From: Hordeum vulgare subsp. vulgare
Lineage: Eukaryota; Streptophyta; Magnoliopsida; Poales; Poaceae
DNA length: 64,000 nucleotides
Assembly (NCBI RefSeq): GCF_904849725.1
Contig: NC_058518.1
Location: 216,454,741 to 216,518,740, forward strand
Direction of reading: 5' to 3'
Part shown: positions 1 to 64,000 of the stretch, one piece after another
How positions within the stretch are numbered: position 1 is the first letter of the stretch
Layout: each line of letters opens with the position of its first letter
Position numbers and translations under genes: made by a program
The notes under the pieces: model-generated
Told to the model about the DNA's origin: nothing
The model's input: the letters and a program-made list of their open reading frames with translations, nothing else
The model's database searches: none

Positions 1-1806
1 TTCAGAGTGAAGTTGAAGATCGTCGTGACAAGAGGATAAAATGTCTACGTTATGATCATAGAGATGAATATCTGAGTTGCGAGTTGGTACACAATTAAGA
101 CAATGTGAAAATTGTTTCACATCTCATGCCACCTGGAACACCATAGTGTGATGGTGTGTCTGAATGTCATATTGCGCCCTATTTTATATGGTGCATACTA
201 TGATGTCTCTCATTGAATTACCACTATCATTTTTTGGGTTATGCATTAGAGACAACCTCATTCACTTTAAATAGGGCACCACGTAATTCCGTTGAGATGA
301 CACCGTATGAACTATGGTATGGAGAAACCTAAGCTGTCGTTTCTTAAAAGTTTGGGGCTACGATGCTTACGTGAAAAAGTTTCAGCCTGATAAGCTCGAA
401 CCCAAAGCGGACAAATGCATATTCATAGGACACCCAAAACTGTCAGGTATACCTCCTATCTCAGATCCGGAAGCAAAGTTTTTGTTTGAGAAATGGGTCC
501 TTTCTCGAGGAAAAGTTTCTCTCGAAAGAATTGAGTGGGAGGATGGTGGAACTTGATGAGGTTATTATACCGTCACTTCAACCAGTGTTTAGCAGCGCAC
601 AGGAAGTTGTTCCTATGGCACCTACACCAATTGAAGTGGAAGCTAATGATAGTGATCATGAAACTTCGGATCAAGTTACTACAAACCTCGTAGGTCAACA
701 AGGTCACGTACTGCTCTAGAATGGTACGGTAACCCTATCTTGGAGGCCATGTTGTTGGACAACAACGAACCTACGAGCTTTGGAGAAGCGATGGTGGGCC
801 CGAATTATGACAAATGGCTCGAGGGCATGAAATCCGAGAGAGGATCCATGTATGAAAACAAAGTGTGGACTTTGGAAGAACTACTTGATGGTCGTAAGAC
901 TGTTAAGTACAGATGGATATTTAAAAGAAGTCACCATTTAAGAAAGCTTGACTTGTTGCAAAGAAGTTTCTGACAAGTTCAAGGAGTTGACTACGATGAG
1001 ACTTTCTCACTCATAGTGATGCTAAAAGTCTATTGGAATTATGTTAGCAGTTGTTGCATCTTGGAGATGGATGTCAAAACATTGTTTCCTCGACTGTTTC
1101 CTTGAGGAAAGGTTGTATGTGATACAACCATAAGGTTTTGTAGATCCTAAGGATGCTAACAACTATGTAAGCTCTAGCGATCCTTCTAAGCACTGGAGTA
1201 AGCATCTCGGAGTTGGATATGCGCTTTGATGTGATGATTAAAGCTTTTGGGTTTATACAAAGTTTGTGGGAAACTTGTATTTCCAAGGAAGTGAGTGGGA
1301 GCACTGTAGAATTTCTGATGAGTATATGTGGTTGACATATTGTTGATCGGAAATGATGTAGAATTTCTCGAAAGCATATAGGGTTGTTTGAAAAAGTGTT
1401 TTTAGAGGAAATCCTGTATTGAGCTACTTGAACATTGAGCATCAAGATCTATAGAGATAGATCAAGACGCTTGATAAAACTTCCAATGAAATGCATGCCT
1501 TGACAAGTTTTTGAAGGAGTTCAAAATAGATCGGCAAAGAAGGAGTTCTTGGCTGTTTCTAAGGTGTGATTTTGAGTAGGACTCAAAGCCCGATCACGGC
1601 AGAAGAAATAGAAAGGACAAAGGTCGTCCCCTATGCATTAGCCATAGGCTCTATAGTATGCTATGTTGTGTACCACACCTAATGGCTGCCTTGCCATGAA
1701 TTTGTCAAGGGGTATGAAAGTGATCCACGAATGGATTAGTCGACATCGTTCAAAATTTATCCATAGTAACTAGTGGACTAAGGAAATTTTTCTCGATTAT
1801 GGAGGT
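1..1806 (+). pseudogene. Copia pol remnant (integrase to RNase H)
   Basis: Decayed polyprotein read through several frames. Positions 1-300 match the end of the integrase core (PPGTP and GVSE motifs). 314-470 encodes the linker after integrase (VWGYDAYVKKFQPDKLEPK). 740-935 encodes the start of reverse transcriptase (NEPTSFGEAMVG, KWLEGMKSE). 980-1430 holds degraded palm-domain blocks. The catalytic YVDD is changed to YVVD (1325-1336) before ILLIGND. RNase H-like remnants follow to 1806. Many frameshifts and stops mean no functional product. Confidence 0.85.
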
Positions 1807-2567
1807 GTACCGGGAGTGCTAGGAGGGTACCGAGGACCATCGGGAGGGGTGTCACGCCCCGAGGGGCCTTAGGGGCTATGGGAGGATACAAACCAGCCCC
1901 TAGTGGGCTGACATAAGCTCTCACTAAATCCCATGAGGTTTGAGAGGCAAAAAACCCAAAGGTGGAAAAGGTGGAAAGGGTTTCCAAGTGGAAAGGAGGA
2001 ATCCTAATCCTAGTAGGATTGGAGTAGGACTCCTCCACCTCCAATTTCGGCCAAACCTTGAGGGTTTGAGGCTGACTCCTCCCCTCCCTCCCTCCTATAT
2101 ATACTAGAGGTATTGAGGGTTTTTGAGACACAGAAAAACAACCACGTGCTGCCCTCTCTCTCTAGATATGTTTCTCATGTAGTCTAGTTTTAGCGCTGCT
2201 TAGGTGAAGCCCTGCTGGAATATCTCCACCACCACCACCACCATGCCGCCGTGCTGGAGAACTCATCTACCTCTCCGCCCCTCTTACTAGATCAAGGAGG
2301 GGATCGTCATCGAGCTGTATGTGTGCTGAACGCGGAGGTGCCGTCTGTTCGGCACTAGATCGAGATGGATCGTGATGGGATCGCGAGACGGGCTACGATT
2401 TGGATCGCGAATATGTCCCACTACATCAACCATGTTATATACGCTTCCGCTTAGAGATCTATAAGGGTATGTACATTCACTCTCCCCTCTCGTAGATGAT
2501 CATCATCATGGATAGGTATTGCGTGTGCGTACGAAATTTTTTGTTTCCCATGCGACATTCCCCAACA
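1803..2567 (+). repeat. 3' LTR remnant of the Copia element
   Basis: About 765 bp of a Copia LTR lacking its 5' portion. It has a TATA box, a CAC-repeat leader and the 3' end TTGTTTCCCATGCGACATTC then CCCAACA, closely resembling the end of the LTR at 40068-41846 read on the minus strand. No PBS follows 2567, so this is a 3' LTR or LTR remnant. The left boundary is the deletion junction with pol. Confidence 0.8.
2093..2106 (+). promoter_or_regulatory. LTR TATA box
   Basis: TCCTATATATACTA, about 460 bp before the LTR end. This is the expected core-promoter position in Angela/BARE-type LTRs. Confidence 0.6.
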
Positions 2568-3849
2568 TCACTATGGTAGGATGGATGTCAGGGATGTTGT
2601 GATGTACATGGCTGGATCCCTCGATATACTTGCAAAGGGATTTGCTATCTCTCTGGGGAAGTGCATGCACGTCGTTGGTCTTGCCTGGTAGTTTGTGGCC
2701 CTGATGGTATGCGTCAACGAACTAGTTGCACAGATCCTCCCAAGAGGAAATGGACCCCTCCGGTAAGATCGTCCCAAGAGGAAATGGACCCCTCCGGTAA
2801 GTTCATCAGCCAACTCCTCACATTGGGCTTGAGTGCCAATGAGAAGTAGCTCAGGCTTGAAGGGACGGCTGGAGGAACAGTGGACTTGCCACAGGTCATG
2901 GGTGAACGCCGGGCAACCTACCTCATAATGCACGCTGCCACGTACCCCAGGTGTAGGCTTGTCGCCGGCTGGGTTCTCACGTTCGACTGGCGACGTGTCT
3001 CCTCCTGTCTCTAGATTGTGGTGCGTGAGCCCTCCTTGCGCGTGTCCTTCAAGACGTGAGGTTGATCTTGCTTCTGTTGTGGGTCCGTCATGCATAGGAC
3101 ACTTTGTCCTGCACGTCGGACTAGCAGGGTGGTTGTTGTTGCTACAGGAGCGACTGCATCGTGGGTGCCCGCCAGCGTCGTGGCCGGCAGCACGCCCTAC
3201 TGGAGCAGCAAGGCATGCTCGTGAGCGACCCGCAAGCTCCAGCTTGTAGAAGTTCGCGAAACTTGCAAGGCTCTGCATGGTCGCCCTCCATTCTTTCATC
3301 TTCTCCAGCATAGGCGGGAAGTTCAACTGTAGTTGGGCCTACACTAGGGCTTCCCTCGGGGTCTTTGGCATGGAGCGGTGCGAGGCATGGGTGGCTCTCC
3401 TATGCCCCACGGTGCAAGGAGGGGCGCTGTCCCATCCTACCACATGATGCACGTCCTCACCAGGAGGTTGACGATAAGCTTGTCCCTGCGCGCCTTGAGA
3501 GTGCTGCACCAGCGGTCTTGTCCGCACGTCGCCCGTGGTCGGTGTCTCATGCCTGCTAGTCGTCGTTGTCTTATGAGGGGCATGGAGGAGGTCACATTAC
3601 CGCCAGTGTTGACATTGCATCCGTTGCTACCACAACATTGTCCTCGGTCGCCGTCGGCATGTCTTGCACTGCCATGATGATGGAGTCCGGGTCGTGGCTC
3701 GCAGAACTCCACGCGGTGTTATGGCTACGCTAACCAGTACGGTGAGCACGATGGTCTCCCCCATCTATGTTGCTAGTAGCTGCCTGCAATGGTAGCTTGG
3801 ACGAACACGGGACGGCCACATACATGCCCTTGGCCTTCTTGGGAGCCAT
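2568..3849 (-). pseudogene. Gypsy gag remnant (G1)
   Basis: A plausible start at 3849 gives MAPKKAKGMYVAVP, 66 bp past the PBS. Frames are broken by many stops. Near 2690-2830 a gag core is recognisable: WLMNLPEGSISSW, then FVDAYHQGHKLPGK-like sequence in another frame, typical of the capsid region of grass Gypsy gag. A 34 bp tandem duplication inside this core shifts the frame. The remnant is cut at 2568 by the Copia insertion. Confidence 0.6.
2733..2800. repeat. 34 bp tandem duplication in gag
   Basis: Two adjacent 34 bp units (2733-2766 and 2767-2800) differ at one base. Both contain CCAAGAGGAAATGGACCCC. The length is not a multiple of three, so the duplication disrupts the gag frame. Confidence 0.9.
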
Positions 3850-3915
3850 GCTCGTTGATGAAGATGTTGATGAAGGCATGCGAAAGTTGATGAAGGTTCT
3901 CATAGGAAATGCCCT

Positions 3916-3930
3916 CTACCTGGTGCGCCA
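3916..3930 (-). other. Primer-binding site of G1
   Basis: On the minus strand TGGCGCACCAGGTAG begins four bases past the LTR end. It is nearly the same as the PBS-like sites at 6467 (TGGCGCGCCAGGCAG) and 26914 (TGGTGCGCCAGGTAG), which supports both the site and a shared lineage. Confidence 0.7.
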
Positions 3931-3934
3931 AAGA

Positions 3935-4724
3935 TGTCGGGGTACGACGATCTATGGGACCAGCAACGTCCCTTGTGGTTCAACAGCGGGGACATGCATG
4001 CACAAAGAGCATCACTAACCTTGTACGCGCTTGGGGTTTAGACAGGTTCGGATCGCTCGGAAGCATAAAACCCTACATCATGTGTGTGTGGATTATGTGA
4101 GTCCAAGTAAAGGAGCACAGCAACGCGACAAGTATGCTCGAGGAGTGTAGCCAAGCCTGCAAATGGACAAGGTGTCAAACTTTGTGAAGGTAGCCATGGC
4201 CCTCCTTTTATAGGTCAAGGGTTAACAGAATGGCTAAAAGGTCTTTACACGGGGTGAATAGTGGACCCTATAGCTGCCAAATCTACTGACACGAGCTAGA
4301 GTGGTAAATATCTAACCCTGTCAGATTAGAACATGCACATTACATGTACTATGAGGTGTCACGGTGGCGACGTCTTCCAGCGCCCAGCTAACTCCTATTC
4401 TCTTGCCACGTCGTGGGACGAGTGTCATTAAAGTTGTTGTAAGTCCCTCGGGTTGCTAGAGGCCTCTGACAAGGCTCACCTAACTGCCTGCCCCCTCGAC
4501 ACCTCGCTAATGTTGACAATAAGCCCAATGGGGTGGAGCGGTAGAGAGATACGGGACTCTTGCCAGGCATGGTGCTTGTCGAGTCTTCTTCACCGGCAAG
4601 GCAACTTGCTCGTGGGTTGGTTGCATTGGTTGCATTGTCTTTGGCGGAACTTTCCGTACAGGAGGATACTACCGTCGGTGCACAAGTCAGGGTACTAATG
4701 CACATGTTGTTTAGTCCACCGACA
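3935..4724 (-). repeat. 5' LTR of Gypsy G1
   Basis: 790 bp with inverted ends TGTCGG and CCGACA. On the minus strand it has a TATA-like CCTATAAAAG at about 4205-4214, followed by the leader GGTTTTATGCTTCC. The G0 protease-side coding sequence resumes directly at 4725. Confidence 0.7.
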
Positions 4725-5573
4725 ATAAGTATGGTGCCCACAGTCCTCGTGGTCTTTGGGTGGTTGGTGGAGTCGAAGGAGATCATGAACTGTGACCACT
4801 TGAGGGGCCTCGAGGCTTTAGTTCCCTGGAGCGTTGCATTCACCTCACGAGAGATCTATTTGAAGTGGCACTTGGACGAGGGAGGATGAGATCTGCCGAG
4901 GATGCATGCCATTATTTGAGACTCTTGATAACCCGAGCATCCTCATGAGAAAGATTGTCATTGTTCCTGTCGGGGCGCAACGGCTAGTCCCGCCAGCTTT
5001 AAGGATGGTTGTTGTTGTTGTTGTTGCAATCTCCCCAGTGGCCATCGTTGCGGCCGACACCATTGCGGTTGGTGTGGAGGTCCTTCCCCCACTCAAGAAG
5101 TAGCTTGATCTCGTGGCAATCTTCAGTGTCGTGAGAGCACATGTTTTCATAGACGTAGAAGGGACGATTGTCCTTCTTGGGGGTCTCGTTGCGGTCATGC
5201 CTGCACTTCTTCTTAGGCTCAGTTGCAAGCACGGTAGGGCCCTTGCGCTTGGCATCCTTGCTCTGGGTCTTGGCAGCATCGAGGACCACATCTGGATCGT
5301 TGTGGGCAAAGAGGCGACCCTCCTCAGCCTTGGCATGTCGCACGGCGAGGTCAAAAAGCGTGACCACAGTGTCGATCTCATTGTTGATGGTGAGCTTTCC
5401 ACACAGCCTGACGTCTGTGATGCCTCAGGAGAATACAAAGATTATTGTAGCGTCGGAGGTGTGTGGGGTCTTGTTGGACACCTGGTTAAAGCGGTGAATA
5501 TAGTTGCAGAGGGTCTCGCCAGGCTGCTGGCACATAGCCCGGGGGTCATTGAGCATGAGGGCATAATTGTACA
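4725..5573 (-). pseudogene. Gypsy G0 gag C-terminus and start of protease
   Basis: A minus-strand coding remnant in shifting frames. 5573-5440 gives MYNYALMLNDPRAM and QQPGETLCNYIHRF, a typical gag core end. 5367-4999 gives DLAVRHAKAEEGRLF and a degenerate zinc-knuckle-like CSHDTEDC segment. It ends in an asparagine run from a GTT/AAC microsatellite near 5010-5027. 4860-4725 gives RPLKWSQFMISFDSTNHPKT, the conserved block before Gypsy protease. It is cut by G1 at 4724 and by T1 at 5574. Confidence 0.75.
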
Positions 5574-6464
5574 TGTTCTCGGGCCCTTGGGACCAGGGGT
5601 ACCCATGCCCGTCGGCCTGCGGTCCTAGGCGCAACGCGCTACATAGGCCAGATTTGGCCTAGCAGCGTGTCGAGCAAGTAGGACCGTCACGAGCGCCCTC
5701 GCCTCGCGAGGCATGTGCCACAGGGTCGATGTCAATGACTGCGGGAGGTCGCTCTATATAGAGGCGCATCCCGAAGCCACAGCTGAGGCCCTCGCGGGGT
5801 AGGCTCATCAAGGGTGACCAGGCAGGGTCTCGTGACCTTGCGTCTTCACGTAGCTGACGAAAACTACGCAGGTAGCGCATGAGTTGTGCACGCAGGTGCG
5901 GATAGAGAGGCTTTCCACTTTCGTGCTAGGGGAGCAGGGCGAGCTGGCGGTCTCGCAAAGCAACCCCCAAAGGCTTCCCATTCGATGCAAGAGGACCAAT
6001 GCTGGGGTTTCAGCAGGACGGATGTCACCTCCTAGCCCACGAGTACATCACGAAAAAGAGTTTTGGCACGCGAACACCGCCTTTTTCAGGTTGGACTACA
6101 ATCTTGTCTCCTTTTGAAATGGCCATTGTGGCAACCCTTCCCGTCGAGTATTTTCAGGGAAACAGGACCGGGGCATGTATAAAAGGGAGGCCCGACCTCC
6201 GCAGAAAATTACATGAACTTGATTAGGGCAAGAACCCACCTTGTACGTTCTCCCTCTCTCACAAGAAATCCAGACAAGCAGGAGTAGGGTTTTACACCAC
6301 GAGGTGGCGTGAACCTAGGTAAAACTGTGTGTGTGTTCTTGTTCACCATCCTGATCTCGATCCATCAGAGTGTTGCTACGAAGTTGTCAGGCCAAACAGG
6401 GTTGGAGAGCGAGCGCACACCAGTGTTTGAACATTTATGGGTCCGCGGAGCCACGATTTCAACA
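5574..6464 (+). repeat. 5' LTR of T1
   Basis: About 891 bp ending TTTCAACA just before the PBS. Its full length aligns by eye with the reverse complement of 10431-11316, for example the shared block GGCCAGATTTGGCCTAGCAG at 5650 and the TATA/leader region. The left end is set by the loss of G0 gag coding and by the homologous LTR start in T2 (TGTCGGGCCC); here it reads TGTTCTCGGGCCC. Confidence 0.75.
6176..6185 (+). promoter_or_regulatory. LTR TATA box of T1
   Basis: TGTATAAAAG in the context GGGGCATGTATAAAAGGGAG, about 280 bp before the LTR end. The same site in the T2 LTR has decayed to TTTAAAAG. Confidence 0.7.
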
Positions 6465-6466
6465 TT

Positions 6467-6484
6467 TGGCGCGCCAGGCAGGGG
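6467..6484 (+). other. Primer-binding site of T1
   Basis: TGGCGCGCCAGGCAGGGG starts two bases after the LTR end. It fixes the element's orientation as plus and is nearly the same as the PBS of G1 and of the small Gypsy at 23769-27762. Confidence 0.75.
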
Positions 6485-6485
6485 T

Positions 6486-7038
6486 GTGCAACCGTTCTTC
6501 GGCTCCCGTTACGGCATCGGCTTCACCAACCCCATGCCTAACGCTTGTCACGCGTGTCCCGAGCGCTCGGTACTGGACAACCGTCACCGACCCCCAGCGC
6601 CGCGCCACAACCATCATCGCCCGCACAACGTGCGAGAAACAGGGCTCCCTGTGGCCCCCGGTGTCTCAAGGCAGCCGCTTCGCTCCATCCCGTGCGGCAT
6701 CTTCATCAGCATGTGTCCACGTGGGAGACCTGAACATGCAGGACGCGTTGCTCATGGCAAGCGAACTGCTCTGCCACCGCCCGATGGACGGAGGCTACAA
6801 AGTGTGGGAGGACGACATCTCCGAGCTCGTCACTGTCGCCTGGAGGGCCTTGGCGCCCTACGTACCACTTCGGCCCCCGGCGCGAGAAGCAGGGGCCTCA
6901 ACTAGCGAGCCGCCTCCAGCGCCGCATGGCGGCTCGCTCGGTCCCCAGCCCAAGAGACCCGAGCAGGGTCCACCTCGTACCATGTTCCTACTCCTCCAGG
7001 TCCGGGTAACCGACTTTGAGCCGCTGTCGGGCCCCTAG
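6486..7038 (+). pseudogene. Gag-like N-terminal ORF of T1
   Basis: The first open frame after the PBS, 184 codons to the stop at 7036-7038. It is rich in Ala, Pro, Arg and Ser, with an internal Met at 6736 starting MQDALLMASELLCHRPMDGG. The position fits a gag N-terminus. No zinc knuckle or capsid motif is clear. The original start codon is uncertain because the frame is open back into the LTR. Confidence 0.4.
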
Positions 7039-7989
7039 GGTGGCGTGCCCGAAGGAGCCGGCGGAATGTTCGACGCTCATCACAAGGTGTGCACCCACAA
7101 CATGGAGGACTGGCAGGCAATCGGGACTTCTCGTAGTAAGCGCGCCACCCGACGATGAGACAGCGCCCGCGTTGCGGGTTGCGAAGGTGACCAGGGCAAC
7201 AACGGAAGGGACGACCTCAGTGAAAATCGACTCCAAAGCCGACTACTACTTCCCGCCCCCTGCCCCCTCGGTGTAACGGGTGCCGCAGCAACACCGGCAT
7301 CACGGGCCTCGCGCCTCCAGTCGGCGCTTGCCTCCCTCCGGAATAGGAGGCCACGCCACGGGCCCACGTCAGTCTGGGCTCGAGGGCTCCTGTGTGGAGG
7401 CACGTGGCTTGGTCGGTGCGACTAGGGGGCGCTCAGGGACCCCGTGGAGGCGCGCCCCGACATGCACCCTTACAAGACGGGAATATGGTACCAATCGCTA
7501 GGGACACAGGAATGCCTCGCTCAAGAGATCGGCAAGCTACATGAGGTGTGGGCCACGCATGCCTCGCGAGGCGTCGGGGCCCCGTGGGCCCTTGAAGCCT
7601 CTAAAGCCAGTCGCCCCCACCAGAGGTGTGGGGTCCCACGGCACGTCCCATTGAGCGGCCTGACGCTCCCGCGGCAACTTCATTGTCAAGTGACTTTTTG
7701 GGTCGTTCGAATCAAGAAATTCCCTTGATTTTGCATCACCCCGAGAGGGTGTTTCCTCGATGAGTAACGAACTTGATTAACCTTCAGTTGAGATGGTGTC
7801 ATTTTTCTAGATCTTAAGCTCTGGTGTTTCGCTAATGCCAGGGGCTGGCGCGCCCCTGCAATCACCCAATGATGGTTCCATGGTCGGGGATAGACATGGT
7901 GTGTGTGTCAGGACTTGTCCTAGCAGCACCGAGAAATCTAAGTGATCGAGCTCTAGCTCACAGGCTGGGCACCCATGCTAGTCATCTCC
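7039..7989 (+). other. Degenerate internal region of T1
   Basis: GC-rich sequence with short broken frames and no recognisable protease, RT, RNase H or integrase motif. It links the gag-like start to the tandem-repeat region, which suggests that pol was deleted or never present in this subfamily. Confidence 0.4.
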
Positions 7990-8640
7990 CCAAGGTCCTT
8001 AGTGTCACACCCTCCCGGGGAACCGTCACAGCAGATGGAGAGATGAAGGCCCCCTTCACGAGCGCCAATATCTCCAGGCCTTGTGTCGTACGCCTGGAGG
8101 CGGAGAATGGAACGGCCCCTTTAGGAGCACCTGTATCTCCAAGCCTGGCACCACGTGCCTGGAGATGAAAGTCTAGCCATGACACTCTCATGTAAGAATG
8201 AGTGAGATGTATCCGCACGGAGCCTCCTCAATGGAAGCCCATGAAGAGCAGCATCGTGGCCTCGGTGGAGGCCTCCCGCCCGTGCCCAAGTAGAAGTCCC
8301 TATGCTACACGCTGGCGGAATGACTGTCAAACCATGACTATGTCCACGCCCAAGGTGAAGCCCTTTATATTACGCTTGGCAAACAATCGAACAAGACTTC
8401 CCGGGGGCCGCAACTAACACTGGGCTGACATGTGGTGGACACGGCAGTCGCACTTCTTTTAGGCCGACCCTTGCTGGACATGGCAGCTGAATTTCTTTCT
8501 AGGCTAACCCTTGCTGGATACCGCAACCTCTTTTCTTCCCTTTTTTTGTATTTTAAACAAGCTCACTAGGCTGGCGTGTGCTGGACATGACAGCCGCACA
8601 TCCCCTATTTGGTTTTGTGAACAAGTTCGCCTCAGGTTTT
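7990..8640. repeat. Tandem repeats flanking the B3 gene of T1
   Basis: At least two repeat types. Around 8040-8170 two units carry CGCCTGGAGGCGGAG-like and GCCTGGAGATGAAAG ends. At 8415-8600 there are three to four degenerate units around GCTGGACATGGCAGC. The region is the reverse complement of 15427-16079 in T2, which has the same repeats in different copy states. Confidence 0.65.
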
Positions 8641-9268
8641 AATTAAGGTCTTGGTCTTCTAGTTTTTGTTGACTTTCGTTGGTTTTCTCTATTCTTACCA
8701 TCCCACGCCTAGTGGAAGCCCCATGCATCGCGCTGGGTAAAAGACGATGAAGAATGCCCCCGGAGGCCTCACCACATTAGGGTGGAAAGCCCTCAGTCTG
8801 GTGGCCGCAGGTTTAACCTCCAACACACGTCCGCTGGCTTCACCTAGGGCCTCATGATCGCGGGGGCTAGCTGCGGTCTCTCTTCCTATGTCTGTCTCGA
8901 CGGCGTTGAGAACTCAGAAAATTGGGTTCTGGTTCACGGGCACGCCCGCGCGCGCGTCACCTCACCAAGGCTCTTGGGGCCTATACTTCTCGCATAACGC
9001 CCAAATGCAAGCAGGCAAGCGCGTACCGTTCGGGGCAAGGCGTTTTCCGTGCAGGGATTCCCTCAAGGGGCTTCGCAAGGTGGGTCCCGCAAGAAGCAAC
9101 CCCTCGTGCGAGCCGCCCATGCGCTCAAGGCAAGCCCCTGAGTGTGGTGCCTCAGGAGCCCTAGTACCGGCAATGGTTGCGGCGCTCTCGAGGCTGGGCC
9201 TTGGCAACACGAAGCATCGGGATGACCTCAGGGAGGGTGCAAGATCAACAAAGAGCGTTAGGTACAAG
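8641..9268 (-). other. Spacer downstream of the T1 B3 gene
   Basis: GC-rich sequence between the tandem repeats and the poly(A)-like signal of the B3 unit, homologous in reverse complement to about 14770-15290 of T2. No coding motif is seen. Confidence 0.5.
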
Positions 9269-9277
9269 TTTATTTTT
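9269..9277 (-). terminator. Poly(A)-signal-like site of the T1 B3 unit
   Basis: On the minus strand AAAAATAAAC lies about 170 bp past the B3 stop codon. The same position in T2 (14762-14767) also keeps AATAAA. Conservation between diverged copies supports a real 3' end signal. Confidence 0.45.
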
Positions 9278-9446
9278 GACCCAAAATAGCGATGAACGAC
9301 ATAAGCCCTTTTTACATGCCCCCACGGGGCCAGCATGTTGCATTATAATAAAGGGAATACAACACAAAAGAAGGAAGATCGGGATCTCGAAGCACCATCG
9401 CAAGGCACCTCAACGCTAGCGTCATGCGCACTTACTCAGAGCCCTC

Positions 9447-10208
9447 CTATTTGACGTGGGCGCCCTGGGAGCCATCGGAGTCATTGTTGCCCTCGCTCCC
9501 CACGGAGGAAGAGCCATCACTGCCATCGCTGCGGAAAGAGCTGTTGCTGCCACTTCTATGACCTTCCATGCAGCAATCCAGGCGACCGCCAACGCTCTCG
9601 AAGGCCTTCAGTAAGAGTGTGGAGGCCCCGTCGAACTTGAAGTGGAGGAGATATCCTTCCTGCAAGCCATGCGCAAGGACAAAATACTTCCACCCACCCC
9701 TCAAGAACAGGAAGCCGAGGGAGTTGAACTTCGTTGCCACCCAGGTAGGCCCGTTACAGTAGTCGTCTCGCAGCAGCCACGGGCCCAAGGGCGCGTGCTC
9801 CTCCATCTCCTCCGCAAAAGAGTCCGGGAGCCGAAATAGGTGTGAGGCCTGCCCTCCATCCATATGATAAACTCACGGGCCACATCAGTCGGGCGACTTC
9901 ACGAACTTGGAGGTCGGGTGTTTGTGCCATACCGCTCGCCCTGACCGCAGCTGCCTCTTCCACCGTGCCCGCACCCATGAACAAAGCCCCTCCCGCAGCT
10001 GCTTGGGCCGGCATGAGCCGCTGGCGGGGAGCGTCTGTGCACCCCAAGAGGTGACTCGAGCCTGGCGACGGGCACACGGGGGAGGCATCTTCCCCTTGTC
10101 GGCTAAGGTGCGTCCGCTTCCCTCATCACTACTTTCTCTCTCTCGGCGGCAGAGGATCTCTTCGCCGGTGCTATCACTTCTGCAATGACAAGCAACAACG
10201 AAGAGCAA
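9447..10208 (-). pseudogene. B3-domain gene, antisense in T1
   Basis: The clearest copy. A 5' segment (10208-9885) is basic and includes ADKGKMPPP. After a frame change, 9863-9447 encodes a 138-residue open frame: LFRLPDSFAEEM, then WVATKFNSLGF, GGWKYFVLAHGLQEG, LLHFKFDGAS and a final LLLKAFE strand. These follow the order of a plant B3 DNA-binding domain (central W/F helix, H-x-L-x-E-G, then F-x-x-D-G). A Ser/Asp/Gly-rich tail ends at the stop. A TATA box lies at 10247. B3 proteins are nuclear DNA-binding factors; no function is shown for this copy, which has a frameshift. Confidence 0.7.
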
Positions 10209-10246
10209 GGGGAGGAAGTTGGGGCAGGAGACCCTTCCCTTTGTCC

Positions 10247-10256
10247 TTATATGGGG
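10247..10256 (-). promoter_or_regulatory. TATA-like box of the T1 B3 unit
   Basis: On the minus strand CCATATAAGG lies just upstream of the B3 reading frame and in the same sense. The equivalent T2 site reads CCATGTAAGG (13862-13871), and T3 has CATATATTA at 59788. Confidence 0.5.
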
Positions 10257-10430
10257 CCTCCAAGTGGGTGATCAGCTAGCACCTCCCTGCCCGCATTTAG
10301 GGGGGAAAGGTTAATGGGGGCAATGATGGCCTCACACTGCATGCAGGCTTTATGTCAGCATTGGACGGTTGCCGAGGCGTCCTAGGGAAGTGGGAGCACC
10401 CTGTTCCCCGTCTTGGACCGCATGTCGCGC

Positions 10431-11316
10431 TGGTCAGAATCGGGGCTCCGTAGTCCCAGAAAGGTTCGAACACTCTGGTGTGCTCGCTCTCCACCCTGTT
10501 TTGCCTCACAACTTCTTAGAGACAATGTGATGGCTCGAGCTCAAGATGACAAACAAGAACAAACGCACAGTTTTACCCAGATTCAGGCCACCTTGCAGTG
10601 TAAAACCCTAGTCTTGCATGTCTAGATTGCTTGCGGGATAGGGAGCGAGTACAAGGTGGGTTGTTGCCCTAATCGAGTCCGTGTCCTTTGCTGCGGAGGC
10701 TGGGCCTCCCTTTTAAACAGGCCCCGGTCCCCTTCTTCCCAAAACACAAGACAGGAATGGTTCTCACAACGGCCGTTTCGATAGGGGACATGACTGCAGT
10801 CCACCTTGAGAAAGGTGGTCTTCTCCTACCAAAGCTCTTCGTTGTGACGTACTGGTGGGCTCGGGGGTGACCTCCATCCTGCCAAGCCCCCAGCCTTGGT
10901 CCTCTTGCACCGGATGGGAAGCCTTTGGTCGTTGCTTTGGGAGCCCTCCAGCTAGCCCCGCTCCCTAGCACAAAAGTGGAAAGCCTCTTTGTTCGTGCCT
11001 ACTAGAACCGCTCATGCGCCACTTGTGCAGTCTGCATCACCCAAGTGAAGACGCTGGGTCACGAGACCCTGCCTAGTCGCCCTTGACGAGCCTGCCCCGC
11101 GAGGGCCTCAGGGGTGGCCTCGGGATGCGCCCATGTAGCGAGCGGCCTCGCGCGGTACTCGACATCGACCCTCTGGCAGATGCCTCGTGAGGCAAGGGTC
11201 CCTGCAAGGATTCTACTTGCTAGGCCCACTGCTAGGCCAAATCTGGCCTGTGTTGCGCATTGCACCTGGGCCACACGCCGATGGGCCTTGGTACCCCTGG
11301 TCTGAGGGGCCCGACA
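10431..11316 (-). repeat. 3' LTR of T2
   Basis: 886 bp, read on the minus strand from TGTCGGGCCC (11316) to TCTGACCA (10431). Homologous throughout to the T1 LTR at 5574-6464. The TATA site has decayed to TTTAAAAG near 10711. The preceding PPT identifies it as the 3' LTR. Confidence 0.8.
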
Positions 11317-11331
11317 GTAGCCCCCGAGCCC
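11317..11331 (-). other. Polypurine tract of T2
   Basis: On the minus strand GGGCTCGGGGGCTAC lies immediately before the LTR start TGTCGG. The matching position in T3 (59485-59499) reads GGACCCGGGGGCTAC. Confidence 0.75.
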
Positions 11332-11828
11332 GCGTTGTGCATGACTCCGCCTGTTGGGAGGGCGAAGCGACGCGGGCAACCATGTTCTATGGTCCAGGCT
11401 CGACCCGTGGCACCTGGCAGGTCACGAGGCTCTTCTCCTTCCCGCAACGCTTTGGGAAGCACTCCAAGTGAGTTGACGTTAAGCCTGGACGTAGCATCGG
11501 CCGTCATTGCTCCTCTCTGACTAATGTCGCTCCCTTGTGCCGTCTTTCTCGCATAAGATTGCTCACGGGCCCGCAGCACACGCGGAGTGGCCCGTTGTGG
11601 GAACGAGGCGACCCAATCCATAACCGTCCACGGGCCAGGCATGGCATGTGCCACTTTACGAAGCACTTGTCGCCTCCACTTCCCATGTCGCCTCAGGAAT
11701 TGTGCTCATGCAAGTCGTCACACTAGAGGGGCGGAGCCTCCACCACACAGTTTCTCATATCTTCCTTCCTCCTGTGCTGATCCATCATTCTTTTGCAAAC
11801 GTCGCCTTCTCCCCCTTTTCCTCTTCCC

Positions 11829-13101
11829 ATGGCGGCCATGACGAAAGCCTCAAGCGTTGAAGCACACACAAGGCCTTCGGAGCCGAAGCCGACCCAAATG
11901 CGATAGTGTTGGGCTACCAGCGACACGTATGTGCGCCACCACCATTGCTGTCCCTTGCGTACCTTGTGTGGCCCGATGAATCTGATTGCCGAACTTTCGA
12001 GTGGGCCAACACCCAAGAGGCGTCGGGATGCCCTGCTGGGGGCGTCCTCTCATGCTCCACCTTGTTGTGAGGCACGTGCCTCCGCGCTTGGCTAACAAGG
12101 CCCAAAGAATCCGCGGCACCCTTCGAGGCGATAAGAGGGCCCTACGGGTGCACAGCCCAGGCCATCGCATCCACCTCTGTGAGCACCTAGCATGAATAAG
12201 ATCTGGCCCTCAGGGAGACGACCATAATTGAGTGGGAGGCACACGTGGCCCTCCGTGAGCGGGAGGCTTCCTGGACCGTCTTTGATCAGGTGGTAGAGCG
12301 CGAGTGTCTCGAGGCCCTGGAAGGGCACGTTCTCGCGAAAGAGGCCATCCTCGAGGAAGTGCATCATTAAGCCCTTGCCAATGTGGACGCGAGGGTGGCT
12401 CCAGAGCGGGAGGCCGCGCTGGAGGAGTATCATGACGAGCTGGCCCAACAGGAGAACCGCCTCCACCTCAGGTGTGACGCGCTCCAGGAGGAGGTGAGCG
12501 TGCTCACGGCCCAGCTACAGGAAGTCCAAGCCGCTCTCCAGCCCGCCCTCACGAGTGAGGAGGGCACTAAGGAGGAGTTGGTGTTGCTTCAGGCCAAGTT
12601 GGCGAAGCCGCCGATGTCCCGCACGCGGCCAGGGACGACGCGACGCATGTGCGGATAATGGAGGCACAGTGCGCCAAGCAGTTTCTCGGGCTCATCCATC
12701 GCACGAGTGGTGTGCTTTGCCGCTTCATCGAGGATGCCCCGGCGCTGCCGCGCGTGCATGGCGATAGAGGATACCTCGACTTCTTCCTCAAGGTGGCAGA
12801 GGCACTGGAATCGGGCATTTCCAAGGTGGACGAAGACATCAAGTCTAGCATTTGCGCCCTTCTGGACAGCCTGCTAACGCGCTTCTTCTCCAACCTGCAC
12901 TGCCACGACCCTGCATTCCACATGTCTTGCATGATGGAATCCGTTCCTGCAGAGCTCCGGAGCTCCCTCAGGGACGAGGAGCGCGAGCATGTGGAGTCCC
13001 TGGCCCGGCGGTTCATCCAGGCGGCACCCTGCGAGGAGAGTGGCAGCCTTGGCACTGGAGCCTTCGAGAGCCAAGAAAATGACAATGCCTCCTCCGCTTA
13101 G
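11829..13101 (+). pseudogene. Antisense coiled-coil protein gene of T2 (Transposase_28-like C-terminus)
   Basis: The start at 11829 gives MAAMTKASSVEAHTRP, soon broken by stops. From about 12190 a long charged Glu/Gln/Leu/Ala coiled coil is readable, with a stop near 12367 and a frameshift near 12640. The last 150 codons (12649-13101) are intact: QFLGLIHRTSGVLCRFIED, GDRGYLDFFLKVAEAL, FFSNLHCHDPAF, EHVESLARRFIQAA. This resembles the C-terminal part of the 'putative gypsy type transposon' proteins common in grasses. It lies antisense between PPT and B3 gene. Extra antisense ORFs are known in Tat-lineage Gypsy elements; the function is unknown. Confidence 0.6.
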
Positions 13102-13590
13102 GCTTTCCTATCCCTTTCCTATTGCATGAAGAATCCGTTGGCCCTAGGAGGGCGTCAGACATTATGTAATATATTTTTTCCTTAAGTAGTAGTTTCCTAT
13201 TATGCTTGGTGTGCCTTCGTTCCTTCCGCGAGATCTTCCGTTTTCCTTGGTTTGATTCCTGCGCTCTGGTTGGTGGGGTCTCATAGCATGCGGCTCCCGA
13301 GGCTCCCATCCTTGACGTGCGTTAGGGGCCTCGGGACGAAATCCCCCGAGCACTTCTTATTACTTGCCCTTACCTGGCTAGGCCATTGCTTCGCGTTCCC
13401 TTGGCCATCCTACCCCACGAGGTCATTGGAGGTAGCTCCCCGCGGGGGCACCGTGAGAGCCCCGACGATAGTTGCTTGCGGAACACCCTCGTGAGGGCCT
13501 TGTCCATGCGACTTGGTGGTGGGCCGATCCCAAGCCGCGACATATATCGCGGGGTCACGAGTAGACATTCCTGGTCTTCCCCAAGCCCGC
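13102..13590 (+). other. Spacer between the two antisense ORFs of T2
   Basis: It begins with an AT-rich stretch (TAATATATTTTTTCC near 13168-13182) that may be the 3' end of the coiled-coil unit. GC-rich sequence without a recognisable ORF follows, up to the B3 upstream region. Confidence 0.4.
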
Positions 13591-13889
13591 AGGCCTAGCA
13601 GAGCACCCCGCGGACATGCAATGGGCGCGCTTCACACGGCGAGGGGAATTGGGATGGTGCGGGCCCCCACCGTGTGAGAGTCGAGTGCGACACGTGGCGT
13701 GCGATGGGACGTGGGGCGCTCCCACTCCCCCGTGACGCTTCGGCAACCGTCGTGTACTGACATAAAGCCTGCGCACGGTGCGGGGCCATAATTGCCCCCA
13801 TTAATCTTCTGCCCACTGAATGCCGGCAAGGAGGCGCGGGTTGAACACCCACTTGGAGGACCCATGTAAGGCAAGGGAAGACAATGCAA

Positions 13890-14593
13890 TAGAGAGAATG
13901 TAGTGATGAGGGAAGCGGACGCACCTCAGCCGGCGAGGGGAAGGGGCCGACCCCGTGTGCCCATCGCCTCGCTTGAGGCACCTCTCCAGGGATGCAGGCA
14001 CTCCCCACCGGCGGCCCGTGTTGGTCCAAGGAGCCTGTCAGGGGCCCTGTTCATGGGCGCGGGCACAGTGGATGAGACGGCCATGAACAGGGCCAGCGAT
14101 ACGGCACAGAAGCCCGGCCTCATAGGTCAGGAAGTCGCTCCGTCGACACGGCACGCAAGTTCATCGTACAAATGGAGGGAAGGCCTCGCACATGGCTTGG
14201 GCTCCCGCGCTCTTTCGCATAGGAGATGGAGGAGCACATCCCTTGGGCCTGTGGCTGCATCCAGACGGATGCTATAATGGGCCTACCTGGGTGGCGACGG
14301 AGCTCAACTCCCTTGACTTCATGTTCTTGAGGTGTGGGTGGAAATCATTCGCCCTTGCCCAGGGCTTGCAGGAAGGGCACGTCCTCCACTTCAGGTTTGA
14401 CGGGGCCGCCACGCTCTTTATGAAGGCCTTCCGGGGCGCCGACATTATCCTAGACTACTGTGTGGAAGGTGAAGAAGTGATAGGAGCAGCCCTTCCGGCA
14501 CCAATGGCAGCGACAACTCTTCCTCAAGGGGGAGCGGGGGCGACAATGACTCTTATGGTCCCCGGGCGCACACATCAAAGAGGATGGCTATGA
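13890..14593 (+). pseudogene. B3-domain gene, antisense in T2
   Basis: Second B3 copy. The N-terminal half is split across frames: KFIVQMEGR and LPRSFA then a stop, near 14160-14226. From 14192 an open frame continues to 14593 with PTWVATELNSLDFMFLRCGW, KSFALAQGLQEG, LHFRFDGAA and LFMKAF, the same order of B3 strands as in T1. Upstream 13713-13815 is homologous to 10300-10400 in reverse. The TATA-like site has become CATGTAAGG. Frameshifts make it a pseudogene. Confidence 0.65.
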
Positions 14594-14761
14594 GTAAGCG
14601 TGCGCGACGCCAGCATTCAGGTCCCGCGCGGTGGTGCTTCGAGAGCCCGATCTTCCCTCTCTTGCATTGTCTTCCCTTTCGTGTAATCCAACATGCTCGC
14701 CCCGTGGGGGCGTGTCAAAAAAGGGCTTATGTCAAGCTTCAAATCGAACGTTATTTTCGAA

Positions 14762-14767
14762 AATAAA
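14762..14767 (+). terminator. Poly(A)-signal-like site of the T2 B3 unit
   Basis: AATAAA in CGAAAATAAAC, about 170 bp after the B3 stop, matching the T1 site. Confidence 0.45.
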
Positions 14768-15287
14768 CTTCTCCCTCGTACTCTTTGTTGAGCTTGAACG
14801 CTCTCTGGGGTTATCCCGACGCTTCGTGGTGCTAAGGCCTAGCCCCCGAGCGTGGGTAAGAGGACTCCCGAGGCACCGTGCTCAGGGGCTCACCTTCAGC
14901 GCGTGAGCCTCTTACGCGAGGGGTTGCTGCTGGCCGGGCCCGCCTCACAAGGCCCCTTGAGGGCAGTCCAATAAAGAAAACGCTTTGTCCCGAAGGGTAT
15001 GCGCTTTCCCAGTTGCATTTGGGCATTACGCGGAAGTATAGGCCCCAAGGGCCTTGGCACGCTCACGCACGTGTGGGAATGCGTGCGTGCCAGAACCCAA
15101 TTTTCTGACTTCCCAACGCCGCCGGGACAAACCCACGGAGAGGCACCATGCCCAGCCCCCATGAGTGTGAGTCCTAAGGTAAAGCTAGCAGGTGCGTGTC
15201 GCTGGGGGAAACCCACGGTTGCTGAACTAAGGGCTTTCCACCCTAAGGTGGTGCGCCCGCCTGGGGCATTATTCATCGTCTTCTCCC

Positions 15288-16040
15288 CAGCACAATGCAT
15301 GGGGCTTCCACTAGGCATGGGCATGGTAAGAAGAGAGAAAACCAATGAAACTCCTCAAAATCCAGAAGACCAAGACCTTCATTAAAACCTGAAGCGGACT
15401 TGTTTACAAGCTCAAAAAGGGGAGGTGCAGTTGCCATGTCCAGCACGAGTCAGCCTAGTGGGCTAATTTACAAGTCAAAAAAGCAGGGAAGAAAAGTGGT
15501 TGCCGTATCCAGTACGGGTCAACCAAGAAAGAAATGTGGCTACCGTGTCCAGAACGAGTCAACCTAAAAGAAGTGTGGCTGCCGTATCCAGCACGGGTCA
15601 GCATGGGGTTAGTTGCGGCCCGCGGGACATCTTCTTCGATCGTTCCCCAAGCGAGATGCAAGGGGTTTCCACTTGGGTGTGGTTATAGTCGCGGTTCGAT
15701 AGTCATTCCACCAGCGTGAAGCATAGGTACTTCCACTTGGGCATGGGCGGGAGCCCTCCACCGAGTCTACAATGCGTCTCGTCGCGGGCTTCCACTTAGG
15801 AGGCACCGGGCGTATACATCCCACTCATTCTTACATGAGAGTGTCATGGCTAAACTTCCGGATGTGGTGAATGCTACGGGTGTTAGGCACCGGGCTCCCA
15901 CCCTCCGTCTCTAGGCACGCGCCGCCAGGCCTAGACATATTAGAGCTCCTGAAGGGGCCCTTCCACCCTCTGTCTCTAGGCGTGCGGCGCGAGACTTGGA
16001 GACATGGGTGCTCCTGAAGAGGACCTTCGTCTCTCCATCT
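15288..16040. repeat. Tandem repeats of T2
   Basis: Three intermixed arrays: units around CTTCCACTTGGGC at about 15310, 15665, 15735 and 15790; four units around GCCGTATCCAGCACGGGTCA at 15427-15605; and two units around CTGTCTCTAGGCGTGCGGCG at 15899-16025. T3 carries related units (CATAGGGTTTCCACTAGGCG at 62080). Confidence 0.65.
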
Positions 16041-17200
16041 GTCTACACCGGTTCCCCGGGAGGGTGTAACTCTAAGGACCTGTAACAGCCCGAAACTGAC
16101 GCTCGAGAAGATTCCTTTTTTATTTTGTTATCGTCCTGTGATTTATTTGGTAGTTGCATTCATCATCGCATCATTCGCATCATGCACATTGCATCGGCAC
16201 TCTGTTGTCGTCATTTTTCAAATCTTGCATCCATTATTAGTTGACGGTTCTCTTCATTTTTGTCGTCGACCGTCTCGGGACCAATCACACACGCACGCAC
16301 CCGCGACATCCTTAAAATATTGTTTTTAAAAGTGTGTATAAAATTGTCTCGGAATGGGTTAAAAGTTTGTGTGTGGTCTTAATATAGTGTAGGTAGGCCG
16401 CCTACCAAATTTCATTGTAATCGGAGTTCGTTTGATATCCAAATTGTTAAACCTATAGCGGCACTATAGCTAGTTTAATTGTGGGGTGTTTCGGTGTTTT
16501 AAAAATCTTGCCACACGCCGCAAACATCCCTCTCTTCTCAGGCTGAAATCCGCGTAGCCACCAGCCACCACAACCTCCCATCTCCTCTCTCCTCAATGGC
16601 GTGTCCCGCGAGGCTCAAAGCCGACCCTCACTGGGCCCGGGTCGGGCCGCCGCCGCATGAGCTCCCCCGTGCCCGAGCCCCGCTCCCACTGGCTCCCTCC
16701 AACCTCGCCCCATCACCTCTGCGGTCGCCGACGACCGCCAGAACATCGCCGGAGCTCTACAACAAGATGCGCAACCTATCTATCCTCCCTTCTCCTCCTT
16801 ACCCATCTCCCTAATATCCTTTGTCTCCCTGCAGAGATCCGCCATGGCCGCCTGAGTCAAGTTGCTCCGATGCTGGCGCTGCCAAGCCCTATCGCTGCTG
16901 GGATGGACTCCCCATGTCCGAATTTGAAGGACCCCTGACCAGAACTGCCTCTCATTGCCCCTCGTCGGAGCTCCAGGTCCCGCCGGGAACCGCCGCTAGT
17001 GCGCTCGCCTCTGTACGCGAGGGAGACGAGGCTCGACTGTGCCTTCAAGCTCCCGGTTGGGCCTCCTCCGCATGGGCTCCAGCCTAGCTTAGGCCGTGCC
17101 TCGCCTCGCCTCCACCTCCAGCCATGTGAGCCTTCCCCCATCCCCCCCATAGGCCCATCCTACCCCGCGCCTCAACCGGCCCACTCGGACTGAAGCCCAA

Positions 17201-17209
17201 AAGGTGAGC
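17201..17209 (+). other. Splice-donor-like site in the outer Sukkula-like LTR
   Basis: AAG/GTGAGC marks a sharp change from GC-rich to AT-rich sequence, 1123 bp from the LTR start. The inner LTR has the same AAG/GTGAGC at 37413-37405, 1139 bp from its start. Confidence 0.4.
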
Positions 17210-18576
17210 AACACACGATTTGCACTATACCTCGCCCAAGGGCGCTAGTTATTACCTCTCTCCCACTTCTGTTTTGGCCCCTAGCCAAATTCTGCCTCGG
17301 TTAAAAGAATTACATTGTGCGATTCAAACCAATTCCCATGGATTTTAATAATTACAGAAAAAATCATGTTTTGAAGTGGCTATAATTAAATAACCATGCA
17401 TCATATGTAAAAACTTTACGTATGTAGAATGTTCAGAATTTTGTGTAGATTATTTATATTCCACTTTCATGCATGTTAAAAATATTTAAACGTGATGTTT
17501 GCATTGTTTTGTGTGATACCATATAAAATGTTTTTATTCCTAGCAAAATAACCGTGTGTGGGATTTAAAAACTTTATACATGAAAAATGCTTAGAATTTT
17601 GTGTAGTTTCACAATGTCCAACTCAAACATGTGATCAAAATGTTTAAACTTGTTGTTTAATTAAATTTGCATAGATGCCATGTTGAAATGATTTAATTCA
17701 TATTTAATTAACCGTATATCTGATTAAAATTATCCACGTATGTAACTTGGCTATAAAAATGTGTAGAATAATGTGATGGCATTTATTTTGCTCTTTAACA
17801 AACTCTAAAATTGTGTATAGGCATAACAGTACCGAATCTAAATTTGCATATGGGGACTTTTCAGAATTGTTATTTGTTGTTCCGGCCTTATTTAAACTTG
17901 TCCAGAATTTCATGTAGTTCCATAATATCTTGTTCATACATATTTTAACATGCTTGTGGCTCTCATTTGCGTACATTTTGCATTCATGGCATATCATGTT
18001 GTGTTGCTCATATCTTTTAGACCGTAGCTCCGTTTTAGATGATCTATATATGTAAATCGACTACAATGGCGTGTAGAATCACGTGGTCCACTTCATTTTG
18101 TTGTTTAACAAATAATAAATATGTTTAGTTCAGATCTAGGTCAATTTCTAAATTAACATATGGGGTCATTTTGGAAATGCTATATGTTGTTTCCGACCCC
18201 ATTTAAAATGCCTAGATATATATTTTATTTTTGCTTCACCTCTTGCCAAGTTTAACAACATTTTATATTGTCGTGTACCTAAACGAGAGTGAACTGAGTA
18301 ATTCACTATGCAGTTTCGTCAATATACAACTCGTTGCATATTGAGCGTCATTTAATGTGTACTAATAAATTGTTGCGCTTTGTCGTGTCGTGCATAATTA
18401 AATGGACATGCATCTTATTTGATTGTGCATCTTGTCATGAACATGTATGGTGTTATCATGTGTTGATTGTTGCTCTGGATTCTTTCTTCTCGACCGAGTT
18501 CCGAACCCCTTCGTCGACTGCATTTGTTCGTCGGCTTCACGGATTCGTTCTTCTTCCAAGGTGGATCACATGCAAG

Positions 18577-18699
18577 ATGATCATTTCTCTAGATACCATT
18601 ACTGTCATTGCCATGCTAGTTGTGTTGTTTCTTTCACTGTGTATCGCTGCCTACCACGTGTTTATTAAGCCTCCAAACATTCCCATGAAAAGCCTCTAA
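18577..18699 (+). CDS. Short hydrophobic ORF in the outer Sukkula-like LTR
   Basis: 40 codons beginning MIISLDTITVIAMLVV and continuing FLSLCIAAYH, one predicted membrane-spanning segment of about 20 residues. The frame is open upstream to 18334. The inner LTR (35321-35434, -) encodes the same peptide with mostly conservative changes, and 42272-47144 has a related one. No known family recognised; whether it is translated is unknown. Confidence 0.4.
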   Translation: MIISLDTITVIAMLVVLFLSLCIAAYHVFIKPPNIPMKSL

Positions 18700-18986
18700 C
18701 CACAACACATCCTAGCAAAACCTTGTTTGGCTACGTTACTGTTTTCTTAGCCTTCTAATAGCATTCCTAGTTGTAGGTGTCGTTGCTTCAATGTGAAAAC
18801 ATGGGTTTCATGTTATATCACCATATTATTCCTATTGAATTTAATGCACCTATATACTTGGTTAAAGGTGGAAGGCTTGGCCTTCTAGCCTGGTGTTTTG
18901 TTCCATCTTTGCCGCCCTATTTACTTGTGTACCGGTATTATGTTCCATAATTGAGCACTCCTAAAATGCTTGGGGTTTTATGGGGA

Positions 18987-19132
18987 TGTAACGTCCAAGA
19001 TGTGATCCTATCCTTATTTTGGAATGAGGGCCTCGACAGGGATAGAAGCGCATCTCGTCGTTTCACAAGAATGGATATCGTTACAAGTACATGTAATGAA
19101 AAGATGAGTATATGGAATTGGCTTACACTCGC
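18987..19132 (-). mobile_element. Inner Sukkula-like solo LTR, 3'-end piece
   Basis: The last 146 bp of a minus-strand LTR. On the minus strand it ends ACATCTTGGACGTTACA, resembling the published Sukkula LTR end. The left flank GGGGA (18982-18986) is repeated as AGGGA at 38550-38554 after the other LTR end. It is split from its main part by a Copia insertion. Confidence 0.75.
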
Positions 19133-21534
19133 TGGTACAGCATATCTCTCCGTATGTGGTTTTGGTAATTGATGACAATTCGTATGGACTAATGGTTGCC
19201 TTAAATTATATTTATAGGATTTGTCTAAAGGCACTTCTTGAAGTCCATCTATTGGGTTCAAGGACTTTATATGATGACCAAGGTGGTATTCAAGGTATTA
19301 TCCAAAAAATGGTCATAGAGACACAAGGTTGATCAAGATGGTCAGACAAAGTGTAAATCAAGATGATCAACACACAAAGCGTACAAGATGTACCGAGAGG
19401 AATCAAGTGATCATATGGTATGGTAAGCATTGTCCATTACATGTTTTTGTACTAACCCATGGTCTTCATGAGAGTTCTATGTGGGGTTGGGTGTGTTTCC
19501 ATGGGCTTGCGTCAAGAGGAAGATTTCATACAACCCATGGAGGATGATGTCAAGTGGTGATCGTCATCAAGATTGCGGTGTGCAAGTTCAAGTGGATCAT
19601 CACGAAGATATCATGCTTGAAGCTTGTCATCCATTCTGGTGGCAATGGACTTGTGAAGATATGCTGAAGAGCGGCTCACCCATAGTGTGTATAGGGGAGC
19701 AATAAACTAGTCTTTATCAATCCAACACAATCAGGAAAGGTGGTCCATCTTGAGGAAGCCAAGATCATCATCATCTAGCTCAAGAGGACGAGGTGCAAGG
19801 TATAGGTTTGCCCTTGATAGGTTTTCTATTTTAGGATAGATTGTCGTACTCTCAAGGGGGTCTTTCAAGTGAGTAGCTTGATTGTATTGTTCGTGGAGAG
19901 CTCAAACCATTTGCATCCTTGCATCTTACTTCTCGGTTCTTATTTGGTGTTTCTCTTTATGAGTTTTAGAGATTATTTTCATCTTCATTACAAGCTCGAG
20001 TTCATAAAAAACGGAGTCCATATGCATCTTCTATGACGTTTTCGATGTTGGGAGTTTTTACCGGTCTTATTCGAGAAAGGGTTCTCACTATTTTCTTATG
20101 GGCCTTTTCTCACTTGCTTATTGTTGATATTTCTATCAAGATTGTGTTAGACCATGTTTTTAGCTTTCCAACGAACTTGGTTTCATTGAATTCGGAGTCC
20201 GTATGCGAAAGTTAAGGCCGTTTCTGCGGCGAGCAGTAATACCGCTTTGCCGAGCGGTAGTACCGCTGCTAAGAGCGGTAGTACCGCCCCGTCGGACTTT
20301 ATTTGTGCATCATTTTTGCCTCAGCATGTCTAGTGAACCTACCGAGCGGTAGTACCGCTCCGTCGGACTTTATTTGCGCATCCTTTTTTCCTCGGCATGG
20401 CTGGTGAACCTACCGAGCGGTAGTACCGCTCCCATGAGCGGTAGTACCGCTCTGTGCAGGCTGTGAAGCATAACGGTTTTTCCCCACCTATAAAAGGGGG
20501 TATTCTTCCCCATTGAACCTTATCTTTAGCTAATGTTCTTCCCCTATTGTCGACTTTCTTCGAGCTTGCTAACTCTCAATCCCTCCAATTATTCTTGCTA
20601 TGTCTTGAGGGAAAAGAGAGAGGAGATCTAGATCCACATCTCCACCAATCACTTTCTCCTCTATGTGAGGGGAACCCCTTGGATCTTGACCTTGGAGTTC
20701 TTTGTGAGCTCCTTGTTCTTCCTCTCATATTTCTCCATAGCTTTTGTTGTTGTGGGGGGATTTGAGTGTGAGGGACTTGTCCACTTCGTGTGTTCTTGCC
20801 ATTGCATTTGGTGCATAGCTTTGAATTCTCCATGGTGATACGTGGAAGTGAAATTTCAGAAGCTTATTAACCTTGGGTACTTGATACCCCTAGAATCTTG
20901 GTGGTGCCTCGGAGCTCAATCATTTTGGGGTAAAGCTCCGGGCAAGCATCAGGGTCTCCAATTAAGTTGTGGACATTGCCTCGAGAATTTATGTTCACCT
21001 CGAAGCCATATGACATTGTGGTGAAGCTTCATGGTGTTGTTGGGAGCCTCCAATTAAGTTGTGGATATTTCCCCAACCTTATTTGCATAGGTTCGGTCAC
21101 CGCCCTCAAGGGTCCCTTAGTGGAATCATGGCATCTTGCATTGTGCGAGAGCGTGAGGAGATTACGGTGGCCTTAGTGGAATCTTGGGAGCATTGTGCCT
21201 CCACACCGCTCCAACGGAGACTAGCATCCGCAAGGATGTGAACTTCGGGATACATCGTTGACTCCAAGTGCATCGGTTATCTCTTACCCAAACCCTTTAT
21301 ATATGCACTTTACTCTGTGATAGCCATATTGTTTCTTGTCCTATATGTTGCTATCACTTAGTTGTTTAATCTTGATTAACATTACTTATTGGTGCACATA
21401 AGTGATCCTAGTTGTTTAATTTTTGTGCTTGATAAATTAAACGTTAGTTTTATTCCGCATTTGTTCAAGCCTAAACCGTAATTATTTTAAAGCGTCTATT
21501 CACCCCCCCTCTAGGCAACATCCACGTCCTTTCA
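19133..21534 (+). repeat. 5' LTR of the gag-only Copia
   Basis: 2402 bp, starting TGGTACAGCATATCTCTCC (the 3' LTR has TGTTAGGGCATATCTCTCC) and ending CCACGTCCTTTCA. Long collinear similarity with 31443-33893. It contains the palindrome cluster at 20225-20456 and a TATA-like CCTATAAAAG at about 20488. Confidence 0.85.
20225..20456. repeat. Palindrome cluster AGCGGTAGTACCGCT (5' LTR)
   Basis: At least five copies of a 15-mer with 7 bp complementary arms around one base, with some variants, separated by two long GC/T-rich spacers (CGTCGGACTTTATTTG...). The cluster lies just upstream of the LTR TATA. Confidence 0.85.
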
Positions 21535-21536
21535 AT

Positions 21537-21548
21537 TGGTATCAGAGC
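21537..21548 (+). other. Primer-binding site (initiator tRNA-Met type)
   Basis: TGGTATCAGAGC starts two bases after the LTR. This is the standard Copia PBS, complementary to initiator methionine tRNA. Confidence 0.9.
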
Positions 21549-21589
21549 TAGGTCTCTCTTTATTAGGTTTAACCACCCAGAGAGTAAGG

Positions 21590-23763
21590 ATGTCGACTAG
21601 GGGTTTAGGATTCACTGACACTCTTAGTTTCGATGGCACAAATTTTGATGTTTGGGTAATTCGCATGCTTAATCACTTTCGGGTCTTGGATCCAAATTTA
21701 GAGCGAATTGTAGATATGGGTTTTTCTCCTCCAAAGGATTCTCAAAATATAACTTTAGAGGATGAGAAAAACTCTTATCTCGATGCTCAAGCTTCTAATG
21801 TGCTTTTTGATGCTTTGAGCAATGTAGTTATATTTCAACTCATGCCATTCCGGGATGCTCATGAGTTGTGGACAAAGCTTCAAGATAAATATGGTACGTC
21901 CAAGATTGGTGGGAATGATTGTTCTCCCTCCACCTCCGGTCGTGTGGTCTTGTCAACTTCATCTACTTCACCTACATGTGGATTGCCACAAGGTAATGAT
22001 ATGGTGAGTAGTGGAGATCATTGCAAGATGATAGTGGGCTTATTGTTGATGATCCTTCATCACTATATTATTGCAATGCTTCATCTTTGGGCGTTAACAC
22101 TTTGAGCACTCTAAATATTTTACATGCTTGTGTTGATAGTCCATGCGTATCATGTAAAAACTGCTTGACTAAATCTCATGATGATATGCTTTCTATATCT
22201 TGTTGCCATGATAAAAATGTATCTATTTCCTCGAGTTGTTGTGCTAACAATGTAGAGGAAATCCATCACTCCATGGAACAAGAAGTGTCCTTAAATGATG
22301 CTTCAAGGGATCCCACATCATCATATATTATTTCTCACTTTTGCCTTATGGCTAAGGCTTCAAAGGTATCTCCTACTTTGAATCCCAATAAATCTCATGA
22401 TGATGATGTTGATGATAATGAGGATGAGGATAAAGATGAAGAGTGTGATGATATTGCAACCTTAAAAATTAAGGGTGAAATGATTTTAAATTCTCTTTAT
22501 AAGAATAAACTTGCTTGTTCCAACTTCATGAAAATCATGTCTATTGCCATTGAGGGCAGGAAATATATTGAGAAGTTGGAAGCTCATATTGATTTGGATG
22601 AGGCCACCATTGAGAGAATGGAAGGTCATGAGCGTGATTACGCTAATGAGATCGCGGAGCTATCTCAATCTATTGAAAATGGACAAACCACCAAGGAATC
22701 TCTTGAGGAGACCTTCGCTCTTGAATTATCTAGATTAAAGGAATCTCATGATAGATCTCTCGAGGTGGCTAATGATTTTAGAACTAAAAATGATAAGCTT
22801 GATGTTGCACATGCTAAACTTAGTGAGCAATATGAGCACCTCGAAAATGGCTAAAGGGCTATTAAGAGTTTGCTCATCGAACTCACCGAGTCTCATGCTC
22901 AACTTGAAGCTTCATATGCTAAAGAGCTTGCCAAATTGCCTTATCCTCTTATTGCTAATGATGATGCTTGTGCTACTAACTCTACTTCTTGTGAAGCATC
23001 CATTTAAAGGAGAATGTTGAGCTAAGGGCTCAACTTGAGTTTCTATCTAGCAATTATGGGAAATTGGAAGAAAGTCATGTAATGCTCACAAGCTCTGATG
23101 ATGATCTTCTAGCATCCCATATTGTGCTAAAATTATCTCATGAGGCTATTACTACGAAGGTAACATCAAGTGAGCCTCATGTGGATAGTGACACTACTTC
23201 TAGTCAAAATGCTATATTGCCATGTGCTAGTCGTCGTAATTATTCTACTCATAATGTTGCTACTTCTTGTGATGAATGAATTTCCTTCCCTTGTTGCTCT
23301 AACAATGAAGCTTATACTTCCTCTAGTACTTGTGTTGATACTAACCATGTAGAGGAAATCGAAGAGCTCGAGGCCCAAGTCACTTCTTTGAAGAAAGTCT
23401 TGGAAAAGAGTAATGAAGGGATGTCCACACTCAACAATGTCTTGTGTGGGAAAAAATCCCCGAATGACAAAGATGGACCTGGATTCAACTCCAACAAGAA
23501 GAAGAAGTCCAAAAACTTCAAGAAGAAGGGCCAAGAAGAAGTCAAGGATTCGGCCAAGATTATTTGCTTCAAGTGCAAAATTGAAGGGCACCATGTTAGA
23601 TCTTTCCCACTAAATAAGAATCCCAAAGTCACAAGCAACAAGGGAAGCGGCCACAAGTTCAATCACATACTCAACTACAAGTTGAAGTAAGCCCTCTTCA
23701 TAAGAAGACCCAAGCCAACACTCCTCGTGTTGAGAAATCAATAGGGAAGAAATTAAACGGTAG
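21590..23763 (+). pseudogene. Copia gag, first part
   Basis: The start at 21590 gives MSTRGLGFTDTLSFDGTNFD. The Copia gag core follows (VWVIRMLNHF, AHELWTKLQDKYG). A frameshift near 22000 leads to a long second segment (22021-22854) with an Asp/Glu cluster near 22400 and predicted coiled coil (ELSQSIENGQTTKESLEETF). Stops occur at 22852, 23005 and 23277. A lysine-rich stretch precedes a zinc knuckle CFKCKIEGHHVRS whose last Cys is Ser. Capsid/nucleocapsid protein packages element RNA. Decayed and split by the nested Gypsy at 23769. Confidence 0.75.
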
Positions 23764-23768
23764 ATGTT

Positions 23769-24594
23769 TGTCGGCGATGCTAGGGCGACACCAATGGGGA
23801 TCAACACGAAACCGTTGTGATCGTAGGGTGGGGAGAACTACGCCAAGAACAAACCTAACGATCAACACCCAACAAGCCTTTTTACGCAGGTTCAGGCCGC
23901 TTACGCGTAAAACCCTACGTCCTGCTCGTCTGATCGTATTAAGCGTTCTTTTGTTGTTCGTTTACAGTGATAGTAACCATTTTCCGGCCAATCTCCAAAG
24001 AGTCTAACCCCTTGTGAATGAGCTATAAGCCTCCTTTTATAGGCAAAGGGGTCACCTATAGTGCTTGATGGTAGGTTCACGAGATGTAACAATGAACCTA
24101 CAGCGGCACTTATCCATCTACCGCTATGAGGTGCATTAAATGCATGTCTTGTCCATGTCAGCTAAGTGCTTGTGAAGTCATGTGTCCAGGTGTTTCAACA
24201 CCTGGATGCCCCGCTGGCGCGTGTGTAATGCGCTGGAAATCGGGGGGGCGGTGGCACTGTGGCTAGGGCAGTTGCCCTCTGGTGTGCTGCCACGTCATTC
24301 CGGCAAGTGTGCTAGTCGGGGCCTTGGTGCTTGGTCCCGGCAAGGAAGCTTATCCGGGGCTTCGGCTGTCCTCCAGACGAGGGAGGTTCATCGGGGCTTT
24401 GCGCTAGGTGCGCTCATCACGTCCATTAGCCGGACGTGGCCTTGGGTGTCTTCCCGACAAGACAGGCTTGCCGGGGCCTTGGATACCTTGGGGTTGAGTC
24501 TTGTCTGGATCCTGCCGCGCCCTACCATCAGGTGCTCTTCGCGCCCGTGCACAAGTCTGGGGCACTAGAGACCCCACACTTTAGTGCACCAACA
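23769..24594 (-). repeat. 3' LTR of the small Gypsy
   Basis: 826 bp; nearly the same as 26933-27762, with a few dozen visible differences. TATA on the minus strand at about 24034-24043 (CCTATAAAAG). Low-complexity G-run near 24241-24250 differs in length from the other LTR. Confidence 0.85.
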
Positions 24595-24608
24595 GGAGCC
24601 TCCGGGCC
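24595..24608 (-). other. Polypurine tract of the small Gypsy
   Basis: On the minus strand GGCCCGGAGGCTCC lies directly before the LTR start TGTTGGTGC. Confidence 0.55.
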
Positions 24609-24962
24609 AAGGCCACACATGCGCGTGGAGCGTTCTTGGGCCAGGCCCAAAGAGGTGTACGGGCCTCTACGGCTGGATCTGCTGGCGGTTGCCTCTCCCC
24701 ACGCCGCGCATCAGATGCGCGAAGTGGGAGGTCGTGCACGGAGTGGCCTCTCCGCCTCCTGAAATGCCTCTACCACGCACGTGGCATGTGCAGTCATTGA
24801 TGGACAGGTAGCAGTCGAGGCCTCAAAAGTCACAGTAGTGGCTGGACCCGCCCATGCATGCATTGGCGCATCGGGGTGGTTCTCTATTCGCCCGTGAGCT
24901 CGAGCAATTCGTCGTTGAGGGTGGTGGCTTCTGGAGTAAGGGAGGCTAGCCCCCGTGCCCCG

Positions 24963-24972
24963 TCCTATAAAT
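24963..24972 (+). promoter_or_regulatory. TATA box of the antisense unit in the small Gypsy
   Basis: TCCTATAAAT, 120 bp upstream of the ATG at 25084 and antisense to the element. The same layout (PPT, a few hundred bp, TATA, ATG) is seen in T3. Confidence 0.5.
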
Positions 24973-25083
24973 TGGGAGGGTTTGCGAGTGGTTTTTCTCA
25001 CCCAACTCCCTCTGAATCCACCAACTCCTCAATCTTGGTCTTCTGAATCTTCTTCTGTCGTGTGGTGGCGCTTGTCCCTAACC

Positions 25084-25563
25084 ATGGTTAGGGGACGAGG
25101 TCGGCCACCGTCTGTCATGAGGGCAGCGAGGGGATCCCGTTCGGATCATGCCACAGCTTCTGGGGGTGCCGCGGCGGAAGGCGGACCGAACGCCCGTGGT
25201 GGAGGAAGGGCGAGGGGCCGAGGTCGCCGCGGAAGTTGAGGCCACGGGAGGCGGAACACTACTCCAACGCCTGCGCCTTCCCGGGGCTTGCTTCTGTGGC
25301 AGCCCTCCTTGTTGCTTTAGAGGGCCCCACGTGTGCTTCTCGACTGCTGCGAAGGGAGCCTGAGCGATGGCGACTGTCCTGCCTCAAGCGATAGCAACGA
25401 GGAGGACATCGGTGGCGGCGAGGTTTGTGTTGGGTTAGGGCCATGGGTGCCAAACTGGGTGTTGACTCCCCGGGCCACGACAGGACGTAGACCGCACTAC
25501 CGTGGCTCGCCCCCGCCCGGCGGGGACACCTTGCCGGAGCTGGCGTCGGTGCCTCGTGTTTGA
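25084..25563 (+). pseudogene. Antisense ORF of the small Gypsy, possible B3-gene remnant
   Basis: The ATG at 25084 gives a 51-codon basic Gly/Arg-rich start (MVRGRGRPPSV, ARGRGRRGS). After a stop and frame change, 25333-25563 gives LLDCCEGSLSDGDCPASSDS, which resembles the tail after the B3 domain in T1 (RLDCCMEG, then Ser/Asp-rich). The domain body is not recognisable, consistent with a deletion. The B3 link rests on layout and this short tail, so it is tentative. It could be an unrelated captured gene. Confidence 0.3.
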
Positions 25564-26932
25564 GGAGGAGGCACCTCCACCAGCTCTGAATTCTCCAGGT
25601 CATGTGCTTGGGCCACCTCACCAGAGCGGGTATTGGTCCCCTGGCTCCGGGAGGAGGCGCGCCCGCCGGCTCTAGATCCTTCGCCCCTTCCTGTGCCCTG
25701 CCCTCCGCACCTCGGTCGTAGGGGGGCCAGGCGGCGCCCGTCGGGGGCGGTCTCGTTCTCGCTCACTCTACGCCGGCCCTGGGGGGCCTGGCTTGACCGT
25801 GCTGCGAGCCCCACCTTTTTCTCTTTTTGAACATCACTCCTCCGCGCAGGTTCGCCCTCGTCAAAAGACACAGTCTTTAGGTTAGGACCACCACACTTTG
25901 TAAGTGGAGCTAAGTGTATCTATTCATGTGGATGAAAAAGATTGTTTTCCCTTTTTTGATTCTGCTCTCTGTGTGATTTGTTCTTGCATATCTGGGAGCT
26001 TGCCGGCGACTACCGGCAAGGCTCCTTGCCGCGTTCGGTGCAACCACGGAAATCCCCAAGCGCAGCTTGAGACGAAATCGGGTGCTACGTAGCCGCTTGC
26101 TTTTTTGATCAGGTTCGCAACTGTTTGAAGGCGCTCTGTGGCCGTTCAAGTCGTTTGAACGAGTTTGAAACAAAGACAAGGTGCACCAAGCTTTGGGAAG
26201 GTCCCAGTACGCGCAAGCTATTCACACAAAGATTTGAAACTTTCGAATGGAAAAGCAAATGATCTATCTACTCCAAATCTGAACCTCAAACTTGAAAACT
26301 TATCTGTCCGTGTTGTGGTTTGGCGCCTGAATCTTTTGCCGGGGCGTAGGAGCCCTCGGCGAGCAGGAAATCACCGCACCTGGCGGTCCCTTCTCCGACA
26401 AGGACTTCTTGCCGACGGCCTGCGACCGTCGCTTGGAGGAAGAGCCAGCCAGGGTGTAACCCCTTTTGCATTTCTCTGCCTAGGTCATGCTTGCGGAGCC
26501 CCTGAGCGCGTCTTTGGGCGACGATGCGACGCTCTCAGGGGCACAACATTCGCACTGGAGTGCGCGTCGGGGCTTCAGGACCGCGTGGCGCATCCTCAAC
26601 GACTATGCATCACTCCGCGGAGGTGCGTCCACCGGAGTATGCACCGGGGCCTCTGTGAAGCGCCCAGGCACACACTCGACAACTTCACGTTGGCCCCCGA
26701 GCAACGCATTGGCCTGACGATGCTGCTCTTGGAGCCTCCGCCTCCCTGCCCCGCTCGCGCCTGTAGCAACGCGGTCACAAGGGCCTTGGGAAGCCGTAGC
26801 AGAACAGGGCGCCCGCCGCGGTACTCCATTTTTGGAAGAACGCGACATAGCGCCCAAACTTCTATGGAGCCGGCGTTGAGCCTAATCCGCTCCACGCGTC
26901 CTCCCCCCACCCCCTACCTGGCGCACCAAAGA
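25564..26932. other. Interior of the small Gypsy, no recognisable gene
   Basis: GC-rich at both ends, with an AT-richer middle (25880-26340). Open frames occur on both strands (for example 26596-26910 on minus) but none shows a domain I recognise. Confidence 0.5.
26914..26928 (-). other. Primer-binding site of the small Gypsy
   Basis: On the minus strand TGGTGCGCCAGGTAG lies a few bases past the LTR end, almost identical to the PBS of G1 and T1. Confidence 0.7.
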
Positions 26933-27762
26933 TGTCAACAATGCTAGGTCGACACCTATGGGGATCAACACGATACCCTTTTGATCGTAGGGCAGGGAGA
27001 ACTATGCCAAGAGCAAACCTAACGAGCAACACCTAGCAAGCCTTTTTACCCAGGTTCGGGCCGCTTACATGTAAAACCCTACGTCCTGCTCATGTCATCG
27101 TATTAAGTGTTCTTTAGTTGTTCGTTTATAGTGATAGTAACCGTCTTCTGGCCAATCTCCAAAGAGTCTAACCCCTTGTGAATGATCTAAGGGCCTCCTT
27201 TTATAGACAAAGGGGTCACCTACAGTGCTTGATGGTAGGTTCACGAGATGTTACAGTGAACCTACTGCGGCGCTTATACATCTACCGCTGTCAGGTGCAT
27301 TAAATGCACGTCTTGTCCATGTCAGCTAAGTGCTGGTGAAGACATGTGTCCAGGTGTTTCGACACCTGGACGCTCCGCTGGCGCGTGTGGAATGCGCTGG
27401 AAATCGGGGGGGGGGGCAGTGGCACTGTGGCTAGGGCAGTTGCCCTCTGGTGTGCTGCCACGTCATTCCGGCAAGTGTGCTAGTCGGGGCCTTGGTGCTT
27501 GGTCCCGGCAAGGAAGCTTATCCGGGGCTTCGGCTGTCCTCCCGGCGAGGGAGGTTCATCGGGGCTTTGCGCTAGGTGCGCTCATCACGTCCATTAGACG
27601 GACGTGGCCTTGGGTGTCTTCCCGGCAAGACAGGCTTGCCAGGGCCTTGGATATCTTGGGGCTGAGTCTTTTCTAGATCCTGTCGTGCCCTACCGTCAAG
27701 GGTTCTTCGCGCCCGTGCACAAGTCTGTGGCACTAGAGATCCCAGTCTTTAGTGCACCGACA
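26933..27762 (-). repeat. 5' LTR of the small Gypsy
   Basis: 830 bp, on the minus strand from TGTCGGTGCACT (27762) to CATTGTTGACA (26933). TATA near 27197-27206 on the minus strand. Confidence 0.85.
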
Positions 27763-28003
27763 ATGTTTCTACATATGTTGTGAGAAGGGTCACTTTGCTT
27801 CTTCTTGCACGAGAGGTAATTTATCCAACCCAATCACTATTGATGATATCTATTCTCTTGGGAAGGATAAGGTTGGCAATGTGTTTGGCAAGTTTGTTGG
27901 TACTCAAAGTGATGTCAAGAAAAGTACCATTTGGGTTGACAAGCCTATTGTGACTAACCTCTTAGGACCCAACGTGTTTGGGGACCAACAAGCTCAAACT
28001 TGA
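27763..28003 (+). pseudogene. Copia gag C-terminus with intact zinc knuckle
   Basis: Continuation of the gag after the nested Gypsy. It encodes CYICCEKGHFASSC, a perfect CX2CX4HX4C zinc knuckle, then IDDIYSLGKDKVGNVFGKFV and a C-terminus ending FGDQQAQT with a stop at 28001-28003. Being gag's last domain, it shows that the reading frame ends without protease or pol. Confidence 0.7.
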
Positions 28004-28372
28004 TCAATAGGTGATTGTGGAAGAAATTGGAGACTTGGATACATAATGAATAATTAAGGGGTCTTCATCATTCATATTGTCTCAAGCCAAGTCATTTGGA
28101 TTATCGAGTTTCTATCTTATATCCGATGTGCCTCCTTACGATAACTTGTACTTAAACTGTTTACATTGTTAGTTACTTGCCCCTTTGCATGTTGTGGTTT
28201 TGTACCTTGCATGTTTTTTTATATGTTGTGCTTCCAACTTTCTTATCTTGAGTAATCGAGTAAGTGTATGTTGGTTTGCACATCATCTACATGGGAGTCT
28301 TGTATTGAGCCTTTTTGCATCTTGTTTGTATCTTTGTTGGCTCTTTTGATAGATTAATAGATTATCCCATTG

Positions 28373-28697
28373 TGGGGGAGTGATATTCTTTGTACACCTC
28401 ACAATCCTATAAATGTGTATACATGGGGAATACCACTTAGTATTGATATTTCAAGATTATCTACTTTCTATGTGGTGTGTCTTACTCATGAGAAATTCAA
28501 ATTATATATGGTCCATTAATTATCTCTTGCTGGTTTTAATTTTCCACCTATTAATATTGTTGAGCGATCACATTATGGGGGGTAATATGCTATGTGCATA
28601 TTACAAGCCTAGAAAATGTGTACATTTGAGGTATTGCCACTTAGTCTTGGTATGGTAAATTATCTTGTTCCTAGGTGGCATGTCATCTCTACAAGTA
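28373..28697. repeat. Imperfect direct repeat in the Copia interior
   Basis: Two units about 203 bp apart (28373-28490 and 28576-28697) share ACAAGCCTA/ACAATCCTA, GTGTACAT/GTATACAT and CCACTTAGT elements. Each starts at a G-run resembling a PPT. Confidence 0.6.
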
Positions 28698-29747
28698 TCA
28701 TTTGCTTGCGTTTTAGGGGTAAAAGATGATGTTGGATATATTTAAGATCTACCAATGAGTATTATTTCCAAAATACTTCTTCTCCTTGACAATTCGTATT
28801 CCCATCATGTGGTAGAAATTGTTAATCGTCTTTACATTGGATTTTGTGTTTCGTTTCTCTTCCTTGCCTCTTGTGGATCTATTTTAACATGTCTAGTGTT
28901 TTATAGATATAGAGAAAGTGATGATCCCATCTTGTGCATTTTTTATTTAAATGCAAATTCTATATAATGCACATCCCTTGGGGGAGCTATCCTATTTTCT
29001 TTAGAACACTCTCTTTATTCATCCTTCATAAAATCTTTTGATCCCCATCAAGTGTGTTGATGGGAGGCAAGTCTTGATCTTTATGATGCTTTGTGCCATC
29101 ATGAAAATATGTCGAGGGTTTGATTTTTTTCGAAACTAGATACCTCGTGTTTGTTTTCCTTCAATTGGTATCACGTTTCCTTTTATTTGGCATGTGTCAA
29201 TAGATATCTCATTCCTTGAGGTATCTTTGAATTGATATACTTCAAGTGATAGTTTTTCGTTTGGGATCTTATTATCACTTGATACCTTGTATTTTGGTGA
29301 CTTATCAACTTTTTGTTGAGTTGATTCTTGAAAGCCTTGAGCATGCATATTTACTATATATAGCTTCTTTTGCATGCTTTCTTTCCTTGACCCGATATAT
29401 AGGGGAAACTCCACATTGTCATAAATTGGCTAAAGTGTGCATCAAATTCAATTTCATATTTATATGCACATATTTATGTGGAGTTTGTCCTATGTATTGT
29501 TGGTTTTCTAACTCTTTGGTCCCAACGAGTTTGGGCACCATTTTGTTTGTTTGCTGTTCTAGAAACAATTGGAAATGCATTGGATGCTTGGCTCACCTAC
29601 AAGGAAGGTGTTGACACCGTGTGCTTAATGGAGCCAAGTTAGGATGATCAACAAACAACCATCTGCTACATCAATCCAATGATGTCTCGGTAACAAGTAT
29701 CTACTTCATGCATACATTCCTTGCAAGGCCCGAACATGTCTTCTCTT

Positions 29748-29965
29748 GGTTGAGCGGTACTACCGTGGGTAGCCACGGTACAACCGCTAGAGATGTGTCA
29801 CTACTGCACTCATGCAGTAGCAGCACCGACATGGTACTACCGCGTCCAGCACGGCAGTATTTTTCTGCTGCCGCTCGACCAATGGTACTACCGCCCAACG
29901 AGCGGGAGTAAAATTTTACAACCGATGGCCAGGCGGTACTACCGTGATGACGTGCGGTACTACCG
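29748..29965. repeat. Palindrome cluster GCGGTACTACCG (Copia interior)
   Basis: Several copies of the same palindromic motif found in the LTRs, written in the opposite sense (GGTACTACC in place of GGTAGTACC), some degenerate. Confidence 0.7.
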
Positions 29966-31429
29966 CACCGTCGGGACCGCGAGGGGTTATACCCTCCTCT
30001 CGTGGTTCTGTCTCTCTCTCCAGGTTGCATCTTGGCATGAATCTCTTGATTCGTTCTTGTGGTACTTGTTTCCTTTCTAATAGCATCCAAATGATGATGT
30101 CTTATTGCTAGTTGGGATGTCTTTTATATTCGTATGTTGGAAGTTCATATTGTACAATAAGAAAATATTAGGCCATGTGCTATGCTTCCAAGCAAAGTCT
30201 GTATTGATATATTTATGACTTCCTTTTGGATATCTTGTTTGTTCCTTCTTGTAACCATTTCGTGTGTACATCCTTCTTTACGGATATATATCATCATGAT
30301 CGTCTTCTACCTAGAATCTTTTACACATGAGAGAAGTTACATCTCTAATTGATATCCTCTTTTCTTTCACGTCCACCGTTGCATTTCCTTTTTCAGTTTT
30401 TGGTGGCTTCGTGAAAGGATTTGTCTTGAGTGTGTATCTTATATTCTTGCATCTTGATGCACTCTTTGGTGGTGAAGAATATTTTTCCTCATGCTTGTCT
30501 TAATGAGGGTTTTTCCATTTAGATTGGTATCCCTCCTCTTGACAAGGTTATTATTTCCTATCTTCACCATGGGCTGTCACAAGCATTGGTTCTCAATTTG
30601 TTTTTTAGTAAGCTTGTGAGCCCATTTTCTAGTAGTGTGTGGGGGGGAAGGATATGTCTTGCACTTTGTTTCTCATTTCATCAAGACTATGTCGATGAGT
30701 AATGCTCGTCCTTATCTTAGTCTTCTCAAGTCCTTTTCCATGAATCACACACATTATTTTGGTTGAGCCTATCTTAAGTTTCTTCTTTTACATGTTGCTC
30801 AACCATTTGTTTTGTGCAAGTGATATGTTTATTGTCTCATCTATCTTCTTGCACTCGTTGTGTGTTTTTATTAATTTTGGGGAGCAACGATCCTTTTTGT
30901 GCACTTGTATCAAATACAAAAATCTCTTATTAGTGCACAAATCAAGGGAGCTTCTCTAATTTTGATAAAACACTCATTTGCCTTTATCATAATATATTTT
31001 ATTCGGTGGTTCGAAGGACCATGTGATTTTTTGTTCCATATGGTATCTTTTGATTGCTTGCTTCTATTTTGTAAGTCTTTGTGCCATACGATCCTTCTTT
31101 TTGCAATCTTTGGGTCCTCAATATAGTTTATTTTCCTCCAACTACTTATCATTGTATTTGCGTATTTCTTTGCACTCATCTGCTGAGAAGTACACACTTT
31201 TTGGAGGACCACCTACTATATTGGCGTTCTAAACTTTTCGTCCATTTTGGCAATCGATGCCAATGGGGGAGAAGTTTAGAGAGTTTACTTTGGATATGTT
31301 TAGAAAGTTTTTCTTTTATTGCATAAGCATTTACATCTTGCATGCATGCATTATTGCTGTGTATGTGTGTGCTTGGTTATGCTTATTTCCTAATATAAAC
31401 TCTCTTGAAGTGATTGTCATCAATTACCA

Positions 31430-31442
31430 AAATGGGGGAGAT
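31430..31442 (+). other. Polypurine tract of the gag-only Copia
   Basis: AAAATGGGGGAGAT-like purine run directly before the 3' LTR start TGTTAGGGC. Confidence 0.75.
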
Positions 31443-33893
31443 TGTTAGGGCATATCTCTCCATGTGTGGTTTTGGTAATTGATGACAATTCCTATGGACT
31501 AATGGTTGCCTTAAGTTATATTTATAGGATTTGTCCATGGGAACTTCTTGAAGTCCATCTGTCGGGTTTAAGAAGTGTATATGATGACTAAGGTGGTATT
31601 CAAGGTATTATCCAAATAATGGTCATAGAGACACAAGGTTGATCAAGATGGTCAGACAAAGTGTAAATCAAGATGATCAACACACAAAGCGTACACGATG
31701 TACCGAGAGGGATCAAGTGATCCCATGGTATGGTAAGCATTGTCCATTACGTATTTGTGTACTAACCCATGGTCTTCATGAGAGTTCTATGTGGGGTTAG
31801 GTGTGTTTCCATGGGCTTGCGTCAAGAGGAAGATCTCATACAACCCATGGAGGATGACATCAAGTAGTGATCGTCATCAAGATTGTGGTGTCCAAGTTCA
31901 AGTGGATCATCACGAAGATATCATGCTTGAAGCTTGCCATCCATTGTGGTGGCAATGGACTTGTGAAGATATGTTGAAGAGCAGCTCACCCATAGTGTGT
32001 ATGGTGGAGCAATCAACTAGTCTACATCAATCAAACACAATAAATTAAGGTGGTCCATCTCGAGGAAGCCAAGATCATCATCATCTAGCTAAAGAGGGCG
32101 AGGTGCAAGGTATAGGTTTGCCCTTGATAGGTTTTCTGCTTTAGGATAGATTGTTGTGCTGTCAAGGGGGGATTTCAAGTGAGTAGCTTGATTGTATCGT
32201 TTGTTGAGATCTCAAACCATTTACATCCTTGCATCATACTTCTTGGCTCTTGTTTGCTGTTTCTCTTTGTGAGTTTTAGAGCTTATGGTCATGTTCATGA
32301 CAAGCTTGAGTTCATCGAAAACGGAGTCCATATGCATCTTCTATGATGCTTTCGATGTTGGGAGTTTTTACCGGTCTTATTCGAGGAAGGGTTCTCAACA
32401 CTTTCTTATGAGCCTTTTCTCACTTGATTCTTATTCATATTTCTATCAAGATTGTGTTATCCCATGTTGTTAGCTTTCCAACAAACTTGGTTTCGTTGAA
32501 TTCGGAGTCCGTATGCGAAAGTTAAGGCGTTTCTGTGGCGAGCAGTAGTACCTCTTGTGCCGAGCGGTAGTACCGCTCCCACGAGCGATAGTACCACTCC
32601 GTCGGACATTATTTGAGCATCCTTTTTTCCTCGGTATGGCTGGTGAACCTACCGTGCGGTAGTACCACTCCCACTAACGGTAGTACCGCTCCCACAAATG
32701 ATAGTACCGCTCCGTCGGACTTTATTTGCACATCCTTTTTGCCTCGGCATGGCAGGTGAACCTACCGAGCGGTAGTACCGCTCCCATGAGAGGTAGTACC
32801 GCTCTGTGCGGGCTGTGAAGCATAACGGTTGGTTTTTCCCCACCTATAAAAGGGGGTCTTCTTCCCGATTGAACCTTATCTCTCTAGATCATGTTCTTCC
32901 CCCATTGTTCACCTTCTTCGAGCTTGCTAACTCTCAAGCCCTCCAATGATTCTTGCTAGTTCTTGAGGGAAAATAGAGAGGAGATCTAGATCCACATCTC
33001 CACCAATCACTTTCTCCTCTATGTGAGGGTAACCCCTTGGATCCTGATCTTGGAGTTCTTTGTGAGCTCGTTGTTCTTCCTCTCATATTTCTCCATAGCT
33101 TTTGTTGTTGTGGGGGGATTTGAGTGTGAGGGACTTGTCCACTTCGTGTGTTCTTGCCATTTCATTTGGTGCATAGGTTTGAGTTCTCCACGGTGATACG
33201 TGGAAGTGAAGTTTGAGAAGCTTATTAACCTTGGGTACTTGGTACCCTAGAATCTTGGTGGTGCCTCGGAGCTCAATTATTGTGGTGTAAAGCTCCGGGC
33301 AAGCGTCGAGGTCTCTAATTAAGTAGTGGAGATTGCCCCGGGCATTTGTGGTCACCTCGAAGCCATATTCCATTGTGGTGAAGCTTCATGGTGTTGTTGG
33401 GAGCCTCCAATTAAGTTGTGGGGATTGCCCCAACCTTATTAGTACGGGTTCAGTCAACGCCCTCAAGGGTCCCTTAGTGGAATCACGACATCTTGCATTG
33501 TGCGAGGGCGTGAGGAGATTACGGTGGCCTTAGTGGCATCTTGGGGAGCATTGTGCCTCCACACCGCTCCAACGGATATTAGCATCCGCAAGGGTGTGAA
33601 ATTTGGTATACATCGTCATCTCCAAGTGCATCGGTTATCTCTTACCCAAACCCTTTATATATGCACTTTACTGTGTGATAGCCATATTGTTTCTTGTCAT
33701 ATATCTTGCTATCACTTAGTTGTTTAATCTTTCTTAACAGAAGTTGTTGGTGCACATAGGTGAGCCTAGTTGTTTTAGGTTTTGTGCTCGATAAATTAAC
33801 CGTTAGTTTTATTCCGCATTTGTTCAAGCCTAAACCGTAATTATTTTAAAGCGCCTATTCACCCCCCCTCTAGGCGACATCCACGTCCTTTCA
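31443..33893 (+). repeat. 3' LTR of the gag-only Copia
   Basis: 2451 bp; same order of sequence as the 5' LTR. It is longer, partly because the palindrome cluster (32543-32807) has an extra spacer-palindrome unit. It ends CCACGTCCTTTCA before the TSD copy CTCGC. Confidence 0.85.
32543..32807. repeat. Palindrome cluster AGCGGTAGTACCGCT (3' LTR)
   Basis: Seven or eight intact or degenerate palindromes upstream of the LTR TATA, with more mutated copies than the 5' LTR cluster. Confidence 0.8.
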
Positions 33894-35320
33894 CTCGCCA
33901 CATGCTACATCAGAGTCACATCACTACACTACATAAACGTCATGAAGAAGAGTAGGGTCCAACTACGGACGGTATAAACAATAAAAGAACGACGTCCATC
34001 CTTGCTATCCCAGGCTGTTGGCCTGGTAGCCATCCTAGATCAATGAAGAAAAAGAAGAAGAAACTCCAAATGAACAATCATCGCACTCACGTCTTAATCT
34101 CGCTTTACCTGTACCTGCAACTGGCGTTGTAGTAATCTGTGAGCCATAGGGGACTCAGCAATCTCTTTTTCAAAGGTATCAAGACTAGCAAAGCTTAATG
34201 TGTGAGGTATGGTTAAGTGGTGAGGCTGCCGCAAGCGACTAAGCATTTATATGAGGTGGCTAACTTACGAGTACAAGAATAAGAGGGGGATGATCTATGC
34301 ACAATAGACGTGAACTACTGATGATCAAATGAATGATCCTGAACACCTACTTACGTCAGACATAACCCCACCGTGTCCTCAATCGTAGAAGGAGCTCATG
34401 AAAGAGACAATCACGGTTACGCACTCAGTTGGCAAGTTTTTAATTAAGTCGACTTCAAGTTTTCTAGAACCGGATGTTAAACAAACTTTCCACGTTGCCA
34501 CATAACCGCGGGCACGGCTTCTTGAAAGATTTAACCCTGCAGGGGTGCTCCAACTAGTCCATCACAACTATCACACGCTACGACGGAATGACCTCGATTA
34601 GGGAAACCCATGATCTCCTCGGGTTCCTATTGGAAAACCTCAACCTCGTGTTAGCTCAAAGCATCCTCGGAATCCCTCGCACGAGACGCTCGAGAAAGGT
34701 AAAACAAGTCCATCAAGGTCGCCCGGCGTGTCGACAATCCCGATAGGAGCTGCGTATCTCGTTCTCAGGACACGATGGATAAGCACATCATACGGTGGCC
34801 AGATAGACATTACCCAAGTTGCCCCGGGTTGGCCCCGCAAACGGCTCTATTTGGACCAGCACCATTAGCTAGGGCCCTCCCTGTATTATGTTGAATTACT
34901 CCTCGGGTAGCGCTAACTCCCTATGTTTTTCTGTAATAACAGAATTATTTTGTTGGACAAATATAGTACCAATGTTGGGCCTTGCCAAATGAGCTTTATC
35001 CTAAAACGAGAATCAAGGGGGTCACCATAACAACCCCAAGCATGTTAGGAGCGCTCATTTATGGAACAGAACACCGATAGCCGAAACTAAGGTGGCAAAG
35101 GTGGAACAAAACACCAGGCTAGAAAGGCTCAGCCTTCCACCTTTTACTAAGTATATAGGTGCATTAAATTAAATAGCATTTAATATGATGGATATAACAA
35201 GGAACCCATGTTATCACATGGAAGCAACTACACCTGCAACTAGCAACGCTAACACATCGTTAAGCAAGCGGTAACATAGCCAAACAATGGTTTGCTAGGT
35301 TGTGAACAGGTTGAAGGTTT

Positions 35321-35434
35321 TCATGGCAGTGTTGAGAGGCTGACATTTAACAGGTGGTAGGCAGCGAGACATAGCGATAGAAACGAAACAACTAGCATGG
35401 CAATGATAGTAATGGTATCTAGGGAAATGGTCAT
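35321..35434 (-). CDS. Short hydrophobic ORF in the inner Sukkula-like LTR
   Basis: 37 codons: MTISLDTITIIAMLVV then FLSLCLAAYHLLN. It matches 18577-18699 in the outer LTR. Several differences between the copies are synonymous or conservative (V/I, I/L). The frame extends upstream to 35569. Confidence 0.4.
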   Translation of the reverse strand: MTISLDTITIIAMLVVSFLSLCLAAYHLLNVSLSTLP

Positions 35435-37972
35435 CTTGCCTGAGATCCCACTTGGCAGAAGAACGACTCCGTGAAGCAGATGAACAGACATAGTCGAACG
35501 GGTCCTCACATTCCGACACGCTTGCAGAACTCTATCGAGACGAAGCAAACCGGAAACAAGCATCAACACAGATATTCACCACGGCACATGCACGACATAA
35601 TGTTCAACATGTATGATGCATGATCGATCTAATGCAAGGCATGCCATGGCAATTTACTCCAATCATACACTACACATTAAGTGAAGTTCAATATGCAACG
35701 AGTTGCATATTGACGAAACTCCACATACGGATTATTTAGTTCTCCCGATTAGGTACAAGGCAATATTAAATGTTGTTGAACATGGCAAGAGGTGAAGCGT
35801 AATTAATCACCTATCTAGGCATTTTAAATGAGGTCGGAAACGACTTAGAGCATCTCCGAACTGAGCTCATGCGTTAATTTATAATTCTGTCCAGATCTGA
35901 ACTAACACGTTTTAATATTTGTTAAACAGCCAAATAGATAGGTTCACGTGATTCTAGGCGTCGTTCCAATCACTTTACACATAGAGATCATTGCAAACGG
36001 AGCTACGGATCAAAAGATATGATCACCGCAAGATATGATGCCATGAATGCAATATGTATGCAAATGACAGCCACAAACATTTCAATCCAAGAAGGCAGCT
36101 ACATAATATGAAACTACACGAGATTCTAAGCAAGTTTCATGTAGGACACGATCAAAACAGAGCAACAGTTCAACAAATACAAGCTACGCAAGAAATAGTC
36201 ATAATCTGCCAAAAACAACAAGATGGCATTTTCTAGACCCCAAAACAACAAGCTACATAATCCTAAAATGCTCAAACAATACATGAGGCAGTAGTGGTCG
36301 AGATGGACAACAACACCCTACTAAATACAACTAGCATGGAAGCATGGGTCACTAGGAAAAGAACTCACAAAATGGCATCTCGCACACAATTTCCGACTTG
36401 GTGAAAATCACACTTTGATGGTGCAATTTTCGATCTGAAGGCATATTGACAGCAATAAAACTATATGCTATGGGGCACCGAATGGCATGAAAATTTACAG
36501 CATGCTAGACAATCTTAATGACTACAAATAACTCCATTGCATGAACCCCAAAGGAGATGTAGATCACTAGCAAATATCATAGAAAGACAACACAAAATAT
36601 TACAGATTAGAGACTTAGAAATATTTCAGCATCTCCAAATCAACACTATTTCCTAGCATGTTGACAACAAGCAAACAACATCTAAACATGGATCTTTATT
36701 GCAACAAAAATTACCAGCATACATATACAAGGCCATATCTCTAATTCACAACTCATGCATATCACACGCGGAATAAATCCAACAAAATAAACAAGAGGGC
36801 AACATGGCAAAATATCATGCACGCTAACTTACTCAAAAGACAAAACTAAATCATAGTTAAATTCTCTGGATTTTTCTACCCCGAAAACGTATATAATATG
36901 TGGGGTTGCAAAATAAAACTAACACCACACATATATGCGAGAATATGTCCTAAACACGACATAACAAACTATTGACAGCTCCTACATGAAAAAATGCAAG
37001 CAACTACTCTAAAGTACATGGCAAAGGTTCACGAACATCGTGAACATTTTATCTATGGAATTTGAACAATCCAGACACGCACAAAAATAACTACGGGATA
37101 TTAACCTATTAGGACAGCATGCAATTCTAGTCAAATGGCAGGCCAAACCACTTCAAATATGGATGCAAGTTGTAAATTATTGTTCTACGCAAAAAAACTA
37201 CACAAGTTACATATATCATTCGCCGCAATCCTTCACACGAGTAAAAAGATACGGGCGATTAAAATCTAGACTTAACCTGAAAAAGAATAAAATCGTAAAT
37301 CTTAAAAAAAATGCTAACAGGTCGAATGTGGAACAGAGCCTAAACAGGGAAGAGCGCAATTTAACTAAATGAAGCTATGGGCACTGGATAGGGCGGCGGG
37401 GTCGGCTCACCTTACGGACCATGGCCCAGGTCGGTGGGGACTGGACATGGGCCGAGGTGGAGGCGAAGAGGCCGATCGAAGATGGGCCGGTGGCTAGGCC
37501 ACGAGGCGAGGCGGCCCACGCAGCTGCACTGACAGGACGAGCGCATGCGTCGTGCACCTCCCGATCCCGCCTGGATCAAGGAGGGCATGGGGGGCGGTGG
37601 CGGCCGACGGGCCTCGGAGGCGGCCAAGCTCCGGCGGATAGTGGGGCGGAGCTGGGCACGGCGGAGCCTGGCGGTGCGGGGGAAGCCTAGAGGGGGGCGG
37701 CAATGGCCCTCGGACCAGCGGCGGCTGCACGACGATGACGGCGAAGCTGCGGGCGGTCAGGGCGGAGGCCGGCGGCGCGGGATGCGGCACGAGGCGCGGG
37801 GCACTCGGGAGCAGGGCGAGCGGCGACGGCGCAACTTTGGGCCTGGGCGGGCCGGTTGCGGGCTCGTGGGCCCGACGGCGCGAAGAGGAGGTGGGAGGTT
37901 GGTTGTGGCGGTTGAGTGGCACGGATCACAAGGTAGGGTTAGGGTGAGGCACAAAATTGGCATGGGAGGGCC

Positions 37973-37980
37973 TATTTATA
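37973..37980 (-). promoter_or_regulatory. TATA box of the inner Sukkula-like LTR
   Basis: TATAAATA on the minus strand, just before the GC-rich exon-like block and about 565 bp upstream of the donor-like AAG/GTGAGC. Confidence 0.5.
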
Positions 37981-38549
37981 GATATAACAAGCTAGGGATA
38001 GGAGAATTTCTCCCCGGTTTCAACCGCGCGATCTAAATCGGACGGTCTCGAACACGGGGGCGGGCTAAGTGGTTGTGTGGAGTGGCTAGCCGGAGGCGAG
38101 AGAGAAAACAGGAACCCGAGAACGTATTTTTAAACACCGAAAAACGTCCAGCGATAAACCGAATACGGTGCCGCTATGGTCGACCGTTCGGGTACCAGAC
38201 GGACTTCGATTGTGACCGAAAATTGGCGGGGGCCTACCTATGTTTAAATAAGACCGCACGCCAAGTTTCAACTCAATTCGAGAATATTTTATACACACCT
38301 TTAAAAACAAAGTTTTGATGATGTCGCTGGCACGTGCGAGTGTGGTCGGGCTCAAAACGGGCAACGACAAACGTGGAGAGAACCGACGACTAATAACGGA
38401 TGCATGTTTTGAAAACTGGCGGCAATGGAGTGCCCATGCAATGCGAATGATGTGAATGATGCGATGATGAATGCGACAGACAAAATAATAATATGGCGGC
38501 AACGGAACAAAAGGGGAATCTTCTGGGGCGTCGGTCTCGGGCTGTCACA

Positions 38550-39603
38550 AGGGACCCCATTGATTTTTGTTTTGGAATAAAATCTTCTACTAAGGACCAA
38601 CATTGGTACCATAATTTCCCAACATAATAATAGTGAACATCGTTATTAATACATAGGGCGTCATGAACCCGAGGAGTAATTCAACATAATACACAGGGGG
38701 TAGTGTTGATGGTGTTGGTCCCAAACAAGTTGCGTGCGGGGCAACCGCGAGGGAGCTCGACGATTGGTTTTACTTGTCGCTAGTACCATCCGATTGTGCC
38801 CTTAGAACGAGATACGCGGCTCGTATCGGGAACGTCAGCACGTCGGGTGGCCTTGCTGGATTTGTTTTACACTTCTCGAGTGTTTTGTGCAAGGGATTCC
38901 GAGGATACTTTGGGCTTTCTCGAGGTTGAGGTTTTCCACCAGGAATCCATGGAGATGACGGGTTTTCCATGGTCGAGGTTTCCGACGCAGCTTGTTATAG
39001 TTTGTGATGGACTGGTTGGAGAACCCCCATAGGGTTAAATATTTCTGAGAGCCGTGCCCGCGGATATGTGGCAACTTGGAAACTTTGTTTAACCCCTGGT
39101 CCTAGCAAACTTCAAGTAAACTTTATTAAAATATGCCAACTGTGCGTGTAACCGCGACTTTATCTTCTCATGAGCTCTGTATCTGAGAGAGGACATGGTG
39201 GGGTTATGTCTACCGTAAGTAGGTGTTGAGGATCACTTCGAGATCAATATAGTTCATGTCCATTATGCGTAGACCATCTCCTCTTATTCTTGTACTCGTA
39301 AGTTGGCAACTCAAATAAATGCTTAGTTCTTTGTTGCAGCCTCACCACTTAACCATACCTCACCCATTAAACTTTACTAGTCTTGATACTTTCAGAAATG
39401 AGATTGCTGAGTCCATGTGGCTCACTGATTACTACAACAATTGCAGGTATATGTAAAGTCATAATTTGACGTGATCGTGATGATTGTTCCATTTGGAATT
39501 TCTTCTTGTTCTTCTTCGATATAGGATAGGTTCCAGGCCGGCATCCTGGGATAGCAAGGATGAACGTCGTTCTTTTATCGTTTTATTCCATCCGTAGTCA
39601 GAC
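38550..39603 (+). mobile_element. Sukkula-like giant LTR (outer), right part
   Basis: Continues the LTR broken at 18986; the joined order matches 45890-46930 of the third copy. No ORF of note. It is cut at 39603 by a CACTA element (3 bp flank GAC), so its last 150-200 bp lie outside the window. Confidence 0.7.
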
Positions 39604-40067
39604 CACTACTAGGAAAAATGCTTGTAGTAGCTTTGGTTTTCTGACTACTAGTAGCGCGGGTTCCCGCACCACTGCTAGGGCGCTACAACTATTTTTTAGC
39701 AGTAGCACATGTTTGATCCGACGCTACTCATAAATACACATACCAGTAGCGCTGGTACCCCGCACTACTACTATTTCGAACATGTGCTACAACTAACAAA
39801 ATAGTAGTAATGCGTCTATAATACCCCACGCTATTAGTAGCTAATTAGAATTTTAAAAAATATAAAAAATCTACCTATTCTAGTTTAGACACACATTTCA
39901 TAGTACTCACATACATGCATTTCATAATACGCACATGTTATGCATACAGTCAATCAGACACACAGGTCATCAATGTGTTCCTGATGTCGTCGACATCGTC
40001 GCTGCAACACCGTGATGATGGTATCAATGTTGTCACTGTCGCTGCCCCATGACGATGTCGTCGTCGT
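39604..40067. mobile_element. CACTA transposon terminus
   Basis: It starts with the terminal motif CACTACTAGGAAAAATGC, known from Triticeae CACTA (En/Spm) elements. About 350 bp of subterminal sequence follows, rich in short TAGTAGC, GCGCTAC and GTAGCGC motifs in both orientations. The rest is displaced by the Copia inserted at 40068; the other terminus is not in the window. No transposase is present here. Confidence 0.75.
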
Positions 40068-41846
40068 CGTTGGGGAACATCACATGGGAAACAAAAAAAT
40101 CCTACGCACACCAAGATCAATCTATGGAGACTAACATGTATGAGAGGGGGAGTGCATCTACATACCCTTGTATATCACTAAGCGGAAACGTATATAATGC
40201 AATTGATGTAGTTGAATGTCTTCGCGATCCAAGTCGCAATCCGTCCCGCGATCCCATCATGATGTGCCCCGATCTTGTGTCGAATGGACGACACCTCCAC
40301 GTTCAGCACACGTACAGCTCAATGATGTTCTCCACCTCCTTGATCCAGCAAGCAAGGACGGAGAGTTAGATGAGTTGTCCAGTAGCGCGATGGCGTGATG
40401 GTGGTGGTGGTGTAGCTGTCTCGGCAGGGCCACGCCTAGCGCTACCGAAGACGCGAACGGAGGAGAAAACGATTTAGGGAGAGAGAGGGGCACCAAGGGC
40501 TTCGTGTGTCCTCCTGGAGCGTCCCCTCCCATCTATATATAGGTGGAGGGGCATGGGGAATAGCCCCTCCTAGCCCAAGGGCGCACCCAAGGGGGGAGGA
40601 GGTGGAATCCTAGTCCCCTTCCTTCTCTTCCATACAAAGGTGGACTTTCCACCTTTCCCAACTGCATGGGCCTTCATAGACTTGTGCGCTTGGACCAATA
40701 AGGCCACGATGTCTCCCCTCAGCCCATGCAAACCCTTAGGACGTGGTAGAACCGTTGGTGGACTGCCAGACTCCTCCGGAAGTTTCTGGAACCTTCTAGA
40801 AGCTTCTCGGTACAATACCGCAAAAACCCGAAACTTTTCTGGTAGCCAAAATATGGCTTCCCATATATAAATGTTTACCTCCGGATCATTCCGGAGCTCC
40901 TCGTGACGTCCAGGATCTCATCTGGGACTCTGAACAACTTTCGGTCACCATCACACATAACTCATTAATACCAAATCATCGCCGAACCTTAAGTGTGCGT
41001 ACCAAGCGGGTTCGAGAACTATATAGACATGACCGAGACACTCTCCGGCCAATAACCAATAGTGGGACATGGATGCCCATATTGGCCCCTACATATTCTA
41101 CGAAGATCTTTATCGGTCGAACCATGATGTCAAGGATTCAATCCATCCCGGATATTATTCCCTTTGTCCATCGGTATGTTACTTGCCCGATATTTGATCG
41201 TCGGTATCTCTATACCTAGTTTAATATAGTTACCAGCAAGTTTCTTTACTTGTTGTGTAATACAATATCCCATGACTAAGTCCTTAGTCACATTTATTGC
41301 AAGCTCAATATGAGGTTGTATTACCGAGTGGGCCCAAAGATACCACTCTATCATACGAAGTGATAAATCCCAAACTCGATTCACGCCAACCCAACAGACA
41401 CCTTCGGAGATACCTGTAGAGAACTTTTATAGTCACTCAGTTATGTTGTGATGTTTGATACACACAAGGCATTCCTTCGGTTCACGGGAGTTGCATGATC
41501 TCATGGTCATAGAAACACATACTTGACATGCAGAAAACAATAGCAATAAACTGACACGATCATATGCTACGTTCATAGTTTGTGTCTTTTCCATCACATC
41601 ATTCTCCTAATGATGTGATCCCGTTATCAAATGACAACTCATGTCTATGGTCAGGAAACCTTGACCATGTTTGATCAACGAGTTAGTCCTTCGAGTCTCA
41701 CTAGGGACAGTATGTTGTCTATGTATCCACACATGTATTTGAGTTCCCAATCGATACAAGTCTAGCATGGATAATAAACGATTATCATGAACAAGGAAAT
41801 ATAATTATAAATAATTTATTATTGCCACTAGGGCATATTTCCAACA
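40068..41846 (-). repeat. 3' LTR of the Angela/WIS-like Copia
   Basis: 1779 bp, the usual length for this group. On the minus strand it starts TGTTGGAAATATGCCCTAGT and ends GATGTTCCCCAACG (terminal A changed to G). TATA on minus near 40533-40542. Confidence 0.9.
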
Positions 41847-41860
41847 GTCTCCCACTTGCA
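41847..41860 (-). other. Polypurine tract of the Angela/WIS-like Copia
   Basis: On the minus strand GCAAGTGGGAGAC precedes the LTR start TGTTGG, as in BARE-1-type elements. Confidence 0.85.
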
Positions 41861-43052
41861 CTATAGTCAATAATCTAGTTCACATCACTATGTGATTCAC
41901 ACCCAATGAGTTCTGGGGTTTAATCGTGTTTTGCTTGTGAGAGTGGTTTTAGTCAATGGGTCTGAACCTTTTAGATCCATGTGTGCTTTACAAATCTCTA
42001 TGTCATATTGTAGATGTTACTACCATGCTCCGTTTGCAACTATTCCAAATGACTGCTCCACTATACGAATCCAGTTTGATACTCAAAGTCATCCGGATTG
42101 GTGTTATAGCTTGCATTGACGTAACCCTTTACGAGGAACTCTTTTATCACCTCCATAATCGAGAAACATTTCGTTATTCCTCAAGTTACCAAGGGTTATT
42201 ATGAACGTTGTCTAGTGATCCATTCCTGGATCACTCTTGTACCTCTTGACAGACTCGTGGAAAAGCACACATGTAACAACCCCAGTGCACCCATTACATT
42301 TATGTAACCTCTCCATGTATGGCACCTTCCAACTTGGTATGTTGTGTTTGGAATAATATAGGTTTTGCTTCCATCCTTTGTTGCATCATGGCATCATTAG
42401 CATCATCTCATTTGTGTTGCATAATGTTTGTTCATGTGCCTAGTGAGTGGTTGTGGTGAGGTGTGTGCAATTGTTGAGTACGCATTAGCATGTGGGTTAC
42501 CAAACTTGCCAAACCTTGGTTTCTTCAACTAGGGAAAACCCTCTTCTTCTTTTATTTTGGTGCTGTGTTAAAAGTTACTGGTTTTGCCCAAATAAAAATG
42601 TTGCATCTTCCGCAAATATTTTGGTTGGATTTGGGGTGAAGTTAATTCTGATGTGAATTGTTTTTGTGCCTTCAAAACCTTGTAGAACAGTTTGAATTAA
42701 ATGTTTTGGGTGATATTTTTGTTTCTATAGAAAATTTCAAGTCATTTTTTCTAAAATAGTGCATAATATTGTGAGGCCACGGTATTTTTATTTTTGCAAA
42801 ACCCCCTTGTATTTTCTGTGTGTGCATTTTTAGATGTTCGTGAGGTTTTAAATAAAACACGGGGTGTTTATTTATTTAAGAGAGAGAGGCATACCTGGGT
42901 CTTTCTCCCTCTCCTGGCGCAGCCCAGCAGCAGAACCGCAACCACCACCCAACCCAAAGCACAATCGCGTCGTCCTCCTTTGTACGGCGTGCATCGGCAC
43001 CAGCCACATCAACGACCTCGGTGATTTGACGGACGGAGGTAGCCCTAGAGGC

Positions 43053-43060
43053 CTATAAAA
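43053..43060 (+). promoter_or_regulatory. TATA box of the complete Sukkula-like solo LTR
   Basis: CTATAAAA in GAGGCCTATAAAACACG, immediately before a GC-rich transcript-like block. Confidence 0.6.
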
Positions 43061-45419
43061 CACGTCCTAGACCTAGCTCGTGCTCCCCTATCTCCATTCC
43101 TCCCTCCTCCTCGCCTCGCCACCATAGGTAGGTCTCCCCAAGCTCCTGTCATCGCCATGGCCGCTATGCTCCGAACCTACTCGAGCTCGCACTCGGGGTA
43201 GCGTGCACGTAGCGCCCCGCTCCCTCGAAGCCTCGGGAAGGAGTCCTCAAAGCTTCTCCTTCGTCCCGGCAGCGATTCCTTCACCAGGAGCCCACGGAGC
43301 GCCGTCCCCGAGCTCGTCTTCCTCCAGCAGACCGGAGCAGGAGCGTGTCATTGTTCCTTGCCTTGTCATCGTCATTTAGCTGCATCCCCCAACATGATTG
43401 TCGTGTCCAATGTAGTGGATATACCTTCCTCTCGTCCTCCTTTCCTTCCTTGTCGCGTTAGTTGTCCGTAGGTCTCGCACTCGCCGCTCCATCGGCGTGA
43501 TCATCCTGCTCCGGCCATACATGCACTGTGCACGTACTATTTCTTTTCTTCTTTTGTTGTTGCTCCCCGCACACCATGTAATTGTTCCTCGCGCATAGCC
43601 CTTTAGAGCGCACCCCCACAACGCCTCGCTGCACTCACCTCCCTGCCTCTCGCGTCATCACATGGCCCGAACCGAGCAAGAGCTCAAGCTCGAGCGCCTC
43701 GGCCCCCCGCTAGCCTCCCGCGCATGTAGCTGCTCCAAACCCAAGGAACTGGACCCCTAGGGATCCCGCAACCCCCGCCAGCAACCCTTGGTCGCAGCCA
43801 TCGCCGTCCAGCTCGCCGACGTCGTTGTCTTCTTCTCTGTCTGGAGGAAGAACGAGACCAGCCTCCGTTGGGGGCTAGCTCAAAAGAGGCCGAGCGCCCG
43901 TTAGTTCGAATCCCCCCACCTAGCCAAGTGGTAGATCCCCTTCTCTCTCCCACCTCCTAGCACAAGTAATTCCCCCATTTTCTGTTTATTTGAGAAGTGA
44001 TGTGTGGCCCCACATGTCATACACACATAGTTCAGAGCAACTTCCAAGTGACCCCTTTTTATTTTTATTTTTGTTATATTTTTTTTTTGATTTTATTCTC
44101 TGTTGTGTTATTTCCAATTTAGGAAATGTCCAAATCTGGACATACCATTTTGGGCAGTTGCTGGATTAGGCAGGTTTTGGCTTATAACTCAAATAGGTTT
44201 CTTTGGGAGTTTTCATTTCAAGTTTGTGGTGGATTTATTTGTAGAAAGATAGGGGTGTGATATATGATTTTGGGGTAGAAAACCCCAAGGAACACAATGG
44301 TGACATTGGATTTCACTTTTGAGCAAGTTTGTAAAATTGTCATTTTGTGATGAGGTGGCATTTTGTCATTTTTGTAGGAATTATTATGTGCATGCTTTGA
44401 AGTTTGTTTCAACATGATATTACTAGCTTTTTGTGTAGACTAGGGCCGGGTATTTTTTTTGGCAAGATACTCCAGTACATAAGTGGATCCCTTGATGTTT
44501 TCAAGTGAAGAAAATATTGTTGTTTGCATAGATAGAAGTATTTCTAAGTGTTGGAAGCATTAGTTTCTCCCCCTGTTGTGAGCATGGTTTGCATGAGTGT
44601 GTTGATCTTTGGTGGTTGCACCAATGGCATGAAATGTAGTGGTTGAACCCGTATACATCTTGAGGCCTTCAGATTGTTCATAGGACTATGCATCGTAGTT
44701 TATTTCCTTGTCAAAGTTGAGACTTTTTCAAAATGGTAGCAAGTGAAAATCTGTAAATTTTCACTAAGTTTGAGAGGCTGATATTATTTTCTTGCCCTGT
44801 TGATCTGTCCCTATTAAGTTTTGTTTGGGGATTTAGCCCAAGCAATGAACTAGGGTTTGTTAGAATTTCTGTTCCTCTACAGCCCTCTTAAATTAGTGCC
44901 TTAAGGTGGGGTGTAGCTACTTTTAATTCCTGTGAGTAAGTGGTAAGATGTTGTTAGTGGGTAGATGATGTGCTATATTGTTGTGGGATTTGTGTGAGCT
45001 ATGGTTGATGGATTTGTGTGTTCTTTAGATCTATTCAACTTGAAATTTTGTGCTTGTTACAATGGCAACCTTGGAATGCCAAGTGGATGCCCATAGCTAC
45101 TCGTAGTTTGCTGTTATGTCTCTGTAGCCCCTCGTACCTTGTTTTGTAGTTTTCGGCAGCTACGTAACTCGGTTCTCAACGTTCTTTATATGTTTTTGCA
45201 CTATCTTCACGTGTTGCATTTATTACTTCCATGTTCATGCATGTCAAAATAACTTAACATGACGTTATGTCAAGAATATAAATAACACTATTAATGCATT
45301 CAAAGGTGACTGGAATAGCAATGCGTGCCCTCATCATTAGACACATGCATCATATTGATTGTTGCATTATCATTTGTTGGTGTTTATTTGTTGTTTATTT
45401 CTTTTGGGTAGCATCGTGA

Positions 45420-45659
45420 GATGAGAACGAGTTCGAAGATTCTGTTGAGTACGTTCAGGAAGATCAAGAGCGGTTCCAGTCTAAAGATCTCACACGCAAG
45501 ATGATCGTGACCTTGACACCATTTCTAGCCTTGTTATCCATAGCTGATTCATTTCCATCGTTCTTCTCCGCTGCCTACCACCTAATAAATAGGCCATCAA
45601 ATATTGCCATGAAACCTGTAACACTTCCCCTCCTAGCAAATATTGTTTGGCTAAGTTAG
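45420..45659 (+). CDS. Acidic plus hydrophobic ORF in the complete Sukkula-like solo LTR
   Basis: An open frame after a stop at 45417-45419: DENEFEDSVEYVQEDQE (acidic), then LTRKMIVTLTPFLALLSIA, FFSAAYHLINRPSNIAMK and a hydrophobic end, stop at 45657-45659. The ATG of the hydrophobic part is at 45501. The acidic part aligns with ECEDPFDYV in the inner LTR and the hydrophobic part with the ORFs at 18577 and 35434. A polypyrimidine/AG acceptor-like sequence (TTTCTTTTGGGTAG) lies just upstream. Product and use unknown. Confidence 0.4.
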   Translation, partial: DENEFEDSVEYVQEDQERFQSKDLTRKMIVTLTPFLALLSIADSFPSFFSAAYHLINRPSNIAMKPVTLPLLANIVWLS

Positions 45660-47144
45660 GCTTGCTCAAGCATTTCATTAGCGTTGCTAGTTGGAGGCGC
45701 AAGCTGGTCCGTGCGATAACATGGGAAATTGGATTATCATCTTACTAAATGCTACTTAATTAATGCACCTATATACTTGGTAAAGAGCTGAAGGCCTGGC
45801 CTTTTGCCGGGTGATTTGTTCCACTTTTGTCGCCTTAGTCTCGGCTACCGGTGTTTTATTCCATAACTGAGCGCTCCTAAAGCATTCATGGTTGTTATGG
45901 GGACCCCCTTGATAATTCGTTCTAGTGTAATGCTTTTCCGGCAAGGCCCAACTTTGATGTTAAATTTGCTAACAACTTAATAAAAAGAATAGGGAATAGC
46001 TACCCCGAGGAATTAATCAACAACCCGGGCCAGTGTTCCTCATGAGTGATGGTCCAAACCGGGCGATGTCCGGCGCCCCCTGGTCACCCGGGGTTTCAGC
46101 CAACCCGATGTCCTGCCCATCCGGTCGTTCCCTGAGAACGAGGTACGCGGATCCTATCGGGTCTGTAGGCACGCTGGGCCGCCTTGCCGGATTAGTTTAC
46201 CTTTTGCGACATATCTTGTGCATTGGGATTCCGGTGAGACTTTGGGTCTTCTCAGAGTTAAGGCTTTCCTCTAAGTAATCCGACGAGATCGCGAGCTTCG
46301 TGGTCGAGGATTTCTATGCATGAGGTAATTTGTTATGGATTAGTTGGAGCACCCGTGCAGGGTTAAATGTTTCAGAAAGCCGTGCCCGCGGTTATGTGGC
46401 AATCATGGATATTTTGTTAACATTCGGTTCTAGATAACTTGAAGTAACTTAATTAAGACCTGCCAACTGTGTTCGTAACCATGATTGTTTCCTTCAGAGC
46501 TCCTTCTCTGAATGAGAACACGGTGGGGTTATGAATGACGTAAGTAGGTGTTCAGGAACACTTAGTGATTATTCTTAGTGCACGACCGTCATGCGTAGAC
46601 CACCATATCTTTACTTCTTGTTCAACGTAAGTTAGACACCATAAATGCTTAGGTTGTTGTATACTCAAACACATACCCCAACCTCACCTAATCTCGTAGT
46701 TAGATTCGATACGAAGGTCATGATATTGTTGAGTCCTAGTGGCTCATGGATTACTACAACCACCCACACGTATAGGTACCCCAGATACAAATGCTTCCGA
46801 GGATACCCAGCTGAAGTGGGAGTTTGACGAGGACAGTGGAAGGCTGTACGTGGCGTATCCCGATGACTAGAGGCACTTGGTCGTGATCGTGGGCCTAGCA
46901 AGGCAGGATAGCATTAGCTTTTGTCGTTTATCTTGTCCGTAGACGACCCTGTTTTCTATTTGAATAATGAATGACTGTGTGACTCTGTAATTTAGCTTGT
47001 GGCGAGTGTAAGCCAAATATTATTACTCTTCCATCTATTATGTAATGCAATGTTTATCTTCCTTGCGAAGCACTTAGATGCGACTCTTTCCCCTTTTGAG
47101 GCCTCGTCCCCAAATAAGGAAAGTGTTGCATCTGAGACGTTACA

Positions 47145-49128
47145 ACACATCACGTGCGGTATACAACATAGCATACTATAGAGCCTATGGCTAAGTCATA
47201 GGGAAAACCTTCGTCCTTTCTCTTTCTTCTGTCGTGGTCGAGCTTTGAGTCTTACTCAAATTCACACCTTACAACACAGCCAAGAACTCCTTCTTTGACC
47301 GATCTATTTTTAACTCCTTCAAAAACTTGTCAAGGTATGTATTCATTGAATGTTTTATCAAGCATCTTGATCTATCTCCTTAGATATTGATGCTCAATGT
47401 TCAAGTAGCTTACTCGAGGTTTTCCTTTGAAAAACACCTTTCAAACAACCCTATATGCTTTCTAGAAATTCTACATCATTTTCATCAATAATATGTCAAC
47501 TACATACACTTATCAGGAATTCTATAGTGCTCCCACTCACTTTCTTGTAAATACATGTTTCTCATAAAATATCTATAAACCCAAAAGCTTTGATCATCTT
47601 ATCAAAGTGTATATTCCAACTCTGAGATGCTTGCTCTAGTCCATAGAAGGATCACTGGAGCTTCCATACTTGTTAGCATCCTTAGAATTTACAAAACCTT
47701 CTCCTTGTACCACATACAACTTTTCCTCAATGAAATCGTCGAGGAAACAATATTTTGACATCCATGTGCGAGATTTCATAATTGAAAAATGTAGCAACTG
47801 CTAACATAATTCCAACAGACTTTAGCATCGCTATGGGTGAGAAAGTGTCATCGTAGTGAACTCCTTGAAATTGTCGGCAGCCACATATGACTTTTCCTAT
47901 CTCGGCTTTCATGGCCTCTAGCCATTCGTCGGAATCCAGGCCCACCATCGCTTCTCCATAGCTCGTAGATTCATTATTATCCAACAACATGACCTCCAAG
48001 ACAGGATTACCGTACCACTCTAGAGGAGTACATGTCCTTGTCGATCTACGAGGTTTGGTAGTAACTTGACGCGAAGCTTCATGATCTCCATCATCAGCTT
48101 CCACTTCAACTGGTGTAGGCACCACACGAACAACTTCCTCCGCCCTTCTACTGTGTGGTTAAAGTGATGGTTCAAAAACCTCATCATGTTCCACCATCCT
48201 CCCACTCAATTCTTTCGATAGAGACTCTTTCTCGTGAAAGGACCTGTTTTCGGAAACAAACACTTTGCTTTCGGATTTGACATAGGAGCGATACCCAACT
48301 ATTTATGGTATCCTATGAAGATGCATTTATCTTCTTTGGGTTTGAACTTATCAGGATGAAGCCTTTTGACATAAGCATCATAGCCCCAAACTTTAAGAAC
48401 CGACAACTTAGGATTCTTGCTAAACCATAGATCATACGGTCTCATCTCAACGGAATTACATGGTGCCCTATTTAAAGTGAATGTGGTTGTCTCTAACGCC
48501 TAACCCCAAAATGATAGTGGTAATTCGATAAGAGACATCATAGTATGCCCCACATCTAATAGGGCGTGGCTACGACATTCGGACACACAATCACACTATG
48601 GTGTTCGAGGTGGCCTGAGTTGTGAAATAATTTCCACATTGTCTTAAATGTATACCAAACTCGCAGATATTCATCTCTGTGATCACATCATAGACATTTC
48701 ATCCTCTTTTCACGACGATCTTCAACTTCACTCTAAAATTGCTTGAACTTTTCATCAATTCACACCCGTGATTCATCAAGTAAATACACATGTATCTACT
48801 CAAATCATCTGTGAAGTAATAACACAACGATATCCACTACGTCCCTCAGCACTCATTGGACTACATACATCAAAATTTATTATTTCCAACAAGTCACTTG
48901 CTCGTTCCATCTCACTGAAAAATGAGGCCTTCAGTCATCTTGCCCATGTGGCATGATTTGCATGTCTCAAGTGATTCAAATTCAAGTGAGTCCAAAAGAT
49001 CCATCTGCATGGAGTTTCTTCATGCGTTTACACCAATAGGAATGGTTCACATGTCAGAAATGATTCAAGAATGAATGATTCCAAAGATCCCACAACATGG
49101 AGCTTCTTCATGCGTTTTATACCAATAT
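47145..49128 (-). mobile_element. Angela/WIS-like Copia, internal part
   Basis: Continuation of the element at 40068-42271. It contains pol remnants on the minus strand up to the integrase region. It is broken at 49128/49129 by the LTR of Gypsy T3, so its 5' half lies beyond the right edge of the window. Confidence 0.8.
47200..48780 (-). pseudogene. Copia pol remnant (integrase to RNase H)
   Basis: Same family as 1-1806 in opposite orientation. 48480-48180 holds the integrase linker. 48125-47727 gives PTPVEVEADDGDHE, EVMLLDNNESTSYGEAMVG, WLEAMKAEIG, then jumps to FQGVHYDDTFSPIAMLKSV and MDVKILF. About 60 residues of the RT N-terminal region normally found between these blocks are missing. 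The YVDD region and RNase H remnants follow to 47200 in broken frames. Confidence 0.8.
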
Positions 49129-49874
49129 TGTCGGATTTCGCGCTCCGCAAAACCCTTAAGATTCGAACTCAGGGGCGTGTACCAAGATCTCTCCCGGGCT
49201 TACCTCACCTAGCTTGCTACTCACTATGGATGGCAGAGAACTCACTCTATGGTGAGGAAGACACAGAACACGGCAGTTTATGCAGGTTCGGGCCACTGAC
49301 AAGCGTAATTCCCTACTCTTGATTTGCTGGAGTGCCTCTCGTGGAAGTTAGCAGATTAACTAGAACAGCGCTTGGGAGCCACCGGAAGCTGGATGGCCCT
49401 TGCGTGGTGTCAATGGGCGAATGAATGGATCTGCCCCTCTATGAAGTAACCTACCCTCTATATATAGTGGCGGCCCCAGTCCTCTTCCCTTATCGTTTCC
49501 GCGGGAAGGGATCCCACAATGGCCCATTTTTAAAGGGGAGCAGAGGAACGTGTTCCCCTGCCCCAAAGGTGGTCTTCTCCTGCAAAAGTGGCTGTCGTCG
49601 CAGCAGGGACGGGTCCAGGGATGATGTCTGTCCTCCTGGCAGGCGATGGTGGCCGCGTTGCACCAGAATGGAAACCTTTAGGAGGTGCCTTGGGAACCCG
49701 CGTATGTCCTTCCCTCCTTTGCTCGAAAGGGGAAACTGCACCATCCAGATGTCCGCTACTCATCACTACTTTCTCTGCGTCATCCTTGCCTCCTGAGGCT
49801 GGGTCTCACCTCGGAATGTCCGCCGCTCCAGAGTGGACCTGAGGAGGCCCCCTGCAGGTCTTGAAGCTGCTCCT
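49129..49874 (-). repeat. 3' LTR of Gypsy T3, 3' portion
   Basis: On the minus strand it ends CGCGAAATCCGACA at 49129, inside Copia internal sequence. TATA CTATATATAG near 49455-49465 (minus). It joins 59351-59484 when the Athila-like element and one TSD copy are removed, giving about 880 bp, the same length as the T1 and T2 LTRs. Confidence 0.7.
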
Positions 49875-51253
49875 TGAAAACCAACAAGTGTAAGGGATCG
49901 CAACAGTTTTCGAGGGTAGAGTATTCAACCCAAATTTATTGATTCGACACAAGGGGAAGCCAAAGAATATTCTCAAGTGTTAGCAGTTGAGTTGTCAATT
50001 TAACCACACCTGAAAGACTTAGTATCTGCAACAAAGTATGAGTAGCAAGGTATTGTGATAGCAACAGTAGCAATAGTAACTAGTAGCAGCAAAGTGACAG
50101 GAGTAGCAGCAAAGTAACAGTAGCAGCAGTAACAACAGTTACAGAAGTAGCAGCAAAGTAGCGTAGCAATGACCAGTAGGAAAAACTCATAGGCATTGGA
50201 TCGGTGATGGATGATTAGCCCGGATATTATTCATCATCAAACAACTATAACACGGAGAGATATGTAACTAGCTCCAGTTTGTCAATGCAATGTAGGCACG
50301 TATTTCGTATGTAGTCATGCGTGCTTAGAGAAAAGAACTTGTATGACATCTATTGTCCATGCCTCCCGTGGTAGCGGAGTCCTAATGGAAACACCGGCAT
50401 ATTAAGATTCTCCTTTTAATAAAGAATCGGACCAACGCATTAACACTTAGCGAAGCCATGAACTCCTCATACTATGGTCATCTCCGGGAGTGGTTCCGGC
50501 TATTGTAACTCTGGGGTTGCCGGGTCATAACACATAGTAGGTGACTACAACTTGCAAGATAGGATCAAGAACACACATATATTGGTGACAACATAATAGG
50601 TTCAGATCTGAAATCATGGCACTCGGGCCCTAGTGACAAGCATTAAGCATGGCAAAGTAGTAGCAACATCAACCTCAGAACATAGTGGATACTAGGGATC
50701 AATCCCCGTCAAAACTAACTCGATTTCATGATAGATCTCATCCAACCCATCACCGTCCAGCAAGCCTACGGTGAGATTACTCACGAACGGTGAAGAGCAT
50801 CATGGAACTGGCGATGAAGGAAGGTTAGTGATGACGATGGCGACGATCTCCCCTCTCCGGAGCCCATAACGGACTCCAGATCTGCCCTCCACAGGAAGAA
50901 CAGGAGGTGGCGGCGCCTCCGTATTGTAAAACGCGATGAACTCTTCTCCTTGATTTTTTTCCGGACGGAAGGGACTAAATAGAGCTGAGAGTGGAGGTGG
51001 TGGAGCAACGTGGTGGGCTCTCAGCTCCACCCCTCCGGTTGATTCTTGTGTCAATATTTTTCATATATTCCACAAAAAATCCCCGTGAATTTCCAGGTCA
51101 TTCCGAGAACATTTATTTCTGCGCAAAAACAACACCATGGCAATTCTGCTGAAAACAGCGTTAGTCCGGGTTAGTTCCATTCAAATCATGCAAATTAGAG
51201 TCCAAAACAAGGGCAAAAGAGTTTGGAAAAGTAGATACAATGGAGACGTATCA
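49875..51253 (-). repeat. 3' LTR of the Athila-like element
   Basis: 1379 bp; plus-strand ends TGAAAACCAACAAG and GGAGACGTATCA. About 98 bp shorter than the 5' LTR because it has a single copy of a 48 bp block and lacks a GC-rich hairpin segment near 51006. Confidence 0.9.
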
Positions 51254-51268
51254 ACTCCCCCAAGCTTA
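51254..51268 (-). other. Polypurine tract of the Athila-like element
   Basis: On the minus strand AAGCTTGGGGGAGT lies directly before the LTR start TGATACGTCTCC. Confidence 0.85.
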
Positions 51269-53268
51269 AAACCTTGCTTGTCCTCAAGCAATTTAGTTGA
51301 TTAACTGAAAGAGACAAAAGAAAAACTTTTACGAACTCTGTTTGATCTTGTTGTTGCAACTATGTCTAACTCATAACCAGAATTTCAGCAAGATCACAAG
51401 CTAACCACATAAGCAAATGACATCTAGGTCTCACTGTAAACTCATATCAATGGCATAATCAACTAGCGAGCAATAATGACAAGTTTCAAACGTCAACACT
51501 TCAATCAAAACAATCATGAAGCAGTACGAACAGATGGTATCTCGCTAGCTCTTTCTGAGACCGCAAAACATAAATGCACAGCACCTTCAAAGACCAAGGG
51601 CTGGCTAAACATTGTAATTCATGGCAAGGAAGATCCAATCACAGTCATACTCAATATCAGTCAAAAGAAAAGCATAAAAATGACAGAGGTGCTCTCTAAT
51701 TGGTGCTTTTATAAGGAAGAGGATGACTCAACAGGAACATAAATAGACATGCCCTTCGCAGAGGGAAGCATTGATTTGCAGAGGTGCGAGAGCTCAAGCT
51801 TTTTAAAACAGAGACAATAATTTTGGGTGGCATGCTTTCATTGTCAAAGCAATGACTAAGAGTTTTTCACCATCTTCCACGCTACACATGCTATAGGTGG
51901 TTCCCAAACAGAAAAGTAAAGTTTTGACTCCCCCACCACCGATCAATCACACTCCACAACTAGCCGAATCCTTGGGTGCTGTCCATACCAACATCAATCC
52001 AGGGGGAGTTTTGTTTGCAATTATCTTTTCGATTTGAGCATGGAACTGGGCATTCCAATTACCGGCCCCTTTCTCGTGAATGATAGTGAATAAACACATA
52101 TCGAGGATAACACGCCTAGCATGGAAGATACTGATAGCCCCCTGTCACCACATGAGCAGCTCGGGCATGCAAAACATATTATTTCTTGAAGGTTTAGAGA
52201 GTGGCACATGCAAATTTACTTGGAACGGCAGGTAGATACCGCATATAGGTAGATATGGTGGACTCATATGGAACAACTTTCGGTTTATGGGAGTGGATGC
52301 ACAAGCAGTATTCCCTCTTAGTATAGGTGAAGACTAGCAAAAGACTGGGAAGCGACCAACTAGAGAGCGATAACTGTCATCAAAATGCATTGAGATTAAG
52401 CAACATTGAGTGCAAGCATGAGTAGGACATAAATCACCATGGACATGAATATCATAGAGGCTATGTTGATTTTGTTTCAACTACATGCGTAAACATGCGC
52501 CAAGTCAAGCCACTTGAATCATTCAAAGGAGGATACCATCCTATCATACTACATCATAGTCATCTCAACATTCATGTTGGCATCCAAGACAAACCATTAT
52601 AAGTTCCTAGCTAATTAAGCATGGCATGAGAAACTATGATCTCTAAGTTGTCATTGCAAACATGTTTCTCTCACAACAAAGCTGAACTAGAAACGATGAG
52701 CTAGTCATATTTACAAAAACAAAATAGATCGAGTTCATACCAGCTTTTCCAGGCTTAGTCACTTCTTCATATATCGTCATTATTGCCTTCCACTTGCATG
52801 ACCGAACGATGTGAACAATAATAAGAGTGCTCGTGCATTGGACTAAGCTGGAATCTGCAGGCAAACACAAAGGAGAAGACAAAGTAATATGGCTCTTTGA
52901 CAGATAAACAGATATGCATGCGAGAGCCACTAAACATTGTAACCATGGTCTTCTACTTTGACCCAAAGAAAAAGAAAACTATTTACACGGGAAAGCTCCC
53001 AACAAGCAAAAGAAGAACGGAAAATATTTTTGGGTTTTCTCAAACTAGACAAACACACGAAAACAAAACGAGAAAAAGAAACAAACTAGCATGGATGATA
53101 TAGTGGCAAAGTGTGAACACCGACTAACAAAGTGAAAGTGTAAGCAAGAATATAAAGTCGGTGAGAAACACGTACTCCCCCAAGCTTAGGATTTTGGCCT
53201 AAGTTGGTCTACTCCCAAGGTGGGAAGTAACCTTCTCCGGGGTACTCCGGAGTGGACTGAGGGTGCTA
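51269..53268 (-). other. 3' non-coding region of the Athila-like element
   Basis: About 2 kb between the ATHILA-type ORF and the PPT, moderately AT-rich. A second PPT-like motif (CAAGCTTGGGGGAGTACG) occurs near 53170-53187. No coding motif recognised. Confidence 0.7.
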
Positions 53269-54281
53269 CTATTGTGTGAGCTCCTGTGGCTCCCACTGAT
53301 AAAGTGGCATCTGGTACTCGACTGGTAGCTCGGGCACGGGCGCGTGTGGTTGGGCTATGCCCCAATATGCGTAGATGTCTGAGCGCATAATAATGTACCT
53401 GCCTAGATGAAGATTGAAAAAAGGAGGAGCAGGCAAAGTAATAGTCTCACGAGTACCCTGACTAAATACCAGGTTATAAATCATCCTTCTTTTTATATCT
53501 CTATCAAGAAAGTCATGGCGAACCATGCTATCATAATCTAGATATCTCTCAGGAAGAAGAATCTCTTCTTCCTTGTCCAGTCTAATGGGTATCTCAAAAT
53601 GTCTAGCAAGACGAGTAGCATAGATACCTCCATAAACAACGCCTTTAGAACGGTTCGTGTTCAACCATTGAGCTACTATAGCGCCCAAGCTATAAGTTTT
53701 GTCATTATAAAGGGCTTCGCGCAAAACCGCAAGATCTAGGGAGCTAAGGGCCCCAGCTTTCCCACGGCCAATCAAACATTTTCCCACGAATAATGAGAAG
53801 TACCGAAGCACGGGAAAATGTATGCTAGCAGCTCTAGCACAAGACACTCCTCTCTCCTCTCCTCCAATAATAGTATCTATGAAAGCCTCCAAGTCCCGTG
53901 GACGAGGTTCATGAATATCCCAAACATAAGGTAATTTGCAAACATTGCAAAAATCCTGAAGTGACATGCGCTGGGGGATATCATATAACTTGAACTCAAC
54001 CATAGGAGGATTCTTCCTTGGATGAAGTTAAAGCTTGGCATGGAAATATTAGTGAGGACGAGGTATTGCGGACACTTATCTTCAATGAAGGCGGTAAGGC
54101 CTGCGTTCTCCACCAAGTACTCAAAGTCCTCATAATGTCCAGTGGCGCGTAAGAACACATAGCTTGGCCACTCGCACGCTCGAACTTCTGCAACTCGGGG
54201 GACCGGATACTTGGGTTTCTTCTTCTCATTCCCATCATCCTTGGGGTCACGGCTTAAAGAGCCTCTTAAGAACCTCCTCAT
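53269..54281 (-). pseudogene. ATHILA ORF-1-like gene
   Basis: 54281-54020 encodes MRRFLRGSLSRDPKDDGNE, then ACEWPSYVFLRATG and FIEDKCPQYLVLTNI. A frameshift near 54020 is followed by 54003-53269 with EFKLYDIPQRMSLQDFCNVC, RAASIHFPVLRYFSLFVGKC, ALYNDKTYSLGAIVA and GGIYATRLARHFEIPI. This is the conserved domain of plant Athila elements (ATHILA ORF-1 family), whose function is unresolved. Apart from one frameshift it is well preserved over about 338 codons. Confidence 0.75.
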
Positions 54282-55008
54282 CTTTTCCTTTTTCTATCTG
54301 TGAAAAATTCTGAAAAAAAATTAGTGACTCAAAGGAAAAGTGAACAAGGCTCAATGAAACTCATATCAACTACTCCGACAACTGCCTAGAGGTCATATCA
54401 CGCATCAAAACTACTTGGGACCAACTAAAATTAGCATGCAAAGCTCAAGAACAGGGTCACCAAGGCAGCAAAAATACGCGAAGTATAAGGCACTACAGCA
54501 AAAACTAATTGGACCAATGGAGGAGTCACATACCAAGGAGCAATTTCCCCAAAACAGCTTGGTGAATGGTGCTTTGCACAAGGAGATTGAGAATCGCAGC
54601 AAGAAGAGCAAGAACACGGGTTTGAGCTGCGAAATGATTTTTTTTGGAGGTAGGAGAAGCAGATGGAAGCTAGAATGAGTGGAGGGGGTACACGTGGGCC
54701 CCACAAGCCTGGTAGGCGCGACCAGGGGGTGCCCGTGCCTCTAGGGCTTGTGGCCCATTGGTGCAGCCCCCTGACTAGCTCTCCGTCTCATAATTTTTCA
54801 AAAAATCCAGAAAAAATCATACTTGATTTTCAGGACATTCGGAGAACTTTTATTTTCGGGGTACTTTTCTACGGGACGCTAAAAGCAGAAAACAGGGAAA
54901 ACTAAACTAAATCTATCATTTTTCTTCTAAGTAAGCGAAGGTGAAAGCTTGGAACAGAGGTTTGTGACTCCTCGATTCATCCATCTCATGGTCATCGAAA
55001 GGAATCCC
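54282..55008 (-). other. Spacer at the site of the missing RT-integrase
   Basis: No RT, RNase H or integrase residue blocks are seen between protease and the ATHILA-type ORF. The stretch is non-coding and includes the inverted-repeat-rich GGCCCCACAAGCC sequence near 54697 that is also found in the 5' LTR at about 59051. Confidence 0.6.
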
Positions 55009-57789
55009 TCAATGAGGTTGATCAAGTCTCCTTGACAAACTTTTTCGAATCGCAAAAGAAAACGGAGAATTTTCGAATAGCCTCTTGGTTATCTCAATGG
55101 GGATGCGCATATCCCCAACAAGCAAATCATACTTCATCTTAATAGTAGGTATAGGGCATTCAAAGCTCCCAATAAGAATCAATGAAGTTTTTTCGATAGC
55201 ATTGATGCAATGTACTCGATATTGTTTCTTCAGAAAGTGCATCGTATGCTCATTACTGTTGACATGGAAAGTGGCATTGCATTTGTTGCAATCAATAACA
55301 GCCCCTGTAGTGTTTAAAAAGGGTCTTCCAAGGATGACCGCCATGTCATCATCCTCGGGAATATCCAGAATAACAAAGTTTGTTAAGATAGTGACATTAG
55401 CGACCACAACAAGCACATTCTCGCAAATGCCGATAGGGAAAGCAATTGAGTTGTCGGCCATTTGCAGAGAGATTTCAGTGGGTGTCAACTTATCCAGTTC
55501 AAGCCTACGATAAAGAGAGAGAGGCATAACACTAACACCGGCTCCAAGGTCGCATATAGCAGTTCTAACGTAGTTTCCTTTAATGGAGCAAGGTATAGTG
55601 GGCACTCCGGGATCACCTAGTTTCTTAGGAGTTCCACCCTTGAAGGTATAATTAGCGACCATGGTGGAAATCTCAACCTCAGGTATCCTCCTCTTATTAG
55701 TCATAATATCCTTCATCTACTTAGCATACGGAGACATTTTGAGCAGAAAGACATGTCTAATGATTTCAACAAATCGCTCAAAATCCTCATCATCCTTTTT
55801 CTTGAATGGTTTGGGAGGAAAGGGCATGGGTTTCTGAACCCATGGTTCCTTTTCTTTACCATGCTTCCTAGCAATGAAGTCGTTCTTATCATATCTCTTA
55901 TTCTTAGGCTGTGGGTTATCAAGATCAACTGGTTCAATCTCCACATCCTTTTCATTGCTAGGTTGAGCATCATCATGAACGTCACTATCGATATTATCAT
56001 TAGGCTCATGTTCATCACCAGATTGTGTTTCAGCATCAGAGACAGAGACATCGTTTGGACTCTCAGGTATAACAGCATCAGGGTTGCTAGCGTGCAAGTT
56101 CCTATCATCTTTCTTTTTCTTCCTAGGATGACTAGGTGCATCAGTGCTAACTCCTTGAGAATCTTGTTCAATTCTCTTAGGATGACCCTCAGGATACAAA
56201 GGTTCCTAGGTCATTCTACCACCTCTAGTGACGACTTTGACAGAATTGGCATTCAACTCATTGAGCAAGTCATTTTGAGCCTTAAGTACTTGTTCTACCT
56301 GAGTAGTAACCATAGAGGCATGTTTACTCAGAAGCTTAAGATCATTGACATTTTTGTCCACACAAGCACTTAAATGACTAAGCATACGAGCATTCTGTTC
56401 CAATTGTCTGCTAACATAATCATTGAAACTTTGTTGTTTGGCAACAAAGTTATCAAATTCATCAAGGCATAAGCTATCAGGTTTATCAAAAGGAATATCA
56501 CTCTCATTGAATCTACGAAGAGAATTTACCTCTACTACTTGTATCGGGTTATCAAGACCATGGATCTCTTCGATAGGTGGTAGATTTTTGGCATCTTCAG
56601 ATTTAATGCCTTTCTCTTTCATAGATTTCTTAGCTTCTTGCATATCTTCAGGACTGAGGAATAGAATACCTCTTTTCTTAGGAGTTGGCTTCGGAGGTGG
56701 TTCGGAAATAGTCCAAGCATTCTCATTGCACAAGATATTATTCAATAGGATCTCAGCTTGTTCTACGGTTCATTTCCTAAAAACACAACCAACACAACTA
56801 TCTAGGTGGTCTCTAGAAGCATCGGTAAGTCCATTATAGAAGATATCAAGTATTTCATTCTTCTCAAGAGGGTGATCAGGCAAAGCATTCAGTAGCTGGA
56901 CGAGCCTCCCCCAAGCTTGTGGGAGACTCTCTTATTCCACTTGCGCGAAGTTGTATATTTCCTGCAAGGCAGCTTGCTTCTTATGGGCAGGGAAATATTT
57001 CTCAGAGAAGTAGTAGATCATATCCTGGGGACTACGCACACAACTAGGAGCAAGAGAAGTGAACCAAGTCTTAGCATCATCCTTTAGCAAGAAAGGAAAG
57101 AACTTAAGTATATAGTAGTGGCGGATCTTTTCCTCACTCGTGAATAGGGTGGCTATATCGTGCAGCTTAGTAAGATGGGCTACAACCGTTTCAGACTCAT
57201 AACCGTGAAAAGTATCAGATTCGACGAGAGTGATTAACTCAGGGTCGACAGAGAATTCATAATCCTTATAGGTCACAAAGATAGGCGAAGTAGCAAACTT
57301 CGGGTCGTATTTCATCCTAGTGTTTAGAGATTTTTATTTGCACTTGTGCAGTAAATTCTCAACATCATAGCTATCCTTACAAGCAAGAAAGTCCTCAGCT
57401 ATCTCTCCCTCCATAACATAACCCTCATGCATATGAGGCAATTCATATCTAGGAGAGCTAGTTCTAACAGACAAAATAGTAGGTTCTACTTCAATAGTAT
57501 CAGTAGTTTCAGAAGTGTCATCACATCTAGCAGCAACTCTAGCAATGTGTGCATCAAGGAATGCACCTAGTGGCAAAGCAGTATCAAGCATAGCATCATC
57601 ACAAGCATCATGGACAGCAGAAGTAGCATCATCAAGCACAGGCGACATATCAAGATTTCTAGCAGGACGTGGTGTCGGAAACTTACTCATAACTGAAGGT
57701 GAATCAAGTGCAGAGCTAGATGGCAGTTCCTTACCTGTTCTCGTAGTTGAGGGCAAGACTTTAGTTCTTGGATCTTTCGGATTCCTCAT
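55009..57789 (-). pseudogene. Athila-clade gag and protease, one frame with stops
   Basis: All segments share one reading frame from the Met at 57789. Order: N-terminal region (MRNPKDPRTKVLPS), capsid region (YDPKFATSPIFVTYKDYEFS, AHKKQAALQEIYNF), linker with QVEQVLKAQNDLLNELN, acidic/basic region, and aspartic protease with CDLGAGVSVMPLSLYRRL and VILGRPFLNTTGAVIDC. Premature stops lie at 57334, 56932, 56770, 56206 and 55717; the frame ends at 55009. I see no frameshift. The protease D-x-G-A site is intact. Confidence 0.85.
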
Positions 57790-57839
57790 AGTGATCAGCA
57801 GACGTAAATCCCAAGTGACTCAAAGAATAGAGCTATGCC

Positions 57840-57857
57840 TCCCCGGCAACATTGCCA
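57840..57857 (-). other. Primer-binding site of the Athila-like element
   Basis: On the minus strand TGGCAATGTTGCCGGGGA, close to the tRNA-Asp-type TGGCGCCGTTGCCGGGGA used by Athila elements, 11 bp from the LTR end. Confidence 0.75.
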
Positions 57858-57868
57858 CAAAAAGGTCT

Positions 57869-59345
57869 TGATAACCCACGAGTATAGGGGATCGCAACAG
57901 TTTTCAGGGGTAGAGTATTCAACCCAAATTTATTGATTTGACACAAGGGGAAGCCAAAGAATATTCTCAAGTATTAGTATTTGAGTTGTCAATTCAACCA
58001 CACCTGAAAGACTTAGTATCTGTAGCAAAGTATCAGTAGCAAGGTAGTGTGATAGCAACAGTACCAACAGTAACCAGTAGCAGCAAAGTGACAGCAGTAG
58101 CAGCAAAGTAATAGTAGCAGCAGTAACAGCAGTGACAGCAGTAGCAGCAAAGTAGCATAGCAAGGACCAGTAGGAAAAACTCGTAGGCATTGGATCGGTG
58201 ATGGATAATTATGCCGGATGTTATTCATCATGCAACATCTATAACACGGAGAGATATGTAACTAGCTCCAGTTCGTCAATGTAATGTAGGCATGTATTCT
58301 GTATGTAGTCACACGTGCTTAGGGAAAAGAACTTGCATGACATCTATTGTCCATCCCTCCCGTGGCAGCGGGGTCCTAATGGAAACTACGAGATATTAAG
58401 GTTCTCCTTTTAATAAAGAACCAGACCAACACACTACGAGATATTAAGGTTCTCCTTTTAATAAAGAACCAGACCAACACATTAACACTTAGTGAATACA
58501 TGAACTCCTCATACTATGGTCATCTCCGGGAGTGGTTCCGGCTATTGTCACTCCGGGGTTGCCGGGTCATAACACATAGTAGGTGACTACAACTTGCAAG
58601 ATAGTATCAAGAACACACATATATTGGCGACAACATAATAGGTTCAGATCTGAAATCATGGCACTCGGGCCCTAGTGACAAGTATTAAGCATGGCAAAGT
58701 AGTAGCAATATCAATCTCAGAACATGGTGGATACTAGGGATCAATCCCCGTCAAAACTAACTCGATTACATGATAGATCTCATACAACCCATCACCGTCC
58801 AGCAAGCCTACGATGAGATTAATCACGAACGGTGAAGAGCATCATGGAATTGGCGATGAAGGAAGGTTGGTGATGACGATGACGACGATCTCCCCTCTCT
58901 GGAGCCCTGAACGGACTCCAGATCAGCCCTCCAAAGGAAGAACAGTAGGTGGTGGCGCCTCCGTATCGTAAAACGCAATGAACTCTTCTCCTTGATTTTT
59001 TTCAGACGAAAGGGACTAAATAGAGCTGAGATTGGAGGCGATGGAGCAACGTGGGCCCCACAAGCCTGCCAGGCGCGGCCAGGGGGGCCACGCGTGGTGG
59101 GCTTGTGGGCTCTCAGCTCCACCCCTCCGGTTGATTCTTGCTCCAGTATTTTCCATATATTCCACAAAAAAACCCCATGAATTTCCAGGTCATTCCTAGA
59201 ACTGTTATTTCTGTGCAAAAACAACACCTTGGCAATTCTGCTGAAAACAGCGTTAGTCCGGGTTAGTTCCATTCAAATCATGCAAATTAGAGTCCAAAAC
59301 AAGGGCAAAAGAGTTTGGAAAAGTAGATACGATGGAGACGTATCA
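57869..59345 (-). repeat. 5' LTR of the Athila-like element
   Basis: 1477 bp; plus-strand ends TGATAACCCACGAG and GGAGACGTATCA. It contains a degenerate AGC/AAC/AGT trinucleotide-rich tract (about 58020-58160), a 48 bp tandem duplication and a GC-rich hairpin segment absent from the 3' LTR. Confidence 0.9.
58385..58480. repeat. 48 bp tandem duplication in the 5' LTR
   Basis: Units 58385-58432 and 58433-58480 are identical; both contain TATTAAGGTTCTCCTTTTAA. The 3' LTR has one diverged copy at about 50400. Confidence 0.9.
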
Positions 59346-59350
59346 CTCCT

Positions 59351-59484
59351 CCTCGCGAGGCTTGGCCCCTCACGAGGGCCTTGCCTTGAGTGGTGTCAGG
59401 GCCGTTGGTTTTGGTCGATGAAGTGGGCCAGCCTTGGCCCGCAGGCAAGAAGGTCTGGGTACCCCCATTCCCCGAACGCCGGCA
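59351..59484 (-). repeat. 3' LTR of Gypsy T3, 5' portion
   Basis: On the minus strand it starts TGCCGGCGTTCGGGG at 59484 directly after the PPT. It is cut at 59345 by the Athila-like element and its TSD. Confidence 0.7.
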
Positions 59485-59499
59485 GTAGCCCCCGGGTCC
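59485..59499 (-). other. Polypurine tract of T3
   Basis: GGACCCGGGGGCTAC on the minus strand, before the LTR start; nearly the same as in T2. Confidence 0.75.
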
Positions 59500-59787
59500 A
59501 AGGCGCACCTGGGCAGGCTTCTAGGCGAAGCCTCAAGGGTGGTATGAAACGTCGCGGGGCCTAAAAGTCTGTGGGCCAGGCTTCACATGCGCCGCGCAGT
59601 CAAGTGGCAACGCTCCGAGTTCCCGAGGCGATCGGAGACGCGTCGGGTCAAATCGGCACGACGCCCGGGCGCTGTGCCAGCCATCATTGCTCCTTGGGTA
59701 TGTGACCTCTCCGCAAGCCACACGGGTGCGCTTCCTCGTGAGCCGCGTGGGCGCGGGAACGCGGAGGGACGCTGGTCTTCCCTCGGC

Positions 59788-59796
59788 CATATATTA
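59788..59796 (+). promoter_or_regulatory. TATA box of the T3 B3 gene
   Basis: CATATATTA, 76-84 bp upstream of the ATG at 59872, followed by a C/T-rich leader. It is antisense to T3, so it is a promoter candidate for the B3 gene and not for the element. Confidence 0.55.
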
Positions 59797-59871
59797 GAGC
59801 TAGCGAGGGCGATAAGGTCTACATTGCCTCCGTCTTCTTCGTCTTCCACTCCGAGCCTCCACCTCCTCAGC

Positions 59872-60692
59872 ATGGCGCCAGGGAGGAGGTATTCCGCTGT
59901 TGAGAAGGGGAAGGCTTCCGGCGAAGGTTGTGCCGCCCCGCCACCCAAGAGTGGTCGCAGCCGCGCTTAGAAGTACGTAGTGGTGTCGACGGCGATCTTT
60001 GGCGGGCGCGACTGTGGTTCTGCCCACCCTGGAGTCACCATCGGCGGTGTCGGTGGGGCGTAGATCGGTACGGGCGTCTGAAGTGGCCGGGGCGGAAGGT
60101 CCATGGTAGCCCCCCCGCCGCCACGCCCGCGTCTCCATTCAGCTGACACATCAATGGAGTTCGTGATGTGGGTGCACAAGTCGGAAGGCGCAGGGTTCCA
60201 GCTCCCCAACTTCTTTGGGACGATGTTGCGAGCCGACGGGCTCCCAGGCCTCTAGTTGCAGGAGGACGGCTGCTGCGGCGAGGCATCCTGGGTTGAGGTC
60301 GAGGTCACCCCCCACGGCTACGTGTACCTGAACCGCGGGTGGCAGACGTTCGCCCGCGCCCGAGGCCTGAAGGGGGGCGCTACCTCCACATCAAGTATGA
60401 TGGGGAGGCGACCCTCTTCGTCAAGATCTTTGGTAACGAGGGCGAGCGTCTGGTTTGCTGCTCGGCAGACGCCAGCCGCGGCGATCTTGAAGATGAGCCC
60501 GCCTCCAGCGGTGGACGCCTCGCCTCCGGTAGCAGTGACACCCCCTCCGGAGGGAGCCCGAGCGACAGGAGAGACAACAGCTACGACGAGTCGCCTTGCC
60601 GTCGTGCCCCGACCATGGCGGGAGGCCCCCACGCCTGGTGCCTCTCATCTGCTCTTCTGGCGCCCGTGAAGGAGGAAGAGGGCACGGTTTAA
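59872..60692 (+). pseudogene. B3-domain gene, antisense in T3
   Basis: Best preserved 5' end. ATG 59872 in AGCATGGCG context: MAPGRRYSAVEKGKASGEGC, basic and Pro/Ser-rich, stop at 59968. The B3 region starts near 60150: SMEFVMWVHKSEGAGFQLPN, FFGTMLRADGLPGL, a stop at 60253, EASWVEVEV, YLNRGWQTFARARGL, then a frame change to YLHIKYDGEATLFVKIFGNE (60390 on). The strand/helix order and RGW-x-x-F, Y-D-G and F-x-K-I-F motifs fit a plant B3 DNA-binding domain. A Ser/Asp/Gly-rich tail ends at 60690. Pseudogene by stops and one frameshift. Confidence 0.7.
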
Positions 60693-61002
60693 GTGTCGTT
60701 GCATGGGCGTCGGGCACCTGCGGCGGCAGCCTCCTTGGGACCTCCATCGCTAGCTGTGTCCTCCTTGTCCTGACCCTGCGTCCAGGAGAACGAGGAAGGG
60801 CCCTTCGGGCATGTAATGGATTTGGGCGATCGCCCTTCATGTTAGTACTGTTGTGTTTGGCTGGTTTAGATACTTAGCTCCATGTGCTTGCAATGAGCCT
60901 CTTTTGTTGTGAGGCGTGGTTGTGGAGTTCGAGGGGCTTGTTGCCTGGTTGATTTCTCCTCGTTGAGGGTGAAGTAGGTCGATGCTCTATGTCATCAGGC
61001 CC

Positions 61003-62945
61003 CAGTCCCGCACATTTCCCTGCTGCCGTGGGGCGTGGCCCGTTACCAATGCCGTTCCTCACACGGCGGGGCCGTGACACCCCTGATACCAACCAATGTG
61101 CCTGAACAGCACTAGGGTGGCCAAGTGGCTTTGCGACTGGTAAGGATCCTGAGGCACGATGCTGAGGAGCCCCCTTAGACATTCAAGCGACTCTACATCG
61201 GCAGGTCTGAGTCCCACACATTTCCCCGCTGTCGTGAGGCGTGACCCGTTACCAAGGTCGTTCCTCACGGGGAAAGGCCCTGACCCCCCCTAACACCGAC
61301 CGAATGACCCTGGACGGCACCAGGGTGGCCAAGTGGCTTTGTGACCAGTAAGGCTCCTGCGGCGCGATGCTCAGGAGCCCCCTTAGACGCTCAAGAGGCC
61401 CTGAGGGATTATGCTTTTGAAGGGACTGATTTCTGGAAAACCCTAGTTTGTATTCAGGAAGCTCTTCCTCAGCAGGTCCATGTCCCGCACATTTCTCCGC
61501 CATCGTGAGGCGCGACCCGTTACCAAGGTCGTTCCTCACGGGGCAAAGCCCTGACACCCCTGATGCCGACCGAATGTGCCTGGACGGCAGCTGGGTGGCC
61601 AAGTGGCCTTGTGACCGGTGACGCCCCTAACGCGCGATGCTCACGATCCCCCTTAGACGCTCAAGTTGTCCTAAGAGAAACAGCTGTTGTAAGAAAAGCC
61701 AAATTTTGTTTCCTCTCCAGGATGGCACGCCGAGTCATGAATGGGACTCTTGAGCGGGTATCAGATGGCATGAATATGCCGACTCGTCCGTGAGTGCCAC
61801 GCGACAGTCCGGGCGACAAGGCCTTGGCGAGGTGTCGACACCGTGTCCCCAGCCCCCGTTCACGGGGTACAAGCGGGGGGCAGGCGAATGCTCAACTCAG
61901 AGGAAGAGAGTGTGCTACAAAGAACGGCCAAGAAAACAAGTTTTCGCAAAGATATCATTTGGGAAAGCCTCGAGTTTGATTTCGAAAATGTCAGCAAATC
62001 CAAGCCAGAGAAAAGAAGATAAAAGCAGCGTCCGACGCCTAATCTATTCACCGCCTCCGTCTCCCCCTAGCACGGAGCATAGGGTTTCCACTAGGCGTGG
62101 GATGGACCCGTTCCGCGTCCTTGGGGGGCCTCGGCGTATACAACCTCGGCTCGTTATTACGTGAGAGTGTCACGGTGGGGGTGTATCTGGGAGGTCACGG
62201 GGACGCTTTGGCCTCGAAAGTGTCCCTACCCCCGAGGCATAGGCACCTGATTCCGGAAGTCATTGGTGGGTTGTGTTCATTGCCTCCATCTGTACCCAGC
62301 ACGGAGAATAGGTCTTCCAATAGGCGTGGGGTGGAGCCCTTCCACGTCCTCGGGGGGACCTGGGCGTATACAACCTCGGCTCCTTATTACGTGAGAGTGT
62401 CATGGGATGAAGTAGGTTCCAGAAAGATTGAAGGACGATGTAGAGGTGCCACAAGTTGCTGCACGTCCCGTGGGCATTGTAGGGCGAACGCGAAGGCGCT
62501 CCGGCTCCGTGATGTTCTCTCCTTCTCCTAAGGCTCATTGAGGGCTTTTCTACTGCTCCACGTCGGCAGGTCCCAGTCCTGCACATTTCCCAACCATCGT
62601 GAGGCGCCTCACGAGGCAAGGCCCAGACACCCCCTGATACCGACCGAATGTGCCTGGACAGCACTAGGGTGGTCAAGTGGCTTTGTGACCGGTAAGGCTC
62701 CTGAGGCGCGATACTCACAAGCCCCCTTTGATATTCGAGCGACTCTGCATCGCCAAGACCCGTTCCCGCACATTTCCCAACCGCCATTGCTTGTGAGCGA
62801 ATGAACGATCTCAACTACGGGGTCGGGCCGTGCCACCCGTGATAACGACTGAATGTATGTGGATGATATCAAGGGTGGGAGGTGTCCTTATGACCGGTAA
62901 GGCTCCTGAGGCTCGATGCTCGGGAGCCTCGTTTGACGCTCAATT
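61003..62945. repeat. Tandem-repeat array of T3
   Basis: Five units of 182-273 bp begin near 61003, 61209, 61482, 62575 and 62764 (shared AGTCCCGCACATTTCCC, GACCGAATGTGCCTGGACGG, CCAAGTGGCTTTGTGACCGG). Between the third and fourth, two copies of another unit 229 bp apart (about 62067 and 62296) share GGCGTATACAACCTCGGCTC and ACGTGAGAGTGTCA. The second unit type is also recognisable in T2 near 15800. Confidence 0.8.
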
Positions 62946-63205
62946 GACCCCCATTTCATCCTGTTGATTGTGGCTGTGGGGAGCCGTGGGGCCTCCCTAG
63001 TTCTCGCGACGGGGCGACGCGCACCGGCCGGAGCAGCCGAGCGGGGAGGTAGATTGCCCAAAGATGCAAGCAAGGCAAGGTGTCATATTGCTGAGTGGAT
63101 GGCACAGAAGTTATGGAAGCACGCGTAAATGATATGATGGGCACAGGTGTGCCCTGAACAAGTTTGTGCGGCCAGCAGATGCTCCCCTAGAGCAGTGAAC
63201 CAAAA

Positions 63206-64000
63206 AAATTACCTTGCATAGCTTCTTCGCCCTTCACGGGCGCCTCGTGAGGCCCGACCCTTGGCAACCACACCAGCACCGTAGTCGCCCCGGGTGACCC
63301 GCGCCACTTGTGTCTCATTGCTTTCTCCAACTAGTCCTCTTGAGGCCGGGGATCCGATCCTCCGCAATTCCTCCGCAGGGGCGACGGCTGGCGTCATGCC
63401 CCGCGGCTTGGGGCGCCTCCCTGCCCGCGCCTCTTCGGCCAGTGCTCCGCCATCGGGATCCCTAGGGTGCGGCTCAATGGGGGACCCCCAGGCCGTTCCT
63501 TACTCCTAGGGACGGCTGGCATCTGGGGTCGATGCGTGAGGCTCTTCCTCATCAGCAGGATCAAGTGGTGTTACATAATACGGTATGTAAGGCTCCACGT
63601 AGGCGTTTGATCGACCTCCAAAGCCGTTCAACAGCGCGACGGTGGTGGTCCCTCTCGGCAGCGGGGGGAGGTCCCCCCGGTCGCGTTCCTTGGAGTTCTT
63701 CCTGTGGTGGGCCTCCGCACGAAGTCACTTGTTCCTGTTGCCGCCATTGGGTGGCCCTGGCATTTCATCGTGCAGACTCCTCCCTTGGTACCCTGGTGTG
63801 TCTCCATCGCCGTGGTTTGCCCGCGTCGGTGCCTCCGCTGCCCGCTGCTGGTTGTGCCTGAGGGACCGCTCCTGCCTGGCCGCCCCGGGTTGTCGGGGGC
63901 CGACCTGGTCTTGGTGATGCGCGGCGGTGTGTGCATCAAACGCCGTGCCGTTCTCATCGCGACTCTGGTGGTTGCTGGTACGTTGCACCTCGAGGCAGGC
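63206..64000 (-). pseudogene. Degenerate gag-like coding region of T3
   Basis: Minus-strand open segments rich in Arg, Gly, Gln and Pro: 63988-63725 (SLRHNQQRAAEAPTRANHGD), 63720-63510 (FGGRSNAYVEPYIPYYVTPL), and 63397-63209. The composition and position opposite the B3 gene suggest gag or an adjoining disordered region. No zinc knuckle or pol motif is visible. It continues past the window. Confidence 0.3.

Follow-up and report, generated by a model that had tools for sequence, protein, structure and literature searches.

An antisense B3-domain gene recurs in three decayed copies of a group of related LTR retrotransposons in barley

In a stretch of 64,000 nucleotides of barley (Hordeum vulgare subsp. 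vulgare) DNA, hereafter the window, a gene with a B3 DNA-binding-like domain is read on the minus strand within an LTR retrotransposon that itself lies on the plus strand. This arrangement raises the question of whether such a gene belongs to the element, travels with it as a captured passenger, or is an ordinary host gene with LTRs for neighbors. We designate that element T1 and the other two copies of the comparison E2 and E3; the coordinates of their features are collected in Table 1.

Table 1. Positions of the T1, E2, and E3 features and of the adjoining sequences in the window.
Feature	Position	Strand	Remarks
5' LTR of T1 (LTR A group)	~5574–6461	plus	79.1% identity over ~880 nt to the minus-strand LTR 11316–10434
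PBS-like TGGCGCGCCAGGCAGGGG of T1	6467–6484	plus	read directly, just after the T1 LTR
B3-bearing unit of T1	~7993–10437	minus	inverted relative to E2 13680–16081; 73% identity, 2505 columns
Short tandem array of T1	8436–8525		3' of the B3 gene; period 40, 2.3 copies (TRF)
AATAAA downstream of the T1 gene	9274–9269	minus	aligned with AATAAA in E2 at 14762
B3 ORF of T1	9872–9447	minus	141 aa between stops; B3 core followed by an acidic tail rich in serine
Basic N-terminal region of the T1 B3 gene	~9890–10176	minus	a stop and changes of frame break it up; aligned with E2 and E3
TATA-like CCATATAAGG of the T1 antisense gene	10254–10245	minus	aligned with CCATGTAAGG (E2) and CCATATATTAG (E3)
3' LTR of E2	11316–10434	minus	PPT-like CTCGGGGGCTAC before its start, 11328–11317; adjoins the T1 gene
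Helical/coiled-coil-looking ORF, antisense in E2	12571–13101	plus	between the E2 3' LTR and the B3 gene
E2 copy of the B3 gene	14126–14593	plus	antisense to E2; decayed; PF02362 E 2.4e-6, 27.8 bits, under the cut-off of 30.1
E3 3' LTR, distal part	49131–49874	minus	matches LTR A with 61.7% identity in 426 columns, E 1e-18
Athila-type element splitting the E3 LTR	49875–59345		TSD CTCCT 49870–49874 / 59346–59350; own LTRs 86.6% identical
E3 3' LTR, proximal part	59351–59484	minus	LTR start like that of E2
PPT-like CCGGGGGCTAC of E3	59495–59485		directly before the LTR start
E3 antisense B3 gene	59788–60689	plus	TATA-like 59788, ATG 59872, B3 ~60125–60461, serine-rich tail
Diverged repeat region of E3	60981–62943	none	behind the B3 gene; self-blastn

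The first-pass annotation of this DNA had claimed an ordered B3-like domain on the minus strand; the four motifs quoted there are all present in the T1 open reading frame (ORF), and the profile search then proposed returned PF02362 with an E-value of 6.5e-9 and 36.1 bits, against the Pfam cut-off of 30.1. The TATA and AATAAA signals attributed to the gene were likewise found. Our family HMM, which comprised 48 rows with T1 included and E2 and E3 excluded, gave the T1 ORF 194 bits, which score is circular because T1 is among those rows. The start of this ORF is an artefact of decay, and the ORF itself the remnant of a gene; immediately upstream, a different frame encodes the first B3 strand (EFIIWMEGRP), and by eye the N-terminal region resembles the homologue P0055. 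The fold comparison, also proposed at the outset, gave a B3 pseudo-barrel for an intact relative, whose closest solved folds are At1g16640 and VRN1, host proteins that we take to be of the REM class of B3 proteins; the structure predicted for T1 itself was poor (mean pLDDT of 66.5, with no PDB match reaching an E-value of 0.001).

The placing of T1 on the plus strand, which had been argued from its LTR and PBS, held upon inspection, a PBS-like sequence directly following the LTR (Table 1). The LTR at 11316–10434 was considered as a candidate for the 3' LTR of T1 and rejected: that LTR is inverted, is preceded by a PPT-like tract, and shows no PBS past its end, and so is the 3' LTR of the minus-strand element E2. 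Of the partner LTRs, a 3' one for T1 and a 5' one each for E2 and E3, none was found within the 64-kb window, so that each copy has one LTR there, and two LTRs with a TSD of the same copy were seen in none of the three; these are nested or truncated copies, of which E3 may extend past the window end. Each is nevertheless assignable to the LTR retrotransposons by an LTR with an adjoining PBS-like (T1) or PPT-like (E2 and E3) tract. To the left of T1, the minus-strand frames at 4391–5441 contain a zinc-knuckle-like CSHDTEDC motif and look, we presume, gag-like; no Gag family was detected there by Pfam.

The B3-bearing unit of T1 has its counterpart in E2, with 75.6% identity in the main piece alone. 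On the E2 copy, which is not among its rows, the family HMM scored 142 bits; that gene has lost ~84 nt of its 5' region and, besides, contains stops or frameshifts. The TATA-like site CCATGTAAGG is a one-base variant at the matching upstream position, and the AATAAA is kept. Since E2 thus possesses its own copy of the unit, the B3 genes of T1 and E2 are each antisense to their own element. The period-40 array is likewise present in E2 (15489–15600, 2.8 copies by TRF). The N-terminal region of the E2 gene reads ARGRGRPRVP (13933–13962, plus strand), a string that we take to be AT-hook-like and in which T1 and P0055 differ. The second antisense ORF of E2, at 12571–13101, yielded no Pfam family above the cut-off and presumably recalls the C-terminal part of the antisense proteins that are named 'gypsy-type transposon' in grasses.

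The third copy was found by sensitive search, through its B3 stretch (59753–60468) and its LTR (49874–49134, minus strand). The B3 domain of E3 has one stop and one frameshift, and PF02362 searched on two separate pieces gave an E-value of 0.0069 and no match, respectively. The TATA-like site, CCATATATTAG, is aligned in position with that of T1, and no AATAAA occurs in the 310 nt downstream of the gene (60691–61000). When joined across the insertion, the E3 LTR had a global identity of 53% with LTR A (430/812 columns); as 30 sequences obtained by shuffling the single bases of a nearly identical join, whose alignment had fewer rounds of refinement, reached up to 46%, that global match is modest, the local match (Table 1) being clearer. 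The inserted element is recognizable by PF03078 (ATHILA, E 9.6e-6, 54027–53272, minus strand) and PF03732 (Retrotrans_gag, E 3.7e-6, 57333–56935, minus strand), and its insertion into the E3 LTR makes E3 the older of the two. The E3 repeat region includes a TRF array of period 208 at 61004–61395; over the three elements the TRF arrays comprise 1.9–2.8 copies, with further diverged repeats in E3 by self-blastn. Elsewhere in the window, a short element at 23769–27762 has a pair of direct-repeat LTRs (23769–24594 and 26933–27762, 91% identical) that share stretches of 75–96 nt (70–72%) with the T1/E2 LTR.

How regularly gene and LTR occur together was assessed by a six-frame scan of the window with the family HMM, in which, out of 1702 fragments, six at E ≤ 1 fell in exactly three loci: T1, E2, and E3. 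Thus, all three B3 loci of the window belong to one related LTR group, and all are antisense to its LTR, which recurrence shows that the unit is not a private insertion. In E2 and E3 the PPT-like tract marks the LTR as the 3' one, and the B3 gene reads away from that LTR on the opposite strand; these two accordingly display the aORF-3R layout, antisense and on the 3' LTR side, whereas for T1 the antisense position alone is shown. LTR and B3 gene have diverged in parallel, with 79% (LTR) and 73% (B3 unit) between T1 and E2, and 57–63%, in local matches, between either of those and E3 for LTR and B3 alike. The TATA-like site is found in T1 and E3, and as the one-base variant in E2, at matching upstream positions, and the AATAAA in two of the three.

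T1 had also been called a Gypsy element. Pfam searches covering all three plus frames of T1 between 6440 and ~7650 and, in E3, all three minus frames beyond ~63.1 kb detected no Gag, pol, or RT; in the plus-frame stretches scanned in E2 there were no retrotransposon families, nor, in those of the eroded region 11323–13101, the TRP28 domain (PF04195). With no recognizable pol, the Gypsy label rests on the layout of LTR, PBS, and PPT together with one paper (PMC9289625), which two lines favor it, while the pol and RT of such an element are missing from the stretches scanned.

The gene is one of many, and a good number of its homologues in barley and Aegilops are of full length. A single-sequence protein search returned seven barley proteins; a first profile search 69 relatives, among them 39 from H. 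vulgare, five from Aegilops tauschii, and one from Ae. geniculata; and a second, which scored the 7989 candidates sharing most words, at least 550 relatives at E ≤ 0.01, with 20 Ae. tauschii, 12 Ae. geniculata, and one H. vulgare protein among the 120 matches listed. A length of 140–160 aa was found in 110 of the 114 newly listed homologues, which spread is limited by a search that admits 0.55–1.75 times the query length. All 48 aligned rows (chosen by hand from the matches, plus T1) matched PF02362 at E ≤ 0.001. Among the homologues, W, F, K, G, and C positions are nearly invariant at a mean column identity of 29%, and Ae. geniculata and Ae. tauschii proteins such as P0084 and P0083 have a complete B3 domain in 149 aa. 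The long homologues start with an RG-rich N-terminus, continue with a single B3 domain, and end in an acidic serine-rich tail; the N-terminal net charge is +9 to +14 in P0063, P0125, P0075, and P0111, and just +4 in P0048, another of the longer ones, while the tail, measurable in 128 of 183 proteins, is net negative in 124 of those, with a median of −13. To judge by these sequences, the intact protein probably has a single B3 domain between a basic, Gly/Arg-rich N-terminus and an acidic tail rich in serine.

For T1 and E2 the nearest proteins are barley models, and for E3 they are P0048 and Aegilops proteins; the homologues outside the window would, we infer, be element-borne as well. Many of the Ae. 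tauschii homologues bear the NCBI name 'B3 domain-containing protein Os03g0212300-like' and one is 'REM20-like'; such names and the nearest folds point to REM. No relatives were confirmed by tblastn in viral and prokaryote contig collections, a null result that, given the content of those collections, says nothing about plants. Several barley B3 proteins (P0006, P0009, P0010, P0013, P0015, P0017, P0001, P0014, P0018, P0030, and others) have misfitting names, such as 'heat shock cognate 70 kda protein 1' or 'l-ascorbate oxidase-like protein', as though annotations had been transferred among the members of a repeat family.

The three copies in the window are all broken by stops or frameshifts and would no longer make a whole protein. 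We considered purifying selection on these copies and do not claim it, the comparisons of T1 with E2 and with E3 being devoid of a codon-position signal: in the B3 core T1 and E2 differ at 19, 18, and 22 sites of the respective codon positions (p 0.80), and T1 and E3, in two blocks, at 23, 30, and 22 and at 6, 10, and 14, the longer block having no clear third-position excess. The T1–E2 difference is 21% in the B3 core versus 23–27% in other stretches, and a dN of 0.21 and a dS of 0.38, on 231 nt, give a ratio weakly below 1. Decayed copies are a poor test of selection.

The first-pass annotation knew of no description of a B3 domain as a stable extra ORF of a retrotransposon family; B3 domains in such elements are in print. 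In one sentence, PMC9289625 (2022) reports B3 in LTR-retrotransposon consensuses of Ae. tauschii, within a set of domains—each filtered for presence in at least five consensuses—that all occurred in Gypsy-type elements; those consensuses are very likely of the same family as ours, although the passage concerned, unlike the present analysis, contains no treatment of orientation, structure, copies, or protein. In the literature searched, an incomplete set of mostly open-access papers, that was the sole report of B3 in LTR elements as far as the texts available go, the other mentions of B3 being a repeat-rich VAL2 gene in pine (PMC7602945), the title of a reference (PMC13175896), and a syntenic gene in sugarcane (PMC3418495). 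Antisense extra ORFs near the 3' LTR are likewise known, in maize Grande (gene23), rice RIRE2, and Silene Retand, with their function given as unknown in the accessible parts of the sources (PMC7264820, PMC11963269), and the portion consulted of the first of these, a 2020 review, describes the antisense ORFs of plant LTR elements as having unknown roles and no clear similarities to database proteins. With both the B3-bearing consensuses (PMC9289625) and the antisense Gypsy ORFs (PMC7264820, PMC11963269) already published, the novelty is lower than had been thought.

Our elements resemble the aORF-3R of Grande, RIRE2, and Retand in the antisense extra gene near the 3' LTR and in the tandem arrays (PMC7264820, PMC11963269). 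An own upstream promoter has been shown for Grande gene23, whose product GENE23 is reported as nuclear (PMC7264820, PMC11963269), whereas here there are TATA-like sites only. The domain is also different: Vicient (2025; PMC11963269) gives a TRP28 antisense ORF in 97% of the Retand clusters, along with SMC and a few other domains, and the term 'B3 DNA' has no occurrence in the main text of that article, whereas our antisense gene encodes a B3. The REM B3 proteins are products of host genes, while the present one is encoded by a retroelement; it is a single-domain protein of ~150–220 aa whose tail is acidic and whose N-terminus, in the long forms, is RG-rich. What is new is the antisense arrangement of the B3 gene, its recurrence, and the suggestion that a part of the reported REM-B3 expansion may be of retrotransposon origin.

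We hold with moderate confidence, for the structure and the mechanism taken jointly, that the window preserves remains of a Triticeae LTR-retrotransposon family, probably Ty3/Gypsy and Tat/Retand-like, with an antisense REM-type B3 gene before its 3' LTR. That gene would be transcribed from its own antisense promoter, for which the TATA-like site is a candidate; the B3 protein would enter the nucleus and bind DNA, whether in the LTR or the antisense promoter of its own element or in chromatin at large; and the transcription or silencing of the retrotransposon family might in this way be modulated in trans. The notion of an element-encoded nuclear DNA-binding regulator draws on the analogy with antisense retroviral regulators and on the build of basic arm, B3 domain, and acidic tail. 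The VANC anti-silencing proteins of the VANDAL transposons offer one example of a nuclear regulator that is encoded by its own element, a likeness in the manner of working with no homology shown. The same kind of analogy, again with no homology shown, may be drawn with HBZ, the product of an antisense gene of the retrovirus HTLV-1 (cited in PMC11963269).

A less eventful history would start with a single capture, by an ancestral element, of a host REM-B3 gene fragment, which has been copied along ever since and has no function for the element. The absence of a codon-position signal between T1 and either E2 or E3 and the broken state of all window copies would agree with such a history, and gene-fragment capture by plant retroelements is known (PMC7264820); yet captured passengers are said, in the part of that review consulted, to occur in one or few copies, whereas here the gene persists in three diverged elements, a length of 140–160 aa is maintained in 110 of the 114 homologues newly listed, and the W, F, K, G, and C positions have remained nearly invariant at so low a mean column identity. 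We judge that history rather unlikely. If, instead, the antisense transcript mattered and the ORF were secondary, dsRNA formed with the genomic RNA of the element would tune silencing, a role that has been proposed for the antisense ORFs of plant LTR elements (PMC7264820) and that the like placement of the TATA-like site, or its one-base variant, in three copies could serve; such a transcript, however, leaves the preserved B3 fold and the reading-frame length of the homologues unexplained, and we consider its primacy quite improbable.

The B3 genes might, finally, be ordinary expanded host REM genes, with the LTRs as chance neighbors or nested insertions. Many B3/REM genes of Triticum, Aegilops, and barley have indeed been counted as host genes (PMC6784869, PMC10171312), and the barley expansion has been ascribed mainly to tandem duplication (PMC10171312), but the constant orientation of all three window loci relative to one LTR group, the PPT-like tract and LTR start on the upstream side of the gene in E2 and E3, and the parallel divergence of LTR and B3 have already weakened that account, which strikes us as very improbable.

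If, then, an element-borne gene is accepted as the preferred reading, its bearing extends to the REM-B3 counts of the Triticeae. The T. urartu genome paper, in the part consulted, describes REM-B3 genes as amplified in T. urartu, Ae. tauschii, and wheat, with vernalization proposed as the reason (PMC6784869); the barley B3 orthogroup, with 41 genes, is described as not highly expressed and as expanded mainly by tandem duplication, which ascription speaks against a retrotransposon origin of that barley set (PMC10171312). Tentatively, and as something possible rather than probable, we propose that, in the Triticeae, one lineage of retrotransposons evolved a transcription factor of its own—an antisense REM/VRN1-like B3 acting in trans on the LTRs of the family or on heterochromatin—and that its proliferation, and not the duplication of host genes for vernalization, accounts for much of the REM-B3 expansion reported in wheat and its relatives. 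Should the Os03g0212300-like genes be those counted in PMC6784869, a part of the REM expansion would be retrotransposon proliferation; element-borne B3 genes may have passed in gene counts for ordinary plant transcription factors, and an alternative reading may thus be offered both of the 'amplified REM' counts (PMC6784869) and of the 41-gene barley orthogroup (PMC10171312). The B3 domain would, moreover, provide the antisense ORF with a concrete, assayable predicted biochemical activity, and the old question of whether plant retroelements encode their own regulators becomes directly testable.
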